Below, in pieces: positions 1-64,000 of a stretch of 64,000 nucleotides of DNA. Origin of the DNA: Astropecten irregularis (lineage: Eukaryota; Echinodermata; Asteroidea; Paxillosida; Astropectinidae); assembly GCA_963971285.1 (NCBI GenBank), contig OZ020248.1, positions 16,368,001 through 16,432,000 of the forward strand. Direction: 5' to 3'. The notes beneath the pieces are model-generated. The model was not told the DNA's origin. It saw nothing but the letters and a program-made list of their open reading frames with translations, and did no database searches. Both the position numbers and the translations under genes were made by a program. The first letter of the stretch is position 1, and every line of letters starts with the position of its first letter.

Positions 1-1330
1 TGTCACAGTAATTACTATGTCCACATTTACAACAAACCCAAGTGAATGCCTTACCAATCAAGTGTTCGTCTACATTCAAAATACCAGTGCAAATAGTATG
101 AAACCACACACAACATTTATCACATTGTATCGTCCTTTTGCCACACCCATCACTTTTATCACAAAGCCAACACACATTTGCATTATCATTCTCTGTTTGC
201 AGTTCCTTGACTTTCTCTTTTGTCACTTCGCATGTCTTAATTCTCTTGTTGCCTCCTTTGGAAATTTCACAGACATTGCCCCGTCCTCTCTTCCTGTTTA
301 CAGTCTGTCTCACATGGATAACTTTGCTAATACATCTTCTTGTATGACAACATGTAGATTTCCTTAATTCTTCATGTAATTGCCTGTCCTCCTTTGACAT
401 ACGCTGCTCAATTGATTTACCATTTCTTCTGTAATTATACATCACATGTTTCCTGGCCTTTCTTGTCATTCTTACTCGCTTTGGAACCGTGTATCCAGTT
501 GTTTGGCACCTTCGAGTCTTTCGAATTCTCTGTTGACGGCACTTCCAACTATATGAACATGTACATGTTGCTCTCACTTGTCTCTTCAATGTACGAGGAC
601 ACTTCTGCTTCAATGGTATTGTGAATACACCTCTCACCTGGTTCTTACACTTATCCTGACCTCTGTTGTATCTTCTCATATGACTCTTATCATGACTTCT
701 AGCCCTCACCTTACATCTCTTCTCACAGCCCATCATATGCATCATTCCACAGCTGCTTACCTCATGACTGCTTACCTCATGAATGCTTACCTCATGATTG
801 CTTACCTGATGACTGCTTCCATGACTCTTCTTACATCCATCCTCAAGGCATGTCTTACGAATCGTCTCAAACTTCACCTCACCGTTTGTCTCATGGCTCA
901 TCTCACGTTCCAGGTAACTCGTTCTTTCAACATATTTCTTATAACCATGACAAAAGCTCTTTAAACCATGACGATAGCTCTTTATACCATGACAATTATT
1001 CAACTTCTTATCATTCAACTTCTTATCATTCAACTTCTTATTATTCATCTCTTCATGGCTATTGCTGATAGCAAGCACTGGTGCCTGATTCTCAGCAACG
1101 TCCTCAAGCAAGAGTGCTTGAGTCACAAGCCCAGTGTGGACTTGAGTGGGAAAGGAAAGGAAAGAGGAATAGACAGAAATAGAGTGAGAAACACAAGAGC
1201 TGAGAAAAGAAAGGCTAGAGAAGTCAGACACAAACATGTAAGTGTGAGAGAAAACAGACACTCCTCGAACAGGCTTTCTCAGGATCCCCATCCCATCCTT
1301 CAACGTCTTGGGTCGCTGGTACTTTGGCAT
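1..1330 (-). CDS. Helentron (Helitron) protein, left copy, N-terminal part only
   Basis: The minus strand reads without a stop from an ATG at 1328-1330 to the window edge, about 443 codons. The protein is a paralogue of the N-terminus encoded at 21.65-23.0 kb: a Ser/Phe-rich start, His/Lys/Ser repeats, a basic Arg/Lys/Cys-rich stretch, then a PHD finger (motif VCWLCDKSDGC, then CDKCCVWFH) just before the edge. In the PHD stretch the two copies differ at about 9 of 59 residues (about 90% nucleotide identity). Length differences between copies lie in the short peptide repeats and keep the frame. The start follows from a splice acceptor (pyrimidine tract ending CAG at 1337-1339) shortly upstream; the in-frame ATG at 1367-1369 would lie inside the intron. 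The C76-like, OTU, Rep, helicase and endonuclease parts are expected left of the window and are not visible, so overall intactness is unknown. Confidence 0.85.
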   Translation of the reverse strand, partial: MPKYQRPKTLKDGMGILRKPVRGVSVFSHTYMFVSDFSSLSFLSSCVSHSISVYSSFLSFPTQVHTGLVTQALLLEDVAENQAPVLAISNSHEEMNNKKLNDKKLNDKKLNNCHGIKSYRHGLKSFCHGYKKYVERTSYLEREMSHETNGEVKFETIRKTCLEDGCKKSHGSSHQVSNHEVSIHEVSSHEVSSCGMMHMMGCEKRCKVRARSHDKSHMRRYNRGQDKCKNQVRGVFTIPLKQKCPRTLKRQVRATCTCSYSWKCRQQRIRKTRRCQTTGYTVPKRVRMTRKARKHVMYNYRRNGKSIEQRMSKEDRQLHEELRKSTCCHTRRCISKVIHVRQTVNRKRGRGNVCEISKGGNKRIKTCEVTKEKVKELQTENDNANVCWLCDKSDGCGKRTIQCDKCCVWFHTICTGILNVDEHLIGKAFTWVCCKCGHSNYCD

Positions 1331-1769
1331 TTTGTCCTGAAAACAAATTGAAAAGAAAAACACAAACATTTAACATCAGTAGACAGACAACACATTAAAG
1401 GGATGTTTTCCTAACCCGCACTACTTACACTGTCGCAGGATGGTCCATTCATTGAGGGTTGTCTTTGATATTATTTTGAATCATTTATGTTTTTCAGGTT
1501 CAACTGCTTCAGTCAGTGATTTTGTTTCATCTTCTTTAAATGACTTTAAACAGTATTTTCAGTTTTCTGAATACCAATTAATGTCACTTCCCATTCTGGT
1601 TTATTTGAAAGTGTTTTGATACAAAATAAGCCAGACCCCCTTTGGGAGATTCCTGAAGTTTTGTTGCTACAATGATTAAATTGATCCTTCGGATATAGCA
1701 GCATACAGTAATGTCTGCTTTTATAGCTTCTGACTGAAAACCAAAAAAGTACAATTTAGGACACTGCCA

Positions 1770-1815
1770 ATGTCAGCCATCGCTATGATTTCTACCTCAG
1801 TGGCCCATGTACCAT
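1770..1815 (-). repeat. 46-bp captured fragment of the Helentron OTU coding region
   Basis: These 46 bases match 19784-19829, which encode the OTU segment around TWATEVEIIAMADM, with only two mismatches and in the same orientation. In the right copy the equivalent intron position (around 23436-23460) has unrelated sequence, so the piece was inserted into the left copy's leader intron alone. Confidence 0.75.
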
Positions 1816-1826
1816 GTACCAATGCA

Positions 1827-1885
1827 GGTCAGTCGAGTGCCGGTTCAGTAACCGGGAGGTTGCAGGTTCAAGTCCTCCTTCAATC
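1827..1885 (+). repeat. tRNA-like SINE fragment
   Basis: Contains a B-box-like GGTTCAAGTCC preceded by a degenerate A-box region. It does not fold into a full cloverleaf. It is also present in the right copy, so it predates the duplication. Confidence 0.4.
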
Positions 1886-3332
1886 AGGCTTCTTGGGTCT
1901 TCTTGACTTGAGCAATTCCCGTCAACTTCCGAGGCCTTGCATAGTTGTTTATTTCAAATCATATTCATATACTATCTTGTTCAAGGTTTTTCATAATAAT
2001 TGTTAACAAGTTACAAAGACACTTTTTGATTTCCTCTATACTCAAATGCTGTTCAAGTGACATACAAAAGTGACATAAATGTCCACGTATAGTATAAAGT
2101 GCAGGTATTACTTCAAAGCACCAGCACATAATCAGAACAAAAATAATAACTTTTGTGTACTTGACAAGTGCAAAAAAGTACAAGAATTCATCATGATTTT
2201 CATAATTATCTTATTAAGAATATTGGCATTGACAGACTCAATCAAACAAATCAATAACATAAATATACACCATTGACTAAAAATCCTTCAATTTACATAA
2301 AATGTTAAATATGATTCAAACACAAGTGAGATGTGTAGCCACTGGTTTAAAACCCAACAGTCAAAAAGTGTGCTACTGCACAATAATATACAGGTATGAA
2401 GGACATAATGTTTACGTAAAAAAAAAAAAAAATAGTAAATATGCAGACGTCCCCCAGAATCAATAAAAAACCTTCATAAGTTCATATCAGAATCATGGAG
2501 GAAAAACCAATATAGGCTCCATGAAGAAATACTATTGTTGCATCAGCACTGCCACTACTATTATGCAGTAGGATCAACTAAATTAATGAGGAGTCATTTC
2601 TCCATGATTATACTGAACATCATTATTTTATTAAATTAATAAAACAATTAATTGTTATCATCCATGTTTAATTTATGACATTAAATGAATGGCTAGGCCC
2701 CCCCCCATGGATGTATAGATTCCAATTGAGGCAAAACTATACAAGATAATACAAACTACTCCACATAGGCAATAATCCATACTGACCATAGCTATAGCAT
2801 GACCATGTTCACATACAGAACCACAACAACATAACAAGACATTATTTTTTAATAGGCCTATCGTTAGCCCTACCTAAGTTCCTAACGACAACGTTATAGC
2901 CTTTGCATCAAATTATTTGTTAACCGAAATCCTCTTCAAACATATTATGGCAATCGCAACAGACGCTAGTTTACAAAGACTGAGATGGTACATGTACCTC
3001 GCACTACTCACAGAAATATACACAAAAACAAAAATTTTTGTTTCATAAGGCATTTATTTCAACCTTTTTACTTACGTGGTGAAAAACAGTGAATAGATTG
3101 TTCTCCTCCAAGCTGTAGATAGTAAACACTCTCATTGAGACAGGATACACGACCAAAATGCACTCTGAAGTAAGCCCGTGTCCCAATTATCTGGCTGCGG
3201 CTGCAAATTACGCACGTACCTATAGCAGCCACTAGCCAGTGACTGCAGCCGTCGGAACGCGGCCTAAGGCATGCGCAGAACGATGGTTGTTGTACGGAAG
3301 CCGAATTGTGCCAGTTGATCTCTCAAGTTTTG

Positions 3333-3339
3333 TTTTATA
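3333..3339 (-). promoter_or_regulatory. TATA box, left Helentron
   Basis: TATAAAA on the minus strand, with a CG-rich flank just upstream. It lies about 260 bases before the predicted donor at 3075 and is conserved in the right copy at 26297-26303. The inferred start site is near 3305, giving a non-coding exon of about 230 bases. Confidence 0.45.
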
Positions 3340-3435
3340 CATCGCGCGCGTGGATTTAATATGCATAATATCTGTCGGCCGCAATAGTCGCTGGGATGAA
3401 TGAATTTTTCTGGGCTAAACGCATACGATTTTTGA

Positions 3436-4273
3436 AGTAGCTCCTCATTCAAAAGTGGTAAGAGCTAGGATCATTCATGATTCGTTCGTCAAAAGTCAAT
3501 GTTAGGTAAGGTCTTTCCTTGTGACACCATGGAGGGAGTCTATTTCTACCTCCATGGTGACACAAACACAACCAAAAGTTATGTGACTTCAGATTAAAGG
3601 TGCACTCTTCTAAAGTATAACTTGAAAGCTTCATAGGTTGTGACGATGTTTTATATCATATGCGGAAAAGCCATGTGTTCTGTAAATTTCCTATAGACTT
3701 AGCACAGGGGCATTCTGGCACCCACTTTGGTCACTTCTAAGCATTCAATCTTAACCAAACTTGGTCCAAATAAAGTCCATGAGGCCTTGTTGTACCGCGA
3801 ACAATGACGTCATCATGACGTCATCAGGTGTCAAATTACAAACAATTTAAATTTAATAATCAAAATCTTTAAAAATCAACAACAAATCAACCGTTTGAGA
3901 TACTAGTGTCAATACTAGGCAAGGTCTTTCTTTGTGACACATTGCTTGACCTCTGTGACCTCTACTTCCGGTCAAACAGGAAGTAGCTCCTCATTTAAAA
4001 GTGGTAAGAGCTACAATCATGATTCTTTCACCAAATATCAATATTAGGCAAGGTCTTTCTTTGTGACACATTGCTTGACCTCTGTGACCTCTACTTCCGG
4101 TTAAACAGGAAGTAGCTTGTCATTTAAAAGTGGTAAGAGCTACAATCATGATTCTTTCGCCAAATATCAATGTTAGGGAAGGTCTTTCTAATGACACAAT
4201 TCTTATTGATAAGCAATTTATATAATATGCGGAAAAGCCTTATGTGCTGTTCACAACAGCCATAAACCTCTAG
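3436..4273 (+). repeat. Family A Helentron-like non-autonomous element, 3' part
   Basis: Begins with the motif AGCTCCTCATTCAAAAGTGG directly beside the Helentron leader. It contains units of about 130 bp (TGACCTCTGTGACCTCT, ACTTCCGG, then GTGGTAAGAGCTA) and ends with GCGGAAAAGCC, a hairpin CTGTTcacAACAG and CTAG at 4270-4273 followed by T. A small hairpin at 3526-3562 is built on CACCATGGAGG. No coding potential. Confidence 0.6.
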
Positions 4274-5168
4274 TTTCTTCTTCTTCCTCTTCTTCAGCCA
4301 AATTTCGTATAGACTTTGTACAGGGACATTCTACGCGCCACTTTGGTCACTTTTAAACAGCTGATCTTAATCAAACTTGGTATGAAGGAAGTCCATATAG
4401 GGTACTTGTCTCCCGAAACTTTTCGTCATTGTGACGTCATCAGGTGTCATGTGACCAGTGATTTTAATTTAATAATCAAAAACTTTAAAAATCAACAAAA
4501 AATCAACGGTTTGAGATATTAAGTTGATTCTTTCACCAAAAGTATTTGTTAGGCAAGGTCTTTCTTTGTGAAACATTACTTGACCTCTGTGACCTCTACT
4601 TCCGGTCAAACAGGAAGTAGCTCCTCATTTAAAAGTGGTAAGAGCTACAATCATGATTCTTTCACTAAATATCAATGTTAGGCCAGATCTTTCTTTGTGA
4701 CATATCGCTTGACCTCTGTGACCTCTACTTCCGGTCAAACCGGAAGTTGCTCCTCATTTAAAAGTTTTTAGAGCTACTATCATGATTCTTTTACCAAATA
4801 TCAATGTTAGGCAAGGTCTTTCTTTGTGACCCATTTCTTGACCTCTGTGACCTCTACTTCCGGTCAAACCGGAAGTAGCTCCTCATTTAAAAGTGGTAAA
4901 GCCTATGATAATGATTCTTTCACCAAAGGTCAATGTAACGCAAGGTCTTTCATTTGTGTTACATTGCTTGACCTCTGTGACCTCTACTTCCGGTCAAACA
5001 GGAAGTAGCTCCTTGGTTTAAAGTGGTAAGAGCTAGAATCATGATTCTTTTACCAAAAGGCAATGTTAGGGAAGGTCGTTCTTAGTGACACAATTCTTAT
5101 TGATAAGCAGTTTATATCATAATGCGAAAAAGCCTTATGTGCTGTTCACAACAGCCATAAACCTCTAG
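4274..5168 (+). repeat. Family A element, unit 1 of a tandem pair
   Basis: A non-coding element of about 895 bp: pyrimidine-rich start (TTCTTC), a head with TGACGTCA and AAACTTGGTATGAAGG, five repeats carrying TGACCTCTGTGACCTCT plus ACTTCCGG, and a tail with GCGAAAAAGCC, a hairpin around CTGTTcacAACAG and CTAG at 5165-5168. It is nearly identical to the next unit. The hairpin plus CTAG resembles a Helitron 3' end (CTRR). Confidence 0.65.
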
Positions 5169-6071
5169 TTTTTTTTCTTCTTCTTCTTCCTCTTCTTCAG
5201 CCAAATTTCGTATAGACTTTGTACAGGGACATTCTACGCGCCACTTTGGTCACTTTTAAACAGCTGATCTTAATCAAACTTGGTATGAAGGAAGTCCATA
5301 TAGGGTACTTGTCTCCCGAAACTTTTCGTCATTGTGACGTCATCAGGTGTCATGTGACCAGTGATTTGAATTTAATAATCAAAAACTTTAAAAATCAACA
5401 AAAAATCAACGGTTTGAGATATTAAGTTGATTCTTTCACCAAAAGTATTTGTTAGGCAAGGTCTTTCTTTGTGAAACATTACTTGACCTCTGTGACCTCT
5501 ACTTCCGGTCAAACAGGAAGTAGCTCCTCATTTCAAAGTGGTAAGAGCTACAATCATGATTCTTTCACTAAATATCAATGTTAGGCCAGATCTTTCTTTG
5601 TGACATATCGCTTGACCTCTGTGACCTCTACTTCCGGTCAAACCGGAAGTTGCTCCTCATTTAAAAGTTTTTAGAGCTACTATCATGATTCTTTTACCAA
5701 ATATCAATGTTAGGCAAGGTCTTTCTTTGTGACCCATTGCTTGACCTCTGTGACCTCTACTTCCGGTCAAACCGGAAGTAGCTCCTCATTTAAAAGTGGT
5801 AAAGCCTATGATAATGATTCTTTCACCAAAGGTCAATGTTACGCAAGGTCTTTCATTTGTGTTACATTGCTTGACCTCTGTGACCTCTACTTCCGGTCAA
5901 ACAGGAAGTAGCTCCTTGGTTAAAAGTGGTAAGAGCTAGAATCATGATTCTTTTACCAAAAGGCAATGTTAGGGAAGGTCGTTCTTAGTGACACAATTCT
6001 TATTGATAAGCAGTTTATATCATAATGCGAAAAAGCCTTATGTGCTGTTCACAACAGCCATAAACCTCTAG
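5169..6071 (+). repeat. Family A element, unit 2 of a tandem pair
   Basis: Head-to-tail duplicate of the preceding unit with a 903-bp offset and only scattered substitutions, ending in the same hairpin and CTAG at 6068-6071. The near identity implies recent tandem amplification or rolling-circle read-through. Confidence 0.65.
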
Positions 6072-7160
6072 TTGGCTTTTTCGCGGAAGCGAAAAGCCTT
6101 TGTTTTTGTTCTGTTATTGGCTTTTTCGCGCAAGCGAAAAGCCTTTGTTTTTGTTCTGTTATTTTTTTTTCTTCTTCTTCCTGTCGCTTGAGTTACCATA
6201 GACTTTTTCTCGGTGGCACTTTGGCTACTTTTAAACTGCCAATTTGTACCAAACTTGGTCTGAAGGAAGTCCATATAGAGTAGTTGTCTCCCGAAACTTT
6301 TCATCTTCGTGACGTCATCAGGTGTCATGTGACAAGCGATTTGAATTTAATAATCGAAATCTTTAAAAATCAACAAAAAATCAACGGTTTGAGATATTAA
6401 GTTAATTCTTTCACCAAAAGTGAATGTTAGGCAGGGTTTTTCTTTGTGACACATTGTTTGACCTCTGTGACCTCTACTTCCGGTCAAACAGGAAGTAGCT
6501 CATTATTTAAAAGTGGTAAGAGCTAGGATCATGATTCTTTCACCAAATATCAATGTTGGGCAAGGTCTTTCTTTGTGACACATTGCTTGACCTCTGTGAC
6601 CTCTACATCCGGTCAAACAGGAAGTAGCTCCTCATTTAAAAGTGGTAAGAGCTAGGATCATGATTCTTTCGCCAAACATCAATGTTAGGGAAGGTCTTCC
6701 TTTGTGACACATTGGTTGACCTCTGTGACCTCTACTTAACGTCATTATGTATCACGGGACAGTGCCTTAAAGCGCAAACTTTACATGCCACAGGAAGTAG
6801 CTCCTCATTTAAAAGTGGTAAGAGCTAGGATAATGATTCTTTCGCCAAACATCAATGTTAGGGAAGGTCTTCCTTTGTGACACATTGGTTGACCTCTGTG
6901 ACCTCTACTTAACGTCATTATGTATCACGTGACAGTGCCTTAAAGCGCAAACTTTACATGCCAATAATAAGCGATCGAACCTACTATACATCCGATTATG
7001 TTTAAACTTGGTATGTATCTTAAGTCGGGAAGTGTTCTATTGAAAAAGGGCAATGACGTCATCCTCTAATTTTTAGCATGATTTATTGAACATTTAGTGA
7101 TTACTAAGGTCTTTTAACGATATATATTTAACACAAGATGTCTAATTTGGATTTCCGTTT
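6072..7160 (+). repeat. Family A element, 5' part with duplicated 5' hairpin
   Basis: Starts directly after CTAG with two copies of a hairpin GGCTTTTTCGC...GCGAAAAGCC (about 6074-6099 and 6119-6144). GGCTTTTTCGC is the inverted repeat of the GCGAAAAAGCC near family A 3' ends. Four repeat units of the TGACCTCTGTGACCTCT type follow, the last two being near-identical duplicates, then a tail with a CRE-like motif. No 3' hairpin or CTAG is present, so it is truncated or interrupted near 7.1 kb. Confidence 0.55.
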
Positions 7161-8220
7161 CTTAAGCAGGCAACAATGTAACGAAAAACATTTGGTACGG
7201 TACGTCTTTTTAAATGTTTGATTGCCTCAAAATGTCATTCTACATTGAATAGACGTATACGTCTTTTTTGTACCGCACAAAAAATACCACAATGCTATCG
7301 ATTTAGGTCTGTGAGTATTAAAGTTATACGTATTGTCTTGCTAAACGCCGTTCAACTTAGTTGGGAAGAGTTGTTTGGAAAAATTGATCCCCAGACATAA
7401 TTATTTGTGCGCCTATAGTGTCAATTTTTTCTACTTAACGTGGCAATTTAATCAGTTTTCGACATTAACACCTTTAATACATATAAAGCAGAATCCAATT
7501 AGTTTCATGCCTTCGAAAATTGTTTCGTGCCATTCATGAAAACGCATTATATTTCGTGCCGTCAAATTTGTTTGGTGCCGTCCAAAAACTCGATTTGCAA
7601 TCGGAATTATCCGGGCAGAGGAATTAACCACATGCTTGTAGATCGTCAACAATACAAGTACGTATTACCAATAATTGCAAAAAAAGCTAATTTCAAATTT
7701 CATTTGTATGAGGAGATAAATTACGGTGATGATGACAATATGAACATTTAAATAGTACAACCATGGGAGTGGAAATAATGTTTTAATGGCCTATGACATA
7801 ACTTTTGCGATATCCCTTATAATAGGGTTGTTGGAGAATCAACCGCCTGTATTAAAGTGCGCCCTCATGTGAAAAAAATTATAATTTTCCATAATCGGCA
7901 CACATGTGTAAAGCTTCATACACATTCATGTACACCAAAGTATGCTGTATTGAAGTCGTACAATCACAATTTCTGTGCAAACAATTGCACCAAATCCATC
8001 GGTTTTTATCAGTTGTGCAGAAAACGTATCTTTCATAATTAAATTCTCACTTACTTTTTTGCCTTTTTTTTGCCCCCGCTGGTTGCCTACAAGTTATTTG
8101 CTCATACAGTAGGCCTTTATAAAAAATGCCGTTGACGTGGTTTCCATTATGGACAGAGGTATTCATCATATACCCATGACGCAACAAACACAACAGAATA
8201 AATTAAGATTTATATCTTGC
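7160..8220. other. No recognisable gene
   Basis: AT-rich DNA with only short chance frames. I see no splice-bounded exon or terminal repeat. Confidence 0.4.
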
Positions 8221-8224
8221 CAAA

Positions 8225-9330
8225 TGATATGTATTTATTTCAAAACTCATCTATTTTAAAACAATATTGCCATCTTACTTTCAGGGTATGAAGATCGTGC
8301 TGAATAGTGTTTTTATCAAGAAAGAGTGAAGCCTAATACCAAAAACATTTTTGATCTAGAAAAAAACAAAAATCCTTCTTTATGTTTTATATGAAAAATT
8401 TAGTCGAATTTTCACTATTTTCTCGGAAAATCAGATGTTCGATTGAGCTCGTTGCACCTAGGCTTATAAGCCCTCTTTCATGTACATGCTGGATAGTGTA
8501 AGCGATGTTCATGTTGTCACCTTTACCAATGTTGTACACGCCCTTAGAAGCAAACATGTGTCAGCAAAGAAGTGTGGAGAAGCATATTTAATGCGCAATT
8601 TATTTGATTCATTTGCATTTGTATACATTTACATTTTGCTTCAGATTGTAGATACATATACATGTATCGTTCCATATAGCCGTAGATAATTGTGAATACT
8701 TCCAGCTTTCAAAAATATTACAAATATGATTTATTTCACATGGAGGGTGCAAACATGTAGAAAATACATTTCACTAGAGCCAGCATGTTACACAAAGGCT
8801 AAAAGGGTTAATTAATAGTGACCATCAAGACACTGTTATCCCCAATTTGCATGAGCATGAGCTAATTGTTATTCTTTGTTGTACACGCATAATGGTATTA
8901 CTTAAAGTTACAGCACGGGATTAGTAACATAGCAACAGAAAGATTAACAAATTTACCTATACCTTTCAGGGTATGGAGACGTTGGTAGAAACATACCGTT
9001 AAAATATTATAAAATACATGACTCTAATGAGTGGTATTTTCCACTCCTTCACATTTAGAGAGCAGTCATCTATAAACGCAGCTCCCGCAATTAATATCCA
9101 ATTTCACCGTCAATCTATCAGTTGAATAGCAGAAATTCGTCAACAAAGACCGAAACAAGTTTTGATCTCGGGGTAAGATCAAAACCAATCTTTTTAAGAA
9201 AAATTGAGAAGGGTTTATGCTATTTTCTTGTGACTCAAGATGTCCGATTGAGCTCAAATTTTCACGTGTGTTATTTGATGTACATATTGGATTATACAAA
9301 GTATGACTGCTGTTGGGAGATCTTTACCAA
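8225..9330. repeat. Fragments of TTAA MITE family
   Basis: Pieces around 8280-8420 and 8960-9250 share phrases such as TTTCAGGGTATGAAGA, GTAGAAACATAC and GATCNNNNNAAGATCAAAA with better copies at 34.3, 55.4 and 57 kb. Termini are lost. Confidence 0.4.
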
Positions 9331-9929
9331 TCATGTTTATACCTTCAAGAAGTTTAGTTGGAGTATTAAAAACAATAATCATCAAGTAAAATTGAGTGGT
9401 TGTAATATATACATGTAATTGAAAACATACAGTACAGCAGATTTCCAGCTCACTTGTTTAAACACACAATACAAACCATATTTGAAGTGTATACACAGTC
9501 TTATTTGTCCCATTTAAAACACATACTTTTACCAATACCATTAGGCACTGACTGGAGAGAACTTTTTTGATTTTGCCACTCCACTTATACTGAGCCTTTC
9601 ATTGTGGTGCATTCACCCCCTTGATTTGAATACAGCTGGCTTTATTGTGTGCATGTCTTTTGTGCGGTCCTATTTACCAAATACTTGTCTGCAGTGTTTA
9701 TGCTGAGCTCCCCGCACATACGAAGCCTGGCCATATGAAAAGTTGCCCTATTTGGCTGATAATGCGATCGAAACAAGCTCAGTAAAAACAATATTGGGCT
9801 ACAGAGGTTAAGAACAGTATACAAGACTAAGTCCTGAACTCTGCATATGATAATAATTGAATAACCAAAAGGGAAATTAACTGGGGTATTTTAAAATTAT
9901 TGAAAAATGACCAATTACATCTTTCCTGT

Positions 9930-10010
9930 AGGAGTATTTGAACCAGTGACCCCCCAACAATGTTATATCTGCGCTCTACCAACTGAGGTAATGGAGGCGT
10001 CCGAGATTGG
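9930..10010 (-). repeat. tRNA-derived SINE fragment
   Basis: On the minus strand an A-box-like TCAGTTGGTAGAGCGC is followed about 35 bases later by a B-box-like GGTTCAAATACTCC. The arms do not pair well enough for a functional tRNA. Flanks are non-coding. Confidence 0.5.
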
Positions 10011-10233
10011 CAATTTTCTTTCCTTTGTAAGCCATAAAAAGGGGGAATTAACATGACAATCAAGTAAAAGATGGAAGCTACAAGAAACTATGCAGTGCAG
10101 TTTGTATATACATATATAATTTTTTCCCTGAACGACATCATGCTTTTAATATCTTGCTGGAATGTTTAGCATGAAAAAAAAAGAGATGTAAAAAATAAAA
10201 ACACATGCAATACATGTTTTTCTTGTCAAACCG

Positions 10234-10264
10234 ATCCTATTATTATTATTATTATTATTATTTA
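10234..10264. repeat. ATT microsatellite
   Basis: Uninterrupted TAT/ATT trinucleotide run followed by TTTATTTG. Confidence 0.8.
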
Positions 10265-10829
10265 TTTGACAAACAGAGACAGGTTACTGCATTGTATGAC
10301 ACACCAGGCCAAATTAAGTGCATTATTAAGAACAATTTAACGGCAGGATTGGTAACAATAGCATAATAATGATATTAATAATGATAAAATAAACAAATTT
10401 TATTTAGCACATATGTTTGCATGTGCGTGTATTGTTACTATACCTCAAAAAAATTCAAAAATCCCAATTGGTCTATTCACCATCACGTGCCAGTCGATAT
10501 ATTTGCTGATCACCAGTGAGTAGGCCGGGGAACTGTTACACATGTAACATCTCACTGCACATCCTAAGAAAAGTTTGCAGCACGAGTGCGTGAGCCTCGA
10601 CCTACATGCAGCTGCTCACGAAGATGAACATTTTGCTTCACTTACTGATAACAATCTCGACGAAATTGCGAATATTTTTGAGGTATAGTAAGACAAATAT
10701 TACATGGTATATTTTGGGTGAGCAAAAATCTCAGCTTCGCCCCGGGAACTATAGTTTGTCAACTTCCAACACCTCGTGAGCTAGAATCGACCAGATCACT
10801 AGATGTGATATTTGTATACTATTACTATC

Positions 10830-11090
10830 ATACATGCCCATTGTACACTCCCAGTAGGAAACAGCCCAGGCTGCTGTTAGGTATACAAAGGCTTATCAAG
10901 CACAAAGACATCTTTACTCTACCAGGTACTTATTTACGTCTGGGAGAAGAGGAGCAATATGCGATAAAGCATCTTGCCCAAGAACTTAAGTGCTACTAGC
11001 CCATGGCTGGATTCAAACCCACAATCTGTAGATAGACCACAAGACCTTGAGTATGACACACCTGACTACTAGGCCACAGCACCACTTATT
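10830..11090 (-). repeat. SINE-like repeat remnant
   Basis: Contains the module ACCAGGTACTTATTTACG, then GCATCTTGCCCAAGAAC, then GGATTCAAACCCACAAT and a tail ending ACTAGGCCACAGCACC. This order resembles tRNA-derived SINEs common in marine invertebrates, read on the minus strand. A 93-codon plus-strand frame across it is not taken as a gene. Confidence 0.45.
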
Positions 11091-11189
11091 CAGCTGTCAG
11101 ATACAAAATGAAGATTTCAAATTCAAAGATGAACCTATCATAGCTTTCACATTTTAGTTAATTTGTTTTGTACAAAGATGCCTTGCACA

Positions 11190-11358
11190 GGAAGAAGTCA
11201 AAGTTTTTTGAAGATGATGATGAGATGGATGGTACAGATGTCCAATCCTATGATGATTTACAACTCTTATCCTTGAGATACAAGCTTGTTGAAGATGTTG
11301 ATGAGATGAATGGTAGAGATGACTGATCCTATGATGATTTACAACTCTCATACTTGAG
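11190..11358 (+). repeat. Two-copy tandem repeat
   Basis: A unit of about 85 bp (GAAGATG...GATGAGATG...GATCCTATGATGATTTACAACTCT) occurs twice in tandem. Confidence 0.6.
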
Positions 11359-11359
11359 C

Positions 11360-12235
11360 CACAAAGTCTCTAGCAGATGTCACATGTGGTGACCAGTGTG
11401 AGTCTGGCTGGTTGACAAACAGGGGAACGTCTTCTCTGCTGTATGTTACATTCCTCAGCAAAACTGTAGCAGGCAATTAGAATTCCAGAATTCGTGCTTT
11501 AAAGCATTACAGATACATTCATGTGACTGTCTACTGCTGGCGATTGTTGTATTGAAGGAAGTCCAAAATTCCAAACTGTAAGATGAGAAGGTGGAATAAA
11601 AAGACAAAAGATGCACTTGAAAATGAAAATGATGCTAGTTTTATAATAAAATTTGTCAATAAATGTTTCCCCATGAACAGAAATTATAATAGTATAGAGC
11701 TTTCTTTTGTTTACAAACATTGACATGCTGGTTGGCAATGCTTTGCATGGGCGGCCGAATGTTGCAAATCATTTCGTCTTCTTGACGACGGCGTGACCAA
11801 ATTCAACATAATTTGTCTCACCTTTCCATAGTTGTAAAAATTCATACCATCATTGCTTCTGTTGTTTCCATTACATTCAGCAATATCTTTCAACGTTTTT
11901 GAAACGATGTGTACAAATTGTGTTCAAATTGTGGTTATTTTGTATGCATGACTTTGACGGCTCGCCATAGTTTCCCCCATTTTGGTTGGCAAAAACTTGG
12001 GCTGTGACATTGCAAAAGAAAGGTCTATTCATGTAGCCTTCAAAGATTTAGTGTCCAAAAAATTTCTTTTAAAATGTCATATATTTTGCTCTGTTTTCAA
12101 GTTATAGTACAGGAATCGTCTAAGACAGGGTATAACTGTTTCTATTTTTTTTATACTATAGCACCATTGTTCAAATAAACTTATAACAAAATCATAAAAA
12201 ACAGCAGCCATACCTGCAATTGATAGCACCATAGA
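11360..12235. other. No recognisable gene
   Basis: AT-rich DNA without supported coding sequence, termini or repeats. Confidence 0.4.
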
Positions 12236-13090
12236 AAGAAGATGTCAACTGCAGTGTAGAGGGCCCATATCATGGGTTTATATGGCCCTACTGATGGCAA
12301 GATGACATCTGCAGTGTAGAGGGGCCATGGGTTGATATGGCCCTGCTGAGTGTATCAGTCACTATCCTGATGGCAAGATGACATCTGCAGTGTAGAGGGG
12401 CCATGGGTTGATATGGCCCTGCTGAGTGTATCAGTCACTATCCTGATATAGCAATATGACATCTGCAGTGTAGAGGGGCCATGGGTTGATATGGCCCTGC
12501 TGAGTGTATCAGGCACAATCCTGATAGCAAGGTGACATCTGCAGTGTAGAGGGGCCATGGGTTGACATGGCCCTGCAGAGTGTATCAGTCACTATCCTGA
12601 TAGCAATATGACAATTGCAGTGTAGAGGGGCCATGAGATGATATGGCCCTGCTGAGTGTATCAGGCACAATCCTGATAGCAAGGTGACATCTGCAGTGTA
12701 GGGGGGCCATGGATTGATATGGCCCTGCTGAGTGTATCAGTCACTATCCTGATATAGCAATATGACATCTGCAGTGTAGAGGGGCCATGGGTTGATATGG
12801 CCCTGCTGAGTGTATCAGTCACTATCCTGATATAGCAATATGACATCTGCAGTGTAGAGGGGCCATGGATTGATATGGCCCTGCTGAGTGTATCAGTCAC
12901 TATCCTGATATAGCAATATGACATCTGCAGTGTAGAGGGGCCATGGGTTGATATGGCCCTGCTGAGTGTATCAGTCACTATCCTGATATAGCAATATGAC
13001 ATCTGCAGTGTAGAGGGGCCATGGGTTGATATGGCCCTGCTGAGTGTATCAGTCACTATCCTGATGGCAAGATGACATCTGCAGTGTAGA
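12236..13090 (+). repeat. Minisatellite, ~77-bp unit, about 11 copies
   Basis: The unit is recognised by GACATCTGCAGTGTAGAGG, then GGCCATGGGTTGATATGGCC, then CTGCTGAGTGTATCAGTCAC and TATCCTGATAKAGCAA. Copies vary mainly in GGCAAG versus ATAGCAAT and in single bases. The long minus-strand frames here (up to 145 codons) only reflect the repeat. It lies about 600 bases beyond the Helentron stop codon, so it could belong to the element's 3' region. Confidence 0.9.
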
Positions 13091-13689
13091 CTTGTCATGG
13101 TTCAACATGTTTTAGAGTACATGTACCAGTCAAGCAGGCAAGATGATTGTGCTTGGTTTGGCAGACACCTGTGGAGTGTATTAAAAAAACCTTCATTATT
13201 TGAAATGAATAAGTTGACAGCTCATGTGCAGCCTATCTCTGATGCACTTCACCTTCATACTTCTATAACAGTTATTTCAACAATATGATTGACATTATAT
13301 TCATTCCTGAGAATCAAAGTTGAGTGATATCCTCCTTCATTCATGTCATTATTTACAGTATCTGTTCTTTGTTTGCATCGTTCTTTTTGTATTGTACTGG
13401 TCAAATAAACTGTACCGTGTTTGTAATAAAAAGTAAAAGCTCCTTGGAAAGTTGTTGTTATTCATAATAACATAAACACATGAGCAGCTGTTATCTATTA
13501 ATAAATTTTTTTTTACTATCTTCCAAACCATTATATCAATAAATAAAAACTTTATCTATTGCATGTTCAACTCAAATCTGTAACTCTCAGAATGAATATA
13601 TTTGTGATAAATGTCAATAATGTCATGTTGATAACATTTCCATCGCCAGATAAAAATTAATTGATGTGTACAACAACTTATACAAAATA
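13091..13689 (-). other. 3' flank of the right Helentron coding region
   Basis: AT-rich non-coding DNA downstream of the transposon stop codon. I could not find a convincing 3' hairpin plus CTRR terminus on the minus strand, so the element's 3' end is unresolved. Confidence 0.35.
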
Positions 13690-16600
13690 TCACATACTGA
13701 TACAAACACCTTCATGATAACTGTAATAAGTAGGAATTACAGTTGCACATACTGATTCTATATTTCTCACATAAACATGATCAATCAATGTCCCATTCTC
13801 TGTTGTTGCATCTGTCACACATTGTTTATATCCATGCTCACACATTAATTTCTCAATTTGTGAATGCTGTTTCAAAATATCTTCATTAAAATCACCTATT
13901 ACAATACATCTATTAGAAACGTTATGAAGTTCATTAAGTAGATCGTTGAGGTTGGCAATAAACTCAACCATAGAATATGATGCGGGACGATAAATTGTTA
14001 CCAAAGAAAATGACATTTCACAAATTATTTGTAATGCAATATACTCCAAGTTGTATACAGGTAAGATCAGCCTACTAAATGTCTTGTTTCTTCTACCATA
14101 CACAGCAACACCTCCATGACACTGTTTGCTTAACATGTGAGTAACACTGCATGAATTATTATATGAAGCACTTCTGACTTGATGGTAGCATTTGAAATCA
14201 CTTAATTCTGTCTCACAGTCAAACTCATTCTCACTCCATGTTTCTGTCAGACAAATGAAATCTGATGTAACCATATCAATGTTACATTTTAATTCTTGAA
14301 AGTGTTCTTTCAATCCTTGGATATTATGCATCATGATGACAGTGCCATTTGGTGGTAGTGTTCTTACATTAGACTCTTCAATAAATTCCATCATATTACT
14401 CAATGAATCCTTCACTGCTTTATTGCAATAAATAAACTTTTCATTGAACCCTTCAATCACAAGTCCATTTAGAGATGTTACTCTGCTTATTGCTACATAT
14501 GCTTGACCTGGTGAAAATGTCCGTTCAAGAGATACCACTGCTTTGTCTGTAGTAACTCCTTGTACTTTATGAACTGTACATGCCCAAGCTAATTTCAATG
14601 GAAATTGTCGCCTTATCCACTGTTTGCTTATATGTTCTTCTTCCCTTTCAATTCTAATAAATCCATCATTTGTTGCACTTTTCCTTTTCACTTTGGATCC
14701 AACACTCTTGCTATCAAATATAATATGTATGTATTCAGGGGTAGATTCATCATGTGACAGAATGATTTCACACACAGTTCCAAGTACTCCATTAACAAGT
14801 CCATCAGAAACATCAAGATTTTTTGTCAGCATAACTCTGGCACCAGTACCAACCCAGAATGATTCAGCCAAAGTCGTTCTTATTGACTTATTCGGTATTT
14901 TCACTCTTGCCGTTTTATGAGAATCTTTCTGAAAATCATTTGCTAAAACACAGAAATAATCACTGCACTTTGCAAATAGTATCTTCCTATTGTATTCATC
15001 AACCTGTTTATTACATGGAAATATATGTAACGCATCATCCCACTCTTCACCAGTTTCTCGTGATTGTAATAATGCTACATCTTCATCCAATAATTTATCT
15101 TGCTTAGCTCTGACACGTATTCTATTCAAAGTCTCAGCAAACTGCATATCATCCTTTTGTCTCATAATTTCCTTCAACTCTACTTTCTTAAAACAATCAT
15201 TCCACAGATCTACTGTAATATCTCTCTGATACAATGATTTCCCTTTAACTGGAGGTAGTTGATAAAAATCACCAACAGCTAAAATGCTCACTTTTCCAAA
15301 TGGCTTGAGATCACGTGTTTGCTTAATCTGACGCAGACGTCCATGAATGTAACACAACATTTTATGATCAACCATTGATATTTCATCAATAACAACAATC
15401 TGAAGATCTTGCAATTCATTCCTTAAAGTATTCAATTTGTCCTCACCTAAAGGTTGATATGGCAAACGTGCATCAGTAGGGATTGATAACGCACTGTGAA
15501 TTGTACTTCCATTGATATTAAAAGCTGCTACTCCAGTAGGTGCAGTTATCATTACAGACACATTATCAGGATTATGAACCATTCTTGTAAACAGTCTTGT
15601 TGCTTCATAATGTATTGATTTAATCAAATGACTTTTCCCAGTTCCAGCTCCACCAGTGATAAACACATGAAATGGTTCAGGGTTTTTGCCTTGTACCTTC
15701 TGTAAACACCAGTCTCGAATCTTATTAAACACTTCCCTTTGCTGTACATTCAATGACCTCAATAAACTTAGTGCATCTTGCTTTGATATTGTCACTGAAT
15801 GTGGTTCAATATTACACACTCTGTCTTTCTTGTCAGATTGTAGGTCAGGAATATTCAAATCATCATCTTCTGATAATACTGGCTCACGCTCTGCTTCACA
15901 TTCAAGTCTTTCTTGCTCAGATATTGGGGAAATCAAAGCCCATGCATCTTCTTGCATACCATGTTTTTCTACATATTGTTTAGCTGCTTCAAGAGCCTCA
16001 GCATTCTTCTCATATTTAGACCGATTACTTTCAACAACAACACTTACAGATTTCATTTGGTTTTTAAGAAAAACAGAACCACTCTTATAAAATTGTTCAT
16101 AATTATCAAACTGTGGTGGCTTCAATTGAGCATCTAAACGATATGGAAGAAACAATTGTAATATACTGTGGTAATATTTCTCTGGATATTTAGTCACTGA
16201 AAACCTTGGGTATCTTATGACTGCTGGTTCAGTTCTTGTACGTTTCTGTATGTGACCCAAACCATGTTTCAATGCATACACTGATGATTTTCTTGACGAT
16301 ATATTAGATGTATCTGCATTATAAATTATTCTGTACTCTGAACAAAATTTTGCCAAACACATTTGATTAAATTCATCACCATCCGGCCTTGCTTTATAAC
16401 GATCTATTTTATTAGTCATGAAAATATCAGCATCATCTTCACATTTGTTCTGAATAACACTTAGTGGCAAACTCATTCGTACAGGATTTTCACCAACAGG
16501 TATGAACTCCACTTTTCTAGAACCTTCTTTCAACCTCAGACCACAAACACGAAACACTGCTTCCTGAGCTGATAATTCTCTATTGTGTAAATACACACAT

Positions 16601-19600
16601 CCAATTTCCTTCATACTCTGTCTAGCATCTAAATTCCCCTTTTTGGCCTCGCTCTGTGCATGTGCTAATAATTGTCCCAATTCTCGTTCTGACTTTGACA
16701 TGTATGATACTATGTAAGCTGCACAGGCATATGCATCAGTGATATATTGAATATCCATATTAGCATTCCAGGCTCTTATTAAATCAGGATTATACAGATT
16801 CACCCATACATCTTGAGGCTCTCTCTTTAAAACAATAGTAGGTTTCTTGCTCAAAACATCATTGGCCTTCTCAAAATCAGTCTGTGTAATATTAATGCTT
16901 TGAAATAATTCAGATGTTGACATATGTTGATTCTTCTCATCTTGGATTGCATTCCACACTGATTGCAATAATTCCTTGGCTGCTGTACGTTTCTTTTCAT
17001 CATTACTAATGGAAGTACTTTCTTCATGATTATTTTCATCAACCTCACTATCTTTATCATTACATTCATCAGCTGGATCACGACTGGCAATAAATGTTCT
17101 ATTAGATGGTGGTCTTGGAAAATTAAATCTACATTCAGAACCTTTCTTTTTACAAGACTTAGTATGTTTTCTACTATGTCGCTGTACTTGACTGATTATT
17201 TCATTCAATTCCTCATCTTCTTCCTGTGTTGGTAACTTGCAACTGATATATTTATTAATGAATTTTATTACATCAGCATCATCGTCTTTTTCCAACTTTG
17301 GTGCATTCTCAATCCAAAACAGACAATGTGTGTGCGGAGATCCTCTTTGCTGAAATTCTACTCGGTAAAAATAGTCCTTGACTTTCCCAATGGGTGCTGC
17401 ACTGGACATAATAACATCTTTCAAAAATGTGTGAAATCGATTCTCAAACATTCTAGCCACAGTCACTGGATTGCTTCTCAATACTGTACATTTATCATTC
17501 CAATCCAAGTCTTCAATTTTTCTGAAATCTCCTTGCTGTCTCAATATTGTATTAATGACTTCAGGCCATCTCATATCAGCTGCAGAAAATGAGCAAAACC
17601 ATGTTGGTATTCCAAGTTGTCTAATCATAGCCATGACATCTCTCTGAGTTGATTGCCAATATGACGGTGTACCTCTAATTGGTTTCAAAAATTTATATCC
17701 ACTATCAGACAGTAAAATATCATTTAATTGATCTCTATTTTTAATCATGCTAGAATTAACACTCTGACCATAATGCATTTTCCCTGAACTTTGACGCATA
17801 GCAATTGATACACCAGACATCACCTTTTCAATTTCTGATAAATACTGGGCATAAAAGATATACTGAGTACATTTTGCAAATCTGTTATCTGCATTCATCA
17901 ACCTGTTATGAAAATATCTCAGGCGTGTCAGTTTTCCATCACGTTTATCATCAAATATAGGTGAGCCTGCTGGGAATAATGCTGGAAAACATTTAGCCTC
18001 ATTACCTTTCTCCATTAACACTCTAACTGGATTGTTTCCTTCACAAGGTGCAACACAAAGTACATCATCAAAATATTGATCAAGCACTTCTTGTCCAATA
18101 TCTATAGGCTGTAAACATGTATCAAGTGGAATACCACACAAACGATCCTCATCAGTTTCCTCATCACTTACACTAGGTTCATCAGATTCATGTACTAAGT
18201 CATCTTCATGTTCCTCATCATGTTCATCTAACAGGGGATCATTCCAATTACAATTGATTTCAATATCTTTATACCATGCATTGTTCTGCTTAAGATAACT
18301 CAATGCAGTTTCCACATGTTCCTTAGTCACAAATTGATATTGATAATGTCCTTTATATGTTAATCTTCTCTTCAACTTGATTCGAATTAACTGATTTTCA
18401 TTTTTGCATCTCGGCAATGCTGTCACTGTATCTGTAATGTTAGATGGTACACATACAACAGGACCGTGTATTCCATTCTGTCCACCTTTCGGCAAGGCTA
18501 CCATTTTCATGAAAGGTATATTAATTGCAATGAGATGCTCCTCTAATATATTCAAACAATTCAATTCTTGTGGAATGTCTATCACTTGTAAATTATTTGT
18601 ACATGCTTCTACTGGTACTTTCTTCTGGAGTAATGTCCTATGACATGTGTAACATATCCACAATCTAGACCTGCTAGATTTTGATACAACACATTCATTT
18701 CCACACTGTTTTGAACATATACATTTATGTAAATATTTGTCAGATATACAACTAATATTGCTGTATTTGTCTTTATTGCATCTAATGACTTGTTTTTTAA
18801 ACAAAAGTTTGCAACAAACTACACAAACATACTCAGGTCCAGTTGACACTTCATTCTTCCATTTTCTGATAACATTCCTCATGTTCCTTGCTTGTTGGGC
18901 TTTTATACGTCTTTGTCTTAAAACCCTCTGCTTCATTTTCTTACGATAATCTGCATCATGACGATACTTGCATTTCAGATTTTTCATCAAATTTGCTCTG
19001 TACACATGATTACTCCAATACTTTTTCTTGATAGAGTTAATGACAGCATTTCTGTATACTCGGTTACTATGATACTTATTTTTGGCACTGTTTATTTTTT
19101 TCCGTCTAAATGCAGCATCTTCATAATACCTGGCTTTTGTACTATTAACCTTTCTTTCTCTATATGAACAATCTTCATGATATTTAGTTTTTTCACTCCT
19201 AACTTTTCTTTCTCTATACACACTATCTTTGTAATACTTTTCCTTTAACAATTTCCTTTTTTTACCATCATTTTCTGCATATTGTTTCCTGTCATATTCC
19301 AGCACACTTTCTCTGAATTCTTTACAATTAGCATATTTCTGTCTCTTTGCAATTTTTTTCTTTTCCCTGTATGCTCTGTTCTCTTCTACAATTTGAGCAT
19401 TTCTTGTTTTATTGTATCTTTCTCTTGCTTTCTCTCTGTCTAATTTCCGTTTCAAAGCTACATTTACACGTTTACGTCTCTTTCTCTTTTGCTGAAAATG
19501 CATTTGCGTATCTTCCCTTCTAGTATTACTTTGATTTACATGAACATTACTGATTGGGTCTGTACAAGTACCTTCAGACAATAAATCTCTGTTACGGTTT

Positions 19601-22600
19601 TCCGAATTGTCACCTGGATTACTTGTAACATGTTCATGAACATTCACAACTAAATCATAGTGAACTTCATTTCTATGATACAAATAAATTCCACAATCTG
19701 ATAATCTCTCAGTATTGGTGAATGAACGAGAAAACAAATACCACTTATTTGCATCACTATATGTGTATAAATCAACACCCAACATGTCAGCCATTGCTAT
19801 GATTTCTACCTCTGTGGCCCATGTACCATTATGAAACAACCTCTGCCTAACCACATAATCTTCCACTGTAGAAAAACCTTCTCTTAAAAAGCATTTAAAT
19901 TTATCAGCATATTTCAGCAAATGATTAACAGTAAGAGTTCTCACATGTCTATGATTTTCTTCAGTTCCTGATATAGCACAAGAAATAGCTCTAAAGAAAC
20001 AGTTCCCATCACCTCTAATCTTCCTTATAGAATCAGGTCTTCCCATGTTCTCACATCTTGTGGAAATCTCATCAGTATTCAAACGTACTTTGCTCAACCC
20101 AAATTTCTGACACAATGTAATCTTCCTGTTTTTAGTCAGTGGCAAAAAGTTCAAAGAAACTGGTTCAGTAACTTGTATTATTTCTAAATCACTTTCACTC
20201 TTCTTATCACCACTTAATTTAGGATCAAATTCTATATTATGCATGCTATCTGACAAAACACTGTGTGATGTACTTGCTTTGACTCCATAAATTCCTTTAT
20301 TGTTTTGAATTTCATTAGTTTCCATTGTCTCATTTAAACATTGAGTGTCCACGCCTTGTGTGCAACTGCTGGAACAAGCACCTTCAGTGTTGTCAACATG
20401 TTGTTCACTACAGATACTGATGTCATGACTAATGCAAATATTAACACCTGTAATTTCAAATTGCTCACTATCAGACAGATTCATAGAATGTCCAAGTTCA
20501 GTACAATACCTGTACACACCTTGCCATGTCAAAGAACGCTGCAAAATACTTGTCCCATCTTGAACTTGACGGCCATGAACACTTCTGGAATGTGAATCAA
20601 ATACATAATAAATTCCACCGTGGGAAATCACTGCAAAAGTATTTCCATGAAAACATATGAAACATGCTTGATATTTCTGAATTGATTGTTCTATAGCTAG
20701 TTTCAGTGAAATCATGTTGAACTCTGCCAAAGTTGAATCCTGTTCATTGAATGTTCCTACTACAGGTTCCGCATAATTCATATTGAAGTTGTTTTCATAC
20801 ACATTCAAATCGGTTGGTAATTCATTGATAAGCAGATAATCATTATTCATAGTTGAACTTTGCTGTAAAAATCCATACAGTTCATTGCCAGTGTTAAGCA
20901 CATTGTCCATGTCATTCCTTCCCCAATTATTCATACATTTTATCTGACTTTTCATAATTGCACTCAAGGACATGGCTACACATTGCTTTCCAATATTTCT
21001 TCCAAACCGTATATTTCCTTGATGACAGCTGCCTTGTGCAACGATTGATTGATCAATTGCTTCATCATTTATTTTTGTACTATTCACTGTCTTACAACAC
21101 ATCATTTTGGCAGGTTTAACCACATCATCAGACTGCATTTCATTAATCTTATTCTTCAAATCTGCATCAACCTTTCTCTTTCTCCTGGTATTTGTATGTA
21201 TTCCTGTCACATTAAATTTGCTTGCATTATTTACAGATCTAATTCCAGTTGTCTTGACATCATTTTTAGTGCCATCCTTGTTTCTGCTGTGACTTTCTGT
21301 TTGTCTAGTGTCATCAATGTGGGGCAAGGATTTCTCACTTTGACGTCTCTCACACTTTTTTGGACACTCTCTGGGCTGTGATTGATTATCGGTACATTTC
21401 TCCTTTTCACTTGAAGTATCAGGTGAAATTGTTTTCCTCTTTCTTAAAAAGTAACCACCACTCTGTTGTCTTATTGACTGTTTACCAGTACTTAGTTTAA
21501 CATACCAATTTCCTGTCTTTGGTGTATCATTCCTTCTGTTCTCCTTGTCAGACACTTGATCAATAGGTCCACCTGAGCACTGGTCTACTGCACTGTCCGG
21601 CATATCAAACTGATTCTCATCTGTACAAATACCAAAATTGTGAAACAAACTGTCAGAGTAATTACTATGTCCACATTTACAACAAACCCAAGTGAATGTC
21701 TTACCAGTTAAATATTCCTTAATATTCAAAATACCTGTGCAAGTCGTATGAAACCACACACAACATTTATCACATTGTATCTTCCTTTTGGCACACCCAT
21801 CACTTTTATCACAAAGCCAACACACATTGCCATTATCACTTTCTGTTTCCAGGTCCTTGACTTTCTCCTCTCTTACTACACAGGTCCTTCTCTTCTTACC
21901 TCCTTTCATGACTTTCATGGACATTTTCCAGACATTCTTTTTCATTCCTCTCCTTCCTTTTACAGTCTGTCTTACATGGATAACTTTGCTTATACATCTT
22001 CTTGTATGACAAAATGTAGATTTCATTACTTCTTCATGTACTTGTCTGTCCTTCTTAGACATACGCTGCTCAATTGATTTACCATTTCTTCTGTAATTAT
22101 ACATCATATGTTTCCTGGCCTTTCTTGTCATTCTTACTTGCTTTGGAACCGTGTATCCAGTTGTTTGACACTTCTGATTCTTCCTCTGTTGACGACACTT
22201 CCAACTATATGAACATGTACATGTTGCTCTCACTTCTCTCTTCAATGTACGAGGACACTTCTGCTTCAATGGTATTGTGAATACACCTCTCACCTGGTTC
22301 TTACACTTATCCTGACCTCTGTTGTATCTTCTCATATGGCTCTTATCATGACTCCTTCTAAACCTCAACTTACATCTCTTCACACAGCCCATCATATGCA
22401 TCATTCCACAGCTGCTTACCTCATGACTGCTTACCTCATGATTGCTTACCTCATGACTGCTTACCTCATGACTGCTTACCTCATGACTGCTTTCTAGACT
22501 CTTACATCCTTCCTCATGGCATGTCTTATGACTCGTCTCAAACTTCACCTCACCGTTCGTCTCATGGCTCATCTCACGTTCCAGGTAACTCGTTCTTTCA

Positions 22601-23004
22601 ACATATTTCTTATAACCATGACAATAATAGCTCTTTAAACCATGACGATAGCTTTTTAAACCATGACGATTGCTTTTTAAACCATGACTATTATTCAACT
22701 TCTTATTATTCAACTTTAATTTATGGCTGTTGCTGATAGCAAGCACTGGTGCCTGGTTCTCAGCAACGTCCTCAAGCAAGAGTGCTTGAGTCACAAGCCC
22801 AGTGTGGACTTGAGTGGGAAAGGAAAGGAAAGAGGAATAGCCAGAAATAGAGTGAGAAACACAAGAGCTGAGCAAAGAAAGGCTAGAGAAGTCAGACACA
22901 AACATGTAAGTGTGAGAAAAAACAGACACTCCTCCAACGGGCCTCCTCATCCTCCGGAACTGCACTTCATCCTTCAACGTCTTAGATCTCTGGAACTTTG
23001 GCAT
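13690..23004 (-). CDS. Helentron-type Helitron polyprotein: PHD, C76-like, OTU, HUH Rep, Pif1 helicase, EEP nuclease
   Basis: One intronless frame of about 3,104 codons from the ATG at 23002-23004; the frame is open 13 codons further, across a predicted splice acceptor. Approximate residues, counted from 23043: Ser/His/Lys repeats 90-230; PHD finger 407-460; C76/UL36-like peptidase 665-850 with HQGNIRFG, GKQCVAMSL and FDSHSR; OTU peptidase 1008-1132 with RGDGNCFFRA and NEVHYDLV; basic KYxxDxxYR repeats 1180-1395; Cys-rich domain 1404-1630; Helitron-like N and Rep domain 1700-2120 with HUH motif SPHTHCLFW and a Tyr cluster YACAAYIVSYMSK; Pif1-like helicase 2430-2860 with GGAGTGKSH, IDEISMVD, GDFYQLPPV and VAISRVTSLNGL; EEP endonuclease 2900-3117 with TETW, IGDFNED and IDHVYV. 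By family knowledge Rep nicks and joins single strands and the helicase unwinds; the endonuclease and OTU mark the Helentron group. Oddity: the final EEP motif reads SYH rather than SDH. Peptidase roles are unknown. Confidence 0.93.
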   Translation of the reverse strand: MPKFQRSKTLKDEVQFRRMRRPVGGVSVFSHTYMFVSDFSSLSLLSSCVSHSISGYSSFLSFPTQVHTGLVTQALLLEDVAENQAPVLAISNSHKLKLNNKKLNNSHGLKSNRHGLKSYRHGLKSYYCHGYKKYVERTSYLEREMSHETNGEVKFETSHKTCHEEGCKSLESSHEVSSHEVSSHEVSNHEVSSHEVSSCGMMHMMGCVKRCKLRFRRSHDKSHMRRYNRGQDKCKNQVRGVFTIPLKQKCPRTLKREVRATCTCSYSWKCRQQRKNQKCQTTGYTVPKQVRMTRKARKHMMYNYRRNGKSIEQRMSKKDRQVHEEVMKSTFCHTRRCISKVIHVRQTVKGRRGMKKNVWKMSMKVMKGGKKRRTCVVREEKVKDLETESDNGNVCWLCDKSDGCAKRKIQCDKCCVWFHTTCTGILNIKEYLTGKTFTWVCCKCGHSNYSDSLFHNFGICTDENQFDMPDSAVDQCSGGPIDQVSDKENRRNDTPKTGNWYVKLSTGKQSIRQQSGGYFLRKRKTISPDTSSEKEKCTDNQSQPRECPKKCERRQSEKSLPHIDDTRQTESHSRNKDGTKNDVKTTGIRSVNNASKFNVTGIHTNTRRKRKVDADLKNKINEMQSDDVVKPAKMMCCKTVNSTKINDEAIDQSIVAQGSCHQGNIRFGRNIGKQCVAMSLSAIMKSQIKCMNNWGRNDMDNVLNTGNELYGFLQQSSTMNNDYLLINELPTDLNVYENNFNMNYAEPVVGTFNEQDSTLAEFNMISLKLAIEQSIQKYQACFICFHGNTFAVISHGGIYYVFDSHSRSVHGRQVQDGTSILQRSLTWQGVYRYCTELGHSMNLSDSEQFEITGVNICISHDISICSEQHVDNTEGACSSSCTQGVDTQCLNETMETNEIQNNKGIYGVKASTSHSVLSDSMHNIEFDPKLSGDKKSESDLEIIQVTEPVSLNFLPLTKNRKITLCQKFGLSKVRLNTDEISTRCENMGRPDSIRKIRGDGNCFFRAISCAISGTEENHRHVRTLTVNHLLKYADKFKCFLREGFSTVEDYVVRQRLFHNGTWATEVEIIAMADMLGVDLYTYSDANKWYLFSRSFTNTERLSDCGIYLYHRNEVHYDLVVNVHEHVTSNPGDNSENRNRDLLSEGTCTDPISNVHVNQSNTRREDTQMHFQQKRKRRKRVNVALKRKLDREKARERYNKTRNAQIVEENRAYREKKKIAKRQKYANCKEFRESVLEYDRKQYAENDGKKRKLLKEKYYKDSVYRERKVRSEKTKYHEDCSYRERKVNSTKARYYEDAAFRRKKINSAKNKYHSNRVYRNAVINSIKKKYWSNHVYRANLMKNLKCKYRHDADYRKKMKQRVLRQRRIKAQQARNMRNVIRKWKNEVSTGPEYVCVVCCKLLFKKQVIRCNKDKYSNISCISDKYLHKCICSKQCGNECVVSKSSRSRLWICYTCHRTLLQKKVPVEACTNNLQVIDIPQELNCLNILEEHLIAINIPFMKMVALPKGGQNGIHGPVVCVPSNITDTVTALPRCKNENQLIRIKLKRRLTYKGHYQYQFVTKEHVETALSYLKQNNAWYKDIEINCNWNDPLLDEHDEEHEDDLVHESDEPSVSDEETDEDRLCGIPLDTCLQPIDIGQEVLDQYFDDVLCVAPCEGNNPVRVLMEKGNEAKCFPALFPAGSPIFDDKRDGKLTRLRYFHNRLMNADNRFAKCTQYIFYAQYLSEIEKVMSGVSIAMRQSSGKMHYGQSVNSSMIKNRDQLNDILLSDSGYKFLKPIRGTPSYWQSTQRDVMAMIRQLGIPTWFCSFSAADMRWPEVINTILRQQGDFRKIEDLDWNDKCTVLRSNPVTVARMFENRFHTFLKDVIMSSAAPIGKVKDYFYRVEFQQRGSPHTHCLFWIENAPKLEKDDDADVIKFINKYISCKLPTQEEDEELNEIISQVQRHSRKHTKSCKKKGSECRFNFPRPPSNRTFIASRDPADECNDKDSEVDENNHEESTSISNDEKKRTAAKELLQSVWNAIQDEKNQHMSTSELFQSINITQTDFEKANDVLSKKPTIVLKREPQDVWVNLYNPDLIRAWNANMDIQYITDAYACAAYIVSYMSKSERELGQLLAHAQSEAKKGNLDARQSMKEIGCVYLHNRELSAQEAVFRVCGLRLKEGSRKVEFIPVGENPVRMSLPLSVIQNKCEDDADIFMTNKIDRYKARPDGDEFNQMCLAKFCSEYRIIYNADTSNISSRKSSVYALKHGLGHIQKRTRTEPAVIRYPRFSVTKYPEKYYHSILQLFLPYRLDAQLKPPQFDNYEQFYKSGSVFLKNQMKSVSVVVESNRSKYEKNAEALEAAKQYVEKHGMQEDAWALISPISEQERLECEAEREPVLSEDDDLNIPDLQSDKKDRVCNIEPHSVTISKQDALSLLRSLNVQQREVFNKIRDWCLQKVQGKNPEPFHVFITGGAGTGKSHLIKSIHYEATRLFTRMVHNPDNVSVMITAPTGVAAFNINGSTIHSALSIPTDARLPYQPLGEDKLNTLRNELQDLQIVVIDEISMVDHKMLCYIHGRLRQIKQTRDLKPFGKVSILAVGDFYQLPPVKGKSLYQRDITVDLWNDCFKKVELKEIMRQKDDMQFAETLNRIRVRAKQDKLLDEDVALLQSRETGEEWDDALHIFPCNKQVDEYNRKILFAKCSDYFCVLANDFQKDSHKTARVKIPNKSIRTTLAESFWVGTGARVMLTKNLDVSDGLVNGVLGTVCEIILSHDESTPEYIHIIFDSKSVGSKVKRKSATNDGFIRIEREEEHISKQWIRRQFPLKLAWACTVHKVQGVTTDKAVVSLERTFSPGQAYVAISRVTSLNGLVIEGFNEKFIYCNKAVKDSLSNMMEFIEESNVRTLPPNGTVIMMHNIQGLKEHFQELKCNIDMVTSDFICLTETWSENEFDCETELSDFKCYHQVRSASYNNSCSVTHMLSKQCHGGVAVYGRRNKTFSRLILPVYNLEYIALQIICEMSFSLVTIYRPASYSMVEFIANLNDLLNELHNVSNRCIVIGDFNEDILKQHSQIEKLMCEHGYKQCVTDATTENGTLIDHVYVRNIESVCATVIPTYYSYHEGVCISM

Positions 23005-23457
23005 TTTGTCCTGAAAACAAATTGAAAAGAAAAAAAAACACATTAAACATCAGTAGACAGACAACACATTAAAGGGATGTTTTCCTAACCCACACTATTT
23101 ACACTGTAGCAAGATGGCCCATTCATTGAGGGTTGTCTTTTATATTATTTTTAATCATTCATGTTTTTTAGGTTCAACTGCATCAGTCAGTGATTTGTTC
23201 TTTTTCTTTAAATGACTTCAGTGTTTCGGTTGTCTGAATATCAATTAATGTCAGTTCCCGTTCTGGTTTGTTTGAAAGTGTTTTTATACAAAATAAGCCA
23301 GACCCCTTTGGGAGATTCCTGAAGTTTGTTGCTACAATGATTAAATTGATCCTTCGGATATAGCAGCATACAGTAATGTCTCCTTTCATAGCTTCTGACT
23401 GAAAACCAAAAAAAAGTACAATTTAAGACACTGAGAATGTAGGGCTGGAAAATGCGG

Positions 23458-23512
23458 GACAGTCGAGTGCTGGTTCAGTAACCGGGAGGTTGCAGGTTCA
23501 AGTCCTCCTTCA
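23458..23512 (+). repeat. tRNA-like SINE fragment, right copy
   Basis: Counterpart of the fragment at 1827-1885: TTCAGTAACCGGGAGG, then the B-box-like GGTTCAAGTCC. It lacks the captured OTU piece that precedes the left copy. Confidence 0.4.
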
Positions 23513-24449
23513 GTCAACCTTCTTCGGTCTTCTTGACTTGAGCAAATCCCGTCAACTTCCGAGGCCTTGCGTAGTTGTTTATTTCAAAGCATATTCATAT
23601 ACTATCTTGTTCAAGGTTTTTCATAATAATTGTTAACAAGTTACAAAGACACCGTTTGATTACCTCTATACTGAAATGCTATTCAAGTGACATACACAAG
23701 AGACATAAATGTCCAAATATAGTATAAAGGGCAGATATTACTTAAAAGCAGCAAAACATAATCAGAACAAAAATAATAACTTTTGTGTACTCGAAAAGTG
23801 CAAAAAAAGTATTAAAAAGAAATCATCATGATTTTCATAATTGTCTTATTGCGAATATTGGCATTGACAGACTCATAACAAATCAATAACAGAAATATAA
23901 ACCATTCACTAAAACTCCTTCAATTTACATAAAATGTTGAATATGATTCAAACACAAGTAAGATCACTTACATTCAATTCCTAACTTTTTGTTTGCAATG
24001 TGAAGCCACTGGTTATAAACCCAACAGTCAAAATTATGCTACTTTGGACTACAGCACAATATTGTACATGTATGTAGGACATAATGTTTATGTAAACAAA
24101 AAAAGGAAAAAATTAATATAAGCAGACGTCCCCAAGAATCAATCAAAATACCTTCATAAGTTCATATCAGAATCATGGAAAAAAAAAACATTCTGAAATA
24201 CTATTGTTGCCCCAGCACTGCCACTACTATTACTTTTAGTAATGCAGTAGGATCAACTGAAAAAGTCTGAATTATACAATGGAGTATTTCCTCCGACAAC
24301 GATTAATTTATACTGAACATCATTAATAATAAAACAATTTGTTATTATCCATGTTTAATTTTCATCAAATAAATGAATTGCTAGGCCCCCTATGGATAGA
24401 TCCTAAATAAAGCAAAACTATACAAGATAATACAACCTACTCAACATAG

Positions 24450-25695
24450 GGGGTTCCTGAAGTTTAGTAGTTTTAGTACACTCGGGTTAGCTAGTACCTA
24501 CTTCTAGATTTAGAAGGCTACTCCGTGAGCCTTCTAGCACTCTTACTTTTCGGGGTGCCGTAACGCTATGGGTTTTGAAAACAACAATTGATAGATGAAA
24601 TTTTGTTGAAACATTGCAGCACCTACCGCCACTCCTAGATCGTGAATTCCCCTAAATCATTTTTTTTCTTGATCCTCATACATCCGTTATGCTTGTGCAG
24701 TCTCATTTTCGCAATTGACCCACAACTTTTCGAGAAAAAAAATCGACTTTCTGCGCCACTCCACTCGAGGAAAGATTTCTGTTTTCGAGTTCATTCATAC
24801 ATTTTTTTACTATGGGCCACAACATTTTTGTATAGGGGTGTGCACATTGAAGAAGACATGAAAATCATGCATGCCACATGCACACCACACAGCAAGCAGG
24901 AGCCAGCCACAATAAAAAAAAAAAAAAAAAAGCTTGAACAACTGGTATCCATGCACATAAGAGCCATTTCAATGCATGCATCAACCGGGGAACCAGTGAA
25001 GTCAAGTTAATTGCACCCCTTCAGAAAATGGTAGATCCAATAATGCGCATGCGGACTAGACAACTTTAAGCAGCAGGTAAACTTCGACATTTCGGCAAGC
25101 GGAGTGACACAGAAAATCAATTTTTTTCTCGAAAAGTTGTGGGTCAATTGCAAAAATGAGACTGCACAAGCATAACGGATGTATGAGGATCAGTAAAAAA
25201 AATAATTAATGGGAATTAACGATCTAGGAGTGGCGGTAGGTGCTGCAATGTTTCACCAAAATTTCATCTATCAATTGTTGTTTTCAAAACCCATAGCGTT
25301 ACGGCACCCCGAAAAGTAAGAGTGCTAGAAGGCTCACGGAGTAGCCTTCTAAATCTAGAAGTAGCTAGTACCCAGCTTCTACTCACCTAAATTCTAGGTA
25401 AGAAGAAGCTGGGTACCAGTCTACCTGAGTGTACTAAACTGTGGGCCTTTACGAAATGGGGCTTGAGGCTAGGCTTGGCAATTGTTTTTCTACTGCCATT
25501 TTGTGTCCTAAATGAAATGAAGGGCTTGAGATACATGGCAAAGCTGGAGCCTTTCCCCAGCTTCATCATGTGGCCCAATCCCTTCATTTCATTTTGTGGG
25601 CTTCAAATGGCAGTAGTGAAATAAGTCCCAAGCCTAGCCTCAAGCCTAATTTCGTAAAGGCCCCTAGCCTGAGTGTACTTAACTTCAGGAACCCC
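24450..25695. mobile_element. Compound foldback MITE with 8-bp target duplication
   Basis: Ends GGGGTTCCTGAAGTT and AACTTCAGGAACCCC are perfect inverted repeats flanked by the 8-bp duplication CAACATAG (24442-24449 and 25696-25703). The left Helentron has the corresponding unfilled site near 2758-2775. Most of the interior is a second, larger inverted repeat (roughly 24475-24765 against 25095-25375), including GGGGTGCCGTAACGCTATGG and CACCTACCGCCACTCCTAGA. No transposase is encoded. An 8-bp duplication fits hAT- or P-like insertion, but the ends do not match a family I recognise. Confidence 0.8.
25440..25668. mobile_element. Nested inverted-repeat element within the MITE
   Basis: GGGCCTTTACGAAAT...GGCTTGAGGCTAGGCTTGG on the left faces CCAAGCCTAGCCTCAAGCC...ATTTCGTAAAGGCCC on the right. 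A short direct repeat CCTGAGTGTACT (near 25424 and 25670) lies on either side. A second inner inverted repeat involves GAAATGAAGGG and GGCAGTAG. Confidence 0.6.
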
Positions 25696-26296
25696 CAACA
25701 TAGGCATAGCTTTACATGTTCACATAGGCCTAGTAAGTAGTACAAAGTGCAACAGAACCACAACAAGAAGAGATTTACACAGCACAGGTTGAATAGTAAC
25801 AACAATGCAATGCCTAACGTTACCCCGGCCATGCACATGAACGAAAGAACACCCTTCCCTTCGGTTTGTTTCAAATTATTTGTAAACCGAATTCCTCTTC
25901 AAACATATTATGGCAATCGCAACAGACGCTAGTTTATAAAGACTTAGATGGTACATGTACCTCGCACTACTCACTGAAATATACACAAAAACAAACATTT
26001 TTATTTCATAAAGCAACATTTCAACCTACTTACTTCGCGTGGTGAAAAAACACTGTGTTGTCATGAATAGATTGTTCTCCTCCAAGCTGTAGCTAGTAAA
26101 CACTCTCATTGAGACAGGATACACGACCAAAATGTAAGCCCGTGTCCCAATTATCTGGCTGCGGCTGCAAATTACGTACTTACATATGGCAGCCACTAGC
26201 CATTGACTGCAGCCGTCGGAACGCGGCCTAAGACATGCGCAGAACGGTGGTTGTTGTACGGAAGCCGAATTATGCCAGATGATCTCTCAAGTTTTG

Positions 26297-26303
26297 TTTT
26301 ATA
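26297..26303 (-). promoter_or_regulatory. TATA box, right Helentron
   Basis: TATAAAA on the minus strand in the same context as in the left copy (CG-rich upstream, CAAAACTTGAGAGATCA downstream). The inferred non-coding exon runs from about 26270 to 26034, where the GTAAGT donor lies. Confidence 0.45.
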
Positions 26304-26409
26304 CATCGCGCGCGTGCATATATTTTTTATGCATAATATCTGTCCGCCGCAAAAGTCGCTATCAGATGAATGCATTTTTCTAGGCTAAACGCATACGATT
26401 TTTGAATTA

Positions 26410-26646
26410 GCTCCTCATTCAAAAGTGGTAAGAGCTAGGATCATTCATGATTCTTTCGCCAAAAGTCAATGTTAGGCAAGGTCTTTCCTTCAGTGACACA
26501 AACACAACCAAATTACGTGACTAAGATTAAAGGTGATAAAGCTTTATATCTTAATCAAATGTCTTTGTGTGTATAAGGTTGTGACGATTTTTTATATCAT
26601 AAGCGGAAAAGCCCTGTGTTCTGTTTTCAACAGACACAACCTCTAG
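26410..26646 (+). repeat. Family A element, 3' end beside the Helentron
   Basis: Starts with TAGCTCCTCATTCAAAAGTG and ends with AAGCGGAAAAGCC, a hairpin TGTTCTGTTTTCAACAGACA and CTAG at 26643-26646. The left copy has the same join at 3436, so this family A piece is part of the duplicated unit. Confidence 0.6.
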
Positions 26647-27534
26647 TTTTTTTTTCTTCTTCTTCCTGTCGCCTGAGTTACCATAGACTTTTTCTCGGTG
26701 GCACTTTGGCTACTTTTAAACTGCCGATTTTAACCAAACTTGGTCTGAAGGAAGTCCGTATGGGGCAGTTGTCTCCCGAAACTTTTCGTCATCGTGACGT
26801 CATCAGGTGTCATGTGACAAGCGATTTTAATTTAATAATCAAAATCTTTAAAAATCAATAAAAAATCAACGGTTTGAGATATAAAGTTGATTCCTTCACC
26901 AAAAGTGTTTGTTGGGCAGGGTCTTTCATTATGACACATTGCTTGACCTCTGTGACCTCTACTTCCGGTCAAACAGGAAGTAGCCCCTCATTTAAAAGTG
27001 GTAAGAGCTAGGATTATGATTCTTTCACCAAATATCAATGTTAGGCAAGGTCTTTCTTTGTGACACATTGCTTGACCTCTGTGACCTCTACTTCCGGTCA
27101 AACAGGAAGTAGCTCCTCATTTAAAAGTGGTAAGAGCTACGATTATTATTCTTTCACCAAATATCAATGTTAGGCAAGGTCTTTTTTTGTGACACATTGC
27201 TTGACTTCTGTGACCTCTTCTTCCGGTCTAACCGGAAGTAGCTCCTCATTTAAAAGTGGTAAAAGCTAGGATCATGATTCTTTCACCAAAAGTCCATGTT
27301 AGGTAGGGTCTTTCTTTGAGACACATTGCTTGACCTCTGTGACCTCTTCTTCCGGCCAAGCAGGAAGTAGCTCCTAATTATAAAGTGGGAAGAGCTAGGA
27401 TCATGATTTTTTTTTCCATTTGTCCCATTAAGGGATCCCTTTCTTTGTATAGCATATTATATATCTGTATATCAATTTAAAATACCATATGCGGAAAAGC
27501 CTTATGCGCTGTTTCTAACAGCCATAAACTCTAG
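26647..27534 (+). repeat. Family A element, complete-looking unit
   Basis: Pyrimidine-rich start, CRE-bearing head, four ~130-bp repeats with TGACCTCTGTGACCTCT or a close variant, and a tail with GCGGAAAAGCC, hairpin and CTAG at 27531-27534. Directly follows another CTAG end, so the elements lie head to tail. Confidence 0.6.
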
Positions 27535-28977
27535 TTTCTTCTTACTCTTCTTCAGCCAAATTTCGTATAGACTTTGTACAGGGGCATTCTACACGCCACT
27601 TTGGTCACTTTTAAACAGTCGATCTTAACCAAACTTGGTATGAAGGAAGTCCATATAGGGTAGTTGTCTCCCGAAACTTTTCGTCATCATGACGTCTTCA
27701 GGTGTCACGTGACAGTGTCTTAAAGGGGCAAACTTCAGACATCAATTATGAACGAACCCTAAGTTTGATTGAGTTGAAACTTGGTATGTATCTAAGTCGG
27801 GAAGTGTTATATCGAAACATTTCAATGACGTCATCATGACGTCATCAGGTGTCACGTGACAGTGTCTTAAAGGGGCAAACTTAATACATCAATTATGAAC
27901 GAACCCTAAGTTTGATTGAGTTGAAACTTGGTATGTATCTAAGTCGGGAAGTGTTATATCGAAAAATTTCAATGAAGTCATCATGACGTCATTCTCTGAT
28001 TTTTTATGATTTATTGAAATGTTGGGTTATTAAAGTTCTTTTAACGATATCAAGTAAACAAAACAAGATATCTTTGAATTTCTTTTTGATAATTATTAAG
28101 CATACACCATAGATGAAAACTACATAGACAAAAAATCGGTGACGTCATCATGACGTCATAAAAATTGCATTTTTTATAACACACAGTAGGAACGGCCGAT
28201 CGCCTAGAAAATTGGTAGGTTGGGGAAATGGAAGTTGCGGATCGTAATCATGAAGTTACGTCACGACGGCGTCATCACTTGAATTTTTATGATTTTTAAA
28301 ATCTTTCTCACGCTAGCCCAATGACTTGTACAGAGCTCTGTACGTGAAAATATTGGTCATAAAATGAAACATACGATTTAAACACCATTCATGCCAGGCG
28401 CGCGAAAGGTTGTTTGCCTACTTTATATATGCCGTGTTCTCCTTTTTTTCCTTATCATAGTTGCCTATAGCGTAAATGCTGTTTTTGACAAGACAACCAC
28501 GCACTCGCAACAATCTACTTAGACCGTTTTCAGTAATGCATGAATCGGTAATCCGAGCAGACGGTTTTGAATGGCGCCCTCTTTTGATTAAACAAAGTAC
28601 ATAGTTGCTTGTTTTGATCAAAAGAGGGCGCCATTCAAAACCGTCTGCTCGGATGACTGTTATTCGTTAGGCCATGCCAGGGGTGCTTTGTTTTCAGACA
28701 GCAGTGTTTACCCGTTTGCATCTATATGGCACACAGTCGCACTTAGTTTTATAAAACCACTTTATGTGGCCAAGACACGTGACGTAAGATTAAAGGTGCA
28801 CACTTCAAAACTCCAAAAGTGATTTGTTTAACTCAAGTTTTCTACATTTAGATACGGTCACTTTTAAACCATCTGTCTCAATCAAACAAAATAAGTGATG
28901 TGTTTTAATTGGAGAAATATTTTATATCATTATGCGGAAAAGCCATGTGTTCTGTTTTAAACAGACACAACCTCTAG
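27535..28977 (+). repeat. Family A-related element with duplicated CRE block
   Basis: Same head as other family A copies, then two ~120-bp repeats (TGTCACGTGACAGTGTCTTA..., GTATGTATCTAAGTCGGGAA) with several TGACGTCA motifs, a 1-kb non-coding middle holding a separate hairpin element, and a tail with GCGGAAAAGCC, hairpin and CTAG at 28974-28977. Confidence 0.5.
28556..28656. mobile_element. Small hairpin MITE
   Basis: Near-perfect inverted repeat of about 40 bp per arm: GAGCAGACGGTTTTGAATGG...CTCTTTTGATTAAACAA facing its complement, with a loop of about 20 bases. No coding capacity. Confidence 0.75.
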
Positions 28978-30701
28978 TTATTTATTGATGGCTTTTCCGA
29001 TTTTAATCATGACGTCATCTTCTGATTTTCTTATGATTTTATTGAAGTTGTTGGTTATTGAACTTCTTTTAACGATATCTAGTGAACGAAAAAAGATATG
29101 TTTGAACACTACATAGACAAAAATACTGTGATGTCATCATGACGTCATCAAAAGGGACGTAAAGAACACACATACAAGATAATAGCCGATCGCTTCGGAA
29201 TTTGGTGGGTTGGACGGATATAGGTTGGAGATTAAAATTATGAAGTTACGTGAGGATTACGTCTTCCCTTGATTTGTTATTAATTTTTCAATATGCCATG
29301 CAAACCCTATTGACGCAGTACATGCAGTAAATGGGGCGCGGACATTGTATAGTATAATAGCCAGGTTTCGTTCTTAATAGCACTTTTAATCAGTTTGTGT
29401 ACTTATCTACTTAAGCCATCATTAACTTATTGCTTGCTTCAGTGCTGATGTGATGACAAGAGACTCTGATTAGTATCAGATGGAAGTCACTGCAAGGTGA
29501 TTTAAATGTGTTTCATACTGAGTGATTGTCTCAGTGGAAACACATGAAAGCAAGGCCAAGTATGGTTTAGAGCGTGGGTGTGAAGCGAACATTTACGTCA
29601 TCAAGACGTCATCACTTGATTTTATATGAATTTTAAAATATTTCTCACACTAGCCCGTTAACTCTGTACACATACATGTATGTATTACATGAAAATATGG
29701 TCATGTACAAAACATATGATGATCGATTGACTCAATTCCCCATACACTATGTACGTTCGTAATTCACTGTGTATAACATACATGTACATGTAATGTCTGA
29801 TTGTGTGACTCAAAACTTCGTTTACATATTAATCTGAATCGAAACGCTATCAATGTATGTTGCGGAGTATTGTACGTCATTGTGTCCAATGACAATGTGT
29901 TCCCTAATCCCCGCATCTGAATGGGTTAAAATGTAGTTTTTATGTTCAGATATGGTCATCTTTAAACCATAAAACAAATAAAATAAGTGATGTGTATTAA
30001 TTCGAGATATATTCTATATCATATGCGGAAAAGCCTTGTGTTCTGTTTTCAACAGACATAATAGTCTTCTTCTTCTTCTTCTTCTCCTCCTCAAGTCTAT
30101 GGGAATTTGTACACGATTTTTCTACGCTCCACTTTGGTCACTTTAAACAGTCAATCTTAACCAATCTTAGTCTAAACAAAGTCCATATATAGTAGATGTA
30201 CGCCGCAAATTTACGTCATCGTGACGTCATCAGGTGTCAAATTACAAGCAATTTGAATATATTAATCACAATCTTTAAAAATCAACAAAAAAATAAACGA
30301 TTTGAGATATTAATTTGATTTGTTCACGAAAAGTTAATGTTAGGTAAGGTTTTCCTATTTGACACATTACTTGACCTCTGTGACCTCTACTTCCGGTCAA
30401 AAAGTAAGTAGCTCCTCATTTAAAAGTGGTAAGAGCTATGATCATGATTCTTTTACCAAAAGTCAATGTTAGGCAAGGTTACTCTTTGTGACACAATTCT
30501 AATTGACAAGCAATGTGTTCCATAAACCCTGCAACAAATGGTTTAAACTTTAGTTTTCTACATTGAAATATGGATACTTTTAAACCATTACGTCTTAATC
30601 AAACAAAATAAGTGATGTGTATTACATGTGTAATTCAAGATATATTCTATATCACATGCGGACAAGCCATGTGTTCTGTTTTCAACAGACACAATTTCTA
30701 G
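28978..30701 (+). repeat. Family A-related mosaic
   Basis: Begins with a GGCTTTTCCGATTTT remnant of the 5' hairpin after CTAG. It contains TGACGTCA blocks, a decayed 3' end at about 30025-30062 (GCGGAAAAGCC, hairpin, no CTAG) and a second element with one DR3/ETS repeat ending in CTAG at 30698-30701. Part of it (29.4-29.86 kb) is repeated at 50.05-50.69 kb. Confidence 0.45.
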
Positions 30702-30957
30702 TTTTCACAGATTTACCTATGACTTACAGGGTATAAATATGGTGATGGTAGAAACATACTATTCAAATGTTTCTACCTAAAATGCTGTAATTATCGAAAA
30801 AAAAAAGTTAGACCAATTATAAAACAATTTTGATATTTTAATTAAAGATCAAAAAACGATGAAAAGATTAAAAAGAAATACTGTTGGCGTTTTTCAACGA
30901 TTTCTCAAGAAGTGGGCACCCTACGGGACTGGAAATTTCACAGATGACTGCCATTGT
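30702..30957 (+). repeat. Segment shared with 51.41-51.67 kb (TTAA MITE-derived)
   Basis: TTTCACAGATTTACCTATGA...ACTTACAGGGTATAAATATG through GGACTGG...TTTCACAGATGACTG is almost identical to 51413-51672. Internal phrases match the TTAA MITE family. Confidence 0.7.
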
Positions 30958-32160
30958 ATCTTCCTTGATATGTTTGCCCATGAATCTGCATTGCATTGAC
31001 AAAAACCACATTAGTATAATTACCTTTATGAGAACGGAGATGCATTGATGGACGATGTCACCGAATTACCGAAACAACTATTCCTTTCTTTGTTTGATGG
31101 GGTGTTTGTCAGTTTGTTTATGTTTGTCCTCCTGTCGCGTTACAGGCTTGTCGGGCTTTTTGTTTGTTTGTCCGTTTGTCTCCCCGTTATGTTTGTTTGT
31201 TTGTTGGTTGGTTGGTTTGCTGGACTTTGTTTGCTTTTGTTCAATACTTATCAATAACTTGCTGCATGTTAGTGGCTATGATTTAAATTATTCTGCTCTC
31301 TACTTGTGGCTTCGTTTTGTGTGTAGGTGTCTTGCACTTTTTGATTCTTTTTCAACAATAGCTCATAAACACTGCCGTATTGATGGCCTTGCAAAGTATT
31401 ACGTACAAGCATGATCTTTCCTTCGCGTGCGAAATGATATTAAATGACATTACGGCCCTGGGCTCCATAGGTTTGCTGATTTAATGCTTTACTGGCAATA
31501 TATTATTTTGAAGATAAAACAATGCATGCTGATTAAAATCCTTGGCGCCTGAATGTCTATTTGGGGAATTTATATGAATGTTGGAAAATATATTTTTATG
31601 TTCCGTGTGTAAATTTAACCTTGACTGTCTTCGCATCATGAACTCAGCATGAGGGATACCTTTGGACAAGGGTACATGATTATGGGACAGCTTCTATATC
31701 CATATGCTTCCACGGCTAACTATACTCGAATCCCTCCCTGTTGCTTTTTTCTTCGTGTCTTTGTTTTTGTGTCTTGGTATCAATAAAACGTGTGTTCATT
31801 TTGTCTCGCATCCTCCTCTGGTTATGTATTTTTGTCATGAGACGTACTGTACCGCTCCAAACTTTTAGCGACCGTTCATCTCCTAATTCATGCCGCCGAG
31901 ATACTTATCTCGCAGCTCGCATGAGCCTTGTACCGGGCTCTAACGGAACACGCGCCCGGGCCTATCCACCCTTGGCGAGTCACAATTTTGTTTGATACAA
32001 AGACAAGTTCCTGAGCCGAGTATGGCCATCGTAATGGTTTGGTAATGCATTCTCTGCCTGATGTGGAGACTGACAGATGTATCAAATCTGTGCATGCCTG
32101 ATGCTGTAAACACTTCCCTATCAAATTCCAGCTTTTGCAATGTAAACGTCGTGAGCACAC
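30958..32160. other. 1.2-kb segment absent from the paralogous copy at 51.67 kb
   Basis: Present here between two segments that are adjacent at 51.67 kb. It contains TTTG-rich low-complexity DNA (31.08-31.26 kb) and short frames without domains. No gene is recognised. Confidence 0.5.
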
Positions 32161-32440
32161 GTACTGTTTACCAGCTGTGTACCTGACCGCGAGCGGCCTC
32201 TCTGTGATTTCCAGATATTCAAAAGTCTCCCATGACGATATTTTATTATTAGGTGTTCGGGTTCAAGTTGTACCTAGAAGATTGACGTCATGATTACGTC
32301 ATCGGGTATCAAATTACACGCGTTTTTAGGAAAAACTTTGGTGATCTATAACTTGAGAACCAAATAACCTACGATTTTCATATTGACATAAGTATTTACA
32401 TCGTACGCATTCCATGATTTCTGTAAATGTCCAGTTACTT
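32161..32440 (+). repeat. Family B Helentron-like element, 5' part
   Basis: GTTTACCAGCTGTGTACCTG...CATGACGATATTTTATTATT then AGGTGTTCGGGTTCAAGTTG, matching 51674-51960. The start AGGTGTTCGG is the inverted partner of CCGAACACCT at family B 3' ends. Truncated on the right. Confidence 0.6.
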
Positions 32441-33345
32441 GTCTTATAATGTGCATTCTCCCGATTTTATGAATAAGGATATTCTGGCAGACCTAGTGGG
32501 CGGGGATTGGGGTAGCCGAACTTGTTTCCGACTACCGTTTGAAGAAAAGTCTTCGGGTTTTTTTTGTAGCCTTGATAGTAACTTGTTTTGTTTTCAAGTC
32601 AGTGAAGCGTTGTGATAACACCTGTGTAAGAACGCTATATATAAATTCCTTAATCATTATTATTAGTATTAATAATGAACTGCCGGCCGGCTCTCGCGTA
32701 CCTGTTAGCAGCTGGGGAAGCTAATTCAGCAGTTTGGCAGGCTACTCCCAACATTTTGTAATTTGTTTATTTTGTTTCGTAATGTAAGGCTTGTGAGTAT
32801 GATTATGAAGAATGGTTCGTTACGGTTGACAGTATTCGTTTGAGGAACACGCAACTATGGATAGTCATTTTGGTTAAGCTTATTGTTAAGCACACAACAA
32901 GTACAAAAAATCAGATTGCGCGCTTAAAAGTTTCTTTTGATAATGTCTGCCCAAATATTTCGAAGACGAGTATAGCCTTTATTAGGAATAGCTGAAAGAA
33001 ACTTTAAGAGGCGGATAGCATACAGTTCCTTAATTGTAGAAGCTAGTATGAAAGAAACGGTGTTCTAGCGTGCATTAGCTTATACATGTAGCTTCCTCCA
33101 GTAGAAGAGATGTGAACGCAAGGTAAGACCCACAGATCAAGCAGCCATAGCCTGCAACAGGAACTGTCATTCTCACATCGACCTGCACAGCCACAGTAGG
33201 AGACGGAAGGATGCCAACGACGGCGACGACTAAAACATACGATCTTAACCAAACTTCCTATTTAATTTCCACATGGAAAGGAAAAACTCATGCAGGTTAC
33301 ATTGGTACAGTGGCTAGGTATCAAAACAACCTTCCTTCAATACAA
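32441..33345. other. No recognisable gene
   Basis: Mixed AT-rich DNA. Short frames near 33.04-33.42 kb have no domain signature or convincing splice sites. Confidence 0.4.
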
Positions 33346-33554
33346 CGTAAGACAATGCTCACTGGGTGGTGTTATTTTAATGCTTCAAAGTTCAAACATT
33401 ATAATGTCATTCCTTGCACATAGGTGAGCTTTCACATTTCAGGAATATGTCAGCCCATAACTGTCCCTTTGTGAGGTTGAAGAGAGGATATAGGTTTTCT
33501 TAAAAAAAATAATAATAAATAAACCAAACCACCCAGTGAACGTCGTCTTACACA
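33346..33554. mobile_element. Foldback element
   Basis: GTAAGACAATGCTCACTGGG TGG on the left faces CCACCCAGTGAACGTCGTCT TAC on the right, about 32 bp per arm with mismatches. Non-coding. Confidence 0.55.
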
Positions 33555-33562
33555 TTGATGTT

Positions 33563-34233
33563 TGATGGACTGGAAATGTCTCACTGTTTGATGGACTGGA
33601 AATGTCTCACTGTTTGATGGACTGGAAATGTCACACTGTTTGATGGACTGGAAATGTCACACTGTTTGATGGACTGGAAATGTCACACTGTTTGATGGAC
33701 TGGAAATGTCACACTGTTTGATGGACTGGAAATGTCACACTGTTTGATGGACTGGAAATGTCACACTGTTTGATGGACTGGAAATGTCACACTGTTTGAT
33801 GGACTGGAAATGTCTCACTGTTTGATGGACTGGAAATGTCACACTGTTTGATATACTGCAAATGTCACACTGTTTGATGGACTTGAAATGTCTCACTGTT
33901 TGATGGACTTGAAATGTCTCACTGTTTGATGGACTGGAAATTTCACACTGTTTGATGGACTGGAAATGTCTCACTGTTTGATGGACTGGAAATGTCTCAC
34001 TGTTTGATGGACTTGAAATGTCACACTGTTTGATGGACTGGAAATGTCACACTGTTTGATGGACTGGAAATGTCACACTGTTTGATGGACTGGAAATGTC
34101 ACACTGTTTGATGGACTGGAAATGTCTCACTGTTTGATGGACTGGAAATGTCACACTGTTTGATGGACTGGAAATGTCACACTGTTTGATGGACTGGAAA
34201 TGTCTCACTGTTTGATATACTGGAAATGTCACA
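33563..34233 (+). repeat. Minisatellite, 26-bp unit, about 26 copies
   Basis: Unit TGTTTGATGGACTGGAAATG TCACAC. Variants are mostly CACAC versus CTCAC and GGACTGG versus GGACTTG or ATACTG. Several minus-strand frames with a repeated SPSNSVTFPVHQTV peptide come only from this array. Confidence 0.95.
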
Positions 34234-34297
34234 CTGGTCTGTATTCAGTGTAACTTTGTTTACATGACTTTAACATGGGTTCTACAAAACTATGTGT

Positions 34298-34662
34298 TTA
34301 AAGGTAGTATCATACATTGGTAAGAGACCAAAACAGAAATGTTCACAGATTTACGTATAACTTACAGGGTATGAAGATGATGCTAGTAGAAACCTACTGT
34401 TAATTTATTTTCGCCTGAAATTGTGTATTTATCCGGAAATTAGTAAAACAACGACCGAAAATCTTTTTGATCTTTTAAAAGATCAAAAATACAACAGAAA
34501 AGACATAAAAAATACTGTGGCCGTTTTTCACTGTTTTCTCAAAAAGTGGGCCCTGTATGGGACTGACATTTTCACAGATGATTGTTACTGTATCTTCCTT
34601 TATATTTTTGCCCATGAATTTGTATTTCTTTGATCAAACCAAAGAATGATACTACCTTTACA
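34298..34662. mobile_element. TTAA-type MITE
   Basis: Left end AAAGGTAGTATCATAC and right end GAATGATACTACCTTTA are inverted repeats. The interior has a palindrome GATCTTTTAAAAGATC. The left side retains TTAA at 34298-34301; the right has decayed to TTTAC. Better preserved at 55365-55692. Confidence 0.65.
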
Positions 34663-34749
34663 TGTACAATACATGATTGGTAAAGGTCACAGGACAGCAC
34701 TCATACTTTGTCTGATCAAACATGTGCACGAAATAATAGCTAACGTATT

Positions 34750-35366
34750 TTGGTGCGACGCTCGGCCGAGTATTGAATATGCATCACGTACTACGTCCGT
34801 ATCCGTATCCGGATCCGTACCACTCGACTCCGAATCCGCACCACTGACATTGCGCGCGCCCCGTATACTGAATGTACATGTACTATTCACAACCCATTCT
34901 CGGCTGGGACGAGCGCCGACTCTTCACAGGGTTGCTCCACAACTTAACTTATACTAGTGTATATTGTAGCCAGCCCTTCTCGACTGGGACGAGCGCCGAC
35001 TCTTCACAGGGTTGCTCTAAATTATTCTCGGCTGAGACGAGCGCCTATACTCTTCGCAGGGTTGCTCCATAACTTCAATTATACTCGTATACAATTTGTA
35101 GTCAATTATGGAGCAACCCCGTGAAGAGTAGGCGCTCATCTCAGCCGAGAATTTAACTGGCAATGTACACGGGTATAAGTTAAGTTGTGGAGCAACCCTG
35201 TGAAGAGTCGGCGCTCGTCCCAGCCGAGAATACCGGTACAATACAGTATACGTTAAGGCGCGCGCAATGTCAGTGGTGCGGATTCGGAGTCGAGTGGTAC
35301 GCATACGGATCGTTATACGGATACGGATGCACATTTAATACTCGGCCGAGCGTCGCACCAACATAA
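34750..35366. mobile_element. Large foldback element with internal repeats
   Basis: TTGGTGCGACGCTCGGCCGA and the next ~110 bases (CACTCGACTCCGAATCCG, TGACATTGCGCGCGCC) are mirrored at 35248-35366. The centre holds four direct or inverted copies of a module with TTCTCGGCTGGGACGAGCGC and TCTTCACAGGGTTGCTC. Non-coding and CG-rich. Confidence 0.75.
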
Positions 35367-35870
35367 TATGTTACCGAAATAATAAACCTGTAAATATTGG
35401 AGCTCAATCGGACATCTGAGTCACGAGAAAATAGCGAAAACCCGACTCAATTTTTCTTATAAAACATGAAGAATGGTTTTGATCTTACCCCAAGATCAAA
35501 ACTGTTTCCGGTCTTTGTTTTACTAATTTCTGGATAAAAACAGCATTTCAAGTGTTATGTTTGTTCCAAAAATCGTTTGGACGAACAATTTTTTGAAAAA
35601 ACACTAAATATTGATTTGCTTGAAAAACCCAGCATCTGATGAACCAAGATTTCCCATGCTGACTGTTTGCACTGTTTACGAACTGTTGAGTCCATTTTCT
35701 GTCTCAAACTGAATAAAAGATTTTTGGAGGCCTTGCAAATCCTATATGCTCCCTTTAAATCAAATTCATTTTGTGCAATGTCCATAACAAAGGAAAGCCT
35801 GGATTTTCCGCATAGCATATGCATAGCATAGCATATTGTTTTCTTCTGCATCTTCTTCTTGTCATTCAAA
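35367..35870 (-). repeat. TTAA MITE-related fragment
   Basis: GAGCTCAATCGGACATCTGA, then GATCTTACCCCAAGATC and TTTCTGGATAAAAACAGC, are the reverse complement of phrases near 9.15-9.26 kb and of TTAA MITEs. Termini not found. Confidence 0.4.
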
Positions 35871-36390
35871 ATCCCATAGACTTTGTACACTACAAAAAGG
35901 CCTTGTCCATGCCACTTTTGTCACTTTTAAACAGTTGATCTTAACCACACTTGGTCCAAACAAAGTCCATAATACGTAGTAAGAGCCAGGACCATGATTC
36001 TTTCAACAAAAGTGAATGTTGGGCAAGGCCTTTCTTTGTGACCCATTGTTTGACCTCTGTGACCTCTACTTCCGGCGAAACAGGATGCAGTTCCTCGTTT
36101 AAAAGTGGTAAGAGCTAGGATCATGATTATTTTACCAATATCAATGTTAGGAAGGGTCTTCTTTTGTGACATCCTCTAAGACCTCAACTTCAGGTGAAAC
36201 AGGAAGTAGCTCCTCATGTAAAAGTGGTAAGAGGTAGGACCATGATTCCTTTGTCAATTTTCCATATTAGGGATGATCTTTCTTTGTGTCAGATATTAGA
36301 TTAACTGTTGCAGACACGTAATTTGATTTTAAAAACATGTTGCAGAAAAGCCCCACGTTAATTCTGTTGCAGACAGACATAGATCTCTAG
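35871..36390 (+). repeat. Family A element, short copy
   Basis: Head CATAGACTTTGTACA...GTTGATCTTAACC, three repeat units with GTGGTAAGAGCTAGG (one with TGACCTCTGTGACCTCT), then a decayed tail and CTAG at 36387-36390. Confidence 0.55.
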
Positions 36391-36393
36391 TTT

Positions 36394-36520
36394 CAATGGG
36401 AGACTTTTGAGAACCGGTCTTCAAGTCAACAGCGCAGGTGCAAAACAACGCGCGCATGCTCACAATTGGGTGCGCGTGCGCTATTGACTTGAAGACCGGT
36501 TCTCAAAAGTCTCCCATTTG
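36394..36520. mobile_element. Short MITE with ~35-bp perfect inverted repeats
   Basis: AATGGGAGACTTTTGAGAAC CGGTCTTCAAGTCAA faces its exact complement about 60 bases later around a CG-rich core. It lies immediately after a family A CTAG end. Confidence 0.8.
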
Positions 36521-37378
36521 TTTTGCTGAAACTGTAGGCAGAACCTTTTAGCGAATTGATATTGTTTTCGTGTTATCGATGTCTAAACTTCAACGACGAC
36601 GTCAATCGAACCATGCTGAACCTGGCCTGTGTCAATGACGGCAACCTGTAACAAGCGCCACGTCTTAATAGTATCAAGGCACTAACTAATTGAAACATTG
36701 CTATACAATAACACGTAGGAACAAATATAGTGCGTCATTGTTTATTCACTTTCTTGTATACACCTGTACTACGTATATACTCACTCAATGCTGACTATGC
36801 CATCAATAGTTATGCTAGTTCAAATTGCAGACAATCTTGAATTTTGCTTTGCAGAAATATTGACAAATGAAATTCAAACTGACTCGGCTCACAGGTGTTA
36901 TAGTGACCACAGCAGGTTATTTAATTCCCATTAATAGCAGAAATACTAACCTCTAATACCAATGTTTAAAACAGAGTGCAGATAATAACGATTTTGGTTG
37001 CTACTGTAATGAAACACAGTGTGCAGAATATTGACGAAGTGTATCACTAGAATATTAAAATAAACTGCATTGCAAATGGATTCATTTAATACGCTGACTC
37101 GTAGGCCTATTACCCGGTACTAGGTGCATGGATAATGTTGCATCATTATTATCCTTTGATCAATTCAGAAACACTTTTATTACAAGTGTTATGTTTTCTG
37201 AGTGCACAGATACTTGAGATACTAAGTTTGCTGTTAAAATAACTACAACTGTTTTTTTCTAGTTAATGTTCTCTATTAAATACAGTTAATGTTTATGTTT
37301 TGATAATCACTTAAAATGTTCACGAATTTCAATGATGTGAAATGCTATCTACGTAATTTCAGACTAGATCTTCAAGTT
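36521..37378. other. No recognisable gene
   Basis: AT-rich non-coding DNA between two copies of the same MITE. Confidence 0.4.
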
Positions 37379-37523
37379 TAATGGGAGACTTTGGAGAACC
37401 GGTCTTGAGTCAACAGCGCACGCGCAAACCATGCTTGCGCAATTGTGAGCAGGCGCGCGATGTTTTGCGCGTGCGTGCGCGTGCGCTGTTGACTTTAGAC
37501 CGGTTCTCCAAAATCTCCTATTA
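37379..37523. mobile_element. Second copy of the AATGGGAGACTTTT MITE
   Basis: TTAATGGGAGACTTTGGAGA ACCGGTCTTGAGTC faces GACTTTAGACCGGTTCTCCA AAATCTCCTATTAA, more diverged than the copy at 36.4 kb. Confidence 0.75.
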
Positions 37524-37579
37524 AGAAATAAAACCAGATATTTAACTCAAATTCTGTCTTCCTGCCAAGTTTGCTCCGT

Positions 37580-37717
37580 CTATTTGCAGCCAATCACCTC
37601 AAAGCGCATGGTGGGGAAGCCGATCCACTCAGTGGGCAGAATGCGAATGAATCTGGTGTGCAATCCCGCGGGGAACCTGTTGGTTACGGTGCTGTCTTGT
37701 TCGATGTTACCAGGGAA
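37580..37717 (-). CDS. Discoidin gene, terminal coding exon
   Basis: Acceptor CACATGCAG at 37718-37726. Encodes the last third of the F5/8C domain (FPGN, RFIRILP, EVIGCK) and the stop codon. Confidence 0.85.
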   Translation of the reverse strand, partial: FPGNIEQDSTVTNRFPAGLHTRFIRILPTEWIGFPTMRFEVIGCK

Positions 37718-40700
37718 CTGCATGTGAATGATAAAAATGATGAGTACGAATTCGATTGAGTTCTAGAATTAATCATTATTCTATTTGTGTATAATCAATA
37801 ATCGTTGTTCAATCTCAAAGTTACTGACCGTTACGTCTGTCCCATTTCCATACTTGACGTGATCCCACAACTGACCATCGTTACTGTACCACACCTGGTA
37901 CTTGGTTGGTCTCTGATGTGTGGTATACCCATCTTCCCCACGGCCTTGAGTGATGAGTCCAGTGATAATGACTGTGGTACTGAACTCAACTTGAATCCAC
38001 GGATTGGTCGGGTGTCTGTCGGGAGCCCAACCAGCTGCAAAACCTGATCATGCGGAGAGTGAAAAGCATTGGTTACATTAGGCCTAGGCTGTGGGGGAGA
38101 GGGTTGGTGAACGGTCTCGGGATTCTTCTGTCTTCTTTTTTATTAGGTGTTCGGGTTCATGCCGAACACCTATTGTTATTAGGTGTTCGGGTTCAAGCCG
38201 AACACCTATTGTTATTGTTCGAGTTTTTTTTTTTTTCTCCTTCCACCCAAACTAGTCAGCAGGACTTCTATATCACAGTTACAAGATATTGACTTGAAAC
38301 TTGGTGGGAACTTCGGTCATGATCCCAAGTTGTATTTAGAAGATTGACGTCATGATGACGTCATCAGGTATCAAATTACGCACGTTTTTAGGAAAAACTT
38401 TGGTGCTTTATAACTTGAGAACCACATGACCTACGATTTTGATATTGACATATGTTACTCACCACATGAATCTCAACAATTAATATATTAATATATGTTG
38501 TGTACAAATGACCTTCACTTCCGGTGATACCGGAAGTTGAAGTTTGACTCAAAATAACTCGAAAACGGAAGGATTTGGGCACATAAAACCTCGCGGGGTA
38601 AAAGATAGAGTAGGTCTTAAGCTTTCAGAAAATATAAACGATGACGTCATACGGGCTTTATAGCGCCCTCTATGGTGGATTAAAGATATACAGTGATTAC
38701 GTAATCCAAAAGTGAACAACGGATTTCCGCCAAATTTGGTGAGTGTGAAGCATTGATGCACCTCGACATACGTGTGAAGTTTGAAATCTGTGACGTCATT
38801 CAACCGGAAGTTATGCGTTTTTAAAGGATACATGATATAATTATTCAAATACTGTTTATTCGGTAACTACATGACGTACATCAGTGCAAATTGCAAAAAT
38901 TGTTTACATCGTACGCATTCGATGATTTCTGCAAATTTTCAGTTGTTTGTGATTAACTAAACGGAAGTTATCGCCCTGACAATTTTACATTTTTTAAAGG
39001 TGACAGGATTTTCTATACGCTATCAGTCAGTGTACTTGTACGAATACACTGTGCAATCAGCATGATCAGTATTTGCTCAGTCACACAGTTAAAGTGTATT
39101 TCAATATGCCATACATGCGTTCCATCAAACATTCTCATAACAACAGTTCCAGTACGAAATGAGACCCCGAACACCTAGTGGTTGTTCCCACAACCACAAT
39201 GTCTAGTTGTTCGAGTTTTTCTTTTATTTCATTAATCTTCTTCCCAAACTTGTCCGCAAGACTTCTATATGACTGTTACAAAAAATTCACCTGAAACTTG
39301 GTGGGAACTTCGGTCATGATGCCAAGTTGTACCTAGAAGACTGACGTCATGATTACGTCATCGGGTATCAAATTACACACGTTTTAAGGAAAAACTTTGG
39401 TGCTTTATAACTTGAGAATCACATGACCTATGATTTTGATATTGACATTATGTTACTCAACAAGTAAATCTCAACAATTAATATATTCAATTATGTGTAC
39501 AAATGACCTTCACTTCCGAAGTTTGACTCAAAATAACTCGAAATCGGAAGGATTTGGGCACATACAATACGGGCGTTTCACAACTTTAGAGCGCCACCAA
39601 GAGGGCAGCAGGGAGAGGCCGATTTACGCGGTGCATGATGGAAAATTGTCGACATCGGAGATTTTTCCCCTATAGAGAGCGTGCACGTGATGTCACTTGA
39701 CAGCTTATCGGCCATTTTGGACGGCACGCGTACGCACGCACGTCGCGTATGCGCGCACGCGTACGTACGTACGTACCAGACGGCATTATTATATGCACGC
39801 ACTTCTGCGTCTGCGTACGCGTCCGGTTGATTTGCAAGCTACGCGAACACATGTGGGTTACATACACTGTACGTACGTGCATTATACACGTGTACAGCGA
39901 TGGCGTCCAAAATGGCTTCCTGATCACGTGACTGCACGTCCTCTATACGTCCAACGTTATTGCTAATTCTTGGGTCGTTTTGTGCGTTTATTTCACGTGT
40001 TATCACAATGGTTTATGTTTGTGAATCTTTCGGATGCACAGCACACACATCCAAACTGGAAAACATTGAGAAATACCTATGGATGAAAAATATACGGTGG
40101 GACATATACGGGGATACGGTGAGACAGTTAAAACCATAGATATAATAAAAAAAACTAGATGTCGCATTGCCTGCTCGTGGACGCGTCTTTAGGCGCCATT
40201 TTAACAAGGTATTTTTCGAATCCGTTTTTATGGAATGCCGTAGCTATCTTCTTTAGATTGTTTGCTTCGGTAATTCCTTATTCAATTTGCCAAATTGTAT
40301 GATGGAATTTGCGAACAGAATGACAGAATGACAAACTGAATGATGGAATTGGCGACCGGAATAATAAAACGGCAATTAAAATTATGAAATTTTCGAATTT
40401 AATGATGGAATTTACCGACAAACAATCTAAGCCACCGATTATAGCTACGGCGTTCCATCATGTTTCTGGTGCATCGCGTACCGCGTAACGCGTAACGACC
40501 GGCACTGCGTACCGCGCGGGTACGCGATCGTTGTAATAAGCGCTTGGATGGTTTAGGTTCATTTTTTACCTTCCTTCAATGGCCGCGTCTTGCATGCGCG
40601 GATATAGCTCCCATTGGTTTGTACACGGGTGCGTCATCTTGTTTTTATATATATCTATGGTTAAAACCCATAGAGTTAAATAAAAAACTAGAGTGTGCAC

Positions 40701-43700
40701 TCTGCGCGTGTTGCTCGAACCATGGCCAGCGCCATTGCATTGAGGAAACAAGGGTAAACGCGCGCGTCCCGTTTCAAATTATGCGTACATATTCTTACCC
40801 CGGTTCGTGCGCGCAGCACTGTGCATAAAATATACGTCGCGTCACGCACAGTGCGCGCAGTTCTTCGAGTAACATCTGGGTACCGTTTTTTTGGACTCTA
40901 CTGCGGTTGCTCAGTCACCCAAACTAAAATGGCGGCTGCGCGTCCATGCCAGAGTGCCGAGAGCACGCACATTGAATACGAAGCGCGCACTCTAGTTTTT
41001 TATTTTAACTCTATGTTAAAACCATAGATATATTAAAAAAAACTAGATGTCGCATTGGCTGCTCTTGGCCGCGTCTTTAGGCGCCATTTTCGATGGGACT
41101 AGTTCGAATCCGTTTTTATGGAATGCCGTGGCTATCTTTTTAGATTGTTTGCTTCGGTAATTCCATCACCCATTTTGCCAAATTGAATGATGGAATTTTC
41201 GAACAGAATGACAGAATGTTAAAATGAATGATGGAATTGCCGACCGGAATGACAAAACTGTAAATAAAATGATGAAATTGGCAAATTAAATGATGGAATT
41301 ACCGACAAACAATCTAAGCAACCGAATATAGCTACGGCGTTCCATCATGTTTCTTGGCACATCGCGTACCGCGTAACGCGTAACGGCGCGGCTTGTTATT
41401 AGCGCGTGAGCGTAGTGCAACCCCCATTCGTTAATACATGGGTGCGTCATCTATTATTTTTTTTTTTTTATAATATCTATGGTTCCATCATTGTTTCTGG
41501 TGCATAACTGCGTACCGCGTAATGCGTAACGGTCGGAACCGCGTGGTTTGCGCAATCGCTCTAAATAAGCGCTTGTCCTACATAAAATGACCGCATCGTG
41601 CATGACGGATATAGCTCCCATTAAAGGCGCCTTTCCATATGTGCGTTTTTTCATCCGGTGCGTATACGCTGCGTGTACGTTGCGTGTGCGTTAAAATTGC
41701 CCATTGAAAAGACACACGCGACCTTTTCAAACGCACGCGCACATATGGAAAGGGTCGCTTGTTTTTTTATAATGATCAATTTTTTTGCAACGCGACGGAC
41801 ACGCAACGTATACGCAGCGGATGAAAAAACGCGCATATGGAAAGGCGCCTTAAGGCGCCTTTCCATAAGTGCGTTTTTTCATCCGCTGCGTATACGCTGC
41901 GTGTACGTTGCGTGTGCGTTAAAATTGCCCATTAAAAAGACGCACGCGACCTTTTCAAACGCACGCGCACATATGGAAAGGATCGCTTGTTTTTTATAAT
42001 GATCGATTTTTTTGCAACGCTACGGACACGCAACGTATGCGCAGCGGATGAAAAAACGCGCATATGGAAAGGCGCCTTTAGTTTGCTGCACGGGTGCGTC
42101 ATCTAGTTTTTATATATATCTATGTTCCATACAATAAACACTGCCCAAACCCGCTCTCCAGCTGTCCACGCGTTCTCGAATCCGTGCAATGCATCTGCGT
42201 GCGCGTGTCCTATCCAGTCTTTCTAATGGAGATCAATGGTTAAAACCCATAGAGTTATATTAAAAAACTAGAGGGCGCACCTCTGATTTGTCGCGTCACG
42301 AATTGAAGAATTGGCCGCCATTTTTCTAAGTGGGCAAAAATGGGCATTCATGGGGTTATGTTTACGTTTCGCGTTTGGCTGTGACGTGTGTTTGCATTAT
42401 GGCTTGATATGCCCAAAAATTTCGCAGCCTTTGGCTGCAGGAATCGGAGTAATAAGACCAACAACGTTTCATTTCATAAGTGAGTAGTACTGCTTAGTCT
42501 AACCTAAATATCATTATATTTAGGCGATTTTTCATGGAGTAAGAATTGGGTTAACGTTACATTAGGCCTATAAAAAGGCTAGGGGCCTATAGGAATTTGT
42601 GCTGCTATATTTTGTATTTTATTACTTAGTCGACTCTGGATCTGGATTTGGATCTGGATCTAGGTCTGGATGTTTACTTCGGCAAAGCTGGTTCCCGCAT
42701 CATGTCAGAGGTTGAAATCATCCAGGTAACTTCAGGAAATGATCAAATAATGAAAGAAACAGGTCAGATCATCCTTGAAAAGTTGCCACCACCTTCCTCA
42801 TAGTGTTGCCACTTTATTTACCGGCACAATGAAGCGGAACATCGCATGGACTACCGTATTTCATTCGTTGTAACTAATTCTTTTTTAAACTAACTTCTTT
42901 TTACAAATTTATTTTTACTAATTCCAGATGCAAAATTAAAGATAAGATACAAGATCCAAGTTTCAAGATCCAAGTTTCAAGATCCAAGTTTCAAGATCCA
43001 AGTTTCAAGATTCAAGATCCAAGATCGACGTTTCAAGATGGAAGATTCTTCAGGGTTACCACCACCAACAAAATGGCCCTTTTCAGGACCACCAAATCAT
43101 CCCAAAAGAGATTTATATTCAAGTCTGTTGATTACGGCCAAAAGATGAAATCCATTTTCTTTTTTTCAATTTCATTTTTTAGCACTCTCCTTCAAGAATA
43201 CATGCAGGTCCAGATTTCAGGAATGGCGACATGACTCAAGATTCATGATGCAAGATGTCACTCAGATGCAAGATTTAAAGAAATAACTACTAACTAGATT
43301 TTACAAAAAAATGTATTGTCATTGAAAAGTGAACAAAGAAAAATTGACTGGAGCGGGATTCAAACCGGTGACCTCCTGAATACCATACAGGCGCTCTACC
43401 AACTGAGCCTTCCAGCCCTACGTTGATGGTGTCGCTAATTATCTCTTGTTCATCTCTTGTAGTCTATTATCTTTGTTCATTTGGCAGTGAGAAGGCATGA
43501 GAACGAACTTTACCACGAATATTATGAGTGCGAGTACCTAGACCTGAGCACTTTTCCATGAGTGCGAGTATGAGTACGAAAACAGGAATTGACAAAGTTC
43601 ATCAATGTAAACACATAGGCCTAGTGAATCCTTGTACTGGTGAGCTAAAACAATTACCGGTACATAATTATAAAGTGTCTGTATTCATGGACATAGAGCT

Positions 43701-46700
43701 TTGTATATGTAAACATTGCTGAGATAACTTATGTACATTTTTAGCTTGTCAAAAAAGTTTGTTCTTTCCCAGTGTGTTGATCTTTCATATACTGTTTCGA
43801 CTTGTTAAATTAATTAACTGTGAAGAGCAAGTAATACTGTAAATAATTAGCTGTTTCGCAGTTCAGATAAAGGTGCACTTGCTTTTTGGCGAAGTGCTGC
43901 GAAGCAGTGCGAAGTTAATATACCGACTTCCGTCTGTCCGTCCGTACGTCATTTTGGCCACTCCAGAATCAATAGTTTGTCACGATTTATTTATTTAAAT
44001 GTATATATAAAAACTGGTTTTTGTCAAAGAAATGCAGATATTCGTGGGCGAAAATATCAAGAAAGAAACAGCAACAGTCATCTGTGACAATTTCCAGTGT
44101 CATAAGGTGACTATACTTTTGGAGAAAACAGTGGAAAAAATCGCACACGGTATTTCAATATATTGATTCAGAACTTGCAGAAAAGTCGAAAATCGCAAGT
44201 TTCCGTATTGTGCCAGTTTGTGGCTGATTTAATTACTTGGATCCGTAGTTGTAATCGAGTACAACAAATAGCGGTTACGCCTCAGTTCCATCCCACATTT
44301 CTCTAAACTATACATGCACGTGACCCAAGATATAAAAATCCGATACCCAAGTGTTTCAGATTAAGACTGACAATTAAAGAAACGATATTATCGACGCGCA
44401 ATGGAGTTATGACCGGCACTCGACTTGAAAAGTGGCATATCCTAAACTAAAGCTGAATTCGAGTGGAAAGGGGCAGTTTTAATGTAAAGGATTTTTTTTC
44501 AAATTGCAATAGTTTATACCAAAAACAAACTATTGATGAGTAGTATTCATGACGTTAAGGCCGAAACTCCCAAAAAGATTGGAGAAAATCGACTTTTAGT
44601 AATGCGTTTTCTGAGCGCACTGTGTAAAAGAATAAGCACATCCGGGCATTTTACACGGTTTTGCCCACTTAGAGACGCCATCTTTGATTCCCCGTGTGTT
44701 GCCGAGAGCGCGTCACACAGGGCACGGTGAGTGCGCACTCTAGTTTTCTTAATATAACTCTATGTTAAAACCATTGATCTCCATAATACACTGGATAGGA
44801 CACGCGTATTCTTTTTGTACAGCGCTTCCTGTAAAAACGCGCAGCCCCGTTTAGGGGGGTTGCGCATGCGCTGATGAATGCCATCATGATAGTTCACAGT
44901 AGTTATTTATAGATAAAATAAGGCTAACTTAATACGATATCGTTGAGTTGATGAGTTTTGTTTGCTCCAAATAAAGAAAATGTATCGCCACCCTGCCAAA
45001 TAAGTTACCGACAAACTACAGCTAACTGCGATCATTCAAAAAAAGGGAAATGAAATTAGGATTCTAGAATTCTTTTCAAATAAAGTTATAATTATTCCCA
45101 CACTTAAACTTATTGCTCTGCAGACTAAAACGCTTACTTATGGAATAAAATCCCTCTTTTTGTGTCATCCGTGCACCCGGCATTCGTAGGCCTACATCTG
45201 CAAACGCATAACACACCCTTTAATCCATAGTAAGGTATTTTCTCCGAAAGTTTAACTCTAAACCACTCGAAAATCAGCAAAATATATGGTTAATTTATTG
45301 CCCCAACTCCCAAACTTCATTTGTTTGTGTTGCGTACGGTCTATGCGCCGACCCGCGTTTGAAGTTTCAAAACCCTCCTGAGCAAACGCGCGCGTTACAC
45401 AAGATGGCGCGCGATGTCCTATCCAGTGTATATTGGAGATCAATGGTTAAAACCATAGAGGGCGCACCTCTGATTTGTCGCGTCACGAATTGAAGAATTG
45501 GCCGCCATTTTCTAAGGGGGCAAAAATGGCATATTATGTTTACGTTTCGCGTTTGGCTGTGACGTGTGTTTGCATTATGGCTTGATATGCCCCAAAATTG
45601 CGCAGCCTTTGGCTGCAGGAATCAAAGTAATAAGACCAACAACGTTTCATTGCATAAGTGAGTAGTACTGCTTAGTCTAACCTAAATATCATTAAATTTG
45701 GTCGATTTTTCATGGAGTAAAAATGGGTTAACGTTACTTTAATATTATGCCTATAAAAAGGCAATAGGAATTTGTGCTGCTATATTTTGTATTTTATTAC
45801 TTAGTCGACTCTGGATCTGGATTTGGATCTGGATCTAGGTCTGGATGTTTACTCCGGCAAAGCTGGTTCCCGCATCATGTCAGAGGTTGAAATCATCCAG
45901 GTAACTTAAGGAAATTATCAAATAATGAAAGAAACAGGTCAGATCATTTTTGAAAAGTTGCCACCGGCACCAGCACCTTCCTCATAGTGTTGCCACTTTA
46001 CCGGCACAATGAAGCGGAACATCGCATGGACTACCGTATTTCATTCGTTGTAACTAATTCTTTTTTAAACTAACTTCTTTTTACAAATTTATTTTTACTA
46101 ATTCCAGATGCAAAATTAAAGATAAGATACAAGATCCAAGTTTCAAGATCCAAGTTTCAAAACCCAAGTTTCAAGATCCAAGTTTCAAGATCCAAGTTTC
46201 AAGATCCAAGTTTCAAGTTCCAAGTTTCAAGATCCAAGTTTCAAGATTCAAGATCCAAGATCGACGTTTCAAGATGGAAGATTCTTCAGGGCTACCACCA
46301 CCAACAAAATGACCCTTTTCAGGACCACCAAATCATCCCAAAAGAGATTTATATTCAAGTCTGTTGATTACTGCCAAAAGATGAAATCCATTGTCTTTTT
46401 TCAATTTCATTTTTTAGCACTCTCCTTCAAGAGTACAGGTCCAGATTTCAGGAATGGCGACATGACTCAAGATTCATGATGCAAGATGTCACTCAGATGC
46501 AAGATTTAAAGAAATAACTACTAACTAGATTTTACAAAAAATGTATTGTCATTGAAAAGTGAACAAAGAAAAATTGACTGGAGCGGGATTCAAACCGGTG
46601 ACCTCCTGAATACCATACAGGCGCTCTACCAACTGAGCCTTCCAGCCCTACGTTGATGGTGTCTCTAATTATCTCTTGTTCATCTATTGTAGTCTATTAT

Positions 46701-49700
46701 CTTTGTTCATTTGGCAGTGACAAGGCATGAGAACGAACTTTACCACGAATATTATGAGTGCGAGTACCTGAGCACTTTTCCATGAGTGCGAGTATGAGTA
46801 CGAAAACAGGAATTGACAAAGTTCATCAATGTAAACACATAGGCCTAGTGAATCCTTGTGCTGGTGAGCTAAAACAATTACCGGTACATAATTATAAAGT
46901 GTCTGTATTCATGGACATAGAGCTATGTATATGTAAACATTGCTGAGATAAAAAATATGTACATTTTTAGCTTGTCAAAAAAGTTTGTTCTTTCCCAGTG
47001 TGTTGATCTTTCATATACTGTTTCGACTTGTTAAATTAATTAACTGTGAAGAGCAAGTAATACTGTAAATAATTAGCTGTTTCGCAGTTCAGATAAAGGT
47101 GCACTTGCTTTTTGGCGAAGTGCTGCGAAGCAGTGCGAGTTAATATACCGACTTCCGTCTGTCCGTTCGTACGTCATTTTGGCCACTCCAGAAGCATATT
47201 AGTTTGTCACGATTTATTTATTTAAATGTATTTGGCTGATTTAATTTCTTGGATCCGTAGTTGTAATCGAGTACAACAAATAGCGGTCACGCCTCAGTTC
47301 CATCCCACATTTCTCTAAACTATACATGCACGTGACCCAAGATATCCTCCTTGATTCAGATTAAGACTGACAATTAAAGAAACGATATTATCGACGTGCA
47401 ATCGAGTTATGACCGGCCCTCGACTTGAAAAGCGGCATATCCTAAACTAAAGCTGAATTCGAGTGGAAAGGGGCAGTTTTAATGCAAAGGATTTTTTGTC
47501 AATTATTGCAATTTTTTTCAAATTGCACTAGTTTATTCCAAAAACAAACTATTGATGAGTAGTATTCATGACGATAAGGCCGAAACTCCCAAAAAGATTG
47601 GAGAAAATCGACTTTTAGTTTTAGTAATGCGTTTTTTGAGCGCACTGTGTAAAAGAATAGGCACATCCGGGCATTTTACACGGTTTTGCCCACTTAGGAC
47701 GCCATCTTTGATTCCCCACGTGTAGCTGAGAGCGCGTCACGCACGGCACGGTGAGTGCGCACTCTAGTTTTCTTAATATAACTCTATGGTAAAAACCCTG
47801 TACGTCCAATAGAGGTTATTCACCGACGTCATAAAATCACGTGATTGTCCGTCAAGCTTTTCTATGTTGTCCATGGTTACCCGTAGGACACTGTACGTTG
47901 TGTGTGCACTGACGCGTATTGTATGGCGTTGGCAACCATTGTGCTTGACGGCCAATGACGTCACGTGAATAACCTCTATATACGGCACTTGACAGCTTAT
48001 CGGCCATTTTGGACGGCACGCGTACGCACGCACGTCGCGTATGCGCGCACGCGTACGTACCAGACAGCATCATTAGGCACGTTCTCACACACCAAAAAAG
48101 CGCGACTATTTGGGTCGCGATTTGGAGCGCGACCCAAATAGTCGCGCTTATTCGTGTGGGAACACAGCCAAAAAAGCGCGACCCAAATCGCACCGGTACG
48201 ATTTCTATCAAACTGCGCGTACGCGATTCTTAATGTTTAGCGTGAAGTTGGCATGCATCCTGTGCTTAACTGCGCCCGCCTTGCATGATGGGATATAAAA
48301 AACCGGTATTTTTTGGTGCACCGTTCACACAGCAAATAATTGCGACTATTTGCAAAAAGACGCACTATTAGTGCGATTTGGAGCGCGCTCCAAATCGCAC
48401 TAATCGCTCCATTATACACATTGATCTCCAAAATGGATGGAACCCAATCAACAGAGTTTGGACTTTCACCTTTGAGCCGTTTGGATGAAATCAGGCCATA
48501 AATTCGCTCTATTTTTGCCCTGTAGTGGAGGGGTACTATTTTTGGTCTGGCACCGGTCAATTCGGCCATTTTAGGGGTATTTTTCTTTGAATGTACTTTT
48601 CGGCAAAAAGTCATCGGTTAACCTATAGAAAATTGAAAAGAAAATGAAAATTGAAGTTTTCACCTTTATTTTGCCGTATTGGTCGACTGCCTCAGAAACT
48701 TCTGAGTGAATTTTTTTATATATTTTTTTTTAATTGGCCATTTTGCGTGGGAGCCTATGGGAATTTATTTACTGGTCTGCACCCTCTAAAGGGGAAAAAA
48801 TCTCCCATGTTTACAATTTCCCATCATGCACCGCGTAAATCGGCCTCTCACTGCTGCCCTCTTGGTGGCGCTCTAAATTGTGAAACGCCCGTATTGATAA
48901 GCTAAGGGTGCACCCATTGATCTCCATTAGAAAGACTGGATAGGACACTGCGCCCTCCATCTTGTAACCGCATGGGCGCTGGATCAGCGGGTTTGACAGC
49001 GCGGTTTGAAGTTGCGTTCGTCACGCGCACGTACCACACACTTGAATTGCATGCGCATTAACACTGCCAAACCCGCTCTCCAGGCTGTCCACGCGTTCTC
49101 GAATCCGTGCAATGCATCTGCGTGTGCGTGTCCTATCCAGTCTTTCTAATGGAGATCAATGGGTGCACCCATGTAAATAGTGCCAAAATCCGTCCGCCGA
49201 GCTCATTAATAAAAGTTAAGCACTCAATATATTTTAAATAAGAGAGTTGTGAGAGCTATGAAAATGAAGGATTGAAGAAATATGGCACTGGACCTCCTGC
49301 CTGGACTCTGGGCTTCCATTTGTGACCATTTTTGATGCAATTGGGTGAGAAAGTGGGTCTATTTCAGCCGCTTTGCAGAGGGATGTTTTTTTGAAAATGG
49401 CTTCTTTGACTGGAGTGATCCATACCTTGTTTTAGGGGTGGTCAGCTGAGAATGAGTATAACTCAAAAATTCAATGAAAAGAAAATGAAAGGTGACATGT
49501 TCGTCATTTTTCTGTGCAACTTGAACAGCTGTGAGAGTTCTGTTTATTTTTAAATGATTTTTGAAGTTTGAGGATTTATCACTGTTGTCTATGGGAGTTT
49601 ATTTACTTGGGTGCAACCCTAAAGGAGTGCTTTCAGAAAATGTAAATGATGGCGTCATTTGGGCTGTATAGCGCCCTCTATGGTTGATTAAAGATATACA

Positions 49701-52700
49701 TAGATTACGTTATCCGAAAGTAAACAATGGATTTCTCAGAAATTTGGTATGTGTTAAGCACTGGTGCACCTTGACATGTTTGTTAAGTTTGAAATCTGTG
49801 ACGTCATTCAACCGGAAGTTATGCTCTTTTAAAGGGAAAATGACGTAATTATCAAATACTGTTTATTTAGTCATTACATGACGTACATCAGTGAAAACTG
49901 CAAAATATTTACATCGTGTGCATTCAATGACGTCTGTAAATGTTCAGTTACGTGTGATGAATTAACCAGACGTTATTGTCCAGATATGTTATATATATTT
50001 AAAGGTAACGCCATGTATACCTACATGGTATATAAGAGGCAGGTTTCTTATCTGGTCTTTCAATCAATTTGTGTTCTTAACCACTTAAGCTATCATTAAC
50101 TAATTGCTTGCATCAGTGCTGATGTGATTACAAGAGACTCTGATTAGTACCAGATGGCAGTCGTTGCAAGGTGATTGGAATGTGCTTCATTAGATTGTCT
50201 CAGTGGAAACGCATGATAGCCTCAACACAGGAGTTTGATACACCTCATACATTTTAAACAGTCAATTTTAACCATACAAAGGCCCAGACAAAGTTCCTAC
50301 AGTATAGATGTGAAGTGAATATTTACGCCATCTCTCGGTTTTATATGAATTTTTTAAATATTTCTCACACTAGCCCATAAACTTTGTACACATACGTGTA
50401 CATGTGTTACGTGAAAATATGGTCATGTACACAAAATATGATGATCGATTGACTCTATTTCCCATACACTATATTACGATCACTGTGTAGAACATACATG
50501 TACTGTACATGTAATATCCAATTGCGTGACTCAAAACTTTGTTTAGTTGTTTACATCTTGCCATATATATTCGCACGTAAATCTTATTATACATGTATAT
50601 CATTAAATACCAGCACCAAATCTTAATCGAAATGCTATCGATGTATGTTGCGGAGTATTGCACATCATTTTGTCAAATGAAAATGTGTTCCATAAACACT
50701 GCAACTAAATCCATGGGCTAAAATTAATTTTTTTTTTTACGTTGAGATAATGGTCACTTTTAAACCATGTCTTGATCAAAATAAAAACTGCAAAATATTT
50801 ACATCATATGCACTCAATGACTTCTGTAAATGTAATTACTTGTGATGAACTAACCGGAAGTTATCGTCCAGACAATATTACAAATTTAAAGGTGACGCCA
50901 TTTTGTACACGCTATCAGTCAGTGTACGAAGTGCAATCAGCATGATAAGTATTTGATCAGTCACGCAGTTTACATTTAGTGTGTATTTCAATATGCCATT
51001 GTATTAGCGACGATTGACCACATACGTTCCAACATAATTTGTATGTTCACATAACAGTTCCACTACGAACTGAGACCCCGAACACGTAAACACAACCACA
51101 TGTCTAGTGATTCTTGTTGACGTTTTGTAATTGCATGATATGGCAGGTTTTGAAGCGTCATTTTACCCCTGTAATGGTGGAATAGTGAATGTTTGCCCCA
51201 CTCCAAAATGTCTTTGAACTGAAGGAAGTTTGGATTTGGATACTACGCAAGCCATTAGTGAGACATTGTACATTTCACCAGATTTAAAGTAGGATAAAAA
51301 CTTCATTTGATTCTTATTTGCCCAGAATCGTGTGTTCGTAATTTTCGTTGTCAAGTTCAGTATACTTAATGTACTGGCATACTTTGCTAGCATACCGAAA
51401 ACGAATTTTTTTTTTCACAGATTTACCTATGACTTACAGGGTATAAATATGGTGATGGTAGAAGCATACTATTCAAATGTTTCTACCTGAAATGCTGTAA
51501 TTATCGGGGAAAAAAGTTAAACCAATTATAAAACAATTTTGATATTTTAATTAAAGATAAAAAAACGATGAAAAGATTTAAAAAAAAAAAAAAATACTGT
51601 TGGCGTTTTCAATGATTTCTCAAGAAGTGGGCACCCTACGGGACTGGACATTTCACAGATGACTGTCATTGTATCTGTTTACCAGCTGTGTACCTGACCG
51701 CGAGCGGCCTCTCTGTGATTTCCTGATATTCAAAAGTCTCCCATGACGATATTTTATTATTAGGTGTTCGGGTTCAAGTTGTACCTAGAAGATTGACGTC
51801 ATGATTACGTCATCGGGTATCAAATTACACGCGTTTTTAGGAAACACTTTGGTGATCTATAACTTGAGAACCACATAACCTACGATTTTCATATTGACAT
51901 AAGTATTTACATCGTACGCATTCCATGATTTCTGTAAATGTCCAGTTACTTGTGATGAACTAACCGGAAGTTATTGTTCAGACAATGTTATATTTGAAGG
52001 TGACGCCTTTTTCTATACTCTACCAGTCAGTGTACAAATACAGCAATCAGCATGATCAGAATGTCCCAAAACCGTGGAAATACCCACATATATTCCAATA
52101 TTCCATTGTATGAGGGATGATTGATCACATACGTTCCAACATACGTTCAGAATAACAGTTCCACTACGAAATGAGACCCCGAACACCTAGTGGCTGTTCC
52201 CACAACCACAATGTCTAGTTCTTTTACTGTTTCTTTAATTTCTTTTTCTTTTCTTTTTTTTTGGGGGGGGCTGTTTATTCCTTTTTGGCTTTTCCACGTC
52301 AGCAAAAAGCCCTTGTTTTTGTTCTGTTATTTTTTGGCTTTACCGATTTTTATCGGAAAAGATATTGTTTTTGTTCACTTCTCCGCTCCTTCCTCTTCTC
52401 CTGCAAAATCCCATAGACTTTGAAAATTTGTATCCAAGTGTTATATTGAAAAATTACAATGACATCATCATGACGTACTCAGGTGTCACGTTACAGCTCC
52501 TTACAGGGACAAATTTCACACATCAATTATGCGCGAACCCTAGGTCCACTTGGGTTGAGACTTGGTATGTATCTAAGTCGGGAAGTGTTATATTGAAAGT
52601 ATCAAGTATCACAAGAACTCGCTGCATTATTTATTGGACGAAATTATCATGTTACGCGTCTTTACGCGACTTTCAGGGACTCGGCTTTATCTTCATTTGA

Positions 52701-52903
52701 ATAACCACAATATACATTTACCATTATTAAAAATCATTTTCATACTAGCAAATCAAATGCACATATACCTTTGGTATTAAGCCGTGCCCTCGGCGGTGCA
52801 AAATCTACTCGATTATCATAATGAGAGTCAGCTGTGATGCTTTCATCCGGGATGCGTCCATCCTCCATACCAAGAGGTTCCTCCTTCGAGCACGCAGGTA
52901 CAC
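37580..52903 (-). CDS. Discoidin (F5/8 type C) domain gene, three 3' exons
   Basis: Exons at 52769-52903, 37835-38043 and 37580-37717 join in frame to encode one complete F5/8C domain ending in a stop (TAG at 37580-37582). The first exon carries CSKEEPLGMEDGRIPDESIT and ends PPRARLNTK. The second has NPWIQVEF, GLITQGRG and YQVWYSNDGQLW. The third has FPGNIEQDSTVTNRF, RFIRILPTEW and ends FEVIGCK. Junctions are G|gtatat to cag|GT (phase 1) and GAC|gtaacg to gcag|TTC (phase 0). The bounding cysteines of the domain (in PACSKEE and VIGCK) are present. Such domains bind carbohydrates or phospholipids on secreted or membrane proteins. The acceptor before the first exon (TTTAAAG|GT at 52904) implies at least one upstream exon, which I could not find, so signal peptide and overall architecture are unknown. 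The 14.7-kb intron is filled with mobile elements. Confidence 0.85.
37835..38043 (-). CDS. Discoidin gene, middle exon
   Basis: Acceptor TGATCAG at 38044-38050, donor GTAACG at 37829-37834. Encodes GFAAGWAPDRHPTNPWIQV through YGNGTD, the core strands of the domain. Confidence 0.85.
38139..39206 (+). repeat. Family B Helentron-like element
   Basis: 5' end with a duplicated hairpin AGGTGTTCGGGTTCAAGCCG AACACCT. Interior with TGACGTCATGATGACGTCAT-like CRE pairs and an ETS-like palindrome ACTTCCGGTgatACCGGAAGT. 3' end CCCCGAACACCTA, hairpin GTGGTTGTTCCCACAACCAC, then CTAG at 39203-39206. The 5' AGGTGTTCGG and 3' CCGAACACCT are subterminal inverted repeats. Non-coding, within the intron of the discoidin gene. 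Confidence 0.7.
39207..39560 (+). repeat. Second family B element, 5' part, head to tail
   Basis: Starts directly after CTAG with TTGTTCGAGTTTTTCTTTTA and repeats the first 400 bases of the previous element, then breaks off. Confidence 0.6.
39561..39965. repeat. CG-rich repeat with GCGTACGTACGTACGT runs
   Basis: CGCCCGTATTG-type edge and GCCATTTTGGACGGCACGCG followed by alternating purine-pyrimidine ACGT runs. Parts recur at 47990-48065 and 48815-48900, so it is a dispersed element. Ends GCCACCAAGAGGGCAGCAG and CCGTAT-like segments resemble an inverted partner at 48.84 kb. Confidence 0.45.
40120..40665. mobile_element. TIR MITE (CATAGATATA...ACTAGATG)
   Basis: Left end CCATAGATATAATAAAAAAA ACTAGATGTCGCA and right end GGGTGCGTCATCTTGTTTTT ATATATATCTATGG are inverted repeats. 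The interior has GGAATGCCGTAGCTATCTT and its inverted partner near 40.45 kb, plus alternating AATGATGGAATT/ACCGACAAAC motifs. Confidence 0.65.
40668..41016. mobile_element. TIR MITE (CATAGAGTTA...ACTAGAGTG)
   Basis: CATAGAGTTAAATAAAAAAC TAGAGTGTGCACT on the left mirrors GCGCACTCTAGTTTTTTATT TTAACTCTATG on the right. The ends resemble the 2.4-kb elements at 42.2 and 45.5 kb. Confidence 0.65.
41017..42125. mobile_element. TIR MITE (CATAGATATA family), interrupted
   Basis: Left end CCATAGATATATTAAAAAAA ACTAGATGTCGCA, inner end GGTGCGTCATCTATTATTT...ATATCTATGG near 41480 and a further end GTGCGTCATCTAGTTTTTAT ATATATCTATG near 42122. A second copy lies around 41.49-42.12 kb and contains the tandem MITE pair. 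Confidence 0.5.
41620..42078. mobile_element. Two tandem MITEs with AAGGCGCCTTTCC ends
   Basis: Each unit (about 41623-41852 and 41853-42078) starts AAGGCGCCTTTCCATA...GTGCGTTTTTTCATCCG and ends with the inverted form GATGAAAAAACGCGCATATG GAAAGGCGCCTT. The two are nearly identical and abut directly, sharing the central GGCGCCTTAAGGCGCC. Confidence 0.8.
42126..42236 (+). mobile_element. Half copy of the GATCTCCATTAG MITE
   Basis: GTGTCCTATCCAGTCTTTCT AATGGAGATCAATGG and the ~90 bases before it match the right half of the complete copy ending at 49161. Confidence 0.6.
42248..44764. mobile_element. 2.5-kb TIR element, copy 1
   Basis: Ends CATAGAGTTATATTAAAAAA CTAGAGGGCGCAC and GTGCGCACTCTAGTTTTCTT AATATAACTCTATG are imperfect inverted repeats. 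The interior is non-coding: GGATCTGGAT repeats (42.63 kb), an AAGATCCAAGTTTC tandem array (42.95-43.03 kb), a SINE at 43346-43418 and TTAA MITE-like phrases. A 64-codon frame at 43.53 kb is shared with copy 2 but has no recognisable domain. Confidence 0.7.
43346..43418 (-). repeat. tRNA-derived SINE, copy within TIR element 1
   Basis: Minus strand: GGCTGGAAGGCTCAGTTGGT AGAGC (A box), CCTGTATGGTATTCAGG arm, GGTTTGAATCC (B box) and CCAGTC that can pair with GGCTGG. Anticodon loop and T stem are imperfect, so not called as a tRNA. A tail AATTTTTCTTTGTTCACTTT is shared with the 58-kb copy. Confidence 0.6.
44771..45446. mobile_element. GATCTCCA TIR element, long form
   Basis: CCATTGATCTCCATAATACA CTGGATAGGACA on the left mirrors TGTCCTATCCAGTGTATATT GGAGATCAATGG on the right. 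The 676-bp interior is non-coding, with CG-rich ends. It sits between the two 2.4-kb elements. Confidence 0.75.
45454..47788. mobile_element. 2.3-kb TIR element, copy 2
   Basis: Same direction and content as copy 1. The left TIR lacks 19 bases (TTATATTAAAAAACTAGAG) between two TAGAG repeats. The AAGATCCAAGTTTC array is longer (46.13-46.25 kb), and about 230 bases near 47.23 kb are missing relative to copy 1. Confidence 0.7.
46576..46648 (-). repeat. tRNA-derived SINE, copy within TIR element 2
   Basis: Identical in the tRNA-like part to the copy at 43346-43418; duplicated together with its host element. Confidence 0.6.
47810..47983. mobile_element. MITE with TAGAGGTTATTCA ends
   Basis: TAGAGGTTATTCACCGACGT CAT faces ATGACGTCACGTGAATAACC TCTATA. 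The inner arms (GTCCGTCAAGC and GCTTGACGGCC) also pair. Confidence 0.7.
48075..48425. repeat. Palindromic CG-rich foldbacks
   Basis: AAGCGCGACTATTTGGGTCG CG faces CGCGACCCAAATAGTCGCGC TT (48098-48150). A second palindrome ATTAGTGCGATTTGGAGCGC GCTCCAAATCGCACTAAT lies at 48367-48405. Both look like cores of foldback elements, with GTTCACACAGC-type outer arms. Confidence 0.65.
48905..49175. mobile_element. GATCTCCATTAG MITE, complete short copy
   Basis: GGGTGCACCCATTGATCTCC ATTAGAAAGACTGGATAGGA CAC and its exact complement bound a ~180-bp CG-rich core. Arms are about 43 bp and perfect. Confidence 0.8.
49176..51107 (+). repeat. Family B-related mosaic
   Basis: From about 49.63 kb it matches the family B interior (AGCGCCCTCTATGGT, TGACGTCATTCAACCGGAAG). 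50.05-50.69 kb matches 29.4-29.86 kb. It ends with GAGACCCCGAACACGTAAAC, a decayed hairpin and CTAG at 51104-51107. 49.18-49.63 kb has no recognised content. Confidence 0.45.
51413..52217 (+). repeat. Segmental copy of 30.7-32.4 kb plus complete family B 3' end
   Basis: 51413-51672 matches 30702-30957 and 51674-51960 matches 32161-32440. It continues to a family B 3' end: GAGACCCCGAACACCTA, hairpin with GTGGCTGTTCCCACAACCAC, CTAG at 52214-52217. Confidence 0.7.
52218..52735 (+). repeat. Family A element, 5' part
   Basis: Follows the family B CTAG. It has GGCTTTTCCACG...GCAAAAAGCC and GGCTTTACCGATTTTTATCG GAAAAG hairpins, then CATAGACTTTG and GTATGTATCTAAGTCGGGAA phrases known from 27.5-28 kb. 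No 3' end. Confidence 0.5.
52769..52903 (-). CDS. Discoidin gene, first exon of the domain
   Basis: Acceptor TTTAAAG at 52904-52910, donor GTATATG just below 52769. Encodes GVPACSKEEPLGMEDGRIP through RARLNTK, the diagnostic F5/8C N-terminus. Confidence 0.85.
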
Positions 52904-53725
52904 CTTTAAATGAGCATGTGAACAAAAATACATTAAATATTGATGTGTCAATAAAACTCTCTATAAACTCCAATGATCACTGTATACCGTACGAACAACT
53001 GACGCCAGTAACTCCGCCTTGTACGTATTAAACTAGAACAGAAGATAGACCATTGCAGAAACTGGGAAACTGCACTGTACTGCAAGTATTAAATGTGTGG
53101 TTGGTGACTTCAACTCAAGACAGTTCGATAAACTGTCAGTTTATAAATAAACTCAGTGGTTTGATTCCCTCCTTCGTGCCAGCATCCAAAGTCTATGGTC
53201 AGAGAGGATTCCTCTGACATTGATTAGGGAAATATTTCTCTACAGATCTAACTATTTATCCTGCTAAATGGACCTTCCTACTAAACGCAATGAGAACTTT
53301 TTTCCCTCGATGTAGCCAATTTGGGGGCGACAAGTTGAAAATGATCGTTACTGAATAATTTATGAGTTTTCATTTCAAATCGATGTAATTACGTTTTTGT
53401 GAAGAATCTCTTCAATCGATTTACTACAAGTAGATGATTACTGTATTTGGAAGCTAAGGTCAGCGAAGGACTCAGTGTGTTACGGTAGTGAGTGTTTAAC
53501 CAACAGGTATAACTTATGATACACAATTCCAGACTGGTCCGGATATATGCAAAAGGGTATTTGTATATTGAGGTATAGGGGCCTATTGATTTCTTCTGCC
53601 AATAAGATGCCATATGAGATGTGAAAAATGAGAAGGTTATAATACGAATAATTTGATTATAATGAAGACAGAATTTCCTCGCTGTTGGCTAAATGGAGGT
53701 GTATTAACGGGACACTATTCAGGTT
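52904..53725. other. Upstream flank of the discoidin exon, no gene seen
   Basis: Must contain intron sequence of the discoidin gene, but I find no further exon with a phase-1 donor. Confidence 0.35.
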
Positions 53726-53726
53726 C

Positions 53727-54096
53727 AGGCGCGGTTATAGAGCCAAAATGGTTCTGGGGGGCTAGAAGAGCCATTATTTTTTTTGGGGGGGGGGGGGCTA
53801 TAGAAGAGCCATTATTTATTTATTTATTTTTTTTTTGGGGGGGGGGCTAGAAGACCTCATATTTTGGGTTCTTCTAACACTCGCTTCTGCTATGTCTTAT
53901 TAGGGGTCGAAAAACATGCACAGAGAGCCTACACTACGCGTTTTTTATGTAATTGTCGCTTAATAACTGAAAAAATCTGAACTAATTGTCAAGAAACTTT
54001 TTTTCAATTCCATTTTTCTTTTGGGGGGGCTAGACAAAATCTCTTTTGGGGGGGCCCCAGCAAACCCCCCCCCCCAACCCCGTAGAACCGCGCCTG
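53727..54096. mobile_element. MITE with CAGGCGCGGTT ends and G runs
   Basis: TTCAGGCGCGGTTATA on the left and TAGAACCGCGCCTGTTC on the right are inverted. Between them are several TTTTGGGGGGGCTAGA-type runs. CAG...CTG ends suggest a hAT-type MITE; the target duplication is not clean. Confidence 0.5.
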
Positions 54097-54289
54097 TTCG
54101 GACGGATCCTTGGTAAGAACCCGTATTCGGTATAATATAGTCGCGTCAAGTTCAGTTGTACAATACCATGTTTTACAATAGCAAAAAATACCAAGATATT
54201 GTGGTTTGGGGTGAGCGAAATAATACACGGAGAAGGGATTCAACAAATACAAAATTTCCACCGACAACCACTAGTCTAAACGTCAAGTC

Positions 54290-55190
54290 AGTTGTATAGG
54301 ATGAAATCAACTATAGTTTTGTCATTCTTGTGGTACATGTATAAGGTAACTTAATTCAGGTGGTATAGGATGAAATCAACTAGTTTTGTCATTTTTGTGG
54401 TATTAGGTAACTTAAGTCAGGTGGTATAGGATGAAATCAACTAGTTTTGTCATTTTTGTGGTATTAGGTAACACAGATGGTATAGGATGAAATCAACTAG
54501 TTTTGTCGTTTTGGTGGTATTAGGTAACTTGAGTCAGGTGGTATAGGATGCAATCAACTAGTTTTGTCATTTTTGTTATATTAGGTAACACAGATGGTAT
54601 AGGATGAAATCAACTAGTTTTGTCAATTTTGTGATATAAGTTAACTTAAGTCAGGTGGTATAGGATGAAATCAACTAGTTTTGTAATTTTTGTGATATTA
54701 GGCAACTTAAGTCAGGTGGTATAGGATGAAATCAACTAGTTTTGTCATTTTTGTGATATTAGGCAACTTAAGACAGGTGGTATAGGATGAAATCAACTAG
54801 TTTTGTCATTTTTGTGATATTAGGTAACTTAAGTCAGGTGGGTATAGGATGAAATCAACTAGTTCTGTCATTTTTGTGATATTAGGTAACTGAAGTCAGG
54901 TGGTATGGGATGAAATCAACTAGTTTTGTCATGTTTGTGATATTAGGTAACTGAAGTCAGATGGTATAGGATGAAATCAACTAGTTTTACAATTTTTGTG
55001 GTATTAGGTAACTTAATTCAGGTGGTATAGGATGAAATCAACTAGTTTTGTCATTTTTGTGATATTTAGTAACTTGGGTCATGTGGTATAGGATGAAATC
55101 AACTAGTTTTGTCACTTTTGTGATATTAGGTAACTTAAGTCAGGTGGTATAGGATAAAATCAACTCGTTTTGTCATTATTTTTTGTGTGC
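54290..55190 (+). repeat. Minisatellite, ~61-bp unit, about 15 copies
   Basis: Unit: GGTATAGGATGAAATCAACT AGTTTTGTCATTTTTGTGAT ATTAGGTAACTTAAGTCAG. Spacing varies between 55 and 69 bases because some copies lack part of AACTTAAGTCAG. Confidence 0.95.
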
Positions 55191-55364
55191 CAGGTAAGCA
55201 GCGACGCCTTTGGAATTTCGTTATTATATTGTGACAAAAATCACTTATTCTCAAGTTTCTCTTGCATTGGATAAGCTTAGGTCTTAATTACTTCTTTATA
55301 AGGTTACACTTTTACTTCCTTCACTAGCTAGTCAACGTTTTTTCACTTTTAATATGGTTTATAC

Positions 55365-55692
55365 TTAAAGGTAATATCATACTTTGTTTGGTTTATGTCA
55401 AAGAAATGTAGATTCATTTGCAAAAATATCAAGAAAGATACAGCAACAGTCATGTGTGAAATTTTCAGTCCCATACAGTGGCGACTTTTTGAGAAAACAG
55501 TGAAAAGCCCACGGAATTTCTTTAATCTTTTCACCTTTATTTTCATCTTTTAAAGATCAATAATATTTGCTTTTACTAATTTCTTGATAAAAACAGCATT
55601 TCAGGTGGAAAAATCGTCTACCTTGAAAGTTATATGTAAATCTGTGAACATTTCTGTTTTGGTTCCCTACCAAAGTATGATACCACCTTTAA
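55365..55692. mobile_element. TTAA MITE, intact ends
   Basis: Flanked by TTAA at 55365-55368 and 55689-55692. Ends AGGTAATATCATACTTTG and CAAAGTATGATACCACCT are inverted. The interior palindrome includes CTTTTAAAGATCAATA. TTAA duplication fits piggyBac- or Kolobok-type insertion. Confidence 0.7.
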
Positions 55693-55794
55693 GGAAACTA
55701 GTGGGATCTCGATGTTTCACAAACTTACAGCTCTAATAATCTTAGTTTTACTTACAGGTCGCACACGATCCGTATAGCTTGACTTCATATACAC

Positions 55795-56095
55795 TGTTAA
55801 AAGTTTTTCCGTTATTTCACAGAAAAAGTTCCGGCAGCAAAATTACCGGAACAAATTTTTGGTTCCGTAAATTTTTACGGAACTTGCTATTTTACGGAAT
55901 ATCATTTACGGAAAGAATTTTTACGGAAACAAAATCACAGAAATTTTCTGTAAAAATACGGAAATAAAAAAAAGTTCCGGTAATTTTGCTGCCGGAACAA
56001 TATTTATGGTTCCGTAATTTTTCCGTAAAAAGTTCCGTAAAAGAATTCCGTAGATTTACGGAACAGTTAAAATTTCCAGTAATTTTGCAACCGGA
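55795..56095. mobile_element. Foldback element of TTCCGTAA/TTACGGAA repeats
   Basis: AAGTTCCGGCAGCAAAATTA CCGGAAC faces GTTCCGGTAATTTTGCTGCC GGAAC, and the outer part has further TTTCCGT/ACGGAA pairs bounded by ACTGTTAAAA and AACAGTTAAAA. It is a dense nested palindrome without coding capacity. Confidence 0.65.
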
Positions 56096-56149
56096 ACTTA
56101 GATTTATTTACAACTATATGTACATGTATTATGAAAAGAAATAAATTGC

Positions 56150-56310
56150 ACTCAAAATCCAGTGGTTGATTTCACAAAACACTAAGATTAATCTTAACAT
56201 TGAGTTATTAATATCACCATAGTGGTTTGTATTGTGACATCACACTTTGCTTAGCAATAAAGATTGATCCACGATTTCAGATCAATCTTAGTGCTTTGTG
56301 AAATCGACCA
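56150..56310. mobile_element. Short inverted-repeat element
   Basis: AGTGGTTGATTTCACAAAAC ACTAAGATTAATCTTA faces AGATCAATCTTAGTGCTTTG TGAAATCGACCACTA. The outer arms also pair between 56.10 and 56.36 kb (TACATGTATTATGA...AAATAAA). Confidence 0.6.
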
Positions 56311-56734
56311 CTAGATTTAAAGGGCATTTTATTTCTTGTCATAATACATGTACATTGTAGTTGTAAATGAATGACAGCATAGAAAGATATCACCTTGAAC
56401 ATGATTTTCCCATTCAGAAATCCAAATAAAAACAGCTGATTTCCTCTAGGCTACAAAAGAAAAACAAAGACAAATTAAGTAAACAATTACGCAATCAATT
56501 TTTCAGTCACAGCTTCAATTTATTCATTCTACATGAACTAATAAATTTAACTATTGTAAATTGCAGGCGTGCATAAACTCACTGTAAAGACTTATCTGGA
56601 ACATATAAATCGCAATCATGCATAGCAAAAAGTGAATGTACTCAATACATATCATGTCTTGTTTAGGCCCAAGAAAAGGTAAATACTGTACATAAAAAAA
56701 ATCGTTGAAGGAGATAAATCCTATCCAATGTTAT

Positions 56735-57316
56735 TTTCACAGATGACTGTTATTGTATCTGTCTTGATTTTTTTGCCCATGAATCTATATTTCTTTGATA
56801 AAAACCAAAGTATGATATTAACTTTAAAGGTAATACTTTGGTTTTTGTCAAAGAAACACAGGTTCATGGGCAAAAATATCAAGGAGGTTACAGTAACAGT
56901 CATCTGTGAAAATTTCAGTCCAATACAGTGCCTACTTTTTGAGAAAACAGTGAAAAACGGCCACAGTATTTCTTAAGTATTTTCTCTTTTATATTTGATC
57001 TTTTAAAAGATCCAAAAGATTTTTGGTCGTTGTTTTATTAATTTCTGGATAAATACTCCATTTCAGGCGGAAATATTGTAACGGTAGGTTTCTATCAGCA
57101 TCATCTTCATACCCTGAAAGTTATATGTAAATCTGTGAACATTTCTGTTTTGGTTTTACTAATTTCTGGATAAATATACCATTTCAGTAGGAAAAACTTT
57201 CACGGTATGTTTCTACCACCACCATCCTCATATGGTTATACGTAAATCTGTGAACATTTCTGTTTTGGCTTCTTACCAAAGTATGATAGTACAGGTACCT
57301 TTAATACGTGCACTGT
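56735..57316. mobile_element. Two adjoining TTAA MITE copies
   Basis: 56735-56825 is a right half (TTCACAGATGACTGTTATTG...CCAAAGTATGATATTAA). 56826-57316 is a longer copy from CTTTAAAGGTAATACTTTGG to CCAAAGTATGATAGTAC...CCTTTAA, with a duplicated TTTCTGGATAAATA segment. Confidence 0.55.
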
Positions 57317-57344
57317 ACATGTATAATAATGCATGTGCAAAATA

Positions 57345-58065
57345 TGAAGTATTTTGGCCTTTCTAGCCATTTTCAAGTAAGCATAACTACAAAACTATGC
57401 AAAAGCCCATCCTTAATCTTTTAGATGTTGCTTCAGGCCCTATATCCTCCGGGGGGGGGGGGGGGGGGGGGGGTTACTGTACCTGTGAGCCAGGCATGTT
57501 AACTAACCTAGTCATTTCCATTCCATCAGAGTTTTTGATGCAGATTTAATTTCTTTTGCAGACATCAAGTAAACATATCTGGATTCTGTAACAGTTTTCA
57601 GAATTATTACTACATCCTGAGGGTGCATCACCAATGCATCTGTGTAACTTGAAGGAATTTACAGCTAAACTTGCAATTGTTCCTTCCAGCTAATAATCGT
57701 AAGCTGTAAGGTACAGCTTACTATTATTAGCGGAAAGGGAGCTTACCATTATTAGCTGGAAGGAACAATTTCAAGTTTGCTTTTAAAATACAGGATTACA
57801 CATTTATTACACGTGATGAACTCTCAAAATAGTAACAATTGTGGAAACATACAAGATGTCTGCATAGGAAATGAAATCTCCAACAAAAACTCTGATGGAA
57901 TGGAGATTACTATAGGTAACAGGCCTGGCTGACTGTTACATCCCCCCCCCCGCCACACCCCAAAGATATAGGGCCCAGAGCAACATCTAAAAGATTAAAG
58001 ATGGGCTTTTGTACAGTTTTGTAATTATGCTTACTTGAAAATGGCTAGAAAGGCCAAAATAAAGT
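57345..58065. repeat. Palindrome of about 710 bp
   Basis: TTTTGGCCTTTCTAGCCATT TTCAAGTAAGC at the left edge faces GCTTACTTGAAAATGGCTAG AAAGGCCAAAA at the right. The arms (~350 bp) also pair at AATCTTTTAGATGTTG, the CTATATC...G-run, CCATTCCATCAGAGTTTT and TTGTTCCTTCCAGCTAATAA, with the centre near 57.71 kb. A G run of over 20 bases is mirrored by a shorter C run. Confidence 0.8.
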
Positions 58066-58173
58066 TATACATAAAAAAGTAATCCTAGCCACTTTTATTT
58101 TTCTACCCATTGCACATTCTACCACAGGGTATCATGACACAAGATAATTGACTATTGGGGTCACCACCAACGT

Positions 58174-58247
58174 AGGGCTGGATGGTTTGATTGGTAGAGC
58201 ACCTGTACGGTATTCAGGAGGTCGCCGGTTCAAATCCCGCTCCAGTC
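58174..58247 (+). repeat. tRNA-derived SINE
   Basis: GGCTGGATGGTTTGATTGGT AGAGC (A box), CCTGTACGGTATTCAGG arm, GGTTCAAATCC (perfect B box) and CCAGTC able to pair with GGCTGG. Tail AATTTTTCTTTATTCACTTT as in the 43- and 46-kb copies. T stem has one mismatch and the loop lacks the usual T33, so a SINE rather than a tRNA gene. Confidence 0.6.
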
Positions 58248-58425
58248 AATTTTTCTTTATTCACTTTTCAAACTGATAATGAACTAGAACATGCTAATTT
58301 TTGTAAACCCATCATTGGAAAAAAAACAAATGAAGTGATCTCAGAAAAATTATATCTGCCATGTCAATGTTCGTTTTGGCAGTCAGAAGCCATGAAACCA
58401 CACACACACAACGCCATACCCCAAA

Positions 58426-58457
58426 GGAGGTCGCCGGTTCGAATCCCGCTCCAGTCA
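58426..58457 (+). repeat. Partial SINE copy
   Basis: Only the 3' half: GGAGGTCGCCGGTTCGAATC CCGCTCCAGTC with the same tail, lying in direct orientation 200 bases after the full copy. Confidence 0.55.
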
Positions 58458-58982
58458 ATTTTTCTTTGTTCAATTTTCAATGACTTTAAAATTCAGTCAG
58501 TTTCCCTTGTGGTTGATTATTTTCATTATCAGTTTCACGAACTGACACTCAAGTGTCAAAACGCATGTGGACCACTTCGCCAAGTTTTGGGTATCACGAA
58601 CTGACACTGTCCTCTAGCTGTGTGTTGTAATGCACATACTCTCCTGAAAATTAGAAGATTTGGCTATGATGAACTGATCCGCAACTACTGAAGTGTTTTT
58701 CCCCCGTTTTCACGAATGGAAAGCCATCTTAATCGGTTTGTTACTGATTAGCTTTGCAAATTTTGACCGATTAAAGTTGATATTTTGTTAGTTGGAGACT
58801 TTTTGAAACAAATTGTTCCAAAAGATCTCAAACACAGCGACTGTTCGATGGAGTACATTTGTGCTCAACATTTAAAAGCATTTTTTCTCCGAATTGTATT
58901 TCTGCCGCTGTGACCATCGGGTGTCAGTTCGTGGTGCCGCTGACGATATGTGACCAAAAGGGTCTTTGCTGTACATGTAGCT

Positions 58983-59127
58983 TTAAGATTCCGGCCACTG
59001 GAACCAATCACTCTCAAAAACAGCCAAGTCATTTGAGAGAGAAAGGACCCTGTTGCTCACCTCACCGACCTTCTTCCCACCCTTTGATGCCTTGGTCCCT
59101 TTTGGTGGATTTATGCCAACAAACACC
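58983..59127 (-). CDS. SAMD3-like gene, exon 5 (last)
   Basis: Acceptor CTTGCAG just above 59127. Encodes VFVGINPPKGTKASKGG to the TAA at 58983-58985. Confidence 0.85.
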
Positions 59128-62100
59128 CTGCAAGAAATGTAAAGTTAGAAAATATTTGTAATTTACTTCCTAGTTTCATTTTGTATATATGTACATGTAC
59201 ACCTCATCTACAAATTCTGTGTCTTGATTGGGCAAGATGAGCGAGTAACATGACATTTATTATATCCAATGCATGGCTAATGGTACATGTACAGTATGTC
59301 AAGACTTTCTCACCATATGAAAGTCATTCTTGCCTCATAAACCCTTTGTTCCAAGTTATCAGTTGGAAAGGCCTAACTGGGCCGTAAAAGATTCACATGC
59401 GATTCAATGCAAAACCAAATAGTTCGGCATCTTTGGGTCCATTGCTCAATTCATTCAAGATGGAGTTCTACGTTGGGTCCTCTCCATAGCCAAACTATAG
59501 TGTCTCTATATGTTATTGAAGGGCAATCAAAACTGTCCTATCCAATAACAGGATTGACATACCGTTGTATGAAGTCCATGGTCGATGAAACAGCCAAGGG
59601 ATACACTATGTTGAAGACATAGTATGATGCAAACACCACAGCTATGCCTTTTCCAAATGAAGTTAGGTGGCCATGCACTACCTTTTTATCAATGCATAAG
59701 ATGATATGTTCACCTGTAAAAATGTAAACAAAAGACTTGAAATATTCAATGACAAATCAAGAAACATGCAGGGAAGGACAATGTGACAGGCCTTCATTTT
59801 AACAAAATGAGGAGAGCTGCAAATCACTCTCCTTAAATCAATGTAGAGAATTCAGGAGAGTGATTTGCTCTCACTAACAAAAGTCAAGTTTGAGCTGCAA
59901 ATCCAATTCCTTAAATCAACATAGGGCCTACATAATACTAGTGAATAAAGATCGAGAGCAGTTTGCTCTTGCTAAACCAAGTTTCTGCATGTGTCCGGTG
60001 TCGGAAAAAGAGAACATGCAAAATTGTGCTTGTCCTGTTGAAAAGGGTAAATGTTTGCTAAATGTATGTGATGTTTTGAACAAAGGGTAGCTCTCCTTTA
60101 ATTGTTGAGGAGCTCTTTTTTTTCACTCTCCTTGGAATACATTAAGGGGAGAGCGGAGGGGAGTGATCACTCTCACTCTCCTTATAAATCAAGGCCTGAT
60201 GTGTTTCTACAGAAAATTTCCCAACTGGGGACGAAACAGCTGGCAGTGTGCAATCTGCACAGACAGGACAGTATTCAAAGTGAGGGTTTTAAAATCTGGG
60301 GACTAACACCCCCCCCCCCCATGCCTACTACAGACATTTTTGGGGAAATTGATCTTACCCAGAACAGCAATGCAAGGAGTAGAAGGTAGGTTGGCATCAG
60401 CTTCAAGATCTTCCGTTGTTGTCATATCCTATGTGCACCAAGTAACAGAATTGAATAGTAATAACAGACTACTGCAAACCAGTGTTGTAGTCCAGAAACT
60501 CAGGAAAATGAATGAATAATATTCTGCCAGAAAATCAGGACTTACATGTAATAACACCCAAATCTGGTATGCGAAAAATAAGCCAAATACTACTAGTACT
60601 ACCCCAGGATGTACATGTGTACCGGTATTTTGGTTTCTCATTTGGGCAAATCCACAATTTGTGACGGCGTCGCTTGTTACGTCAGTGGTTATTATCTTTT
60701 ATGGCACATCTATCACCTCATGTTTGTTACATCAGAATGAAAAACATTACTGAATCTTAAATATGAAGGATAATAGACCTGAGTTCATGTTTATACAAGG
60801 GACACCGTCACAAATCGTGCCCCAACTTGGTGGAATAACCCATTAATAATTTATTGGTGCAGGACATGATCTGAACTGAAAATATTTGTTGTGGCACTGT
60901 CCTACATCTATATAGTTAATAGCTGTTTTAAAATTGTACAGCCATCCCCATCATCTGGTACTTTAACCTAAAAAAAATAAGCCCTGATTTAAGGCCCAGG
61001 GGTAAAAGATCCAAATCACTTACATCATAGTAACGGATCAAGACAGACTCGTCTTCTTTGAAGTACATGGCTAGTAGCTTTGGCAGACTTCTTAAGACAG
61101 CTGATGAGTTCTGGACCTTACCAACAGCTTCCACTAAATCTGCCGGGGTCTTCTTGGTTTTGAAGAACTTGACAAGCCTTGTTCCCTTCTGGACAAACTC
61201 ATCACTAAGTTTCTCACCCAAGTCAATGCCTGTCAAACTGTTAAAGTGACCCAATAGCCACTTTTCCTCGATGAGAAATGGCCATTCCTTGAGTACTGCT
61301 TGAATCCCAGTAGATTCATTTATGTCCTTACGTTGCATGGGATATGTTGCTGCCATCAACTCGTCAATTTCCGTGTAGTTCCATGTTGCCTCCTCATACA
61401 TCTGCTGAAGCTGAAGTTTCTTCTCTTGCTGATCAGCTTCTTCTGGAAGATCTGGCTGAAAATTGATGCATCCAAAGCTATCCAGTTCCTTTTTCTTCTT
61501 TTTACTTTTCAAGGTTTCGCCCTCATTTTCAGATGCAGTTCGTTTTGCTGGCTTTCTTGACCCCACTGAGCGAGTGATATTTTCTTTGCGGCTTTCTAAC
61601 TGTTGCAACAGACTTGCTGATCCATCCCCAATCATTTGTCCATTTATAATATCTGCAAATGATTCTGGATACTGTTGCACTATTTTACGGGCAATGTTTC
61701 TCAGCTCTTTCCTCGTCGGATTTCTTTCCAGAGCGTGCACCACATCATCTGTAATTATGCGAATCATCTCACGCCGATCCTTGGGATTGGGTCTTTCTCC
61801 TTTCTTGGCACATGAAACAAGCTTTTTTGGTAGCTTTAGCCATGGAATTGTGTATGTTGCAGACCAGTCACCAAGCCCTTGAGAAGTCTCAGGAAGATGT
61901 GAAATTTCAGTTGCAAATGATGTGGACTCGGAGGCAAGTTCATGTCCTGTTGAATGAACAAAAGTAAATTAGCATTAACATCATCACTTTGAGTTTGGGG
62001 TAGCCTTGACCAAGGCTGTCAAGGTTGTTCCCTGAACAAATGAGTGGCCGCCACACACAGCACAGCACCCAGTGCTGCAGCAGTGTCCCCCTTGTGCATG

Positions 62101-62912
62101 CAGAATGATGTGGCAGCGGGGCGCTCAAATCATGTAGGGAATAACCTTGACAGCCTTGGTCAAGGCGAACTTTGGGGTTGTACTTCAGCTTATGTTCCGA
62201 AAATCTAGCACAAATGCCTGTTGGCCTGAAGTACATGTATGTGATGTTATTTGCTTGTGCAGAAGCATAATCACCAGAGGACACTGTACATGTACAGTGC
62301 AACCTGGTTTTGCAATGATCCCATAAATTTCTATATAATTCCTGATAGAATTTTTTTTAAATCCCTGTTAACGACAAAGAATTGGTTCAACAAATAATGC
62401 ATGCGTGGATTCATATATTTTAATTTAAACTTTCAACAAATCGTAACAAGTGGACTAGTGTCCAAGTGTATAATAAACGGCTGGGTGGATAATTCCACGT
62501 GTGACCAACTTGTTACGGTAAAGCACCTGCCTCGGTGCACAAAAGTCACCACTTGGCATGGGAGTTGCAAGCAGAATTTGTATAAATGGCCGCTTCTATA
62601 AATCAGAGGTCCAAACTTGCTATATTATATCAACGTAATTTTTAATGAAATGTTAAATTGTATATTATACAGCTGTAGTCAGAAGACAAAAGACTTGTGT
62701 TAACACTCACCTTTTCCCTTCCACTGCTTTAAAAGTTTTCGCGCCTTAATGGGGGGAAGCAAGCCCTCAAGATCATCTTCTGTGACCAGTGCAAGGTCAT
62801 CGGTCGACTCCACTCCAAGTTCTTGTAGTTTTCTTTCCAGTCCGTGGAGCTGATTTTCCAACACTCCTGGGAGAGCCTCTTTAATGAGTGGTAGCAACCA
62901 AGCGTTGTCCAT
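58983..62912 (-). CDS. SAMD3-like protein (SAM domain gene), five exons
   Basis: Exons 62711-62912, 61024-61946, 60359-60428, 59563-59713 and 58983-59127 join with GT-AG junctions in consistent phase (1, 0, 1, 2), giving 1,491 bp or 496 residues, close to vertebrate SAMD3 length. Exon 1 encodes an N-terminal SAM-like domain (MDNAWLLPLIKEALPGVL...LPPIKARKLLKQW). Exon 2 encodes the conserved SAMD3-like body: RREMIRIITDDVVHAL, then NPTRKELRNIARKIVQQYP, then SLLQQLESRKENITR, a basic KPAKRTASENEGETLKSKKK stretch, then FGCINFQPDLPEE and KEWPFLIEEKWLLGHF. Exon 4 carries ASYYVFNIVYP and MDFIQ; exon 5 carries VGINPPKGTKASKGG and ends WFQWPES. SAM domains mediate protein-protein association. The wider family's biochemical role is not established, so no pathway is assigned. 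TGTTGTAG 12 bases before the ATG suggests an upstream non-coding exon. Confidence 0.88.
59563..59713 (-). CDS. SAMD3-like gene, exon 4
   Basis: Acceptor TTTTTACAG, donor GTATGT at 59557-59562. Encodes GEHIILCIDKKVV, FGKGIAVVFASYYVFN and MDFIQ. Confidence 0.85.
59740..60350. other. Intron 3 of the SAMD3-like gene
   Basis: Contains repeated GGAGAGTGATTTGCTCTCAC-type modules (59.81-60.18 kb) and a C run at 60310-60320. No gene. Confidence 0.5.
60359..60428 (-). CDS. SAMD3-like gene, exon 3
   Basis: Acceptor CACATAG above 60428, donor GTAAGA below 60359. Encodes DMTTTEDLEADANLPSTPC and IAVL, and continues in frame into exon 4. Confidence 0.75.
60429..61023. other. Intron 2 of the SAMD3-like gene
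   Basis: Donor GTAAGTG at 61017-61023. No repeats or coding sequence of note inside. Confidence 0.5.
61024..61946 (-). CDS. SAMD3-like gene, exon 2 (main body)
   Basis: Acceptor TTCAACAG at 61947-61954. The frame is open from the acceptor, so the exon starts upstream of the internal Met at 61767 and adds HELASES... and TYTIPWLKLPKKL. Ends LIRYYD before GTAAGTG. Confidence 0.88.
61988..62172. mobile_element. MITE in intron 1 of the SAMD3-like gene
   Basis: AGCCTTGACCAAGGCTGTCA AGGTTGTTCCCT faces AGGGAATAACCTTGACAGCC TTGGTCAAGGC. The arms are themselves palindromic (CCTTGACCAAGG). Outer bases TTTGGGG are in direct orientation on both sides. Confidence 0.7.
62711..62912 (-). CDS. SAMD3-like gene, exon 1 (SAM domain)
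   Basis: ATG at 62910-62912, donor GTGAGT below 62711. Encodes the 67-residue SAM-like module ending KQWKGK, joined in phase 1 to exon 2. Confidence 0.85.
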
Positions 62913-62924
62913 TTTGTGCCTACA

Positions 62925-64000
62925 ACAGTAAAATTGAGTACATGTAATTATGGTCAAATACACACACAAAACTTAGTTTCCTATAATATTAACTCATACA
63001 GCTAGTCACAACAAAGCAATTTTTATATTATAGCCGAAGGGTCGTTCCATTCAACAGTTTCACTCCTTGGCAACCACACTGTTTGTGGCTGGGTCCTGCC
63101 AAGTCTTTCACATGTACATAATTTAAGCATACATGTACATACTTGTACACTGGAGGGGGGGGGGGGTTTCAAGCAAAGGCCTCAGCATAAAGCCAAGAAA
63201 TATCAATGTGAATGAGCCCTCCAGCAGTTGAACCATATGCATATGTAAATGGAATATTTTTATGGATACAGCAACACACATCACAATTTTCAGGTGAGCA
63301 TAGTACAATGCAGGGATGAGATTGACCAATGATATAAATGTCTGAAAACAGCTGACAGGGAGCATAACAAGTCTGAAATCTGAAAATTCCTATACTTTTG
63401 TACACAGCCTGTGAGGAAAGAAAATCTGAATTCCAAAACAAAAAAATCTGAAATCAGATTTTAATCTGAGAAATCTCATCCCTGACAATGTATCCTGAAT
63501 CCATCGAAATCCACCAGAAATTTAGGTGATGGATTTCGAAGACTATGGAGAAACGTACTGCAAAGCATTTTTGAAAACAAAGAAGCAGAAACAAAAACTA
63601 ACCCAAGAAAAACGAAAAAGCAAAAACGAACACACAAAAATCCAACCAACCCAAAAAGCAAAAAGAAGACCAACTGAAAGGAAACCAAATTACAATAAAA
63701 CAGTCAATACAAAAATGTACACAAAATCTGTGCCAGTACATGTATACATGTATATGTGCATGCATACACTTGGAGATTGCTCCTGGAGCAGTCAAAATTT
63801 ACTTTGTAAACAAACATCAAATTGCACTTGTTTTGTACAATGGGCTTGACTGATTTTGGGCCATTCAACAACTTGGGTCAGAATGTCTGTTTGCATAGGA
63901 GGGATTCAATTTAAGAGTCTGTCCTTATTGCATACATCATTTGGATTTGGTGCAGGGCTTTCGGAGAATTTTGTGAGAATTTTGTTTTGTGTGGTGTATG
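62925..64000. other. Upstream flank of the SAMD3-like gene
   Basis: Holds at least an intron acceptor TGTTGTAG and AT-rich DNA, a G run at 63154-63167 and a Lys-rich low-complexity frame at 63.53-63.7 kb. No exon or promoter identified. Confidence 0.35.

Follow-up and report, generated by a model that had tools for sequence, protein, structure and literature searches.

The 64,000-nucleotide stretch of Astropecten irregularis DNA analysed here (the window) encodes a Helentron protein that carries, in one intact frame, a PHD finger and two deubiquitinase-type peptidases: a herpesvirus-tegument-type peptidase (VTD, the C76/UL36-like domain) and an OTU domain. All three had been predicted from the sequence and all three are present. 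The pairing of VTD and OTU is common in Helentrons and already known. The PHD finger is the part not found described: none was found for a Helitron protein in the accessible text of the literature searched, which is thin on subscription papers and Repbase reports and therefore gives weak evidence of absence. The PHD addition may be new among Helitrons, and the finger is shared with a few echinoderm relatives.

Architecture of the Helentron protein

The protein is encoded on the minus strand, as are all the features below, by a single uninterrupted frame of 3119 aa from stop to stop (13690-23049). Comparison with the Asterias rubens protein P0122 and with a second copy of the element in the window points to Met16 as the likely start, which places the Rep/helicase/endonuclease ORF at 13690-23004. 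From the N- to the C-terminus, the domain order is PHD, VTD, OTU, DUF6570, Helitron Rep, Pif1 helicase and endonuclease.

The three protein modules expected of a Helentron are all found. The HUH Rep (Helitron_like_N, residues 1713-1910, 17320-17913; PF14214, E 2.7e-34) contains the HUH-type motif PHTH from residue 1905 and is fused to a Pif1-type helicase (residues 2433-2636, 15142-15753; PF05970, E 3.6e-28). The C-terminal AP-type endonuclease (Exo_endo_phos, residues 2909-3096, 13762-14325) is recognized by PF03372 with E 1.2e-6 and 28.9 bits against a cut-off of 24.5, and produced no sequence match in the PDB at E ≤ 0.1. Subterminal inverted repeats and insertion at a T-T site are further hallmarks of Helentrons. 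The element reads as a full-length Helentron of an echinoderm-type clade, possibly an autonomous one. DUF6570 was assigned by Pfam to residues 1476-1600 (18250-18624). A basic linker with repeated K-Y-x-x-D-x-x-Y/F-R-type units occupies about residues 1250-1372 (18934-19302), and similar repeats occur in the consensus of relatives. A Pfam scan of nine of the 23 window frames of at least 120 aa returned nothing above the curated cut-off.

The VTD (Herpes_teg_N, or C76-type) fold spans residues 667-875 (20425-21051), with a Pfam core at residues 674-823 (20581-21030) that scores 39.5 bits against a cut-off of 25. The OTU fold spans residues 996-1138 (19636-20064); its Pfam core, at residues 1012-1127 (19669-20016), scores 40 bits against a cut-off of 23.3, and its sequence matches OTUD5 in the PDB with E 3.7e-12. 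Both domains fold as expected, with 8add, 2j7q and OTUD3/1/5 as fold matches. The catalytic residues expected by the original prediction are complete, with Gln, Cys and Asp-x-His in the VTD (Q677, C690, D818 and H820) and Asp, Cys and His in the OTU domain (D1014, C1017 and H1130).

The VTD-OTU pair across Helentrons

A VTD beside an OTU domain had been put forward as an undescribed combination, and this claim was rejected. According to the accessible text of PMC9741609, Erven et al. (2022) described 121 VTD-bearing Helitrons that also carry OTU, which makes this part of the architecture one already described for many Helentrons; non-viral VTDs mostly sit in Helitrons of the Helentron subclass, and in herpesvirus relatives the VTD has likewise been swapped for an OTU domain. 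The presence of OTU in Helentrons was the subject of an earlier report (PMC4067079, accessible part). Zebrafish DrT2 and the 121 elements share with the window protein the AP-type endonuclease, the VTD and the OTU domain, and the VTD active-site residues and fold are also common to both; the two elements tested, as given in the accessible text, are from zebrafish. The term "phd" occurs 0 times in the main text of PMC9741609, whereas the window protein has this finger.

VTD homologues have been shown to cleave ubiquitin or NEDD8; of the Helitron VTDs, three from zebrafish proved reactive towards a ubiquitin probe and cleaved ubiquitin, with K48 and K63 as the preferred chain types. Transposon OTU domains had received no activity test as of that report (PMC9741609, accessible text). 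By analogy with these tested homologues, the VTD of the window protein would also remove ubiquitin, and the idea that the element edits ubiquitin draws its support from them.

The frequency of the pair was estimated in a comparison set of 121 proteins, made up of the window protein and the best 120 of 728 matches to the Rep-helicase region among 3473 candidates; as these were chosen by Rep-helicase likeness, the set does not represent Helentrons at large. Within it, VTD is present in 76 proteins and OTU in 71. Both domains occur together in 62 of the 121, VTD alone in 14, OTU alone in nine and neither in 36, although absences may be overcounted where gene models are truncated. The proteins with one domain or none indicate that these domains are dispensable in some Helentrons. 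The active site is complete in 64 of the 76 VTD proteins and 62 of the 71 OTU proteins, and both sites are complete in 50 of the 62 proteins with the pair; at the level of single domains, the same catalytic set is found in 67 of 90 VTDs and 65 of 83 OTU domains (all counts from the best-120-of-728 set).

The PHD finger and its distribution

The PHD finger, of the C4HC3 type, covers residues 410-459 (21673-21822), and its zinc-ligand pattern is complete, including the terminal W-x-C-x-x-C. The whole-protein Pfam scan returned no PHD at E ≤ 1. Applied to residues 395-475 alone (81 aa), PF00628 matched residues 410-459 with E 5.8e-5, and its score of 23.5 bits falls just short of the cut-off of 24; the Pfam assignment foreseen for this region is borderline in score and complete in its ligands. 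Among sequences of solved structures, residues 395-475 match the PHD finger 1wee best (E 8.6e-6); the closest entries are all PHD fingers and include those of TAF3 and MLL, which are readers of histone tails. A chance cysteine pattern was considered and rejected, given the PDB matches to PHD fingers and the retention of the finger in the second copy and in relatives.

The second Helentron copy (1-2769) comprises the N-terminal and 5´ part and is cut by the window edge. Its open frame (2-1369) runs through the PHD finger (23-172) with the zinc ligands kept, which supports the finger as genuine, and PF00628 scores 25.3 bits on it. The N-terminal part is under selection for protein sequence between the two copies: all ten in-frame indels are multiples of three, and dN/dS over residues 16-466 (433 codons) is 0.535, with a bootstrap range of 0.37-0.80. 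For the PHD region (residues 405-466) dN/dS is 0.36, with a bootstrap range (0.13-1.24) that spans neutrality; ten amino-acid differences separate the copies in this region, none of them at a zinc ligand.

The database domain lists of the best 120 of 728 relatives showed no PHD accession. A PHD profile built from three regions (the window protein, P0022 and P0027) detected five of the 121 proteins in this best-120-of-728 set, namely these three together with P0024 and P0025, the next-best protein standing at E 0.18; a strict pattern search of the same set was positive for three. The ENA records P0024 and P0025 matched with E 2e-18 and 2.7e-18 and contain one and two extra half-fingers, respectively. 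All five carriers have the order PHD, VTD, OTU, with both active sites complete. The PF00628 score is 25.6 bits for P0022, 18.7 for P0027 and 21.7 for P0024, against the same cut-off of 24.

Two of the carriers, P0022 and P0027, are Antedon mediterranea proteins in which PHD, VTD, OTU, DUF6570, Rep and helicase follow one another as in the window protein. A tail of the form CGxSN(Y/F)(A/S)D after the finger is common to the three and links the window protein to the Antedon proteins. The Antedon fingers lie closer to the N-terminus than that of the window protein, the P0022 finger is 37% identical to it, and the P0022 domain list, unlike that of the window protein, includes no endonuclease. In A. 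rubens, P0122 (549 aa) matches the N-terminal part of the window protein; within residues 405-437, 33 positions align and 73% of them are identical. P0122 ends inside the finger, and Pfam lists nothing on it; its row in the multiple alignment, misaligned at the PHD, was disregarded. P0122 (E 1.5e-6) was the single match at E ≤ 10 in an insensitive word-based PHD-only search that allowed shorter proteins (seven candidates). Another PHD-only protein search, of nine candidates, gave nothing at E ≤ 1, being word-based and too insensitive to decide.

In a midpoint-rooted Rep-helicase tree of the 121 proteins (including the best 120 of 728), the PHD carriers fall within a 19-tip clade with a support of 0.997, which contains the window protein and in which each of the 11 species-named tips belongs to an echinoderm (a sea urchin or Antedon). 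This placement by itself points to an echinoderm, perhaps a sea star, as the probable host. The sharing of the finger by related elements indicates that it is not a one-off. The carriers are not monophyletic within the clade, which fits either an early gain followed by loss or truncation, or repeated gain; the finger was probably present early in the echinoderm-type clade. A CR1/L2-like LINE or the host would be a plausible source.

PHD fingers have been described in other transposons. The accessible text of PMC4120745 places them in ORF1 proteins of CR1/L2 LINEs and, for some elements, probably at the beginning of ORF2 or of the sole ORF; these are retrotransposons for which that text mentions no deubiquitinase, whereas the window element is a Helentron. 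The protein of the DNA transposon Ginger1-9_HM resembles the window protein in having both a PHD finger and a protease that acts on ubiquitin-like modifiers, but its transposase is Gypsy-integrase-like and its protease is Ulp1; a Ginger1 protein has either OTU or Ulp1, not the two together (PMC2836005, accessible part). In fungal host-transposon fusions, PHD sometimes accompanies a helicase of the kind attributed to Academ, Kolobok or Helitron (PMC10799480, accessible part). A Helentron variant with PHD would be an example of a LINE-type module at work in rolling-circle elements.

A finger that is PHD-like but no histone reader, binding DNA, RNA or protein as LINE ORF1 may, is a substantial possibility, if somewhat short of an even one. 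It is favoured by the weak PF00628 match in the window protein and by the relatives, whose three full fingers have PF00628 as the top family with RING-type models next, and by the P0024 half-finger, for which a RING-like model scores better than PHD. Trp432 precedes the zinc-binding His by two residues and corresponds to a methyl-lysine cage position. It is kept in copy 2 and P0122 but replaced in four relatives (His in P0022, P0024 and P0025, Asn in P0027), which makes a shared role in reading histone marks uncertain. The C4HC3 spacing with its W-x-C-x-x-C end and the TAF3 and MLL fingers among the nearest solved sequences argue on the other side. For LINE PHD fingers, no functional study was known to the PMC4120745 authors (accessible text).

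Proposed role of the accessory domains

The explanation considered best, and judged fairly probable, is that the two peptidases shield the transposition complex, or proteins that partner it, from ubiquitin-dependent removal, while the PHD finger docks the protein on chromatin or another partner. In this scheme, the HUH Rep, the Pif1 helicase and the AP-type endonuclease would move the element, while VTD and OTU together would remove distinct types of ubiquitin linkage from the transposase or its host partners; the complex or its partners would be spared degradation or extraction while working, and the PHD finger would tether the protein to chromatin or to a partner in the nucleus. Prevention of proteasomal degradation is the VTD role suggested by Erven et al. 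(PMC9741609), and general targeting of integration has been suggested for the LINE PHD (PMC4120745; both in the accessible text). The retention of two unrelated deubiquitinase folds in a selfish element suggests that ubiquitin removal helps transposition, and the uninterrupted VTD, OTU and PHD protein is a compact test case, with three separable domains and obvious point mutants.

The main rival to protection is self-processing, in which VTD, OTU or both would cut linkers of the transposon polyprotein, for example after Gly-Gly, to free the PHD module or the Rep; it is held to be unlikely. OTU cleavage of the Rep/helicase/endonuclease has been proposed for Helentrons (PMC4067079), and viral deubiquitinases often cleave polyproteins at di-glycine sites (PMC9741609; both in the accessible text). 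A candidate site, I/V-Q-Q-L-x-G-G-G, does lie between PHD and VTD in P0022, P0024, P0025 and P0027, and residues 526-532 of the window protein, IRQQSGG, resemble it less closely; the motif is, however, degenerate in the latter and might just as well serve DNA binding or mark a junction. Across the 76 VTD proteins of the best-120-of-728 set, the linkers contain L/I/V/M-x-G-G 20 times against about 12 expected from composition, and six of the 20 instances fall in those same four proteins, so that a family-wide L-x-G-G cleavage signal is unsupported.

A passenger status of the accessory domains, captured by the element but not kept by selection for transposition, is improbable. Helentrons do carry captured genes (PMC4067079, accessible part), many relatives have no copy of one or more accessory domains, and PHD reaches only five of the 121 proteins in the best-120-of-728 set; against this stand the predominantly complete VTD and OTU active sites counted above and the frame kept between the window copies. 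Identity between P0022 and P0027 is 80% in VTD and 89% in OTU, well above the 54% of the post-PHD linker, whereas PHD, at 67-72%, exceeds that linker but is level with the VTD-OTU linker (69%), which makes the case for constraint weaker for PHD than for the peptidases. Between P0024 and P0025, PHD (94%) likewise exceeds the post-PHD linker (74%), yet the VTD-OTU linker reaches 95%.

Improbable, too, is a chromatin-guided ubiquitin eraser, in which the PHD finger of an echinoderm Helentron lineage would find marked nucleosomes while VTD and OTU, each favouring its own chain types, would deubiquitinate histones, or factors of silencing and repair, at the donor or target site in the course of rolling-circle transposition.

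Arrangement of the Helentron copies

The window harbours two Helentron copies in the same orientation (1–6962 and 21651–30695), offset by ~21.65 kb and sharing ~90% identity over the ungapped columns of their common part. Both copies carry, on their 5´ side, arrays of repeats spaced by 129 bp. The pair looks like a tandem arrangement, which is a possible product of rolling-circle elements.

The 5´ region of copy 1 also contains an inverted repeat (24492–25370), with 250-nt arms of 96% complementarity separated by 379 nt; the corresponding stretch is absent from copy 2. Upstream of the copy 2 frame, on the same strand, there is a 16-residue OTU-like fragment (1769–1816, minus strand) with 87.5% identity to part of the OTU domain of the window protein, encoded by copy 1 (E = 1.8e-4).

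Interdomain regions of the Helentron proteins

The linker between the PHD finger and the herpesvirus-tegument-type peptidase (VTD) is variable in the four PHD-bearing relatives, except for a conserved (I/V)QQLxGGG motif, located at residues 333–340 in P0022 and 342–349 in P0027 (both from Antedon mediterranea), 373–380 in P0024 and 569–576 in P0025. A weak form, IRQQSGG, occupies residues 526–532 of the window protein. The motif may serve for cleavage or for DNA binding.

Two of these relatives have additional half PHD-like fingers that lack the last Cys pair and lie after the first finger but before the VTD: one in P0024 (503–534) and two in P0025 (431–468 and 638–672). The OTU–DUF6570 interval of the window protein carries repeated basic units of the KYxxDxxYR type (residues ~1250–1372; window 18934–19302), also present in the consensus of relatives.

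tRNA-like repeats

Three Rfam tRNA-family matches were detected in the window (43345–43417 and 46575–46647, minus strand; 58176–58248, plus strand), all inside repeats common to the three sites. Since ARAGORN found no tRNA genes and the matches fall in shared repeats, these elements are probably tRNA-derived SINEs.
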